Source: Erysipelotrichaceae bacterium (GTDB lineage: Bacteria > Bacillota_I > Bacilli_A > Erysipelotrichales > Erysipelotrichaceae). Taken from it: DNA of 39,499 nt. The notes beneath the pieces are model-generated. The model saw nothing but the letters and a program-made list of their open reading frames with translations, ran no database searches and had not been told where the DNA came from. Both the position numbers and the translations under genes were made by a program. The first letter of the stretch is position 1. Each line of letters starts with the position of its first letter. Positions 1 through 39,499 of the stretch are shown in pieces. Location: contig SVBJ01000016.1 in the NCBI GenBank assembly GCA_015058955.1, positions 1 to 39,499 on the forward strand, read 5' to 3'.

Positions 1-40
1 CATAACCGTGATAGACCGGTTAATGTCTATCTAGAAAAAA

Positions 41-70
41 TAGTAGTGAACACTATTTCACTACTATAAT
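41..70 (+). promoter_or_regulatory. Inverted repeat overlapping a promoter -10 box
   Basis: A perfect 10-base inverted repeat (41-50 and 57-66, 6-base spacer) reads TAGTAGTGAA ... TTCACTACTA. A consensus -10 box TATAAT (65-70) begins inside its right arm, and no good -35 box is seen. A dimeric repressor bound here would block the promoter of the lipoprotein gene at 86. A second, shorter inverted repeat (ATAGAC at 11-16, GTCTAT at 25-30) lies just upstream. The operator role is inferred; the regulator is not identified. Confidence 0.5.
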
Positions 71-85
71 ACGAGGGGTGAGGAA

Positions 86-604
86 ATGAAAAGAATCGCT
101 GTGCTCATTCTGACAATACTTCTGTTAACCGGATGTACCAACAGAGCCAAGCAGATGGACGAAGAGAAATACAACGTCTATCTGACAAACTATCAGTCAA
201 TCCTGGACAGTGAAGATAAGAAGAGTTCCTCACCGAACTTTGACATTCAGCTGGTGAAGAACGAGATCAACGGCAAGTATCGCTATGACCTGATCATCGA
301 CAATCCCAAGGTTGCCATGTATGGAATAAAGGTACTGATGATCGTTGACAATACCACCAGGACCATTGAAACTGACCGCATGATGCCTTCATTAGGCATG
401 CTGGAGGACAGGGAATACAATCTGATCCCTTATCAGGTCGATCTGGAGAAAAACTGCTATGCCGGTCTGAACCTGTCGGTTCTGGATGACAATCCGTCAA
501 TCCATGTCAGTGTTCTGGTAAGCTATACCAACCGTGAGAAGACCCGTAATTTCCGTGAGTTCTTCGCATTGGCAATAAGCGCAGAAGAAGCCGTATCCGA
601 GTGA
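86..604 (+). CDS. Predicted lipoprotein of unknown function
   Basis: 172 residues. The N-terminus is a lipoprotein signal: a basic start (MKR), a hydrophobic stretch, and a lipobox LLTGC placing the lipidated cysteine at residue 17. The mature part should sit on the outer face of the membrane. It contains no motif I recognise; it has a mixed hydrophilic sequence with one internal region around residues 60-95 that looks like a small beta-rich fold. The start is supported by GAGGGGTGAGG just upstream. It appears monocistronic: its own promoter/operator lies in front and a terminator overlaps its stop codon. Function unknown. Confidence 0.85.
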   Translation: MKRIAVLILTILLLTGCTNRAKQMDEEKYNVYLTNYQSILDSEDKKSSSPNFDIQLVKNEINGKYRYDLIIDNPKVAMYGIKVLMIVDNTTRTIETDRMMPSLGMLEDREYNLIPYQVDLEKNCYAGLNLSVLDDNPSIHVSVLVSYTNREKTRNFREFFALAISAEEAVSE

Positions 605-616
605 TACGGTTTTTTT
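591..616 (+). terminator. Intrinsic terminator overlapping the lipoprotein stop codon
   Basis: Stem CCGTATC (591-597) pairs with GATACGG (603-609), followed by a run of seven T. The TGA stop (602-604) lies at the loop/right-arm junction, so the last codons of the gene form the left arm. Confidence 0.85.
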
Positions 617-632
617 AAAAACACGGGTAAAA

Positions 633-657
633 CAAAAACGGACCTTGCGGTCCGTTT
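633..657 (-). terminator. Intrinsic terminator of rpsD
   Basis: Stem ACGGACC (638-644) and GGTCCGT (649-655) with a 4-base loop. Read on the minus strand it is followed by TTTTTGTTTT, as expected for the end of the rpsD transcript; on the plus strand it is followed by a weaker T tract, so it may act in both directions. Confidence 0.8.
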
Positions 658-666
658 CGTTTTCAA

Positions 667-1278
667 TTACATCTTTCTGTTGTAGAATTCAACAACTAAC
701 AGTTCATTGATCTGCTGGTTCAGTTCATTACGTTCAGGTAATCTGACGAATTCACCGGCCATCTTGTTGACATCGAATGTAACGAAATCTGGAGTGTTAG
801 GTGTAGCTTCCAGAGCTTCCTTAATAACTGCAGCATTCTTCATGTTGTCCTTAACTTCGATCTTGTCGCCAGCCTTGCAGGTGTATGAAGGGATATCAAC
901 CTTCTTGCCGTTAACCAGGATATGTCCGTGGTTGACTAACTGTCTGGCGCCCTTTCTGGTTCTGGCTAAGCCCATTCTGTAGACGATGTTGTCTAAGCGG
1001 CTTTCCAGTAACTGCAGGAATACTGTGCCTGTAACACCCTTGGCCTTGACAGCCTTGAAGAAGGTGTTAGCGAACTGTCTTTCATTTAATCCGTATAAGA
1101 AGCGGATCTTCTGCTTTTCAGCTAACTGCTGACCATAGTTAGAGAGCTTTACTCTTCTTGTTGAAGAACCATGCTGACCAGGAATATAAGGTCTCTTTAC
1201 CAGTTCTTCACCTGTTTCCAATACTGAGAAGTTAAGTCTTCTGGACTGCTTCCATACCGGTCCTGTGTTTCTTGCCAT
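667..1278 (-). CDS. rpsD: 30S ribosomal protein S4
   Basis: 203 residues, the normal length. The N-terminal region ([26 protein letters not shown]) and the central S4 RNA-binding domain (about residues 93-155, with [21 protein letters not shown]) are typical. S4 is a primary binder of 16S rRNA at the five-way junction in the body of the 30S subunit. The zinc-binding cysteines found in some S4 paralogues are absent, so this is the zinc-independent form. RBS AGGAGGAAA precedes the ATG. The gene is monocistronic with its own promoter, long leader and terminator, which fits autoregulation by S4 as known in Bacillus. Confidence 0.98.
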
Positions 1279-1435
1279 AATCTAATTTCCTCCTTGATGA
1301 CAATGCCATCAACAGGTACAAATCAATTGCCTTGGTGTTGGCCCGGGGTGTTTTCACTTCTAGCAGCAAGCTACTCTTCACATACTTTTTTGGCCAACGC
1401 TATGGGGCAACCTTTGTATGCTGCTAATAATCGGC
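1279..1435 (-). promoter_or_regulatory. Structured rpsD mRNA leader (probable S4 autoregulatory element)
   Basis: About 157 bases lie between the predicted transcription start and the rpsD ATG, with no open frame of note. On the minus strand GTTGGCC can pair with GGCCAAC about 45 bases later, enclosing a region with an AGTAGC/GCTGCT arm; other short complementary segments (GTTGCCCC / GGGCC) would allow alternative pairing. Firmicutes rpsD leaders are known S4-binding autoregulatory sites. Assignment here rests on position, length and pairing, not on a covariance match. Confidence 0.55.
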
Positions 1436-1441
1436 TTGATT

Positions 1442-1471
1442 ATTATATTATTTTAAGAAAGTGCTTGTCAA
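1442..1471 (-). promoter_or_regulatory. rpsD promoter
   Basis: On the minus strand TTGACA (1466-1471) and TATAAT (1442-1447) are separated by 18 bases: perfect consensus hexamers, consistent with strong expression of a ribosomal protein gene. Confidence 0.85.
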
Positions 1472-1522
1472 TTGTTAAATTTGCAAGTGGCTTCAAATCG
1501 CCATTTTTATTGTATTAAATCG

Positions 1523-1551
1523 TTACTATATGGGACCCGTTGTGGTACAAT
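1523..1551 (+). promoter_or_regulatory. Probable ezrA operon promoter
   Basis: TTACTA (1523-1528), 17-base spacer, TACAAT (1546-1551). The start point would lie near 1558, right before the ezrA ribosome binding site AAAGAGG (1558-1564), giving a very short leader. It is divergent from the rpsD promoter about 50 bases away. Confidence 0.55.
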
Positions 1552-1573
1552 GTTATCAAAGAGGTATTTTACT

Positions 1574-3367
1574 ATGGTCATGACAAAGTTTGGATTTATA
1601 TTAGCAGAAACAACAGGAGAAACCCCGGCTGAGACCAGCGACATGATGGTTAAGATCCAGGAGTTCATCAAGTCACCTTATTTCTATGTAGCACTGGCAA
1701 TACTGGCAATTCTGGTATTCGTTGCCTTAAGCAGCAGTTCCAACCGCAAGAAGGTAATCAAGCAGAACGAAGACAATCAGTTCCGTCTGAATAACCTCAA
1801 GAGCGTACCGCTGCCTTTTGACATTTCCCGTGCCATGGCAATGGCCCGCGTAAATAAGGAAATTGATGCCACGGTCAAGGAAAACCAGGGCAAGTTTGAT
1901 CTGGTTCAGACCAACCTGAAGACCTTACAGGGCATGATCGCTGATTCTGATGAGTATGTTCAGCTGCGCAAGTACGGCATGGCCAGAGACAATAACAACC
2001 GGATCGACAAGCTGCTGACGGAAACCGAAAAGACCGTTGAAGACCTGGAAAATTCTCTTTCCACCATTCTGGAACAGGAAAACGTCCAGAGAGAAAAGAT
2101 CAATGACCTCAAGGAGGTTTACCATAACATCAAGCTGAAGATCAACCAGCATTCCGATCAGTATCTGTTCTGCTGGGAAGCCTTAGACGGCAAGATCAAT
2201 GAAATCGACCATAAGTTCTCTGAATTTGAAACGATCATGGCTACCTCCAAGTTTGACCAGGCTCCGGGCAAGATCGACGAGATCCAGTCTTCCATTGAAA
2301 ACCTCAACACTGTCATTGAAAGCATTCCTGAGCTGATCAATGTTTCCAAGAGTGAAATTCCAACCATGATCGAAGAAGTCCGGAACAGTTATACCTTAAG
2401 CAGAAAGCAGGGTGTCTACTTAGACCATCTGCAGGTACCGGCTAATTTACAGCTGATCAACGATTCACTGCAGGAAGATCTCAGAAAGATCAAGCAGTGC
2501 AACATCGGGGAAGTAAATGCTCATCTGCTGGATTGCGAAAAGAGACTCAACCAGCTTAAGCAGGCTGTTGAAAAGGAAAACGATGCCTACAAGGAAATGC
2601 AGAGAATGAAGGAAGTCACCATTACCAATCTCGGTGAACTCAACAAGACCGTTGACAACCTGAATGCCAACTTCCATGATCTGACTGTCAGATACGGACT
2701 GAATGACTACAGCGAAGTTCTCGAAGAAAGCAACACCAAAGTCAAGGCTCTTAATGAATCCTGCCACATTCTGATGAACTCCCTGCAGAAGAACAATGCT
2801 GCAGCCAGCACCAGCGTGGTCAATCTGAACCAGATGAACACCGAGATCACCGTGGCTCTCAACAACATCAACAAGATGAGTGAAACCGTTCTGGCTGCTT
2901 CCGCTGATGAAAAGGAGGCCAAGGAACAGCTGACCAAGCTGTCCATCGTTCTCAACGAAGTAAAGGCCAAGATCAATAACAACCGCATTCCTAGCATTTC
3001 CGATCAGTATCACAATGATCTGGTCAAGGCTGAGGACTACATCAAGAGACTGGAGAACCAGCTGAAGGAAGTTCCTATCAACGTATCTCTGGTCAACTCC
3101 ATGAAGAACAGCGCCGTAGACTTCGTGTCTCAGTTATATGAAAGCGTCAACCGCATCCTCGGTACCGCCATCATGGCAGAAAATGCCATCGTCATCGGCA
3201 ACATGTACCGTTCAAGCTATCCGGAAATTGACAGTGAACTGACCAGAGCTGAACTGGCTTACCGCAATGGTGAATATACTCAGGCTCTGACGATCGCTCT
3301 CAATACGATCCGCAAGGTTCATCCGGAGACAATTGACGAATTAACCAAGAAAAAAGGAAACAATTAA
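1574..3367 (+). CDS. ezrA: Septation ring formation regulator EzrA
   Basis: 597 residues from the ATG at 1574, chosen because AAAGAGG lies 9 bases upstream; an open frame continues further 5' but has no RBS. One N-terminal membrane segment (about residues 38-55) is followed by a basic stop and then some 540 residues of nearly continuous helix/coiled coil, the spectrin-like repeat pattern of EzrA (about 560-575 residues in Bacillus). EzrA is a membrane-anchored cytoplasmic protein that restrains FtsZ ring formation and helps coordinate division with wall synthesis. Family assignment rests on topology, repeat pattern and the neighbouring cysteine desulfurase and thiI genes, the classical Bacillota context. 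Its stop codon overlaps the next start (TAATG). Confidence 0.88.
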   Translation: MVMTKFGFILAETTGETPAETSDMMVKIQEFIKSPYFYVALAILAILVFVALSSSSNRKKVIKQNEDNQFRLNNLKSVPLPFDISRAMAMARVNKEIDATVKENQGKFDLVQTNLKTLQGMIADSDEYVQLRKYGMARDNNNRIDKLLTETEKTVEDLENSLSTILEQENVQREKINDLKEVYHNIKLKINQHSDQYLFCWEALDGKINEIDHKFSEFETIMATSKFDQAPGKIDEIQSSIENLNTVIESIPELINVSKSEIPTMIEEVRNSYTLSRKQGVYLDHLQVPANLQLINDSLQEDLRKIKQCNIGEVNAHLLDCEKRLNQLKQAVEKENDAYKEMQRMKEVTITNLGELNKTVDNLNANFHDLTVRYGLNDYSEVLEESNTKVKALNESCHILMNSLQKNNAAASTSVVNLNQMNTEITVALNNINKMSETVLAASADEKEAKEQLTKLSIVLNEVKAKINNNRIPSISDQYHNDLVKAEDYIKRLENQLKEVPINVSLVNSMKNSAVDFVSQLYESVNRILGTAIMAENAIVIGNMYRSSYPEIDSELTRAELAYRNGEYTQALTIALNTIRKVHPETIDELTKKKGNN

Positions 3368-4488
3368 TGAAGTATTTTGACTTTGCGTCAACAACTCCAG
3401 TACATCCGGAAGTTCAGGAAACCTACCGGAAAGTACTGCAGAAGTATTATGTGAATTCCGAGTCCCTTTATCCAGAGGGACTCGAAGTCAATAAACTGAT
3501 CAGTAAATCCCGCCGGCAAGTGGCGGATTTATTGCGTGTTAACCCAAATGAGATCATCTTTACCTCAGGTGCCAGTGAATCCAACAACATGGCAATCAAG
3601 GGCTACTGCCTGAAAAACAGGGACAAAGGGCATCATGTCATTACCACGGTAATTGAACACTCCAGCGTGCTTAACAGCTATAAATGGCTGGCGGAATACT
3701 GCGGGTTTGAGGTTTCCTGGCTGAAGGTAAATGAAGAAGGGAAGATCAGCATTGATGAGCTGAAAAGTCTGATCAGGGACGATACCATTCTGGTGTCCGT
3801 AATGTATGTCAACAATGAATCCGGAGCGATTCAGCCGCTTGAGGAAGTCAAGCAGGTCGTTAAGGGCTACCGCAACTGTGCCTTACATGTTGACTGCGTT
3901 CAGGCTCTGGGCAAGATCGACATTGACCTCAAGGGCATCGACATGGCTTCATTCTCCGCTCACAAGATCTATGGCATCAAGGGCAGCGGCATCTTATATA
4001 AGAAACAGTCGATCCTGATGGCACCGCTGATTTCCGGCGGGGTCCAGGAACAGGGATTAAGAGGGGGAACCGTCGATTCCTGTGCCGCCATGCTGTGGGG
4101 CAAGACCTTAAGACTGGCTCTCAGCGACATGGATAAGAAAAATGAACTGGTAAGACAGTATCATGACTACATGGTCGAAGAATTGAGAAAGATGGATGAC
4201 ATCGTCATCAATTCACCGGCTGACGGACTGCCGTACATCATTAACTTCTCATGTCTGAGCATTCAAAGTGAGGTCATGATGAATGCGCTGCACATGAAGG
4301 GCTATTGCGTCAGTGCCCAGAGTACCTGTGAATCCAATATTGCGGTATCACATGTCATTTCCCGGATGTTCAGGGATGAAAAGAGATTAAAGGGAACGAT
4401 CAGAGTATCCCTGTCGGCTACCTTAAGCTGGCAGGATGTAAGGGGCTTTATTGCAGACCTTAAGGAGATTATCAGAATTTATGGATAA
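3367..4488 (+). CDS. Cysteine desulfurase (NifS/IscS family, ThiI partner)
   Basis: 373 residues, class V aminotransferase fold. The PLP lysine is Lys200 in SAHKIYGIKGSG; the PLP-binding HVDCVQALGK precedes it; the catalytic cysteine is Cys321 in SAQSTCESN, within a loop of group I type. The enzyme removes sulfur from L-cysteine as a persulfide. Translational coupling with ezrA upstream and an 8-base overlap with thiI downstream point to a dedicated role as sulfur donor for ThiI in 4-thiouridine (and possibly thiazole) formation, as for NifZ in Bacillus. It could also serve Fe-S assembly; no iscU or suf genes are in the window. Confidence 0.93.
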   Translation: MKYFDFASTTPVHPEVQETYRKVLQKYYVNSESLYPEGLEVNKLISKSRRQVADLLRVNPNEIIFTSGASESNNMAIKGYCLKNRDKGHHVITTVIEHSSVLNSYKWLAEYCGFEVSWLKVNEEGKISIDELKSLIRDDTILVSVMYVNNESGAIQPLEEVKQVVKGYRNCALHVDCVQALGKIDIDLKGIDMASFSAHKIYGIKGSGILYKKQSILMAPLISGGVQEQGLRGGTVDSCAAMLWGKTLRLALSDMDKKNELVRQYHDYMVEELRKMDDIVINSPADGLPYIINFSCLSIQSEVMMNALHMKGYCVSAQSTCESNIAVSHVISRMFRDEKRLKGTIRVSLSATLSWQDVRGFIADLKEIIRIYG

Positions 4489-5695
4489 GCTGAAATATGA
4501 ATACATCCTGGTGCGCTTCGGCGAATTAAGCACCAAGGGCAAGAATAAAAACGACTTCATCAAGAGACTGGCTGTCAACATGCAGAGAGCATTGAAGGAC
4601 TATCCTGATCTGCGCTTTGAAAGAACCAGAGATCACATCTACATTCACCTTAACGGTACTGATCCTGATGAGATTGCACCGATCCTGCAGAAGGTCTTCG
4701 GCTTAAGAAGTTTTGCCAAGACCATCAAGGCCGAAAACAATGAAGAAGCCATTCTGGAGGCTTCCAGGCAGTTAATGAAGGGCAAGGAGGGAACCTTCAA
4801 GGTCATTACCCGCCGTGCCAACAAGAACTTCCCGATCCACTCCGATGAGATGAACCGCAAGGTAGCTTCAGCCATCCTGCATGAATACGGTCCGGGATTA
4901 AAGGTTGATGTTCATGAACCTGACTATCCGGTAATCGTAGAGATCAGAAATGATGCCACCTATCTGATGGCGGAAACGGTACTGGGTCTGGGCGGGTATC
5001 CGGTAGGAGCTGGTGGCAAGGCTCTGTTAATGTTGTCAGGAGGCATTGATTCTCCAATTGCCGGTTATCTGACCATGAAGAGAGGCGTGGAGATCGAATG
5101 CATTCATTACGCTTCAATGCCTTATACTTCCCAGGAAGCTCTCAACAAGGTCAAGGAGCTGGCTCGAATCATTTCCCGGTATCAGGGCAGGATCAAGCTG
5201 CACATCGTGCCGTTTACCCAGACTCAGCTGGAGATCTACCGCAATTGCGATGAGCAGTATGCGATCACCATCATGAGAAGAATGATGTACCGCATTGCCC
5301 AGCAGATCTCTGAGAAAAACGGCTGCCTGGCCATCGTCAACGGTGAAAGCATCGGACAGGTTGCTTCTCAGACCCTGGAAAGCATGTCTGTCATCAACAA
5401 GGTCGTTGACATTCCGGTGATCAGACCGGTAGTTACCTATGACAAGCTGGAGATCATTGATCTGGCTCAGAAGATCGGCACCTATGAGACATCCATTCTG
5501 CCTTATGAGGACTGCTGCACGATCTTTACACCTAAAAACCCGGTCACCAGACCTCACATCAATAAGGTCATCAACCAGGAAGAAAGGTTTGACTGGCAGC
5601 CGTTAATTGAAAAGGCTGTTGAAGATACGGAAACAATGATGATCTATCCTACTACCAGTTTCGAGACGGAAGAAGTACGGGAAGACATTCTGTAA
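4481..5695 (+). CDS. thiI: tRNA 4-thiouridine synthetase ThiI
   Basis: 404 residues from ATG 4481 (AAGGAG upstream); an upstream TTG in the same frame is less likely. Domains: N-terminal ferredoxin-like region, THUMP RNA-binding domain (about 61-165), then an adenylating PP-loop domain with SGGIDS at residues 186-191. The C-terminal rhodanese domain of the E. coli enzyme is absent, as is usual in Bacillota, so persulfide sulfur must come directly from the upstream cysteine desulfurase. The enzyme thiolates U8 of tRNA using ATP. The start lies inside the end of the desulfurase gene (8-base overlap), indicating coupled translation. Confidence 0.95.
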   Translation: MDKLKYEYILVRFGELSTKGKNKNDFIKRLAVNMQRALKDYPDLRFERTRDHIYIHLNGTDPDEIAPILQKVFGLRSFAKTIKAENNEEAILEASRQLMKGKEGTFKVITRRANKNFPIHSDEMNRKVASAILHEYGPGLKVDVHEPDYPVIVEIRNDATYLMAETVLGLGGYPVGAGGKALLMLSGGIDSPIAGYLTMKRGVEIECIHYASMPYTSQEALNKVKELARIISRYQGRIKLHIVPFTQTQLEIYRNCDEQYAITIMRRMMYRIAQQISEKNGCLAIVNGESIGQVASQTLESMSVINKVVDIPVIRPVVTYDKLEIIDLAQKIGTYETSILPYEDCCTIFTPKNPVTRPHINKVINQEERFDWQPLIEKAVEDTETMMIYPTTSFETEEVREDIL

Positions 5696-5731
5696 ACGTC
5701 TATATGTTTTCAAGACATTAATGGTAAGATA

Positions 5732-5761
5732 AAAAAGGATGGGATGATTCCCGTCCTTTTT
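5732..5761. terminator. Bidirectional terminator between thiI and the AraC-type gene
   Basis: AAAAAGGATGGGA (5732-5744) pairs with TCCCGTCCTTTTT with one G-T pair and a short loop; flanked by A and T runs on both sides, so it can end the thiI transcript and the convergent regulator transcript. It touches the regulator's stop codon (5760-5762). Confidence 0.8.
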
Positions 5762-6725
5762 ACTGTTCATTTTTGCGGTATTCTCTGGGAGTAGAACCAT
5801 ATGTTCTTCGAAACAGTCGGTAGAAGAAACTCAGGTTCACATAACCGATGTTTTCAGCTATGTCTTCTATGGTCAGACTGGTATTTTTCAGCAGGAAACA
5901 CGCCTGTTCAAGACGGCGGGTTTCAAGAAGCTTGCTGAAGGTCGATCCGGTCTGCTTTTTTATTATTCTGGAAAGAGTGTAGACATCAGCGTGATGCTGA
6001 AACGCAAATTCAGTCAGGGACGCTGATCTGTACATCGTGTCGATGTATCTGAGTAATTCCATGGTTACGCTCTGGTCATAGGAACTGTCGGATATGACGA
6101 TCTGGTCAGAGTGATTGATCATCGACATGAACAGTAATCCCATTGTTATCTGGTTCATGCTGCGCCTGTTTGGTTCATCTTCCAATAGATTCCAGATCAG
6201 GTTTTCCAGAAGATTCTGTACCGGTATGATGTCATGGGCTCTGAAATACAGATAGTTTGAATCTGTATTTCTTGAGGTAAGGCAGCTGATGATGAAGTCC
6301 TGTAACGGGTTTTCACCGGTTGAAATCATCCTGAAGGCTTCATCAAAGAACTGCGGCAATATCATGAAATTTACCGCAATGTCATCCTTTTCAGCTGGCA
6401 TTATTTCCTGTACGGCATGCTGATTGAGGAACAGCAAATCGCCCTCATTCAGGGTTATCTCTTCACCATCTATGATGTGAGTTGTCTTACCACTGACCAT
6501 ATAGACGAATTCAACGTAATTGTGCGTATGTCTGGGGAAGTGGATGAAGCGGGTGTGTGGTCTGATGTCGATCAGCCTGCCGTTTTTTAAAACACGGGAG
6601 GAGTCGATCTCATCTTTCTTACTGTCGCTGTAATAAAGAGAACGGTTTACAACCTTCTTGCCGTTCAGTATTTCCCTTTCCTCATCAGTAATCTCACTCA
6701 GTTTTGTTAATAACAGTTCATTCAT
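5760..6725 (-). CDS. AraC-family transcriptional regulator, probable rhamnose regulator
   Basis: 321 residues. The N-terminal half is a cupin-type sensor domain (HFPRHTHNYVEFVYMVSG, then GEEITLNEGDLLFLNQHAVQEI), and the last ~100 residues are two helix-turn-helix motifs (LTEFAFQHHADVYTLSRIIKKQTGSTF; IEDIAENIGYVNLSFFYRLFRRTYGSTPREYR) typical of AraC/XylS proteins. It is transcribed divergently from rhaA across a 116-base gap, so it is most simply the L-rhamnose-responsive activator of rhaADB, comparable in role to RhaR/RhaS. Inducer identity is inferred from context only. Confidence 0.88.
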   Translation of the reverse strand: MNELLLTKLSEITDEEREILNGKKVVNRSLYYSDSKKDEIDSSRVLKNGRLIDIRPHTRFIHFPRHTHNYVEFVYMVSGKTTHIIDGEEITLNEGDLLFLNQHAVQEIMPAEKDDIAVNFMILPQFFDEAFRMISTGENPLQDFIISCLTSRNTDSNYLYFRAHDIIPVQNLLENLIWNLLEDEPNRRSMNQITMGLLFMSMINHSDQIVISDSSYDQSVTMELLRYIDTMYRSASLTEFAFQHHADVYTLSRIIKKQTGSTFSKLLETRRLEQACFLLKNTSLTIEDIAENIGYVNLSFFYRLFRRTYGSTPREYRKNEQ

Positions 6726-6807
6726 ATCTTCATTATAACTCCAGCTTTTGCAAGAAAGGACAGTTTTTTGTTCAAGTAACGATATAAAAAAGCAAGAGCG
6801 GTACTGA

Positions 6808-6826
6808 TAGAATTAAAACGTAAACA
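6808..6826 (+). promoter_or_regulatory. rhaA promoter -10 with cre-like site
   Basis: TAGAAT (6808-6813) is a plausible -10 box without a recognisable -35, as expected for an activator-dependent promoter. It is immediately followed by TTAAAACGTAAACA (6813-6826), which matches the CcpA cre consensus TGNAANCGNWNNCW at all defined positions but one. Carbon catabolite repression of the rhamnose operon is therefore plausible. RBS GGAGG follows at 6830-6834. Confidence 0.4.
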
Positions 6827-6841
6827 AATGGAGGAATAATA

Positions 6842-8095
6842 ATGAACAGATACGATGACGCTAAGGCAAGATACGCCAATACAGGCATAGACACCGAGAA
6901 AGCCATTGAAACTCTTAAGAACATTTCAGTCAGCCTGCACTGCTGGCAGGGGGATGATGTCAGAGGCTTTGACACTGATCCCAATAAGCCACTTACAGGA
7001 GGCATTCAGACAACCGGTAACTATCCCGGCAGAGCCAGAACACCTGAAGAGTTAATGGCTGACATTGATGAAGTACTGAAACTCATACCGGGCAGACCGA
7101 AGATGAATCTGCATGCCTCATATGCCATTTTTGAAAACGGTGACTGGGCTGACAGAGACAAGCTGGAGCCTAAGCATTTCCAGAAATGGGTAGATTTCTG
7201 TAAGGAAAGAGGATTGGGCTGTGACTTTAACCCTACATTCTTTTCGCATGAAAAGTGCGATCCGCTGACACTCTCTTCAGCAAACGAGGAAACCAGAAAG
7301 TTCTGGATCGAACACGGCAAGGCCTGCATCAGGATCTCAAACTACCTGGCTGAACAGCTTGGTGAAAAGTGCGTCATGAACATCTGGACTGGCGACGGCT
7401 TCAAGGACATCCCAGGTGACAGAATGGGTCCAAGAGTAAGATACAGAGAAAGCATTGATGAGATATTAAGTGAACCATTTGATTTCAGCAAGGTAAAGCC
7501 ATGCGTGGAATCAAAGACCTTCGGCATCGGTGTTGAATCATATACAACAGGCTCTGCGGAGTTTACCTTAAGCTACGCCGCTTTCAATAAGGACAAGTGC
7601 ATTCCTCTGATGGATAACGGTCATTATCATCCAACTGAAGTAGTAAGTGACAAGATTCCGGCATTACTGGCATTCTTTGATGAAATTGCCCTGCATGTTA
7701 CCAGACCGGTAAGATGGGACAGTGACCACGTAGTACTGTTTGACGATGAGACCAGGGAAATCGCCAGGGAAATCGTAAGATGCGGCATTGACAGAGTTAA
7801 CATTGCGCTGGATTACTTCGATGCTTCAATCAACAGAATTTCTGCCTGGGCTACAGGTTACCGAAATCTGCAGAAGGCACTGTTATTTGCCTTATTACAG
7901 CCGACAGATGAATTAAGAAGACTTCAGAACGAGCAGAATTTCTCCAAGCTGATGGTCGTTCAGGAAGAATTAAAGACAATGCCATTCAATGACATCTGGG
8001 ATGAATACTGTGAAAGATGCGGCAAGCCGAAAGATGGCGAATGGTATGAGGAAGTAGAAAGATACGAAAGAGAAGTTCTTTCAAAGAGGGCATAA
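6842..8095 (+). CDS. rhaA: L-rhamnose isomerase
   Basis: 417 residues, matching the family length (about 419). It converts L-rhamnose to L-rhamnulose using Mn2+ in a TIM-barrel active site. Recognisable family segments include VSLHCWQGDDVRGF near residue 30, GGIQTTGNYPGRAR, MNLHASYAIFE, and the conserved metal/substrate region around CIPLMDNGHYHPTEVVSDK and VRWDSDHVVLFDDE. RBS TGGAGGAATAATA. First gene of rhaADB; the next start lies one base after its stop. Confidence 0.97.
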   Translation: MNRYDDAKARYANTGIDTEKAIETLKNISVSLHCWQGDDVRGFDTDPNKPLTGGIQTTGNYPGRARTPEELMADIDEVLKLIPGRPKMNLHASYAIFENGDWADRDKLEPKHFQKWVDFCKERGLGCDFNPTFFSHEKCDPLTLSSANEETRKFWIEHGKACIRISNYLAEQLGEKCVMNIWTGDGFKDIPGDRMGPRVRYRESIDEILSEPFDFSKVKPCVESKTFGIGVESYTTGSAEFTLSYAAFNKDKCIPLMDNGHYHPTEVVSDKIPALLAFFDEIALHVTRPVRWDSDHVVLFDDETREIAREIVRCGIDRVNIALDYFDASINRISAWATGYRNLQKALLFALLQPTDELRRLQNEQNFSKLMVVQEELKTMPFNDIWDEYCERCGKPKDGEWYEEVERYEREVLSKRA

Positions 8096-8096
8096 C

Positions 8097-8912
8097 ATGG
8101 AAAACAGGCTTATCAGAGATTTCACAAAGACATGCACGGATGGCTGGCTGCAGGGCTGGCATGAAAGAAACGGCGGTAATCTCTCCTACAGAATGAGGTC
8201 AGAAGAGGTTGAACAGTTCAGAAACTGTTTCAGAAACAATGAACCATGGCGTGAGATCGGAACTGAAGTACCTGAGCTGAAGAACGAATACTTCATGGTC
8301 ACCGGTTCAGGCAAGTACATGAGAAACGTCAGCCTGGATTTTGAGGACAGCGTTGCCATCATCAGAGTTGATGAAACAGGAACAAAGTATCAGATAGTAT
8401 GGGGGCTGGTAAACGGGGGCAAACCAACCAGTGAACTTCCGTCTCATTTAATGAACCTGGAGGTTCTGAAGCAGAGAGATCCGGAAATGAGAATCGTCTA
8501 TCATGCACATCCAGCCAACATCGTAGCACTGACCTTTGTCCTTCCGTTAACTGACGAAGCATTTACCAGAGAGATCTGGGAAATGGAGACAGAGTGTCCG
8601 GTTGTATTCCCACAGGGAATCGGCGTAGTTGAATGGATGGTGCCTGGCGGCAAGGAAATCGGCATCAAGACATCCGAGATCATGAAGACCAAAAACGTTG
8701 CCGTATGGGCTCATCATGGCATATTCGTCTGTGGTCATGATTTTGATGAAGCATTCGGCTTACTGCATACCGTAGAGAAATCAGCTGAGATCCTGGTCAA
8801 GGTGTTAAGCATGTCACCAACCAAGCTCAATACCATTACGCCGCAGAATTTCAGGGATCTGCAGGAACCATTCAACATCGTTCTTGATGAAAAGTATCTT
8901 TATGAAAAATAA
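8097..8912 (+). CDS. rhaD: Rhamnulose-1-phosphate aldolase
   Basis: 271 residues, class II (zinc) aldolase of the AraD/fuculose-aldolase fold. It cleaves L-rhamnulose 1-phosphate to dihydroxyacetone phosphate and L-lactaldehyde. Zinc ligands are visible: His136 and His138 (YHAHPAN) and a third His near 207 (VWAHHGIF); the acid/base glutamate is probably Glu113 in TSELPSHL. N-terminal GNLSYR and FMVTGSGKYMRN bind phosphate. It begins one base after rhaA and its end overlaps rhaB. The order aldolase before kinase differs from the E. coli rhaBAD order. Confidence 0.96.
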   Translation: MENRLIRDFTKTCTDGWLQGWHERNGGNLSYRMRSEEVEQFRNCFRNNEPWREIGTEVPELKNEYFMVTGSGKYMRNVSLDFEDSVAIIRVDETGTKYQIVWGLVNGGKPTSELPSHLMNLEVLKQRDPEMRIVYHAHPANIVALTFVLPLTDEAFTREIWEMETECPVVFPQGIGVVEWMVPGGKEIGIKTSEIMKTKNVAVWAHHGIFVCGHDFDEAFGLLHTVEKSAEILVKVLSMSPTKLNTITPQNFRDLQEPFNIVLDEKYLYEK

Positions 8913-10179
8913 ACACTATCTGGCCATAGACATCGGTGCTTCAAGCGGCAGACACATAGTTGGCTGGTTGGAAAACGGCGAATTGAAGACTGAGGAAGTC
9001 TACCGCTTCAGAAATGGCGTAAGTGAGGAAAACGGACATCTTACATGGGATGTCAGACATCTCGATGAAGAAGTCAGAAAAGGAATTGATGAGGCTCAGA
9101 AGAGGTTTGAAATAGAATCACTGTCCATAGATACCTGGGGAGTAGACTATGTACTCATTAGGGGTGATCAGGAAGTATATCCCGTATATGCCTACAGGGA
9201 CAGAAGAACTGAAAGAGTGATCGATGAAGTTCATTCCATCATGCCGTTTGAACAATTGTATGAACATACTGGATGTCAGTTTCAGCCTTTCAATACGATT
9301 TATCAGCTCTATGATGATCTGAAACAGGGAAGACTCGAAGGAGTTACCGACTTCCTGATGATTCCGGAATATCTCCTGTATAAGCTGACTGGTGTCAAGA
9401 AGAAGGAATTCACCAATGCCACGACCATGGGTATGATCAATCATGATACCCTTGGATATGATGAGAAAATCATTAACAGTCTGGGATTACCAGTAAGTCT
9501 GTTCCCGAAACTGCATCAGCCGGGAGAATTAATTGGTTATTATCAGGGCATCAAGGTCATGTTATGTGCTACCCATGATACTGGTTCAGCCGTTGAAGGC
9601 ATTCCGATGGAAGGCAATCAGCTGTATATTTCCTCCGGTACCTGGTCATTATTGGGAGTCAAGACGGAAAAACCAATCACTGACATCAATTCTATGAAGG
9701 CAAACTACTCCAATGAAGGCGGAGTAGGGTACAACCGTTATCAGAAGAACATCATGGGCATGTGGATCGTCAATGAACTGCAGAGGCAGCTGTGTCCGGA
9801 TGAGAATATAGCCGATATTGTTACCAGGGCACAGGAAAGTAACTATGATGAAGTGCTGGATGCCAATCATGAGTCTCTGCTGGCCCCGGAAAGCATGAAA
9901 GAGGCCTTTGATGACCTGCTGAAGGTAAGGCCACAGAATAAATACGATTACTTCCGCTGTGCTTACAGATCTCTGGCCCTGTCCTACAGACAGGCCATTG
10001 AGGAACTGGAAAACAACACGGGAAGGAAATATGAAAAGCTCTACATTGTCGGAGGAGGAGCCAAGAATATGTTCCTCAACAGGCTGACTGAAGAAGCCAC
10101 CGGCAAGAAGGTAGTAGCCTTGCCGATAGAGGCAACTGCCATCGGCAACCTGATGATCCAGATCAGAAACAATTATTAA
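8902..10179 (+). CDS. rhaB: L-rhamnulokinase
   Basis: 425 residues from ATG 8902 (giving MKNKHYLAIDIGASSGR); in-frame TTG 8884 and ATG 8887 lie inside rhaD and would add six residues, so the start is slightly uncertain. FGGY-family kinase with actin-like ATPase fold: phosphate-1 motif AIDIGASSGR, DTWGVDYVL, catalytic-Asp region ATHDTGSAV, and IVGGGAKN near the C-terminus. It phosphorylates L-rhamnulose at O1. The start overlaps rhaD by 11 bases. It ends the operon; no rhamnose transporter or mutarotase gene is adjacent, so uptake must be encoded elsewhere. Confidence 0.95.
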   Translation: MKNKHYLAIDIGASSGRHIVGWLENGELKTEEVYRFRNGVSEENGHLTWDVRHLDEEVRKGIDEAQKRFEIESLSIDTWGVDYVLIRGDQEVYPVYAYRDRRTERVIDEVHSIMPFEQLYEHTGCQFQPFNTIYQLYDDLKQGRLEGVTDFLMIPEYLLYKLTGVKKKEFTNATTMGMINHDTLGYDEKIINSLGLPVSLFPKLHQPGELIGYYQGIKVMLCATHDTGSAVEGIPMEGNQLYISSGTWSLLGVKTEKPITDINSMKANYSNEGGVGYNRYQKNIMGMWIVNELQRQLCPDENIADIVTRAQESNYDEVLDANHESLLAPESMKEAFDDLLKVRPQNKYDYFRCAYRSLALSYRQAIEELENNTGRKYEKLYIVGGGAKNMFLNRLTEEATGKKVVALPIEATAIGNLMIQIRNNY

Positions 10180-10196
10180 CATCCATGCTTAACAAT

Positions 10197-10233
10197 AAAA
10201 CCCCACTTCAGTTCAAATCTGAAATGGGGTTTT
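10197..10233. terminator. Bidirectional terminator between rhaB and the desulfoferrodoxin gene
   Basis: AAAACCCCA (10197-10205) pairs with TGGGGTTTT (10225-10233); the stem is extended inside by CTTCAG/CTGAAA. A and T runs on both sides allow termination of both convergent transcripts. Confidence 0.85.
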
Positions 10234-10278
10234 AAATGCTTTTCTGACCTGTCTGGTTCAGAAGGGCTTTTAAAGTGA

Positions 10279-10659
10279 TTAGATCTCTGTCTTCCAGAAA
10301 CCGTGCAGGTTGCAGTATTCATAAGCTGCGACCGGCTTTTCATCTTCTGCCAGAGCGAAAACGGCAACTGGCTGATCGCCAGGCTTGAGATCGTGCTTCT
10401 GATAACCCTTGTCTGTTTCCAAAATGACGAAATTGATGAAGTGAGCTTCCAGCATTGGATGGAGAACTTCACCGACCTGAACGGTAACCTTGTTTCCTTC
10501 TACCTTGACGGCAGGAACGTGCTTTTCACCGGCACCGTCTGATGTATTAGGAACTAATTCAACCATTGGCTCACCGCAGCACTTGGTAGGGCACTTGCTG
10601 CCGATTACTTCCAGAACCATCTTGCCGCAGCCATTGCACTTTAATAATTTAACTGTCAT
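10279..10659 (-). CDS. dfx: Desulfoferrodoxin (superoxide reductase)
   Basis: 126 residues, the normal length of 2Fe superoxide reductase. N-terminal desulforedoxin-like centre: Cys8, Cys11, Cys27, Cys28 (CNGC ... CCGEPM). The catalytic neelaredoxin-type domain has EKHVPA (His47), VLHPMLEAHF (His67, His73) and YCNLHGFWK (Cys116, His119), the His4-Cys iron site. It reduces superoxide to peroxide without producing oxygen, with electrons usually supplied by rubredoxin; a rubredoxin gene is present at 30458 in this window. The gene is monocistronic. RBS AAAGGAG; promoter seen upstream. Confidence 0.96.
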   Translation of the reverse strand: MTVKLLKCNGCGKMVLEVIGSKCPTKCCGEPMVELVPNTSDGAGEKHVPAVKVEGNKVTVQVGEVLHPMLEAHFINFVILETDKGYQKHDLKPGDQPVAVFALAEDEKPVAAYEYCNLHGFWKTEI

Positions 10660-10689
10660 GATTTTTTACACTCCTTTGTATGCAACTTC

Positions 10690-10718
10690 ATTTTACTTAA
10701 TTATTCGGAAAGCGACAA
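10690..10718 (-). promoter_or_regulatory. Desulfoferrodoxin gene promoter
   Basis: On the minus strand TTGTCG (10713-10718), 17-base spacer, TAAAAT (10690-10695), about 30 bases before the ATG. No obvious PerR- or Rex-type operator was recognised around it. Confidence 0.55.
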
Positions 10719-10729
10719 GGGATATGCAG

Positions 10730-10758
10730 ATGACCAAACTGATTATTTATGTTAGAAT
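10730..10758 (+). promoter_or_regulatory. ffh promoter
   Basis: ATGACC (10730-10735), 17-base spacer, TAGAAT (10753-10758); RBS AAGGGAG follows shortly before the ATG at 10780. Confidence 0.5.
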
Positions 10759-10779
10759 ACATCGTAAGGGAGTGATTTT

Positions 10780-12087
10780 ATGGCGTTTGAATCATTAAGT
10801 ACAAGACTGACCAGCGCTTTCAAGCATATTGCCGGCAAGGATAAGCTGACCGAAAAGAACATGGAAGCCATGTTGAGGGAGATCAGAGTAGCCTTACTGG
10901 AAGCTGACGTTAACTATACCGTCGTCAAGAATTTCATCAATACCATCAGAGAACAGATGGTTGGTGTTCAGGTATCACAGGCACTCAATCCTGACCAGCA
11001 GGTCTACAAGATCGTTTCTGACGAGATCGTCAGACTGCTGGGTGAATCCGAAGCAGGGATAAACTTCAAGACCAGCGGCATTACTACCGTCATGGTAGTA
11101 GGTCTGCAGGGTACCGGTAAGACAACATCCGTTGCCAAGATCGCCAAACTGTTTAAGGAAAAGCAGAATCGCAAGCCTCTGATCATTGCGGCTGACATCA
11201 TCAGACCGGCTGCCATTGAGCAGTTACAGACCTTAGGCAAGCAGATCGATGTTGAGGTATTCACCTTAGGCGTCAATGTCAAGGTTGAGGAAGCCGTCAG
11301 ACAGGGCCTGGAACATGCCCGCAAGAACGGTTATGATACCGTACTGATCGATACGGCTGGACGTCTGCATGTCGATGACGAACTGATGGCTGAGCTGAAG
11401 AGACTGAAGGACAGATTCCATCCGGATGAAATACTGTTAACCGTTGATGCCATGACCGGTCAGGACATCGTCAACGTTGCCAGAAGCTTTGATGATCTGC
11501 TGAATGTTACCGGTTTGATCGTCACCAAGTTTGATGGCGATGCCAGAGGCGGCGGTGTCTTATCTGTCAGATCAATTACCGATGTTCCGGTAAAGTTCGT
11601 CGGTACCGGTGAAAAGATCGATGACCTTGATGTCTTCTATCCTGACAGAATGGCTTCCCGTATTCTGGGCATGGGCGATTTGCAGTCACTGATCGAAAAG
11701 GCTGAAGCTGAGCTTGACCAGGAAGAAATGGAAAAGGCTGCCCAGAGATTAATGAGCGGCAAGTTTGACCTCAATGACATGCTGGTACAGATGAGACAGA
11801 TGAAGAAGCTGGGACCTTTATCCGGCATTCTGAAGATGCTGCCGGGCATGAACCAGTACAGTTCATTGCTGGAAGGCCAGGATACTGAAGGGGCAATGAA
11901 GAGGACGGAAGCCATCATCCTTTCCATGACACCGGCTGAAAGAAGAGACCCGAGCATGCTGCGTTCATCTCATAAAAACAGAATAGCCAAGGGTTCCGGA
12001 ACCAGTGTCCGGGAAGTAAACAAGCTGCTGAACAACTTTGACAGAATGCAGCGCGTGATGAAGCAGATGGGCGGATTCCGTTTCTGA
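10780..12087 (+). CDS. ffh: Signal recognition particle protein Ffh (SRP54 GTPase)
   Basis: 435 residues, near the usual 440-450. N domain (about 1-90), G domain with P-loop GLQGTGKT at residues 108-115, DTAGRLHVDD, and TKFDGDARGG, then a methionine-rich M domain (about 300-435) that binds signal sequences and 4.5S RNA. It targets nascent membrane proteins to FtsY at the membrane. In many Bacillota ffh directly precedes rpsP; here dinB, luxS and a MetE-like gene lie between. No ylxM gene is present upstream. It has its own promoter and terminator. Confidence 0.97.
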   Translation: MAFESLSTRLTSAFKHIAGKDKLTEKNMEAMLREIRVALLEADVNYTVVKNFINTIREQMVGVQVSQALNPDQQVYKIVSDEIVRLLGESEAGINFKTSGITTVMVVGLQGTGKTTSVAKIAKLFKEKQNRKPLIIAADIIRPAAIEQLQTLGKQIDVEVFTLGVNVKVEEAVRQGLEHARKNGYDTVLIDTAGRLHVDDELMAELKRLKDRFHPDEILLTVDAMTGQDIVNVARSFDDLLNVTGLIVTKFDGDARGGGVLSVRSITDVPVKFVGTGEKIDDLDVFYPDRMASRILGMGDLQSLIEKAEAELDQEEMEKAAQRLMSGKFDLNDMLVQMRQMKKLGPLSGILKMLPGMNQYSSLLEGQDTEGAMKRTEAIILSMTPAERRDPSMLRSSHKNRIAKGSGTSVREVNKLLNNFDRMQRVMKQMGGFRF

Positions 12088-12100
12088 AAATAAGCAAATG

Positions 12101-12125
12101 AAGCACCTTAGGGTGCTTTTCTTTT
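12101..12125 (+). terminator. ffh terminator
   Basis: AAGCACC (12101-12107) and GGTGCTT with a 4-base loop, followed by TTCTTTT. Confidence 0.85.
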
Positions 12126-12140
12126 AGATGAAATACTGTG

Positions 12141-12149
12141 TGATATAAT
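12141..12149 (+). promoter_or_regulatory. dinB promoter (extended -10)
   Basis: TGATATAAT: TATAAT (12144-12149) with the TGn extension and no clear -35. No LexA box of the Bacillus type (GAACN4GTTC) was seen nearby, so SOS control is not supported by the sequence. Confidence 0.5.
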
Positions 12150-12174
12150 TAGCTGTAGGGAAAGGAGGAACATC

Positions 12175-13395
12175 ATGGACCAGATTATCATCCATGTCGA
12201 CATGGACGCTTTCTATGCTTCAGTGGAAATACGTGATGATCCTTCCTTACGCGGAAAGCCTCTGATAATAGGCTCACTGCCGCATGAACGCGGAGTGGTG
12301 GCAACCTGTAGCTATGAAGCCCGTAAATACGGTGTTCATTCAGGCATGAACATCAAGGAAGCCTACAGACTTTGTCCTCAGGGGATCTACCGCCATCCTG
12401 ACTTCAACAAATACAGAACGGTATCTCAGCAGCTCCATGAGATCTGGTACAGCTATGCTTCCGCTGCCCAGGCGATATCTCTGGATGAGGCTTATCTGGA
12501 TGTAACGGAACAGGCCGGTAATCTGGAAGGAGCCAGGGAAATAGCCATGACCATCAAGAAGCGCACCAGAGAAGAAGTAGGCCTGACCTGTTCAGTGGGA
12601 GTAGGCTATTCCAAGACAGCTGCCAAGACTGCCAGTGAAGAGAAAAAACCGGACGGTTACTTTGAGATTGCAGATGCTGAAGCATTTGTTGATCTGGTCA
12701 TCGACCGTGATGTCAGAGTCCTTTATACCGTCGGAGAGAAAACAGCTCAGAAACTGAATCTGGCCGGAATTTATAGCGTAAGAGACATTCAGAATAACAG
12801 CGCCAAAGTCAGGGAACTGCTGGGAAAATCCGGAGCCTGGATAACACAGATCGCCTATGGCATTGATCAGCGCAAGGTAACACCGTATCGGCCGGAAGAT
12901 GCCAAGTCAATAGGACGTGAGGTTACCTTCCAGCATGACGTCAGCGATTATGGTTTCCTCAAGGATGTTTTGCTGCTGCTGTCGCTCTGTGTTGAACACC
13001 GAGCCAGGGGAGTAGGACTTCAGGGAGGCGGAGTGACTTTGAAACTGACCTATGCTGACATGACCGGCATTACCCGCTCACGCCTGACTGATTCCTGTGA
13101 ATCAGCGTATCAGATCTACCGAATTGCGGCTGATCTGCTAAACAGGGAGGAGGAAGAACCGGTACGTCTGATTGGAGTCAGCATCTATAACCTTGCCCGT
13201 CACCGTCACCGTCAGCTGTCTCTGTTTGACTATGATGAGGATCCGCTGGATGAGGCCAACAGGGAAATGAAGAAGCGGCTGGAAAACCTGGAGAGAAAAT
13301 ACGGACTTGATTTTGCGGGTAATCTGGAAAAAATCTACAGCTCCCAGGTCCTTTACCGAACCATAGAATACATGCGCAAGCGCAGTGAAAACTGA
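12175..13395 (+). CDS. dinB: DNA polymerase IV (Y family)
   Basis: 406 residues. Catalytic motif HVDMDAFYASVE (Asp9) with the steric-gate aromatic pair Phe13-Tyr14, second catalytic motif SLDEAYLDVT, and CSVGVGYSKTAAKTASEEKKPDGY, all hallmark positions of the IMS/UmuC-like domain; a helix-hairpin-helix region and the little-finger domain follow. The final segment (RQLSLFDYDED) resembles the beta-clamp binding QLSLF motif, which would place it at the replication fork. It carries out error-prone translesion synthesis. RBS AAAGGAGG is strong. It is probably monocistronic or co-transcribed with luxS, 65 bases downstream. Confidence 0.95.
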   Translation: MDQIIIHVDMDAFYASVEIRDDPSLRGKPLIIGSLPHERGVVATCSYEARKYGVHSGMNIKEAYRLCPQGIYRHPDFNKYRTVSQQLHEIWYSYASAAQAISLDEAYLDVTEQAGNLEGAREIAMTIKKRTREEVGLTCSVGVGYSKTAAKTASEEKKPDGYFEIADAEAFVDLVIDRDVRVLYTVGEKTAQKLNLAGIYSVRDIQNNSAKVRELLGKSGAWITQIAYGIDQRKVTPYRPEDAKSIGREVTFQHDVSDYGFLKDVLLLLSLCVEHRARGVGLQGGGVTLKLTYADMTGITRSRLTDSCESAYQIYRIAADLLNREEEEPVRLIGVSIYNLARHRHRQLSLFDYDEDPLDEANREMKKRLENLERKYGLDFAGNLEKIYSSQVLYRTIEYMRKRSEN

Positions 13396-13415
13396 ATGAT
13401 TATTTGCCAGAGAAA

Positions 13416-13424
13416 TGATATATT
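13416..13424 (+). promoter_or_regulatory. Possible luxS promoter (extended -10)
   Basis: TGATATATT: TATATT (13419-13424) with TGn extension, no convincing -35. It lies in the 65-base gap between dinB and luxS. Confidence 0.35.
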
Positions 13425-13460
13425 CATATTAATAAGCCAGTTGCCTGAAAGGAGAGAACC

Positions 13461-13922
13461 ATGGAAAGAATAGCGAGTTTTACAGTAAATCATGACATTC
13501 TGGAAAAGGGAATGTACATATCAAGAATCGACAATGATGTCGTTACCTATGACGTCCGCATGAAGAAGCCCAATCAGGGTGACTATCTTTCAACCGGGGG
13601 AATGCATTCAATTGAACACCTCTTTGCGACCTATGCCCGCAACAGCAGATTCGCTGACAGTGTGATCTATGTCGGGCCGATGGGATGCAGAACAGGGTTT
13701 TATCTGCTGGTAAGAAACACCATGTCGCATTCGGAAGCAATCGAACTTGTCAGGGAATCAATGCAGTTCATTGCTGGTTTTGAAGGTGAAATGCCGGGAG
13801 GACGAAGAGAAGAATGCGGCAACTATCTGGATCATGATGTGCCTCAGGCCAAAGCTGTGGCAGCAGACATGCTGAAAGTACTGAAAAACTGGAAAGAAGA
13901 AGATCTTAAGTACAAGGAGTAA
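13461..13922 (+). CDS. luxS: S-ribosylhomocysteine lyase (AI-2 synthase)
   Basis: 153 residues, the usual length. Metal ligands His49 and His53 (HSIEHLFATY) and Cys119 (REECGNY); catalytic cysteine Cys76 in GPMGCRTGFY. It splits S-ribosylhomocysteine into homocysteine and DPD, the precursor of autoinducer-2. The neighbour four bases downstream is a MetE-like methyltransferase, which would return homocysteine to methionine, so the pair fits the activated methyl cycle more directly than signalling. The Pfs nucleosidase that makes its substrate is not in the window. RBS AAAGGAGAG. Confidence 0.97.
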   Translation: MERIASFTVNHDILEKGMYISRIDNDVVTYDVRMKKPNQGDYLSTGGMHSIEHLFATYARNSRFADSVIYVGPMGCRTGFYLLVRNTMSHSEAIELVRESMQFIAGFEGEMPGGRREECGNYLDHDVPQAKAVAADMLKVLKNWKEEDLKYKE

Positions 13923-13926
13923 AGTT

Positions 13927-15036
13927 ATGAAACATACACCGTTCAGATATGATTATGTGGGAAGCTTTCTGAGACCGGAAAGACTCAAGGAAGCCAGAAG
14001 TGCCTTTTTCAGCGGACAGATCAGTCAGGATGAACTGAAGAAGGTTGAGGATGAATGCATTACCGAACTTATCGGCAAGCTTAAGGAACTGGGATACCCG
14101 GTCATTACGGATGGGGAATTCCGCCGCAGCTGGTGGCATCTGGATTTCTTCTGGGGACTTAACGGCATTGAAAAGAAGGCAACCCGTGACGGACTGCATT
14201 TCCATGGGGAAGTCACCAAGGCGGAAAGTGCCGTTATTACCGGCAAGATCAGTGGGGAAAACCATCCGTTTGTCGAACACTTCCACTTTGTAAAGCAGCT
14301 TGAAGATGAAAACACCGTTGCCAAACAGACCATACCTTCACCGGCTCAGTTGCTGGTTCAGCTCAGACTTCCGGAGTTTGCCAGGGAAAACAGTGCCATC
14401 TATCCGGATGATGAAGAACTGAAGAATGACATTGTCAAGGCCTATCACCAGGTCATCGCTGATCTGTATGAGGAAGGATGCCGCAATCTGCAGCTGGATG
14501 ACTGTACCTGGACCTTATACGCAGACCGCAGCTTCTGGCCTCGTTTCGGCATTACTGAGGGCAAACTCAGAGTGATAGCCGAAGAGGAAGTTGAACTCAA
14601 TAACCGCGTATTAGCCTGCAAGCCGGCTGACATGGTGATCAATACGCATGTCTGCCGCGGCAATTTCCATTCAACCTATGCCAACAGTGGTCCGTATGAT
14701 CCAATTGCTCCATACCTGTTTGCCAGGGAAAACGTTGATGCCTTCTATCTGGAATACGATGATGCCAGAAGCGGCGGCTTCAGGCCTCTGGGATTTGTTC
14801 CGGAAGGAAAGAAAGTGGTCCTGGGTCTTATCACTACCAAGAAACCTGATCTGGAAGACAAAGAAGACATAAAGAACAAGATCAGAGACGCTTCGCAATA
14901 TGTTCCTCTGGAAAATCTCTGTCTGTCCACCCAGTGCGGCTTTGCGTCCACTGAAGAAGGAAATGTTCTGACCTTTGAAGAGCAGTGGAACAAGCTCAGA
15001 CTCATTAAGGAAATTGCGGAAGAGGTCTGGAAATAA
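13927..15036 (+). CDS. MetE-like methionine synthase, short C-terminal-domain type (YxjG/YxjH family)
   Basis: 369 residues, corresponding to the C-terminal catalytic half of cobalamin-independent methionine synthase only. Zinc ligands seen: His241 and Cys243 (THVCRGN), Glu276 (YLEYDD) and Cys337 (STQCGFAS). The N-terminal domain of full MetE is missing, as in the YxjG/YxjH group, so the methyl donor may not be methyl-tetrahydrofolate polyglutamate and is not known here. Linkage to luxS with a 4-base gap makes homocysteine the likely acceptor. It ends the dinB-luxS side of the region, with a terminator behind it. An alternative is a methyltransferase acting on another thiol. Confidence 0.88.
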   Translation: MKHTPFRYDYVGSFLRPERLKEARSAFFSGQISQDELKKVEDECITELIGKLKELGYPVITDGEFRRSWWHLDFFWGLNGIEKKATRDGLHFHGEVTKAESAVITGKISGENHPFVEHFHFVKQLEDENTVAKQTIPSPAQLLVQLRLPEFARENSAIYPDDEELKNDIVKAYHQVIADLYEEGCRNLQLDDCTWTLYADRSFWPRFGITEGKLRVIAEEEVELNNRVLACKPADMVINTHVCRGNFHSTYANSGPYDPIAPYLFARENVDAFYLEYDDARSGGFRPLGFVPEGKKVVLGLITTKKPDLEDKEDIKNKIRDASQYVPLENLCLSTQCGFASTEEGNVLTFEEQWNKLRLIKEIAEEVWK

Positions 15037-15042
15037 TTATCA

Positions 15043-15080
15043 AAGGTGTTAAGTAAAAATACTTGACACCTTGTTTTTTT
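15043..15080 (+). terminator. Terminator after the MetE-like gene
   Basis: A 13-base stem: AAGGTGTTAAGTA (15043-15055) with TACTTGACACCTT (15060-15072), one G-T pair, loop AAAA, then GTTTTTTT. The right arm contains the TTGACA of the next promoter. Confidence 0.85.
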
Positions 15081-15090
15081 ATGCTATGAT
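15063..15090 (+). promoter_or_regulatory. rpsP operon promoter
   Basis: TTGACA (15063-15068), 16-base spacer, TATGAT (15085-15090). The -35 box lies inside the right arm of the preceding terminator and the spacer includes its T run. Confidence 0.8.
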
Positions 15091-15127
15091 ATCTAGGTGA
15101 ATTAACAAGAAGGAGTTTAAATTATAT

Positions 15128-15391
15128 ATGGTTAAATTACGTTTAAAGAGAATGGGCGCCAAGAAGCAGCCTTCATATCGTATCGTCGCAGCTGACTCAA
15201 GAGCTCCACGTGACGGACGTTTCATCGAAATCTTAGGTTTCTACAATCCACGCAGCAATCCTGCCGAAATCAAGCTGGATGAAGAAAATATCTTAAAGTG
15301 GTTAAACAACGGTGCTCAGCCTACTGATACAGTCAGAAGCATCCTGTCTAAAGAAGGAATCATGAAGAAATTTCATGAACAGAAGAACTAA
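15128..15391 (+). CDS. rpsP: 30S ribosomal protein S16
   Basis: 87 residues. Starts [25 protein letters not shown], with [13 protein letters not shown] and the rest typical of bS16, an assembly protein of the 30S body. RBS AAGGAG about 13 bases before ATG. First gene of the cluster rpsP-khpA-rimM-trmD; its stop codon overlaps the khpA start (TAATG). Confidence 0.97.
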
Positions 15392-15639
15392 TGATTGATT
15401 ACGAAAAAACATTACTGGACCTGGTAAAGCCAATGGTCGATGATCCTGATTCCGTCAGAGTTCAGACCATGGAAAGTGTCAATGAAAACGAGCAGATCAT
15501 TTATGTCTATGCCAAGAGCGAAGACATTGCCCGTCTCATCGGCCGTCAGGGAAGCATGGCAGGAGCAATCAGACAGCTGATGTCTGTCTGTTCACGTCTT
15601 GACAACAGGCGCATCTCAATCAAGTTTGAGTCCTACTAG
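15391..15639 (+). CDS. khpA: KH-domain RNA-binding protein KhpA (YlqC)
   Basis: 82 residues, a single KH domain with the GxxG loop in RLIGRQGSMAGAIRQL. KhpA pairs with KhpB (Jag/EloR) in other Firmicutes and affects RNA and cell elongation control. Coupled to rpsP by a TAATG overlap, the standard position for this gene. A terminator-like hairpin begins at its TAG stop. Confidence 0.93.
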   Translation: MIDYEKTLLDLVKPMVDDPDSVRVQTMESVNENEQIIYVYAKSEDIARLIGRQGSMAGAIRQLMSVCSRLDNRRISIKFESY

Positions 15640-15662
15640 GATGCATCACGGCATCCTTTTTT
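15639..15662 (+). terminator. Terminator-like hairpin fused to the rimM RBS
   Basis: GGATGC (15639-15644) and GCATCC (15651-15656) with a 6-base loop, then TTTTTT, then directly GGAGG of the rimM ribosome binding site. It starts at the last base of the khpA stop. It has the form of an intrinsic terminator, so it probably lowers read-through from rpsP-khpA into rimM-trmD. Confidence 0.7.
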
Positions 15663-15672
15663 GGAGGTAATC

Positions 15673-16170
15673 GTGGAATACATTAAGATTGGCAAAGTAG
15701 TAAATACCTTTGGACTGAAGGGTGAACTGAAGATCGAATCATACACCGATTTCCCGAATGAACGTTTCCGGAAAGGCCAGATCCTGCACATTGATTCTGC
15801 TGAAGGATTCCAGCAGGTTACTGTTTTAAGGAAAAGAGAACACAAGGGATTTTTGCTGGTGAGTTTTCAGGGCCTGGAAGACATCAATCTGGTGGAAAAG
15901 TTCAAGGGTTACCTGGTCTACATTTCCAAGGACCGCATTCATGAACTGCCGGCCGGACAGTATTATTACTTCCAGTTAAGAGGCTGTTCAGTTTATGACC
16001 AGAATCATTTCATCGGTACCGTTGAAAACGTTGAATCCGGTTATCAGACGATCTTAAGGATCAGAACTGATGACAGGGAGATCCTGGTTCCTTACGTTGA
16101 TGCCTTCGTCAAGGACGTTGACGTATCCAACAAGAGAATTGATGTAAATCTCATCGAGGGTTTTCTATGA
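15673..16170 (+). CDS. rimM: 16S rRNA processing protein RimM
   Basis: 165 residues from a GTG start at 15673, chosen because GGAGG lies 5 bases upstream and the product then begins VEYIKIGKVVNTFGLKGELKI, the usual RimM start. N-terminal beta-barrel RimM domain and C-terminal PRC-barrel (from about residue 95, GQYYYFQLRGCSVYD; end ILVPYVDAFVKDVD). It assists maturation of the 30S head and binds S19. Its TGA overlaps the trmD ATG (ATGA). Confidence 0.95.
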   Translation: MEYIKIGKVVNTFGLKGELKIESYTDFPNERFRKGQILHIDSAEGFQQVTVLRKREHKGFLLVSFQGLEDINLVEKFKGYLVYISKDRIHELPAGQYYYFQLRGCSVYDQNHFIGTVENVESGYQTILRIRTDDREILVPYVDAFVKDVDVSNKRIDVNLIEGFL

Positions 16171-16904
16171 GAATAACCATCATGACGATCTTTCCCGAGA
16201 TGTTCGAAGGTTTCCTCAACACCTCGATCATAAAGAAAGCCAGACTGAAGAACATCGTTGACATTGAAGTCGCTGATTTCCGTCAGTATACCCTGGACAA
16301 ACACAACCGTGTGGATGAATATCCTTTCGGCGGGGGCCAGGGAATGGTGCTGATGTGTCAGCCGCTGCTGGACTGTCTCAGGGACATCAGAAGGGAAAAC
16401 AGCCATGTTATCCTGATGAATCCGACCGGGCAGCAGTTCAACCAGAAGAAGGCCCATCAGCTGCTGGATTACGATGACATCGTAATCATCTGCGGTCATT
16501 ATGAAGGCTATGATGCCAGGATCTCTGATTACGTTGATGAGGAGATCTCCATTGGCGATTACATTCTGACCGGAGGAGAGCTGGGCGCAATGGTTGTTAC
16601 CGATGCCGTTACCAGACTGGTAGACGGGGTCATCAGTGCCGACAGTACCGTTGATGAGACCTTTGAAACCGGTCTGCTGGAATATCCGCAGTATACCAAG
16701 CCGGTGGAATATGAGGGAAAGAAGGTTCCTGACGTCTTACTGTCAGGACATCATGAAAACATCAGGAAGTTCCGTTTATACGAGAGCCTGAAGAAAACCT
16801 ATCTGCGCCGTCCCGATCTGCTGGAAAACCGTGAGTTTACCCCGGAAGAGCGGAAAATGATGCGACAGATAAGGGAAGAACTCAGCGAAGAAGAAGCTGA
16901 ATAA
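16167..16904 (+). CDS. trmD: tRNA (guanine-37-N1)-methyltransferase
   Basis: 245 residues. SPOUT-class trefoil-knot enzyme: MRITIMTIFPEMFEGF at the start, DEYPFGGGQGMVL, HYEGYDARISDYVDEEISIGDYILTGGELGAMV (SAM-binding knot), and the C-terminal domain that grips the tRNA. It methylates G37 next to the anticodon and prevents +1 frameshifts. Translationally coupled to rimM by a 4-base overlap. Confidence 0.97.
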   Translation: MRITIMTIFPEMFEGFLNTSIIKKARLKNIVDIEVADFRQYTLDKHNRVDEYPFGGGQGMVLMCQPLLDCLRDIRRENSHVILMNPTGQQFNQKKAHQLLDYDDIVIICGHYEGYDARISDYVDEEISIGDYILTGGELGAMVVTDAVTRLVDGVISADSTVDETFETGLLEYPQYTKPVEYEGKKVPDVLLSGHHENIRKFRLYESLKKTYLRRPDLLENREFTPEERKMMRQIREELSEEEAE

Positions 16905-16911
16905 ATAATTC

Positions 16912-16940
16912 TTGAACGCCTGATATTATTATGATAAAAT
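16912..16940 (+). promoter_or_regulatory. rplS promoter
   Basis: TTGAAC (16912-16917), 17-base spacer, TAAAAT (16935-16940), lying just after trmD and about 85 bases before rplS. Confidence 0.75.
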
Positions 16941-16946
16941 AATCGG

Positions 16947-17026
16947 GCGAAAGCTGGATAGTTCCGCTGCCACAGGCTTGTAGGACATGAACTATTCCAT
17001 ATAATGCATGAAAGGAAGAGTTAGGC
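16947..17026 (+). promoter_or_regulatory. Structured rplS leader (L19 leader type)
   Basis: GGATAGTTC (16956-16964) pairs with GAACTATTCC (16989-16998), enclosing a C/G-rich loop region; the RBS GGAAGAG follows. Firmicutes rplS mRNAs carry a known L19 leader, thought to be autoregulatory, with a GATAGTTC-type closing stem. Assignment by position and pairing. Confidence 0.65.
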
Positions 17027-17374
17027 ATGAATTTAAATTTAGTTAAGGAAATTACCAAGAGCCAGATGCGTAACGATGTTCCTGATCTGCGTACAGGCTG
17101 CACAGCCAGAGTACATGTTAAGATCCAGGAAGGCGACAAGACCCGTATTCAGGTTTATGAAGGCGTCGTTATCGGTATGACAGGCAGCGGTATCGCCAAG
17201 ACATTCACCGTACGTAAGATGTCAAGCGGTGTTGGTGTTGAAAGAACATTCCCAGTTCATTCACCAATCATCGAAAAGATCGAAGTAGTACGCTATGGTA
17301 AAGTCAGAAGAAGCAAGCTTTACTACTTACGTGGACGTTCAGGCAAGGCTAGCCGTATTGTTGAAAAGCGTTAG
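17027..17374 (+). CDS. rplS: 50S ribosomal protein L19
   Basis: 115 residues, the standard length. [16 protein letters not shown]-type core, [52 protein letters not shown] and the terminal [10 protein letters not shown] are characteristic of bL19, which sits at the 30S-50S interface. It has its own promoter and leader although it lies in the trmD cluster, and a terminator precedes lepB. Confidence 0.98.
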
Positions 17375-17378
17375 TTTA

Positions 17379-17414
17379 GAAGAGAGCTGGGGAAACCGGC
17401 TCTTCTTTGTTTTG
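17379..17414 (+). terminator. rplS terminator running into the lepB RBS
   Basis: GAAGAG...CTGG (17379-17390) pairs with CCGGCTCTTC (17397-17406), with a two-base bulge and one G-T pair, then TTTGTTTT. The T tract is followed immediately by GAGG of the lepB ribosome binding site. Confidence 0.75.
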
Positions 17415-17421
17415 AGGTAAT

Positions 17422-18012
17422 ATGACATTAAAGGACAGACTTAAGGACATCGCAGCAGTCATCATGCTGTGGCTGATGCTGATATGGGAAGACATCAAGG
17501 AAATCGCTACTACCGTGATAGTAACGGTTTTGGTGGTGCTGCTGATCAATACGTTCTTCTTCAAGTTCGTGGCAGTTTCCGGTACCAGCATGACACCGAC
17601 GGTTCCGGACAAGTCAATTGGATTTTCCAACATCATATCCCGCAAGCTTTCCGGCATTGACAGGTTTGACATCGTTGTCATCAATTCCCCATCCAGGGGC
17701 AAGAACCTGATCAAGAGAGTCATCGGACTGCCGGGTGAAACCATTTCCTATTCAGACGGCAAACTGTACGTTAACGATCAGCTGTACAGTGAAGACTTCC
17801 TGGATCCGGATTATGTGATTTCCCAGACCGGTGGGAAAAGGAACTTTACGGGGGACTTTACCGCTACCTTAGGCGAGGGAGAGTACTTCTGCATGGGCGA
17901 TAACCGCATGGTTTCCGCAGATTCCCGTGTTTACGGACCGTTTACGGAAGATGAGATCATCGCAACAGGTATTTTTGTCATATACCCGTTCTCCAGTTTC
18001 GGAGGCAGATAA
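17422..18012 (+). CDS. lepB: Signal peptidase I
   Basis: 196 residues. One N-terminal membrane segment (about residues 28-48), then the S26 serine-lysine protease domain: nucleophile Ser56 in SGTSMTPT, general base Lys98 in LIKRVIGLPGE, and box E GDNRMVSADSRVYGPF. It removes signal peptides from secreted proteins on the outer face of the membrane; likely substrates in this window include the amidase-domain and wall-binding proteins. Its position between rplS and rbgA is typical of Bacillota. Confidence 0.96.
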   Translation: MTLKDRLKDIAAVIMLWLMLIWEDIKEIATTVIVTVLVVLLINTFFFKFVAVSGTSMTPTVPDKSIGFSNIISRKLSGIDRFDIVVINSPSRGKNLIKRVIGLPGETISYSDGKLYVNDQLYSEDFLDPDYVISQTGGKRNFTGDFTATLGEGEYFCMGDNRMVSADSRVYGPFTEDEIIATGIFVIYPFSSFGGR

Positions 18013-18036
18013 AAAGGCCGTCACGACCTTTTTTTT
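18011..18036 (+). terminator. Terminator-like hairpin fused to the rbgA RBS
   Basis: AAAAAGG (18011-18017) pairs with CCTTTTT (18027-18033) across a 9-base loop and runs into eight T; the next bases are GGAG of the rbgA ribosome binding site. It begins inside the lepB stop codon. The stem is AT-rich, so efficiency may be partial. Confidence 0.6.
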
Positions 18037-18049
18037 GGAGAGTAATGAA

Positions 18050-18916
18050 ATGAGTGAAAACAGGACAAACATCAACTGGTATCCCGGTCACATGACCAAG
18101 GCCAGAAGAGAAATGGAAGAAAAGATCAGGCTGGTAGACATGGTAATAGAGCTGCGTGACGCACGCGCTCCTTTAAGCTCGGTCAATCCTGTCATTGCTC
18201 AGATCGTCGGCAGCATGCCGCGACTGATCGTCCTGGCCAAAAAGGACAGAGCTGACAGTGCGGTAACTGCCAGATGGGTTAAGAAGCTGGAAGGGGAAGG
18301 TGTCATGGTACTGGCACTGGATCTGATAAAGGATAATGTTGCCAAGGCCATTTCAGCTGCCTGTGAACAGCTTATGCGGGCCAAGATCGCCAAAGGCAAG
18401 GCCAGAGGTCTTAAGCATGTGGAGATCAAGGCCATGGTCGTGGGTATTCCCAATGTCGGCAAGAGCACGCTGATCAACAGCGTCTCCCGCAAGAAACGGG
18501 CTAAGACAGCTGATCATCCGGGTGTGACCCGTAATCTGACATGGATCAAGGTGTCACCGGATGTTGCCTTAATGGATACACCGGGAGTATTGTGGCCGAA
18601 GTTTGATGATCAGGCTACTGCCATCAAGCTGGCCTTATGCGGTTCCATCAAGGAAGACATTCTGCCGGTTGATGAAGTAACCAACTATGCTCTGAGCTAC
18701 CTCGCTGAGAAGTACCCGGAGTTACTGACAAAAAGATATGACATCAGGGACTTTTCAAGTCCGGATGTCATCATTGCCCAGATTGCGGATAACCGCCGCA
18801 CTCTGGATTATAATGGCAATCCTGATCTGGAAAAGGCTACGGGATTGCGGTTCAGGGAAATAAGAAATGGCGTGATAGGTGCCATAAGCTGGGAGATTCC
18901 TGATGAAAACAGCTAA
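18050..18916 (+). CDS. rbgA: Ribosome biogenesis GTPase RbgA (YlqF)
   Basis: 288 residues from ATG 18050 (RBS GGAGAG, 8 bases upstream); an in-frame extension further 5' runs through lepB and is not used. Circularly permuted GTPase: G4 KKDRAD (64-69) precedes G1 GIPNVGKST (132-140) and G3 DTPG (176-179); the N-terminal NWYPGHMTKARR is a signature. The C-terminal domain contacts the 50S subunit. RbgA drives a late step of 50S assembly (L16 incorporation). It overlaps rnhB by 14 bases. Confidence 0.96.
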   Translation: MSENRTNINWYPGHMTKARREMEEKIRLVDMVIELRDARAPLSSVNPVIAQIVGSMPRLIVLAKKDRADSAVTARWVKKLEGEGVMVLALDLIKDNVAKAISAACEQLMRAKIAKGKARGLKHVEIKAMVVGIPNVGKSTLINSVSRKKRAKTADHPGVTRNLTWIKVSPDVALMDTPGVLWPKFDDQATAIKLALCGSIKEDILPVDEVTNYALSYLAEKYPELLTKRYDIRDFSSPDVIIAQIADNRRTLDYNGNPDLEKATGLRFREIRNGVIGAISWEIPDENS

Positions 18917-19511
18917 TGAATATGAAAAGCTGGCCTGGGAAAAGGGCCTGACGGTAGTGGGAATTGACGAAGCCGGCCGTGGACCGCTGGCAGGACCGCT
19001 GGTAGTTGCCGGAGTTGTCTTTCCGGTGGGCTATGATTCGGGAGAGATCAATGATTCCAAACAGCTGACGGAAAAGAAACGCGAGCGGCTCTATGACATC
19101 ATCATAAGAGATGCCTTATTCTATCAGATCGAGATCGTGGAACCGGAAGAGATCGACAGGATCAACATTCTGGAAGCCGACCGAGCAGCCATGACGCGCA
19201 TTGCCCTGGCAGCACCGACTGACATTGTACTGACCGATGCCGTGGATCTTTATATTAAGAAAAATGTTACTTCTTTAATTAAAGGTGACACTCTGAGCTG
19301 TTCCATTGCCGCCGGCAGCATTCTCGCCAAGGTGACCAGGGACCGCCTGATGTATGAATATGACAAGCTGTATCCTGAATACGGCTTTGCCAAGCATAAG
19401 GGATACGGGACCAAAGCCCACATGGAAGCTTTGCGGAAATACGGGGCCTGTCCGATCCACCGCCGTTCATTCCGCCCGGTACTTGATACCCTGCAGGGAA
19501 CGCTGTTTTAG
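18903..19511 (+). CDS. rnhB: Ribonuclease HII
   Basis: 202 residues. Active-site motif VGIDEAGRGPLAGP (Asp22, Glu23) and further acidic residues in VLTDAVDL; SIAAGSILAKVTRDRLM and the C-terminal YGTKAHMEALRKYGACPIHRRSF are typical. It cuts RNA in RNA/DNA hybrids and starts removal of misincorporated ribonucleotides. It starts within the end of rbgA, the conserved order in Bacillota. Confidence 0.96.
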   Translation: MKTANEYEKLAWEKGLTVVGIDEAGRGPLAGPLVVAGVVFPVGYDSGEINDSKQLTEKKRERLYDIIIRDALFYQIEIVEPEEIDRINILEADRAAMTRIALAAPTDIVLTDAVDLYIKKNVTSLIKGDTLSCSIAAGSILAKVTRDRLMYEYDKLYPEYGFAKHKGYGTKAHMEALRKYGACPIHRRSFRPVLDTLQGTLF

Positions 19512-19518
19512 GAAAAGA

Positions 19519-19555
19519 CCGTTGTTCTCACTATTAGGTTAGTGAGAGGAAACGG
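19519..19555 (+). promoter_or_regulatory. Hairpin covering the dprA ribosome binding site
   Basis: TCTCACTA (19526-19533) pairs perfectly with TAGTGAGA (19540-19547); the outer CCGTT (19519-19523) pairs with AACGG (19551-19555). The right side includes the only Shine-Dalgarno-like sequence, GAGAGGA (19544-19550), before the dprA ATG at 19558. There is no T run, so it is not a terminator; reduced or conditional translation of dprA is the likely effect (inferred). Confidence 0.6.
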
Positions 19556-19557
19556 CA

Positions 19558-20256
19558 ATGAGAGAAAAACTGATCAGACTGGCCATCAGATATGATGGAG
19601 ACTATTTTAAAATAAGAGAGGCCTTAAAGAGGCAGGAAGATCCTGAGGAGATCCCCCTGCAGCAGGCCATAACGATAACAGATGAGGATTACCCCAGAGA
19701 ACTTCTGGAGCTTAAGTATCCTCCTTTTGTTTTGTTCTGGCAGGGGAATATGGAACTGCTGAAGAAAAGAAAGATTGCCATTGTGGGCAGCAGAGAAGCC
19801 TGTGAGTACGGGCTTAAGATGACTGCCGCAATTGCGAAAAAACTGTCCGGCAGGTATGTCATAGTTTCAGGAATGGCCAGGGGCATTGATGGGACTGCTC
19901 ACTGGAATTGCGCGGAAAGCATTGGAGTTCTGGGTAATGGACTTGATGTTTTCTATCCCAGATGTAATGATAAACTCTATAAGCGGATGGGTCAGCATGG
20001 CCTGCTGATAACGGAATATCCGGCTGGAACAAAACCTGACAGAAGGCACTTTCCGTTTCGCAACCGCATCATGGCAGCTCTGGGAGAAAAGCTGATAGTG
20101 ACCCAGACAGCACTGAAAAGCGGGACCATGCATACGGTTGATCAGGCCTTGGAATTAGGCAGAGAAATCTATGTGGTACCGTATCGCCGGGATGATCCGT
20201 GGGCTTTGGGATGCAACCGGCTGATCCGGCAGGGGGCCAATATAATTTTCCTGTGA
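19558..20256 (+). CDS. dprA: DNA-processing protein DprA, short form
   Basis: 232 residues. Rossmann-like DprA/Smf core: IAIVGSREACEYG, VSGMARGIDGTAHWNCA, GVLGNGLDVFYP, LLITEYPAG, FPFRNRIMAALGEKLIVTQ, SGTMHTVDQALELGREIYVVP. Only a brief N-terminal segment precedes the core, and the C-terminal winged-helix domain found in many DprA proteins is missing (usual lengths 280-370). DprA loads RecA on incoming single strands during transformation. It lies between rnhB and topA as in Bacillus. Its RBS is inside a hairpin. No other competence gene is in the window. Confidence 0.92.
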   Translation: MREKLIRLAIRYDGDYFKIREALKRQEDPEEIPLQQAITITDEDYPRELLELKYPPFVLFWQGNMELLKKRKIAIVGSREACEYGLKMTAAIAKKLSGRYVIVSGMARGIDGTAHWNCAESIGVLGNGLDVFYPRCNDKLYKRMGQHGLLITEYPAGTKPDRRHFPFRNRIMAALGEKLIVTQTALKSGTMHTVDQALELGREIYVVPYRRDDPWALGCNRLIRQGANIIFL

Positions 20257-20260
20257 TATA

Positions 20261-20289
20261 TTGACAAACACGGGGAAGCTGATTAAAAA
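20261..20289 (+). promoter_or_regulatory. topA promoter
   Basis: TTGACA (20261-20266), 17-base spacer, TAAAAA (20284-20289), in the 53-base gap between dprA and topA. The -35 is perfect and the -10 weak. Confidence 0.6.
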
Positions 20290-20309
20290 TATCTAAATGG
20301 AGATGCATT

Positions 20310-22331
20310 ATGAGTAAACTGGTTATAGTAGAATCGCCATCCAAGGCAAAAACGATAGAGAAGTACCTGGGTGCTGATTATCATGTCATATCGTCCAAGG
20401 GCCATATCAGAGATCTGGCTACCAATGGACATGAAGGACTTGGCATTGATATCAGAAACAATTTCAAACCTACCTACATCGATATCACAAACGATAAGAA
20501 ACCCAATGCCGCAGCCGTGATCAAGGAGCTGGGCAGGGAAATAAAGAAGGCTGATCAGGTCTATCTGGCAACCGACCCGGACCGTGAAGGGGAAGCCATT
20601 GCCTGGCACATAGCCGATCGTTTTAATCTGCCTCTGGACCAGAAAAACCGCATCGTTTTCAGTGAAATAACCAAACCGGTCGTTACTGCAGCCATCGCCA
20701 ATCCAAAACAGATAGACATGAAAATGGTTGATTCCCAGGAAACCAGAAGAATGTATGACCGCATCATCGGTTTCAAGCTTTCAACCCTTCTGCAGAGAAG
20801 AATTAATTCCAAGTCAGCCGGACGTGTGCAGTCAGTAGCCCTGAAGCTGATCGTTGACCGTGAAAAGGAAATTGCGGCTTTTGTCAGTGAGGAATACTGG
20901 ACCGTTGATGCCACTTTTACAAAGGATGGCAGTGAATTCACGGCTAATCTGGCTAAGATATCCGGCCGCAAGGCTGAAATCAAAAACGGAGAAAAGGCTG
21001 AAGAGATCAGACGGTTCTGCAGCGGTAATCCGTTTACCATTACCGACATCAAGGATGAAGTAAAGCAGAAGGCACCAAGACCTCCTTACATCACTTCAAC
21101 CCTGCAGCAGGATGCCATCAACAAGCTGGGATTCAGCGCTTCCAAGACGATGAGAATAGCTCAGACTCTTTATGAAGGCAAGGATGTCGGCAACGGCTTA
21201 ACCGGTCTAATCACCTACATGCGTACCGATTCTGTCAGAATGTCAGAGGTATTCATGGCTCAGGCCAGACAGTACATCATCGATAACTATGGCAAGGCGT
21301 ATACCGGATACTACCGCGGCAAGACCGCGGCCAACGCCCAGGATGCTCACGAGGCCATCAGACCTACCGACATCAATAACGATCCGGAAAAGATCAAATC
21401 CTATCTGACCAATGATGAATATAAGTTATACCGCATGATCTATTACCGTGCCCTGGCTGCCATGATGAAGAATTCCAAGTACCAGTCTCTGACGGTAAAA
21501 CTGGAAAACGGCAAGTATGAGTTTACGGCCAACGGTCGTAAGCAGCTCTTTGATGGTTATCTGAAGGTTTACGGTCAGTATGAAACTTCAGATGAAAAGT
21601 ATCTGCCGGCTTTGGAGATAAACGAAGTCATTAACAGTGAACATGTTGATTCCCGTCAGCACTTCACGGAACCGCCGTTAAGGTATTCCGAAGCCCGTCT
21701 GATCAAGACGATGGAAGATCTGGGAATCGGCAGACCAAGTACTTACGCTTCAACGCTGGAAACGATCATGGAGAGAGATTATGTGACCTTACGGGCTCCT
21801 AAGGGCTCCAAGACCAAGGTCTTTACTCCGACCAAGAGAGGAATACTGACATCGGACAAGCTGGATGAATTCTTCTCCACCATCATCAATACCAAATACA
21901 CGGCTGACATGGAAAAACAGCTCGATGACATCGCTGAAGGCAAGGAAGATCACATCAAGGCCGTCAGAGATTTCTATAACACCTTTGAACCGCTGGTTCA
22001 GAATGCCTACGTCAACATGAAGAGACCTGAACCGGAAAAGACCGGTGACAAGTGTCCGTTATGCGGAGGCGATCTGGTCATCAGGACCGGAAGCTGGGGT
22101 GAGTTCATCGGCTGTGCCAACTATCCAAGATGCAACTATACCAAGAACATTACCCAGGAGACCGGGGAAATGTGTCCTGAATGCGGTGCTCCGCTGGTAA
22201 AGAAGACCAACAGCAAGGGACAGAGCTTCATCGGCTGTTCAAACTATCCGAACTGCCGGTTCACCAAGCAGGATCCATCCGCACCGCGCCGTTATTACCG
22301 CAGAAAGAGAAACTATGGAAAGAGCAGTTAA
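20310..22331 (+). CDS. topA: DNA topoisomerase I
   Basis: 673 residues. Toprim domain at the N-terminus ([28 protein letters not shown] at 89-96), type IA core with the catalytic tyrosine Tyr303 in LITYMRTDS, and two C-terminal four-cysteine zinc fingers ([13 protein letters not shown]...CANYPRC and [13 protein letters not shown]...CSNYPNC, about residues 576-655). It relaxes negative supercoils. The end overlaps trmFO by 17 bases. RBS GGAG upstream of the ATG. Confidence 0.97.
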
Positions 22332-23607
22332 TGTCATTGGCGCCGGACTGGCGGGAAGTGAAGCAACCTGGCAGCTGATCCGCAAAGGATACAGAGTCAG
22401 GCTGTTTGAAATGCGCCCGCAGAAAAGCACGGGGGCTCATAAGACCGGAGAATTCTCTGAACTGGTCTGTTCCAACAGCTTACGCTCCAATGCCCTGACC
22501 AATGCGGTTGGATTACTGAAGCAGGAAATGAGGGAACTTGATTCCCTGATCATGAAAGCGGCAGATAAGCATGCCATCCCGGCCGGAAGCGCCTTAGCCG
22601 TAGACCGCGAAGGCTTTGCCAGAGAGATCACGGAGACCCTGAGAAATCATCCGCTGGTGGAAATCGTAAGCGAAGAAGTCACTTCCATACCGCAAGGACC
22701 GACCATCATAGCTACCGGACCTTTAACCAGCTCACCGCTGGCCAAGGCCATTAAGGAACTGCTGCAGGAAGATTCGTTCTATTTCTTTGATGCGGCTGCT
22801 CCAATCGTTACGAAAGAATCCATCAACATGGATATCGCATATTATAAGAGCCGTTACGACAAGGGTGATGCTGACTACATCAACTGCCCGATGACAAAAG
22901 AGCAGTTTGACGCCTTCTATGATGCCCTGATTAACGGGGAAACCGCTGAAGTCCACGACGTGGACAAGGAGATCTACTTTGAAGGCTGCATGCCGGTGGA
23001 GGTAATGGCCAAAAGAGGACCGCAGACTCTTACCTTCGGACCGCTTAAGCCGGTCGGACTGGAAAAGGACGGCCAGCGTCCTTATGCCGTGGTACAGTTA
23101 AGACAGGACAATGCTGTCGGTACCCTGTACAACATCGTGGGATTCCAGACCCATCTGAAGTGGGGAGAACAGAAAAGGATCTTCTCCATGATCCCGGGAC
23201 TGGAAAACTGTGAAATAGTAAGATACGGTGTCATGCACCGCAATACATACATCAATTCGCCGCGAGTTCTGCTGCCTACCTATCAGACCAGGATCAGAAG
23301 TGACCTGTTCTTTGCCGGGCAGATGACCGGGGTGGAAGGCTATTGTGAATCTGCTGCCAGCGGTCTGCTGGCGGGACACAACATGGCGCTGTTACTGGAA
23401 GGTAAAAAACCAGTGGTTCTGCCGGATACTACCATGATCGGGGCCATGGCTCATTATATCGTCAACGCTGATGACAGATACTTCCAGCCGATGAATGCCA
23501 ATTTCGGCATCTTCAATCTGGAACATTTCGTTCCGAAGAAGCGGCGCAAGGACGCCTACAGCGTTCAGGCTCTGGAAGTACTGAAGCAGTACAGTCAGGA
23601 GTGGTAG
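22315..23607 (+). CDS. trmFO: tRNA (uracil-54-C5)-methyltransferase, folate/FAD-dependent
   Basis: 430 residues. FAD-binding start [17 protein letters not shown], then [27 protein letters not shown] (family signature), and [22 protein letters not shown] near the C-terminus with the conserved cysteine. TrmFO makes m5U54 in the T loop using methylene-tetrahydrofolate and FADH2; it is the Gram-positive counterpart of TrmA. The start lies within topA, so translation is probably coupled; the next start follows its stop by one base. Order topA-trmFO-xerC is conserved in Bacillota. Confidence 0.96.
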
Positions 23608-23608
23608 C

Positions 23609-24499
23609 ATGGAAGACTATCTGGAAGAGTTTCTGATCAATCTCAATACCGTCAATTCAGGCTCAGCGCATACCGCTGATTCCTATCGCCGTGACATAAA
23701 GCGCTTCATTGACTACTGCACGATTGAGGGATGTGAAAGCTTCAATGACGTTGACCGTACCGTGGTATTGGGCTTCATCAATTACCTGCGCATGGGAAAG
23801 AATGCTCTGTCAGACCGTTCTCTGGCCCGCAACCTGAGTTCCTTACGCTCATTCTACCGTTATTTAAATGCTTCCGGTTACGCTGACAGTAATCCTTTTG
23901 CGTCGGTCAAGTCGCCTAAGAAAACTGATAAGCTGCCGGATTTTCTTTATGAAGATGATGTTGACCGCTTTCTGGGCTGCTTTGACCTCAATGACGATCA
24001 GGAATATCGCAACCGTACGATGTTTGAAATGATGTATGGCTGCGGGCTGCGTGTTTCCGAGGTCGCCAACATGAAGATATCCGACCTGGATTTCGCCAAT
24101 GATGTGGTAACGATCGTGGGCAAGGGTTCCAAGGCCCGTATCGTACCGTTTTATCCTGTGATAAGGGAACTGCTGCAGAACTATCTGAAAGCCGTTCGTC
24201 CGCATTTTGTGGGTGAGCAGGAGCATGACTATGTCTTCGTCAATAACAGGGGAAGTAAACTGACCAGCAGGGGAATCGAATACATTCTGGATTCCTCAGT
24301 GCGTCAGCACGGTCTGATGATGAAGATCCATCCTCATGCCTTAAGGCATTCCTTTGCCACTCATTTGCTGGCAGCAGGGGTGGACATCAGGGTCGTGCAG
24401 GAACTGCTGGGCCATGCCAGACTGTCAACTACCCAGATATACACACATGTCTCAATGGAGCATCTCCGAGAGGCATATGATAAAGCTTTTGAAAAATAA
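23609..24499 (+). CDS. xerC: Tyrosine recombinase XerC (CodV-like)
   Basis: 296 residues. N-terminal SAM-like core-binding domain (about 1-90) and C-terminal catalytic domain with Arg148 (GCGLRVSEV), Lys173, His243 and Arg246 (HPHALRHSFATHLL), His269 (LLGHARLSTTQ) and the nucleophile Tyr278 (IYTHVS): all catalytic residues are present. Together with a partner it resolves chromosome dimers at dif. Its position after topA-trmFO marks it as the housekeeping recombinase and not a phage integrase; the clpQ/clpY/codY genes that follow in Bacillus are absent here, rpsB being next. Confidence 0.93.
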   Translation: MEDYLEEFLINLNTVNSGSAHTADSYRRDIKRFIDYCTIEGCESFNDVDRTVVLGFINYLRMGKNALSDRSLARNLSSLRSFYRYLNASGYADSNPFASVKSPKKTDKLPDFLYEDDVDRFLGCFDLNDDQEYRNRTMFEMMYGCGLRVSEVANMKISDLDFANDVVTIVGKGSKARIVPFYPVIRELLQNYLKAVRPHFVGEQEHDYVFVNNRGSKLTSRGIEYILDSSVRQHGLMMKIHPHALRHSFATHLLAAGVDIRVVQELLGHARLSTTQIYTHVSMEHLREAYDKAFEK

Positions 24500-24530
24500 A
24501 AAATATATGTGTACATGCACATATTTTTTA
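24498..24530 (+). terminator. xerC terminator
   Basis: ATATGTG (24505-24511) pairs with CACATAT (24518-24524), flanked by an A run that can extend the stem and followed by six T. Confidence 0.7.
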
Positions 24531-24539
24531 TGATATGAT
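24510..24539 (+). promoter_or_regulatory. rpsB promoter, partly inside the terminator
   Basis: TGTACA (24510-24515), 18-base spacer, TATGAT (24534-24539) with a TGn extension (TGATATGAT). The -35 lies in the loop side of the xerC terminator. Confidence 0.55.
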
Positions 24540-24545
24540 TTATAA

Positions 24546-24667
24546 GGCACTTTTTTATGTGCCATTACACACACCATGGATTCGGTAATCCGTGCATCAG
24601 ACCTGATTTGGTGTTATTACCGTTGGAAATGGTGGAGGAACAACGGAAAGAGAGGAAAAAAGAAAGA
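24546..24667 (+). promoter_or_regulatory. Structured rpsB leader (candidate S2 autoregulatory RNA)
   Basis: About 120 bases without a convincing gene contain several stems in series: GGCAC (24546-24550) with GTGCC (24559-24563); GGATT with AATCC; ATCAG with CTGAT; and CCGTTG (24620-24625) with CAACGG (24641-24646), the last enclosing a decoy-like GGTGGAGGAA about 35 bases before the true start. The real RBS is probably GAGAGGAAA further down. Such multi-stem leaders before rpsB are known in several bacterial groups; the exact class was not identified. Confidence 0.5.
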
Positions 24668-25627
24668 ATGTCAGTTGTTACAATGCGTAAGCTGTTAGAA
24701 GCAGGCGTACACTATGGCCATCAGACAAGAAGATGGGATCCAAAGCAGAAGCCAAACATCTATGCAGCAAAGAACGGAGTCCACATCATTGATTTGAACA
24801 AGACTCAGGAACAGATCGATGTTGCTTATGCAGCATTAAGAAGAATCGCCGAGAATGGCGGCAGAGTTCTGTTTGTCGGAACCAAGAAGCAGGCTCAGGC
24901 CATCGTCATGGAAGAAGCTCTGCGTTCAGGTTCATTCCACGTAACTCAGCGTTGGCTGGGCGGTACCTTAACTAACTACCGCACGATCCAGAAGCGTATC
25001 AGAAGATTACTGGAAATCGAACAGATGGAAGAAAACGGCGGATTCGACAACTATACCAAGAAGGAAGTTGCCGGTATCAACAAGGAAAAGGCCAGACTCG
25101 ATAACTTCTTAGGCGGTATCAAGGAAATGAAGAAGCTCCCTGATGCAGTATTCGTAGTAGATCCTAAGGAAGACTACAATGCCGTTCTGGAAGCCAGAAA
25201 GTTACACATTCCTGTCTTCGGTATCTGTGATACAAACTGTGACCCAGCTCTGGTTGACTATGCCATCGCCGGAAACGATGATGCAGTAAAGGCAATCAAG
25301 TTATTAGTCGGTGTCATGGCTGACGCCATCGTTGAAGCTAAGCAGGGTATCCTGGAATTTGCCTACACACCTGATGAGGGTGCTGAAGTTACAATGGAAG
25401 ACGTTATCGTTAACGTTCAGGAAGTTGCCGCTGAAAATGAAAGAAGAAGAAAGCAGCGTTTCGAAGAAAGAAAGCAGCAGAACAACCGCAACAATCAGCG
25501 TCGTTACAACAACAGAAGAAACGAACAGCCTAAGGCTGAAGAAGCCCCAGCAGGTGAGGCTCCAGTAGTTGCTGAAGCAGTACCGGCTGAAGAAAAAGTT
25601 GAAACCCAGGAGGAAACAAATGAGTAA
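24668..25627 (+). CDS. rpsB: 30S ribosomal protein S2 with long C-terminal tail
   Basis: 319 residues from ATG 24668 ([26 protein letters not shown], the standard S2 start); the frame is open further upstream but that part is leader. The S2 fold runs to about residue 250 (normal total about 240-255). Residues 257-319 are an extra low-complexity tail: first rich in Arg, Asn and Gln, then rich in Glu, Ala, Pro and Val. S2 binds late to the 30S neck, near S1's site. The stop overlaps tsf by 8 bases, so EF-Ts translation is coupled. Confidence 0.96.
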
Positions 25628-26510
25628 TTTAATTCAGTTAGTTCAGCAGTTAAGAGAAAGAACCGGCGCAGGCATGATGGACTGCAAAAAGGCTCTGGAA
25701 GCATCTGATTTAGACATGGACAAGGCAATCGACTGGTTAAGACAGAAGGGTATTGCCAAGAGCGCTTCAAAGGGTGACAGAATTGCTGCAGAAGGCGCAT
25801 CAAGCGTTTTAGTAAACGGCAATAAGGCAGTCATTCTGGAAGTCAACTCTGAAACAGACTTCACAGCCAGAAACGACAGATTCCTGCATGCAGTCAAGAC
25901 CATCGCTGAAGGCTTATTAAACAGCGATGCCAAGACTCTGGAAGAAGCCAAGGCAGTAGCTACTGCTGAAGGTCCGGTTTCTGAAGTATTATCTTCTATC
26001 TCATTCGCAACAGGCGAAAAGATGGATTTAAGAAGATTTGAACTGGTTGAAAAGACTGATGATCAGTTCTTCGGCCCATACATCCACATGGGCGGCAAGA
26101 TCGCTGCTCTGGCTGTAGTTGAAGGCGGAAACGATGAGGTTGCCAAGGATGTCGCAATGCAGGTAGCTTCAATGAATCCAACTTACATTGACAGAGATCA
26201 CATGCCTCAGAGTGAAGTAGAACATGAGAGAAACATCCAGATCGAAATCGCCAAGAACGATCCTAAGAATGCCGGCAAGCCAGAAAACATCATCTTAAAG
26301 ATGGTTGAAGGCCGTGTTTCCAAGGCATTACAGGAAGTCTGCCTGGTTGACCAGATCTACTTCCGTGATGGAAGCTCCAAGGTTGCAGCATTCTTAAAGG
26401 CTAACAATGCCAAGTGTGTCAAGTTCATCCGTTACGCTACAGGCGAAGGAATTGAAAAGAGAGTAGACAACTGGGCAGAAGAAGTTGCCAACGCTGTAAA
26501 GGATTTATAA
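25620..26510 (+). CDS. tsf: Elongation factor Ts
   Basis: 296 residues from ATG 25620 (RBS AGGAGG). N-terminal UBA-like domain [23 protein letters not shown], then [12 protein letters not shown], the family signature that contacts EF-Tu, and the two-part dimerisation core. It catalyses GDP release from EF-Tu. rpsB-tsf is an almost universal pair; pyrH and frr, which often follow, are absent, a terminator and a transporter gene coming next. Confidence 0.97.
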
Positions 26511-26523
26511 GATTTCCTGAAAT

Positions 26524-26553
26524 AGAACAGTACGAAAGTGCTGTTCTTTTTTT
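26524..26553 (+). terminator. tsf terminator with GAAA tetraloop
   Basis: AGAACAGTAC (26524-26533) pairs with GTGCTGTTCT (26538-26547), one G-T pair, loop GAAA, then seven T. A strong intrinsic terminator. Confidence 0.92.
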
Positions 26554-26554
26554 G

Positions 26555-26583
26555 TTGCTAAACAGATCAAAAAAGAATAGAAT
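26555..26583 (+). promoter_or_regulatory. Promoter of the ECF transporter gene
   Basis: TTGCTA (26555-26560), 17-base spacer, TAGAAT (26578-26583), starting right after the tsf terminator. Confidence 0.6.
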
Positions 26584-26584
26584 A

Positions 26585-26658
26585 ATGACGGAAAAGTAGT
26601 CATATCCCTATAAGGGGCGTGAAGAGCGTACCACGGGAATGAAAGCGGAGGTTTTTTT
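26585..26658 (+). promoter_or_regulatory. Structured leader of the ECF transporter gene, class unknown
   Basis: The 75-base leader contains ATGAC (26585-26589) pairing with GTCAT (26599-26603), then CCC/GGG around TATAA (26606-26616), then a G/C-rich stretch that could pair in more than one way with CCACGGG (26631-26637). The RBS GGAGG (26647-26651) is separated from the ATG by seven T. A vitamin-responsive element would fit a vitamin transporter, but no known riboswitch class was recognised. Confidence 0.35.
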
Positions 26659-27243
26659 ATGAGAAACAAGAATACCAAGAAACTGGTAACCACAGCCTTA
26701 CTGGCAGCAGTAATCATTGTCCTGCAGACCGTTGCCAGCGGCATCAGAATCGGGCCTTTTACCCCGACTCTTTCTTTGATTCCTATCATCATCGGAGCAC
26801 TGTTATACGGACCGATGGTAGGCGGATTTCTGGGTGCCGTATTCGGCGTGATCGTCATCATCGGCGTTCTTACCGGCAGTGAACCGATGAGCACCATGAT
26901 GATGCAGACCAATCCGGTAATGACCGTTGTTCTGTGTCTGGCCAAGGGCATCGCAGCCGGTGTCATTCCGGCTCTGGTCTACAATGTTCTTAAGGATAAG
27001 AATGATTTAGTCGCCACGGCACTGGCAGCCATTCTGGCTCCCGTCAGCAATACCGGCATCTTCTCAATCGGATTATTAACCGTATTCATGCCGATTGCCG
27101 AACAGTTTGCTGCGCAGTTGGAATTTCCTAATGTAGCCAAGTTCCTGTTTGTCGGAATCATTGGGACCAACTTCCTGTTTGAACTGGCAATCAACGTTGT
27201 ACTGGTACCGGTGGTAAAGAGAGTACTGAAGGTAATAGATTAG
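26659..27243 (+). CDS. ECF transporter S component, probably for pantothenate
   Basis: 194 residues, very hydrophobic, with five to six predicted membrane helices; the N-terminal TKKLVTTALLAAVIIVLQ and the AxxxAxxxG-type small-residue helix (GGFLGAVFGVIVIIG) resemble ECF S components, which bind a vitamin and work with a shared EcfT/EcfA energising module (not in this window). The next gene, 9 bases downstream, is pantothenate kinase, so pantothenate is the most likely substrate (PanT-like). Substrate is inferred from context; other vitamins cannot be excluded. Confidence 0.78.
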   Translation: MRNKNTKKLVTTALLAAVIIVLQTVASGIRIGPFTPTLSLIPIIIGALLYGPMVGGFLGAVFGVIVIIGVLTGSEPMSTMMMQTNPVMTVVLCLAKGIAAGVIPALVYNVLKDKNDLVATALAAILAPVSNTGIFSIGLLTVFMPIAEQFAAQLEFPNVAKFLFVGIIGTNFLFELAINVVLVPVVKRVLKVID

Positions 27244-27252
27244 GAGAAAACT

Positions 27253-28023
27253 ATGTTATTAACGATAGACATGGGCAACAGTAACATTGAAATAGGGTTA
27301 CTTGACGGCAGTGAAGTAGTATTAAGCGAGAGAGTAGCGACTGATCTGGGAAAGACAGCCAGCGAATACGCCGTGCTGATCCATTCGATTTTTGAAATAC
27401 GCAATGTAAACATTGATGAAATCGAAGGTGGCATAATTTCCAGTGTCGTTCCGCCTCTGACTTATGAACTCAGAGATGCCGTAAAGAAGGTTACCGGCAA
27501 GACACCGCTGATCGTGGAACCGGGAATCAAGACCGGCATGAAGATCAGGATTGATGATCCAAGAACCCTGGGTGCTGACCTGCTGGTCGGTGCCGTAGCG
27601 GCAGAAAAGCTTTTTGGTGCCCCGGCTATCATTATTGACATGGGTACGGCTACAACCGTTACGGTTGTTGATAAAAACGGCAACTTTGTCGGCGGCGTGG
27701 TAATGCCGGGAGTGGCACTGTCACTTAATGCACTGTCTTCCGGTACTTCCAAGCTTCCCAAGATCAATCTTACCGCACCTAAAAAAGTCGTCTGTACGAC
27801 GACTGAGGACTGCATGAGTGCCGGAATGGTCTACGGACAGGCATCAATGCTGGATGGCCTGATTGATAAGATGGAGAAGGAACTGGGCTATCGCTGCAAC
27901 CGCATAGCCACCGGAGGCTTAGCCAGACTGATCGTGCCTTATTGTGAAAGAGAGATCACTCTCGACAATAATCTCATGCTGGAAGGGCTGAAGATAATCT
28001 ATGACAGAAACAGAGCTTCGTAG
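27253..28023 (+). CDS. coaX: Type III pantothenate kinase
   Basis: 256 residues. ASKHA-fold kinase: MLLTIDMGNSNIEIGLLDG at the N-terminus, PRTLGADLLVGAVAAEK, and IIDMGTATTVTVVDKNGNFVGGVVMPG, all CoaX signatures. It phosphorylates pantothenate in the first step of coenzyme A synthesis and, unlike type I enzymes, is not inhibited by CoA. Close linkage to the transporter gene suggests salvage of external pantothenate. The stop codon is in the loop of the terminator. Confidence 0.95.
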   Translation: MLLTIDMGNSNIEIGLLDGSEVVLSERVATDLGKTASEYAVLIHSIFEIRNVNIDEIEGGIISSVVPPLTYELRDAVKKVTGKTPLIVEPGIKTGMKIRIDDPRTLGADLLVGAVAAEKLFGAPAIIIDMGTATTVTVVDKNGNFVGGVVMPGVALSLNALSSGTSKLPKINLTAPKKVVCTTTEDCMSAGMVYGQASMLDGLIDKMEKELGYRCNRIATGGLARLIVPYCEREITLDNNLMLEGLKIIYDRNRAS

Positions 28024-28034
28024 GAAGCTCTTTT
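28012..28034 (+). terminator. coaX terminator containing the stop codon
   Basis: AGAGCTTC (28012-28019) pairs with GAAGCTCT (28024-28031); the loop GTAG holds the TAG stop. Four T follow. Confidence 0.8.
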
Positions 28035-28324
28035 CATTCGGGATGAATGAATGATACGGTTTCCGCAATGATGGTGCAGATTCCCTCTCTGTTTTCCAGA
28101 CGGCCTTTTACCGCCAGGAGGGAACCCTCAGGGTATCTTTCGGTAATGATTTCGCTGAGACCGCGCCATAGATGCACGGTAAATATATCGCTTTGAGGCT
28201 GGCCATCCGGGTCCTTGTAAGTACGCTGAACTTCCAGCTCGACTTGGGAATAGGCCATTCCATCCCTGGTAAAATCGTGGGGCAGGGACTTGAGAACGCC
28301 TATCAGTACTACCTGATTCAACAT
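28034..28324 (-). CDS. Small SSB-like single-strand DNA-binding protein
   Basis: 96 residues, only an OB fold: MLNQVVLIGVLKSLPHDF, VELEVQRTYKDPDGQPQSDIFTVHLWRG, LLAVKGRLENREG. This is the N-terminal part of the SSB family; the flexible linker and the acidic C-terminal tail ending in DDDIPF-type residues, needed for protein partners, are absent. It is therefore probably an accessory SSB or a primosome-type OB protein and not the replication SSB. It is convergent with coaX and divergent from the flavodiiron gene. RBS AAAGGAG on the minus strand. Confidence 0.82.
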   Translation of the reverse strand: MLNQVVLIGVLKSLPHDFTRDGMAYSQVELEVQRTYKDPDGQPQSDIFTVHLWRGLSEIITERYPEGSLLAVKGRLENREGICTIIAETVSFIHPE

Positions 28325-28342
28325 GAAAAAACTCCTTTCAAT

Positions 28343-28409
28343 ACTAATTAGTGTGTTATGACGGAAATCCCTTAAGTTATTCCGTTTTTTATTGTAGAAT
28401 TTGGATAGA
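28343..28409. promoter_or_regulatory. Palindrome, hairpin and promoter region between ssb-like and flavodiiron genes
   Basis: A 10-base palindrome ACTAATTAGT (28343-28352) lies near the SSB-like start. ACGGAA (28361-28366) can pair with TTCCGT (28380-28385), which runs into six T, a weak terminator-like hairpin in the plus direction. A possible promoter for the flavodiiron gene has TAGAAT (28395-28400) as -10 with a poor -35 (TTAAGT, 17-base spacing). An operator role for the palindrome is possible; no regulator is identified. Confidence 0.35.
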
Positions 28410-28430
28410 TACCCAGGAGGAAAGAAAATA

Positions 28431-30431
28431 ATGCATTGTGTAAAGAAAGTTTTGGAAGATCTTTTATGGATCGGAGCGGATGACCGCCGTGTGCCGGTCT
28501 TTGAGGGGGTATATGAAGTTCCTAATGGAATGTCATATAACTCCTATCTGCTGCTTGATGATAAGACAGTTGTTTTTGACACTGTCGATAAGGCAGTAGG
28601 CGAACAGTTCTTCGAAAATCTGAAATACGGTCTTAACGGGCGTCATCTGGATTATCTGGTAGTTCACCACATGGAACCGGATCACGCCGCCACCATCGGA
28701 AATCTGTTATTGAGATATCCTGATGTCACCATCGTCTGCAACGCGAAGATCAAGACATTCATGCTGCAGTTCTTCCCGGAAGTGAAGGATGCAAATTTCC
28801 AGGTAGTTGACGAAAGCTCAGCTCTGGAAACCGGGCATCACAAGTTTGTCTTTGTCAATGCCCCAATGGTTCACTGGCCGGAAGTAATGATGTCATATGA
28901 CCTTGAGAAAAAGGTGCTGTTCAGTGCCGATGCCTTTGGCGTCTTCGGAGCTCTTAACGGGCACATCTTCGCTGATGAAGTTGATTTCATGGGCGACTGG
29001 CTGGATGAAGCCAGAAGATATTACACCAACATCGTCGGCAAGTACGGCCCTCAGGTACAGAATGTCCTGAAGAAGGCCAGTACCTTACAGATCGACTATG
29101 TCTGCCCGCTGCATGGTTTTGTATGGCGCCGCGGTTTCGGTGACTTTGTGGAAAAGTACGGTATCTGGAGTTCCTACGGTTTTGAAAAGAAGGGCGTCTG
29201 CCTTGCATATGCATCCGTTTACGGACATACTGAAAATGTTGCTAACATACTGGCTGGCAAGCTGGTTGACAGAGGCGTAGATGTGGAAATGTATGACACA
29301 TCGATGATCCCTGCCAGCAACATCATCTCAGCAGCCTTCAAGTATTCTCATCTGGTACTGGCTTCAACAACTTATAACAACGGCATGTTCGTGACCATGG
29401 AGAACCTGGTAAACGACATGGTGGCTCATAATCTTCGCAACAGAAAGGTCGCCATCATCGAGAACGGTTCCTGGGCTCCACAGGCCGGTAAGCTGCTGCT
29501 GGAGAAGCTTACGACCATTCCTGGTACGGAATTCTTTGATAACAAAATCACGCTGAAATCAGCTCCTGGCGCTTCTACGGAAGAGGAACTGGAAGAACTG
29601 GCCAATGCCATCGCTGCCGACATCATACCGGCACCTAAGGCTGCGATCCCTAAGGGAGAACTGGTAAAGGCTGAAGTTGTTCCGGAAGCATTCTTCAACC
29701 TGACCTACGGTCTGGAATTGCTGACAACGAAGTTTGAAGGCAAGGACTACGGCTGCATTATCAACTCCGCTGCTCAGGTGGCTGACGGTGAAGTCAAGAG
29801 CATGGCTATTTCCGTCATCAACAAGAACTACACCTGTGAACTGATCAAGAAGACCGGTGAGTTCAACGTTTCCGTCTTTACTGAAAGCGTTCCGTTCAAG
29901 GTATTTGAACATTATGGTTTCCAGTCAGGAAGAAATGTGGACAAGTTTGCGGATGTCGATTACGATACCCGCCTGGCTAACGGCATAATCTACTTCCCGT
30001 ACCATGTCAATGCAGTATTCGGCTGCAAGGTCGTTGCTTCATTTGACTTAGGCAAATCAACATTATTTATCGCTGATGTTGTGGAAGCAAGGACACTTAA
30101 CAGAGAGCCAAGTGCCACCTATGCCTTCTACCATGCTCACATCAAGCCGAAGAAAAAACCGGCTGTGGAGCAGAAGGAAGGCTGGAGATGCAAGGTCTGC
30201 AACTACTTCTATGAAGGAGCAGAATTACCGGCTGACTTTGTCTGTCCGTTATGCAACCACGGTCCGGAGGACTTTGAATATGTTCCGGCTGTGAAGATCG
30301 AAAAGAAGAAGGGCTTCGTCTGCAAGATCTGCGGTTACTTTGAACCGTATGAAGGCGATGCCTTACCGGCTGATTATTCCTGCCCGTTATGCAATCACGG
30401 ACCGGAAGATTTCGAACCGGCTGAGATGTAA
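28431..30431 (+). CDS. Flavodiiron protein with flavin-reductase and two rubredoxin domains
   Basis: 666 residues from ATG 28431 (AGGAGG 10 bases upstream). Domains: metallo-beta-lactamase-like diiron domain (1-250) with ligands His80, Glu82, Asp84, His148, Asp167 and His228 all present; flavodoxin domain (about 257-395, [13 protein letters not shown] binding FMN); flavin-reductase-like domain (about 415-570); two rubredoxin domains (585-618, CKVC...CPLC, and 629-666, CKIC...CPLC). Flavodiiron proteins reduce O2 to water or NO to N2O in anaerobes. Both rubredoxin knuckles read CPLCNHG in place of the usual CPxCG, and the domains are short. A separate rubredoxin gene follows 26 bases later. 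Classical FprA has only the first two domains. Confidence 0.93.
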
Positions 30432-30457
30432 TCAATCATAAACAAGGAGGAGCTTAC

Positions 30458-30616
30458 ATGGAAAAATACGTATGCACTGTCTGCGGATACACCTATGATC
30501 CGGAAAAGGGCGCACCTGAAGCAGGAATCGAACCGGGAACACCGTTTGAAGAACTGCCTGAAGACTTCGTCTGCCCGGTATGCGGTGTAGACAAGAGTCT
30601 GTTCGAAAAGGAATAG
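30458..30616 (+). CDS. Rubredoxin
   Basis: 52 residues: [20 protein letters not shown] at the N-terminus, then a central [20 protein letters not shown], ending [11 protein letters not shown]. The two CxxCG knuckles (Cys6/Cys9 and Cys39/Cys42) bind one iron; the length is standard. It is a small cytoplasmic electron carrier and probably passes electrons to the flavodiiron protein just upstream and to desulfoferrodoxin. RBS AAGGAGG at 30444-30450. The last gene of this operon, followed by a strong terminator. Confidence 0.97.
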
Positions 30617-30628
30617 TCTGATGAAAAG

Positions 30629-30659
30629 CCACAGCATAAGCTGAATGCTGTGGTTTTTT
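30629..30659 (+). terminator. Terminator after rubredoxin
   Basis: CCACAGCAT (30629-30637) pairs with ATGCTGTGG (30645-30653), then six T. A runs on the other side could let it end a minus-strand transcript from the adjacent gene remnant as well. Confidence 0.9.
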
Positions 30660-30736
30660 CATGCCTTGATTCTGTGATATACAAGCCTGTAGAGCAGGTA
30701 ACTGCCAGCTGTTATCGCACCAAGATATATCAGTAT
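30659..30736 (-). pseudogene. 3' remnant of a TIGR02206/YwaF-like membrane protein gene
   Basis: Read on the minus strand this encodes 25 codons plus TGA that align without gaps to the C-terminus of the intact gene at 33765-34511. 23 of 25 residues are identical (ILIYLGAITAGSYLLYRL shared), while the DNA shows 13 differences in 75 bases, mostly synonymous. An in-frame stop and loss of similarity begin just beyond 30736. Hence a truncated second copy that had diverged under protein-level selection. It forms the left edge of the AT-rich accessory segment, and the intact copy forms the right edge. Confidence 0.85.
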
Positions 30737-30763
30737 TGATCAATCTAGACATATTTATATAAT
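30736..30763 (+). promoter_or_regulatory. Possible promoter at the remnant junction, upstream of the XRE-type gene
   Basis: TTGATC (30736-30741), 16-base spacer, TATAAT (30758-30763). A second TATAAT occurs at 30872-30877. The 240 bases from 30764 to 31002 hold no gene that I can support; they are AT-rich with no clear hairpin terminator, and would form a long leader. Confidence 0.4.
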
Positions 30764-31002
30764 GGTTTTTTCCACTGTATACTGTTTGTGTTTCAATTAT
30801 TATTTTAGTAATCGGAAAGGTATTTCCTGTTAAACTATAGAAATCGCCGTTTCTTTTGTAGGTATTGGTTTTATAATTTAATTGAAATAATGAAGTGAGA
30901 TGACCAGATATGTTCTGATGGTTTATCATAACATATGTAATATGGCCGGATGCAAATAATACAATTACTGTGTTTTCTAAAACAATACAGCAGGAGCAGA
31001 AA

Positions 31003-32214
31003 ATGGAAAACGTTAATAGAGAAAAAATTGCCGAGTTTTTGCTGAAACTAAGAAAAGAGAATGGATTAACTCAGGAACAGATGGCAAAAATAATGTATGT
31101 AAGCGAAAAAACCATACGAAATTGGGAACAGGGGAAAACTCTGCCAAGTATGGAAGATCTTGTTATGATAGTTAATACTTTTTCTGTTTCGCTAGAATCA
31201 GTTTTCAAAGGCGAATGCGATAAAGATGAGAAAATGCAGATCAGATTAAATGAATTGGATGATAGCATTGATACAATTGTTTCCAGGGTTTCCATAAATG
31301 AAAAAAATATATGTAGTCTAAAGCATACAATAGGTAGTACAAATCCTTCAAACAATAATTCATTAATGTGGTTAATTCTTTTTACTACACATACATTATC
31401 AGCTGCTGTTTATTTTATGTGGTATCATACAGGACATATTCTGCCTGTTTATGCGTTTCTGTGTTCTTGTCTGTACATTTTTTCCGTGCTGACAATAATA
31501 ATCTTAAACAGGAAAAGCCAGCCTGTTTTATCCGTAATCAGTATTTACTCTTTACTATGCCTAACAAACATGTATGTTAATTATCAGGTTTTCAACGAAT
31601 ATTCGAAAGGCGTAATTTATAATGCATGGTTAGCGTTCATTAATGGTCCTGTCTATGGATTATCATACATATGCTGGAATAACATGGATAAACTGAAGAA
31701 CATATCAATTGTTATGTATTCTGCTTTTATTATTATCTGTGTTGCCTTTATTATCTATGAGAGAAAAGAGGTTTTTGTGGCACTTCTCAAGAGACATAAA
31801 AAACTGATAATTATTCGGACATTAGCCAGTATGTTTATTGTAACAAGCATAACAGCATTTAAACCTGTAGGAGATATTTCAGGCGTAAGAGTAGATATAC
31901 AGGGCTCGAATATTTTTTCTGAAGAAGACTTTTCAAAAGCTGTAGAGGTAATAAAGTCGAGTTTTAAGAGAAATGGAAGAGGATGCCGGCTTTTGAAAAT
32001 CAAATATATAGGTGATAGTGCGAATGAGAGTGTAGGGTGTAAATCAGTTGTTGAAAGATATAACCTTCGGAAATACATTGTTTTTGAAATAACACGGGAA
32101 GTAAGCAACAGGTTTTTCCAAAGTGATTTGTCTGGTGTACACGATCACTATAATCTATGGATTGGGACAAAAGATGGATATAATTGGGCTATTATTGATG
32201 GAGGAGGCGTTTAG
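31003..32214 (+). CDS. Membrane-embedded XRE-family regulator with C-terminal sensor-like domain
   Basis: 403 residues from ATG 31003 (AGGAG 6 bases upstream); a GTG at 30970 is in frame but lacks an RBS. Residues 7-62 form an XRE/Cro-type helix-turn-helix (LRKENGLTQEQMAKIMYVSEKTIRNWEQGK). A linker follows, then five to six membrane helices (about 117-300). The last ~105 residues form a soluble domain with FSEEDFSKAVEVIKSSFK, a cysteine pair and a final YNWAIIDGGGV; this pattern resembles a domain seen in Firmicutes lipoproteins of unknown role. The protein is likely a one-component membrane sensor that controls the amidase gene 3 bases downstream (inferred). Codon use is clearly AT-richer than in neighbouring genes. 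Confidence 0.85.
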   Translation: MENVNREKIAEFLLKLRKENGLTQEQMAKIMYVSEKTIRNWEQGKTLPSMEDLVMIVNTFSVSLESVFKGECDKDEKMQIRLNELDDSIDTIVSRVSINEKNICSLKHTIGSTNPSNNNSLMWLILFTTHTLSAAVYFMWYHTGHILPVYAFLCSCLYIFSVLTIIILNRKSQPVLSVISIYSLLCLTNMYVNYQVFNEYSKGVIYNAWLAFINGPVYGLSYICWNNMDKLKNISIVMYSAFIIICVAFIIYERKEVFVALLKRHKKLIIIRTLASMFIVTSITAFKPVGDISGVRVDIQGSNIFSEEDFSKAVEVIKSSFKRNGRGCRLLKIKYIGDSANESVGCKSVVERYNLRKYIVFEITREVSNRFFQSDLSGVHDHYNLWIGTKDGYNWAIIDGGGV

Positions 32215-32217
32215 ATC

Positions 32218-33312
32218 ATGAAAAAGAAAGTTTTAATTGTCATTGTTATTTCAATGCTTGTATTTTTATCAAACAAAAAAGAAATCAAAGCAAATTCAAT
32301 GAAAAATGATATTAGCAATATTGCTTATGAGTTTGACTATCCTTTACTGGAGTCAATAGGAGAAGTTGTAAGTGGTGGTTCAGTTGAGATAAGCGGTAAA
32401 CAAAATCATCTTTACAAAGTGTTCTCCAATAGAGAAACTGCACTTGAAAATCTCAAAACGCAGGAGACCGATGCGCTTGAATATATTGCTAAAAAAGGGC
32501 ATTTTGATGAATTAACACATTCAAATTACATGCAATATTACTCTGAATTAATGCAAATAGAATATGAAGAAATTAAAAAAACAATGAGTACAAATAGTTA
32601 TAACGTACTATTGCAGTTTTTTGACATTTATGAAAACGATGATTGCAATGAAAGAATTATTAAAACTATGCAGAATAATTCTTTGAATCAATCACAAAAG
32701 GAAGAAGTTCTAGCCTATGAATTACCTTATTATGACAATGCTGTTGTTGATTACTTTAGCAACCATCATTCTATAGAAAACAGATCTTTCAATGTTACAA
32801 ATGCAAATACTTATGCATATGCAAATGCTGGAAATACTTCGAGTAGTACTTATGGATATGTATACAGTAGTGATGGGAATCCTGCAGATTGCGCTAACTT
32901 TGCATCACAGATACTAATAGCGGGAGGCGAGAGTATGGTTAACACTTTCCCTAATGTGTATAGTGGATGGTGGCATGTTAATCTGGTTGTAGAGCATAAG
33001 TACTCGCGTTCATGGTCATTTGCGCCAACATTTGCAACATATCATTCAAGCTCATCTTTCGCTACAAGAACATATAGTACATTTACATCTAAGCTGCAAG
33101 GCGGTAGTTTTATAGCATTTGATAAAGGAAATGATGGCAGTTATGATCATATTGCATATGTAACTTCAGTAAACAACTTCATGAGTGGTGGATACTATGA
33201 TCACAATATTGCTCAACATAGTCCTAATTATTATAACTCTGCAAGTTATTCCATGTGGCCGTCACTGGAGGATGGTGTTTGCTGGTTTTTAGTAATAAGA
33301 GGCGGAAAGTAG
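32218..33312 (+). CDS. Secreted amidase-domain (Amidase_6-like) protein
   Basis: 364 residues. Signal peptide at residues 1-25 (KKKVLIVIVISMLVFLS, cut near IKA-NS). A helical middle part (30-185) rich in charged residues. The C-terminal domain (about 195-345) has NPADCANFASQILIAGG with Cys225, SGWWHVN, SRSWSFAPTF, SYDHIAYVTSVN with His311, and NIAQHSPNYYN with His334: the Cys-His layout of the putative amidase domain PF12671. Such proteins are thought to act on cell wall or peptide amide bonds, but the substrate is not known. Starts 3 bases after the regulator gene, RBS GGAGG. AT-rich like its partner. Confidence 0.85.
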   Translation: MKKKVLIVIVISMLVFLSNKKEIKANSMKNDISNIAYEFDYPLLESIGEVVSGGSVEISGKQNHLYKVFSNRETALENLKTQETDALEYIAKKGHFDELTHSNYMQYYSELMQIEYEEIKKTMSTNSYNVLLQFFDIYENDDCNERIIKTMQNNSLNQSQKEEVLAYELPYYDNAVVDYFSNHHSIENRSFNVTNANTYAYANAGNTSSSTYGYVYSSDGNPADCANFASQILIAGGESMVNTFPNVYSGWWHVNLVVEHKYSRSWSFAPTFATYHSSSSFATRTYSTFTSKLQGGSFIAFDKGNDGSYDHIAYVTSVNNFMSGGYYDHNIAQHSPNYYNSASYSMWPSLEDGVCWFLVIRGGK

Positions 33313-33376
33313 TACGACAATTCTTTGAGAATGAGTCTATTTTGTTTATAGTAGTACTATAATGGTATTGACCAAA

Positions 33377-33392
33377 TAGTGTGTACACACTA
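33377..33392. promoter_or_regulatory. 16-base perfect palindrome, operator-like
   Basis: TAGTGTGTACACACTA is identical on both strands. TTGACC lies four bases upstream, so a factor bound here would cover a promoter spacer. The role is inferred from form and position only. Confidence 0.45.
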
Positions 33393-33440
33393 AATGGAAA
33401 TGCCATATTGTGTTGGAGACGAAATTCAACGAGTGTGTGA

Positions 33441-33464
33441 AAAGACCGGTGAAAACTGGTCTTT
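33441..33464 (+). terminator. GAAA-loop hairpin downstream of the amidase gene
   Basis: AAAGACCGGT (33441-33450) and ACTGGTCTTT (33455-33464), one G-T pair, GAAA loop. Only three T follow, so termination may be weak; it could also be a stabilising 3' end for the regulator-amidase mRNA. Confidence 0.45.
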
Positions 33465-33624
33465 AATGTGGTCTGAAATAACGGTTATTGAATAGTATAA
33501 TCTTGCTTGATTATATCTTACATGATGCGTTTTCTTCCTCTGGCAGAATCTCTGATACTCTTAGTGTTGTAGAGCAAAGATGTCTGATTATAAAGGAGTT
33601 TTACTATTGTGAGGAATTCTAACC

Positions 33625-33654
33625 ATTGTGTTTTTCTTGCCCACACAATTTTTT
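33625..33654 (+). terminator. Probable intrinsic terminator in the intergenic region
   Basis: ATTGTGT (33625-33631) pairs with ACACAAT (33643-33649), followed by six T. It implies that some plus-strand transcript runs up to here. Confidence 0.6.
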
Positions 33655-33730
33655 AGTTAACATAATAACTCAAATAAATTGTTTTATACATACGCTTGAA
33701 GTAACAACAGGCAAAGGGCTTTGCCCAAAA

Positions 33731-33754
33731 CGAAAAATCACCCGCTTGCGGGTG
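33731..33754 (-). terminator. Terminator of the YwaF-like gene
   Basis: CACCCGC (33739-33745) and GCGGGTG (33748-33754) form a tight hairpin with a short loop; on the minus strand it is followed by ATTTTTCGTTTT. Confidence 0.85.
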
Positions 33755-33764
33755 GGATAGTTAT

Positions 33765-34511
33765 TCATGCTTTGATTTGGTGGTACATAAGTCGGTACAG
33801 CAGGTAACTGCCGGCTGTTATGGCACCAAGATATATTAATATTCCCGGCAGTATGCCAAGAGAAACGGATATTTCATGGAATACCGGCTGGGTGGTTGGA
33901 TAGTATGGAGTGATGTAGAACATGTTGGCTTCAACATGGGTGTCGTTGATGATGTGATGGCTGATGATATTTATTACTTCAGCAATTACCGCCATAATAG
34001 CAAATAGAACTATTGCCGGAGTAAAGGACACTTTCTGTCTCTGTCTTAAGATCAGTATGGCGGCAATACATTCAATTATCATGATACCGTGATAGAAAAA
34101 ACCATGAACAAACAGCCAGATCTGCGGTCTCATCATATCGTATGGCAATACCAGGGCAATTATGGCTGCCAGCAGGGAATAGGTGGCCAGAAAGGTTAGT
34201 ACGGTATCCTGTAATTTACCTTTCAGGAAAGGAATAACTATTGAACAGTACATGGCCATGGAACAAAGCTGCCAGGGGAAAAACCAGGCTGATGGTCCGT
34301 CAGTATAGACGTATCTGGGGACAAACCACTGTTTCCATGCTTCACCGATGACCATTATCAGGCCAAGGATTCCCAGTATCCTTATCAGGGTCTGCTGTTT
34401 CCGGTTTTGCATCAGCGCATAAAAAAGAAAAGACAGGACGATTATGCCCGCTAAAATGGCGAGATGAATGAACCCGAATATTTCAGGGGTATGATTAAAA
34501 GTAATGTCCAT
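33765..34511 (-). CDS. TIGR02206/YwaF-family integral membrane protein
   Basis: 248 residues with about seven membrane helices spread over the whole length. The short motif PWQLCSMAMYCSIVIPF (near residues 79-95) resembles the conserved P-x-x-[LH]-C segment of the TIGR02206 (YwaF) family; the C-terminus is ILIYLGAITAGSYLLYRLMYHQIKA in pieces shared with the remnant at 30659-30736. The molecular function of the family is unknown. RBS AAAAGGAG on the minus strand. It is monocistronic and divergent from thyA. Confidence 0.82.
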   Translation of the reverse strand: MDITFNHTPEIFGFIHLAILAGIIVLSFLFYALMQNRKQQTLIRILGILGLIMVIGEAWKQWFVPRYVYTDGPSAWFFPWQLCSMAMYCSIVIPFLKGKLQDTVLTFLATYSLLAAIIALVLPYDMMRPQIWLFVHGFFYHGIMIIECIAAILILRQRQKVSFTPAIVLFAIMAVIAEVINIISHHIINDTHVEANMFYITPYYPTTQPVFHEISVSLGILPGILIYLGAITAGSYLLYRLMYHQIKA

Positions 34512-34529
34512 GTTTTCTCCTTTTCAATC

Positions 34530-34538
34530 ATTATAGCA
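34530..34538 (-). promoter_or_regulatory. YwaF-like gene promoter (extended -10)
   Basis: On the minus strand TGCTATAAT (TATAAT at 34530-34535 with TGn extension), 18 bases before the start codon; -35 weak. Confidence 0.5.
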
Positions 34539-34618
34539 CAGGGAAACAGTGAGGCAGTCCAATGAAAATACTTTCACAGTTTTTTCACTGCTAAGGTAAT
34601 GAAAAATGGTGTCATAAC

Positions 34619-34627
34619 TGTTAAAAT
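34619..34627 (+). promoter_or_regulatory. thyA promoter (extended -10)
   Basis: TGTTAAAAT: TAAAAT (34622-34627) with a TGn extension and no clear -35. RBS GCGAGGA follows before ATG 34653. Confidence 0.45.
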
Positions 34628-34652
34628 ATAAGAAGAACTGCGAGGATATAAT

Positions 34653-35525
34653 ATGAAACAGTACATCGACATGTGTAAATACATTCTGGAAAACGGACAG
34701 CACCGTCAGGACCGTACCGGTACCGGCACTATTTCCGTTTTCGGCTATCAGACAAGATATAATCTGGAGGAAGGCTTTCCTCTGTTAACGACCAAGAAAG
34801 TGTTCTTTAAGGGCATTGCCAAGGAACTGCTGTGGTTTATTTCCGGCTCAACGAATATTCAGCCTCTGGTAAAGGATAACGTCAGGATCTGGAATGAATG
34901 GCCATATGAGAAGTTTAAGAAATCAGACATCTACAATGGCGAAACCATGGAAGAGTTCGTGGAAAGGATCAAGACCGATGATGAATTTGCCCTCAAGTGG
35001 GGTGATTTAGGTCCGGTATATGGCAAGCAGTGGCGTGACTTCTTCGGCACTGACCAGCTGATGAACGTCATTGAGCAGCTCAAGACCAATCCGTTCTCCA
35101 GAAGACACATCGTGGTTGCCTACAACCCGGCTCAGGTCAAGGACATGGCCTTGCCGGCCTGTCATGCGTTCTTCCAGTTTTATGTCAGCGCTGACGGCAA
35201 GAAGCTCTCACTGCAGCTTTATCAGAGAAGCGCCGATACCTTCCTGGGAGTACCTTTCAACATCGCTTCCTATGCCTTACTGTTAACAATGGTGGCACAG
35301 GTCTGCGGTTACGAGCCTTATGAAATGGTACACACCTTCGGTGACCTCCACATCTACAACGACCACCTGGAACAGATCAACGAACAGATCTCCAGAGAAC
35401 CGAGAAAGCTTCCAAAACTGATCATCAATCCGGATGTGAAGGATATCAGAGATTTCAAGTATGAGGATTTCCAGATCGTGGATTATGATCCATGGCCGGC
35501 AATCAAGGGTAAAGTAAGCGTATAG
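34653..35525 (+). CDS. thyA: Thymidylate synthase
   Basis: 290 residues, longer than the 264 of E. coli ThyA because of an insert around residues 85-125, common in other ThyA proteins. Catalytic cysteine in [24 protein letters not shown] binds dUMP phosphate; [27 protein letters not shown]-equivalent [13 protein letters not shown], and the closing [14 protein letters not shown] are typical. It makes dTMP from dUMP with methylene-tetrahydrofolate. The usual partner dihydrofolate reductase does not follow; a pyrimidine-nucleoside phosphorylase does, 17 bases later, so the operon joins dTMP synthesis with thymidine salvage or breakdown. Confidence 0.97.
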
Positions 35526-35542
35526 AGAAAGGGGAATGAAAG

Positions 35543-36838
35543 ATGCATTTTGTTGATATTATTGAAAAGAAGAAAAGAAAAGAAGTACTGACTGATGAAG
35601 AAATTGAATTCTGGATCAAGGGATATGTTGACGGCAGCATTCCTGACTATCAGGTAAGTGCTCTGTTAATGGCCATTGTTCTCAATGGCATGACTGATGA
35701 AGAGATCTCTACTCTGACCAGATGCATGATGAACAGCGGCGATATCATTGACCTCTCCTCAATTCCGGGAATCAAGGTCGACAAGCATTCCACCGGCGGT
35801 GTTGGCGATAAGACATCACTGTCATTAATGCCGATGGTTGCCAGCTGTGGCGTCAAGGTTGCCAAGATGTCAGGACGCGGCTTAGGCCATACCGGGGGAA
35901 CTCTGGATAAACTGGAATCAATTCCGGGCTTCTCCATTTCACTGACTGAGGAAGAGTTTGTTCAGCAGGTAAGCGATATCGGCATTGCCCTGATAGGGCA
36001 GACCGGTAATCTGGTTCCGGCTGATAAGAAGATATATGCGTTACGTGACGTAACCGGCACGGTTGATTCAATTCCGCTGATTGCCAGCTCCATCATGTCC
36101 AAGAAACTGGCGAGCGGAGCCGATGTCATCGTTCTTGACGTCAAGTACGGTAACGGTGCCTTCATGCCAACCATGGAAAAGGCAGAGGAATTATCTGCTC
36201 AGATGATCAGGATCGGCCAGTCCTTCGGCAAAAAGGTTGCTGCCTGCATCTCTTCAATGGATCAGCCTCTGGGCAATGCCATCGGCAATGCTCTGGAAGT
36301 AAAGGAAGCCATTGATACCTTAAAGGGCAAGGGACCTAAGGACTTCACTGAACTGTGTGTTGTTACCGGTGCGGTAATTCTGGAACAGGCCGGTGTCGGT
36401 ACCCGTGAAGAATGCATCAAGATGATGGAAGACAGCATTTCTTCCGGACGTGCTCTGGAAGTTCTCAAGCAGCTCATCCATGCCCAGGGCGGTGATGAAA
36501 GAGTCGTTGATGATCCTAGACTGCTGCCAAAGGCTCATTACGTAACAAAGCTGAAATCCTACAGAAGCGGTTATGTTCATGATTTGCCGGCTAAGCCGTT
36601 AGGAATTCTGGCCATGAATCTGGGTGCCGGACGTGAACACATTGATGACGTTGTTGATCCGGCAGTAGGCATCGTTCTCAACAAGAAGGTTGGCGACCAT
36701 GTCAACAGAGGCGAGGAACTGGCCTTTGTATACCATAACAAGCCGCTGGAAAGAGAATGGCTGCAGCGTTTCTATGAATCAGTAGAACTAGTCAATGAAC
36801 CATTCGAACCGGCTCCGGTAATTGAAAAGGTAATCTAA
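35543..36838 (+). CDS. pdp: Pyrimidine-nucleoside phosphorylase
   Basis: 431 residues. Signature HSTGGVGDKTSLSLMP and KMSGRGLGHTGGTLDKLESIPGF in the first 125 residues bind phosphate and the nucleoside; C-terminal PYNP domain (about 345-431, AGREHIDDVVDPAVGIVLNKKVGDHV). It splits thymidine, uridine and related nucleosides with phosphate. The length and sequence fit Pdp of Bacillota; specificity versus thymidine-only DeoA cannot be told here. RBS AAAGGGG. Directly abuts the next gene (no gap). Confidence 0.95.
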   Translation: MHFVDIIEKKKRKEVLTDEEIEFWIKGYVDGSIPDYQVSALLMAIVLNGMTDEEISTLTRCMMNSGDIIDLSSIPGIKVDKHSTGGVGDKTSLSLMPMVASCGVKVAKMSGRGLGHTGGTLDKLESIPGFSISLTEEEFVQQVSDIGIALIGQTGNLVPADKKIYALRDVTGTVDSIPLIASSIMSKKLASGADVIVLDVKYGNGAFMPTMEKAEELSAQMIRIGQSFGKKVAACISSMDQPLGNAIGNALEVKEAIDTLKGKGPKDFTELCVVTGAVILEQAGVGTREECIKMMEDSISSGRALEVLKQLIHAQGGDERVVDDPRLLPKAHYVTKLKSYRSGYVHDLPAKPLGILAMNLGAGREHIDDVVDPAVGIVLNKKVGDHVNRGEELAFVYHNKPLEREWLQRFYESVELVNEPFEPAPVIEKVI

Positions 36839-37138
36839 ATGAAACAGGTCGACAGAATCAGAAAGATGGAGTCCATCATGGACAATGCCAAGGCTGCCAT
36901 TGACAGACTTGACGGTGCTCTGGAAGAATACAATGCCCTGAAGAAGGACATTGACAAACTGGCTGCCTATTACGAAAGCCAGCAGTGGCTTAAGGACTTT
37001 ACCGATGATGAAAAAGGCAAGCTGCCAACTGATCTCAAGCGCGGTGTACTGTCCGAAGATGGGGTATATGATTTGCTGGAAGATGAAAGAGAACTGATCG
37101 GAAAGCTGTTAAAGACAGTAAACGGTTATATTAAGTAG
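36839..37138 (+). CDS. DUF4298-like small helical protein
   Basis: 99 residues, mostly alpha-helical. The pattern LAAYYESQQWLKDFTDDEKGKLPTDLKRGVLSEDGVYDLLEDE, in pieces, matches the DUF4298 family (central YY-S-x-W-x-x-D and GVLSED). Function unknown. The ATG directly follows the phosphorylase stop codon, so it is co-translated with pdp. It has no signal peptide or membrane segment, so it is cytoplasmic. Confidence 0.8.
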   Translation: MKQVDRIRKMESIMDNAKAAIDRLDGALEEYNALKKDIDKLAAYYESQQWLKDFTDDEKGKLPTDLKRGVLSEDGVYDLLEDERELIGKLLKTVNGYIK

Positions 37139-37143
37139 AAGTC

Positions 37144-37175
37144 AGAGCTCCGCAATTACGGAGCTCTTAATTGGT
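37144..37175 (+). terminator. Hairpin after the DUF4298 gene
   Basis: AGAGCTCCG (37144-37152) pairs perfectly with CGGAGCTCT (37159-37167), followed only by TTAATTGGTTT, so the stem is strong but the T tract is poor. Confidence 0.65.
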
Positions 37176-37217
37176 TTGAAATGCTGCTGGTTTACCGGCA
37201 ACAATAAAGGGGTATAT

Positions 37218-39374
37218 ATGAAAAGAGTATTAAAAATCATTCTTGTTGTGGCAATTGTATTTACAGGTATTTTTACCTGGAATCCTGTACATGCTGAAGA
37301 GAAGGCAGAAATTGAAAGGCTTTACGGTTCCAACCGTTACCAGACGAGTCTTACTGTTGCTGCTGAACTGAAGGATGTACTGGGAAAGGAACAATTCTCG
37401 TCAGTTGTATTGACAACAGGCAGTAACTTCGCAGATGCCTTAAGCGGTGCATATCTGGCTAACACTAATAACGCGCCAGTGATTCTTATTAACGGTAATT
37501 CTGCTGCCGATGTTCAGACATTTCTCAGGGATAATCTGGAAAAAAGAGGTAATGTATATGTTCTGGGCGGTGAAAACGCGGTGCCTTCTTCCTGGCTGGG
37601 AAATCTTAAAGACAGATTTTCAATTATCAGATTGGAAGGCAGTAACCGTTATGGAACCAACATCAACATTCTTAATGAAGTGGAATATGAGGGTGGTGAA
37701 ATACTGGTTTGTACCGGAAATGGGTTTGCAGACAGTTTAAGCGCAAGTGCTGTCGATATTCCTATTCTGCTGGTTAACACGGCACTTAATGATGAACAGA
37801 AGAAATTCCTAAAGGATAAGAAAGACATCAAGTTCATTATTATTGGCGGTGAGGCAGCTGTATCTAACAGTGTTGCCGGTGAATTGGTAAGATACGGCAG
37901 CGTTGAAAGAGTCTATGGTGCAAACAGATATGAAACATCAGCCAAAATAGCTGAGAGATTCTTTGATAATCCTGAACAGGTCGTTCTGGCGTTTGGTAAT
38001 ACCTTCCCGGATGGTTTAAGTGGTGGCCCGCTGGCTTATGCCTGCAATGCTCCTTTACTTCTGGTCAATTCAACTGATAATGGAAGCAAATTTGCTGTAA
38101 AATACACTGCTGACAGTGTTGGTAAAGGATATGTATTAGGCGGCAGCGGTTTGATCGATGATAAGACAGCAGGGAAAATAATTGTCCCTGTTGAAGAAAA
38201 GGCCCAGGAAATCATACTGTGGCATACCTGGACATCCGAGAGTGAACGGTTAATTGCAGACATTGTTGAGGCATTCAACGCTGAAAACAAAGGCAAGTAT
38301 CATGTGACTCAGGAAACTCAACCATTTGACGGTTTTGATAGCAAGACTTATGAAGCTGTTATAAGTGGTAATGGTCCAAGTCTTGTAATTTCGTATCCTA
38401 ATACTGTCGGATCATATGTTGAAAAAGGAGTTTTGCTGGATTTCGGTAAATACTTTATGGACTCTGATTATAAAGACCGTGTTGGGGCAGGAATTTATAA
38501 AGCGTCAACGGATTTCGGAGATGGTGGATTATATGCTATAGCCACAACACTTACCGGCCAGGTGATGTTTTATAATAAAGACCTTTTGGAAAAGTACAAT
38601 CTTACTGTTCCGACTACATGGGATGAATTGTATGATGCCTGTAAGACTGTAGTGGATGGTGAAAAAGCTGCTGGTAATAATATTATGGGATTTGGTCCGG
38701 ATTCATATGACGCAATGGCTATTATCGCACTTGAGCAGCTGGGGCTTCACTATATTGATGATGCACACACTGCAGCTGATTGGACAGATGATAAGTTCAT
38801 TAATTGGCTAAACTGGTGGAAGAAAGCCGAAGAAGATGGTTACTTCCGGCTATTAGATGCTGAAGGATATCACTCCGGACCATTTGGGAACGGAAACTAC
38901 CTTTGCTACATGGGTTCATCTGCAGGTGCGGCATACATCTTTCCTGATGGATTCACAGTAGCTACAGGATCTGTTCCGCAGGTTGTAGATGGCAAGGTTT
39001 ATAATGAAGTTACATCACGTGCTCTGATTGGCTTTACCAAGGACAATAAAACAGATGAAGGCGCAGCTGAGTTTGTCAAGTACTTCATCCAGTCACAAAA
39101 TAATCTGCAAATGTGTAAACTGTACAACGCAAGTACTCCATTTAAAGATGTCGAAGAAACTGATGCCTGTCAGCAGTATTATAAGGAAAATATTGCTGCT
39201 GGAGCTTTGGCTGAATTGGTTCCAAATTCAGGTTTAAGACCAGCTGTAACGGGCGAATTAGAGGCCAGAGAAGCATTAAAGGCTGCCATAACAGAAATAC
39301 TCTACCAGGATGCTGATGCATACCAGGCATTGTTAAAGGCCCAGCAGATTGCTAATGCTGAACTGGCAAAGTGA
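37218..39374 (+). CDS. Cell-wall-binding repeat protein fused to an ABC-type solute-binding domain
   Basis: 718 residues from ATG 37218 (AAAGGGG 5 bases upstream). Signal peptide 1-26 (cut at VHA-EE), not a lipobox. Three CWBR2 (PF04122) repeats follow, beginning ERLYGSNRYQTS (34-45), IRLEGSNRYGTN and ERVYGANRYETS, each with a later FADALSG/FADSLSA/FPDGLSGG motif. From about residue 330 (EIILWHTWTSESERLIADIV) to the end is a bacterial extracellular solute-binding fold of the sugar-binding type (MFYNKDLLEKYNLTVPTTWDEL; NGNYLCYMGSSAG). CWBR2 repeats hold proteins on wall polymers in other Firmicutes. No ABC permease is adjacent within the window. Ligand unknown. Confidence 0.88.
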   Translation: MKRVLKIILVVAIVFTGIFTWNPVHAEEKAEIERLYGSNRYQTSLTVAAELKDVLGKEQFSSVVLTTGSNFADALSGAYLANTNNAPVILINGNSAADVQTFLRDNLEKRGNVYVLGGENAVPSSWLGNLKDRFSIIRLEGSNRYGTNINILNEVEYEGGEILVCTGNGFADSLSASAVDIPILLVNTALNDEQKKFLKDKKDIKFIIIGGEAAVSNSVAGELVRYGSVERVYGANRYETSAKIAERFFDNPEQVVLAFGNTFPDGLSGGPLAYACNAPLLLVNSTDNGSKFAVKYTADSVGKGYVLGGSGLIDDKTAGKIIVPVEEKAQEIILWHTWTSESERLIADIVEAFNAENKGKYHVTQETQPFDGFDSKTYEAVISGNGPSLVISYPNTVGSYVEKGVLLDFGKYFMDSDYKDRVGAGIYKASTDFGDGGLYAIATTLTGQVMFYNKDLLEKYNLTVPTTWDELYDACKTVVDGEKAAGNNIMGFGPDSYDAMAIIALEQLGLHYIDDAHTAADWTDDKFINWLNWWKKAEEDGYFRLLDAEGYHSGPFGNGNYLCYMGSSAGAAYIFPDGFTVATGSVPQVVDGKVYNEVTSRALIGFTKDNKTDEGAAEFVKYFIQSQNNLQMCKLYNASTPFKDVEETDACQQYYKENIAAGALAELVPNSGLRPAVTGELEAREALKAAITEILYQDADAYQALLKAQQIANAELAK

Positions 39375-39405
39375 TTCAGGATGAATAGTTCAACAAGTAT
39401 CAAGA

Positions 39406-39432
39406 AGACAGTTCAAAACTGTCTCAGTTTGT
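39406..39432 (+). terminator. Probable terminator after the wall-binding protein gene
   Basis: AGACAGTT (39406-39413) pairs perfectly with AACTGTCT (39417-39424), followed by CAGTTTGTT. Strong stem with a short loop and broken T tract. Confidence 0.6.
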
Positions 39433-39499
39433 TGACAAAAGATAATAAACAAAAAAGATAGAAAAATAGTATAATAAAGAAGGAGCAGATAATCCTTGT
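39432..39499 (+). promoter_or_regulatory. Promoter/RBS region of a gene beyond the window
   Basis: TTGACA (39432-39437) and TATAAT (39470-39475) are 32 bases apart, so they do not form one standard promoter; TATAAT probably acts alone or with a weak -35. AAGGAG follows at 39479-39484, indicating that a coding region starts at or just past the window edge. Confidence 0.4.

Follow-up and report, generated by a model that had tools for sequence, protein, structure and literature searches.

Gene content and setting of the block

The window analysed here, a stretch of 39,499 nucleotides, is one entire contig (C10) of the 1.78-Mb draft genome of an Erysipelotrichaceae bacterium (G000). Between a rubredoxin gene and thyA lies a block of ~4 kb that contains an intact ywaF-like gene, the 3′ end of a second copy and, between the two, a regulator gene, an amidase gene and the remains of two insertion sequences (Table 1). 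The protein encoded by the intact gene scores 50.6 bits against PF14808, for which the cut-off is 25, and is thus a member of the YwaF/TMEM164 family. Scans of the window and the block against Rfam, and scans for tRNA and tmRNA genes, returned nothing that would account for the block as a tRNA-linked island.

Table 1. Features of the rubredoxin–thyA interval (positions in the window)
Feature	Position	Strand	Evidence or remark
Rubredoxin gene, left anchor common to G008	30458..30616	+	PF00301, E 8e-24; G008 alignment runs to 30615
Hairpin of a two-way terminator, separating rubredoxin from the ywaF remnant, CCACAGCAT...ATGCTGTGG	30624..30658	.	Inverted repeat and terminator scan
ywaF-like 3′ remnant, last 25 codons and TGA, in frame, convergent with rubredoxin	30659..30736	-	
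AT-rich spacer (29% GC), left junction of the foreign DNA	30737..31002	.	
XRE-type helix-turn-helix regulator	31003..32214	+	HTH_3, PF01381, E 1.7e-12
Secreted Amidase_6 protein, putative cell-wall amidase	32218..33312	+	PF12671, E 1.6e-15
Internally deleted ISL3-family relic	33361..~33646	-	Transposase end and both flanking end sequences
IS200/IS605-type right end, hairpin CACCCGC..GCGGGTG and ..TTATT	33714..33765	+	Right-end matches
Intact ywaF-like gene, TMEM164/YwaF family, 248 aa	33765..34511	-	PF14808, E 2.3e-13
thyA and upstream region, right anchor common to the congener	34588..35525	+	Protein 97% identical

Two further genes of the window encode multidomain proteins. Directly before the free rubredoxin gene, positions 28401–30431 encode a 676-aa protein in which an ODP-type beta-lactamase-fold domain is fused to a flavodoxin-like part, a flavin-reductase domain and a pair of rubredoxin-like zinc ribbons; its counterpart in G008 is 82% identical, and other congeners have one too. 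At 37176–39374, a 732-aa protein has three cell-wall-binding CWB2 repeats fused with an ABC-type extracellular solute-binding domain, an uncommon tether for a substrate-binding protein.

The closest congener among the public records searched is the goat-duodenum Erysipelotrichaceae MAG RGIG2297 (G008). It is collinear with the window over 20371–30615 (81%) and 34596–37099 (84%), and in G008 these two blocks are 38 bases apart. The order there is rubredoxin, terminator, thyA, with neither ywaF copy in between, and the hairpin at the rubredoxin 3′ position differs from that of the window. The sole close ywaF of G008 (75% protein identity) sits on another contig, next to a ROK-type gene and an acetyltransferase-like gene (names read from the sequences). 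Therefore, the entire block, including the intact ywaF, is missing from the G008 junction. The earlier note had proposed looking for relatives in which rubredoxin, a single ywaF and thyA are contiguous; G008 does provide a junction free of the block, but one that holds no ywaF at all. Moreover, nothing in G000 is collinear with the ywaF locus of G008, and the move of ywaF is hence untraceable. Three other congeners were inspected. In them the rubredoxin gene lies behind the frd gene, and the short stretches read downstream of rubredoxin contained no thyA or ywaF.

The same comparison bears on the assembly. The genome is in 37 contigs with an estimated contamination of 4.45%, and the block lies on a contig that is taken whole as the window, all of which would suit a chimeric metagenome assembly. 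However, both flanks match one G008 contig in order, and the two ywaF copies are just 83% identical, too little for a collapse or misjoin through an exact repeat. We regard a chimera as highly unlikely.

Divergence of the two ywaF ends

When 33765–34511 was used as a DNA query against the whole genome, the single other match was 30659–30737 (84%, E 3e-17). A repeat finder paired 30655–30737 with 33761–33843 at a constant offset of 3106 and 83% identity. The two ends align in frame and ungapped, reading ILIYLGAITAGSYLLYRLVYHRIKA in the remnant and ILIYLGAITAGSYLLYRLMYHQIKA in the intact gene, each followed by the stop codon, and their 13 nucleotide differences amount to 7 synonymous codons and 2 amino-acid changes. 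Upstream of 30737 there is no similarity to the intact ywaF and the match ends abruptly. The left copy is without the ~223 codons beyond this point; a later deletion would leave the same picture as a join without long homology.

Over the 25 codons dS is 0.96, a rough value resting on 18.5 synonymous sites, and dN is 0.055 (Nei-Gojobori). Our between-species yardstick is the single comparison of G000 with G008; in this comparison dS is 1.11 for thyA, 1.15 for frd and 0.59 for the pyrimidine phosphorylase gene. The divergence of the two ywaF ends is about that between congeneric species. In none of 20,000 selection-free simulations were 13 changes placed with so few amino-acid changes, and the ends diverged under strong purifying selection. 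Given this selection and a dS of between-species size, both ends were functional while they diverged, and truncation of the left copy is recent. The earlier note had described 30659–30736 as the last 25 codons and stop of the gene at 33765–34511, ungapped at an offset of 3106 and with these same counts of synonymous and amino-acid changes, and had concluded that the remnant diverged as a working gene before truncation; coordinates and counts are correct, and the divergence data agree with its conclusion.

Evolution of both ends under selection is also what would be expected of two copies that had been kept, that is, of old tandem ywaF paralogues between which other DNA gathered before most of the left copy was deleted. 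Both ends share the C-terminus RL.YH.IKA, which differs from that of G008, as such a history might predict, and a family relative (G010) has two ywaF-type genes, though on separate contigs. A tree of 25 codons cannot distinguish between import of an allele and old paralogy. However, a second ywaF 3′ end was seen at 0 of 27 ywaF loci of other genomes (flanks of 8 kb or less), the congener G008 has a single close copy, and the AT-rich, insertion sequence-scarred interior requires an extra event. Tandem paralogy is thus an unlikely explanation, if one that agrees with most of the observations and retains appreciable weight.

Interior of foreign composition and insertion sequence relics

The GC content of both the regulator and the amidase gene is 0.333, and that of the left and right spacers is 0.291 and 0.348 respectively, compared with 0.480 for frd, 0.474 for thyA, 0.434 for the intact ywaF and 0.454 for the whole window. 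The previously claimed difference in codon use between the regulator-amidase pair and its surroundings is confirmed, as is the shift in GC, and together they support an interior of foreign composition.

The amidase gene begins 3 bp after the regulator gene. The regulator has a membrane-spanning middle and an outer C-terminal part, with an alternative GTG start at 30970; its PADLOC hits proved to be merely to its HTH. Relatives in congeners are partial (25–35% identity over the first ~250 aa), and none is linked to the amidase. Relatives of the amidase occur in 7 other genomes among 273 of the family, none of them of the genus, and there are none in the eight congeners searched. The interior was not found in the genus, apart from the matches to the HTH and to insertion sequence ends. 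Viral contigs held no relatives of the regulator, the amidase or ywaF, whilst plasmids and phages gave distant amidase matches only and ywaF was absent from plasmids. In two other genomes (G038 and G147) small exported-looking proteins are encoded right after Amidase_6 genes (L214 3020–3427 and L211 3697–4188). They weakly resemble the outer C-terminal part of the regulator (31870–32214), with E values of 0.19 and 0.04, at which identity of the two domains is not established; an amidase-partner domain common to both is possible.

Since the anatomy of the block is symmetric and composition does not reveal which ywaF allele is the resident one, the import may also have come from the rubredoxin side. 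In that case the resident part would be the cassette together with the intact ywaF, and the remnant and its terminator would be the ragged end of the incoming piece. Against this, it is to the interior that the foreign composition and the amidase absent from the genus belong, and we consider an import from this side improbable.

The 450-bp spacer from the amidase gene to the intact ywaF holds two decayed insertion sequences. One end of the first occupies 33361–33471, of which 33364–33471 matches intergenic DNA of a further genome (G003) at 83%; other family members have shorter matches, either next to ISL3 transposase genes or where a contig ends. On the minus strand, 33488–33583 corresponds, at 56% identity and with an in-frame stop, to the last 32 codons of an ISL3 transposase that itself matches PF01610 (E 1.6e-43), and 33587–33646 matches the sequence on the opposite side of that transposase gene. 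From these matches the relic is a decayed ISL3 copy minus most of its middle. The second relic matches IS200-type right ends in G002 (84–88%), G260 (86%), G006 and G189. The matches take in the hairpin and the TTATT tip, and the relic thus has both the subterminal hairpin and the conserved tip of the IS200/IS605 group. Elsewhere G000 carries an intact IS200-type element, the ends of which are similar, though not identical, and flank a Y1 transposase gene. The tip of the relic coincides with the stop codon of the intact ywaF, directly behind which lie tandem IS200-type hairpins (33708–33756). On the minus strand the hairpin and the ATTTTT behind it were scored as a ywaF terminator in the terminator scan and, as judged from the sequence, can serve as one. 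With its own start and this new terminator, ywaF has probably kept its function. The left spacer (30738–31010) gave no insertion sequence match in the 273 family genomes and none to ISL3 or IS200 left ends. Hence the statement that the block contains no transposase or integrase stands as far as intact genes are concerned, but overlooks these two relics.

Integrative elements leave the target gene whole, with its displaced 3′ end on the far side of the element. This layout fits the block, as it would if a small element had inserted site-specifically at the ywaF 3′ end, bringing a replacement 3′ end, and had since lost its integrase. A 14-base identical block at the inner edge of the ywaF similarity could be seen as a trace of such an event. 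However, this block is no longer than a second identical block within the coding match, and the inner edge of the 3′ flank of the intact ywaF is an IS200 end rather than an attachment arm. Moreover, none of the ORFs in the block was recognised as coding for an integrase, the arrangement does not recur at the 27 other ywaF loci, and the regulator and amidase are without close relatives on viral contigs, with phages and plasmids yielding the distant amidase matches alone. We therefore think an integrative element very improbable. To the broader idea, that the ywaF 3′ end is an integration site for small regulator-amidase cassettes which carry a synonymous replacement end and use an integrase from elsewhere, we attach hardly any credence.

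A proposed one-sided import anchored in ywaF and thyA

The best-supported reading, and one that we favour somewhat beyond an even chance, is that the block is a scar of horizontal transfer, left by a one-sided homologous or homology-facilitated illegitimate import anchored in ywaF/thyA. The original order would have been rubredoxin, terminator, a convergent ywaF and thyA. A piece of DNA from a related species would then have brought in a ywaF of its own with, behind this gene, the scars of IS200 and ISL3 and the genes for regulator and amidase. The incoming DNA may have paired with the resident locus by homologous exchange via ywaF and/or thyA, its other end being joined without long homology inside the resident ywaF, near codon 223. 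Such a join would replace the first ~223 resident codons and leave the last 25 as the remnant, with the regulator and amidase gained as passengers. The remnant lies where the end of a resident gene convergent with rubredoxin is expected, the two-way terminator being common to both genes.

From this genome and its relatives of other species we infer in which sequence the events took place, from which side the import came and how the DNA recombined; neither crossover point nor the direction is directly seen. Likewise, a single ywaF between rubredoxin and thyA is an assumed intermediate rather than an observed one, as the G008 junction is without ywaF. The earlier suggestion that a segment, or the flanking allele, was imported by homologous recombination is partly upheld by the diverged working copies, the foreign composition of the interior and the block-free G008 junction.

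In homology-facilitated illegitimate recombination (HFIR) the incoming DNA is homologous to the recipient at one end and is joined illegitimately at the other, and the recipient loses DNA (PMC3240628). Products have been obtained in Streptococcus pneumoniae, Acinetobacter baylyi and Pseudomonas stutzeri, and the rate is low outside competent species (PMC3240628). The block resembles these products in that the insert has homology to the resident locus at one end; its other end would have been joined without long homology, at the cost of resident DNA. The homology at one end is found in the in-frame ywaF ends and in thyA with its upstream region, which is collinear with G008. It differs in that the event is read from a single natural locus, for which the exchange point, the 3–10 bp of microhomology at the illegitimate junction and competence would be predicted. 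Kirchberger et al. propose HFIR for Vibrio T6SS arrays, in which displaced genes remain downstream of the newcomer, and cite the same idea for the orphaned 3′ ends of Rhs loci (PMC5361080). As with T6SS effector-immunity and Rhs loci, the newcomer's version would here displace part of the resident gene, with the resident 3′ end staying downstream. In contrast to them, ywaF is no toxin gene with interchangeable ends, there is one remnant, and there is no hint of selection keeping it. The ISL3 relic shares the transposase C-terminus and both flanking end sequences with its family, and the IS200/IS605 relic the hairpin end with the TTATT tip; unlike elements of these families, the relics are decayed and lie inside the block rather than at its outer borders.

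Taken together, the block is most likely a known, ordinary type of gene-transfer scar and no new mechanism is indicated. The two relics show that non-coding DNA can yield insertion sequence fragments which a reading based on ORFs passes over. Moreover, the block illustrates cleanly, at one locus, how a Firmicute of the rumen or gut may gain two genes whilst the resident gene stays whole.
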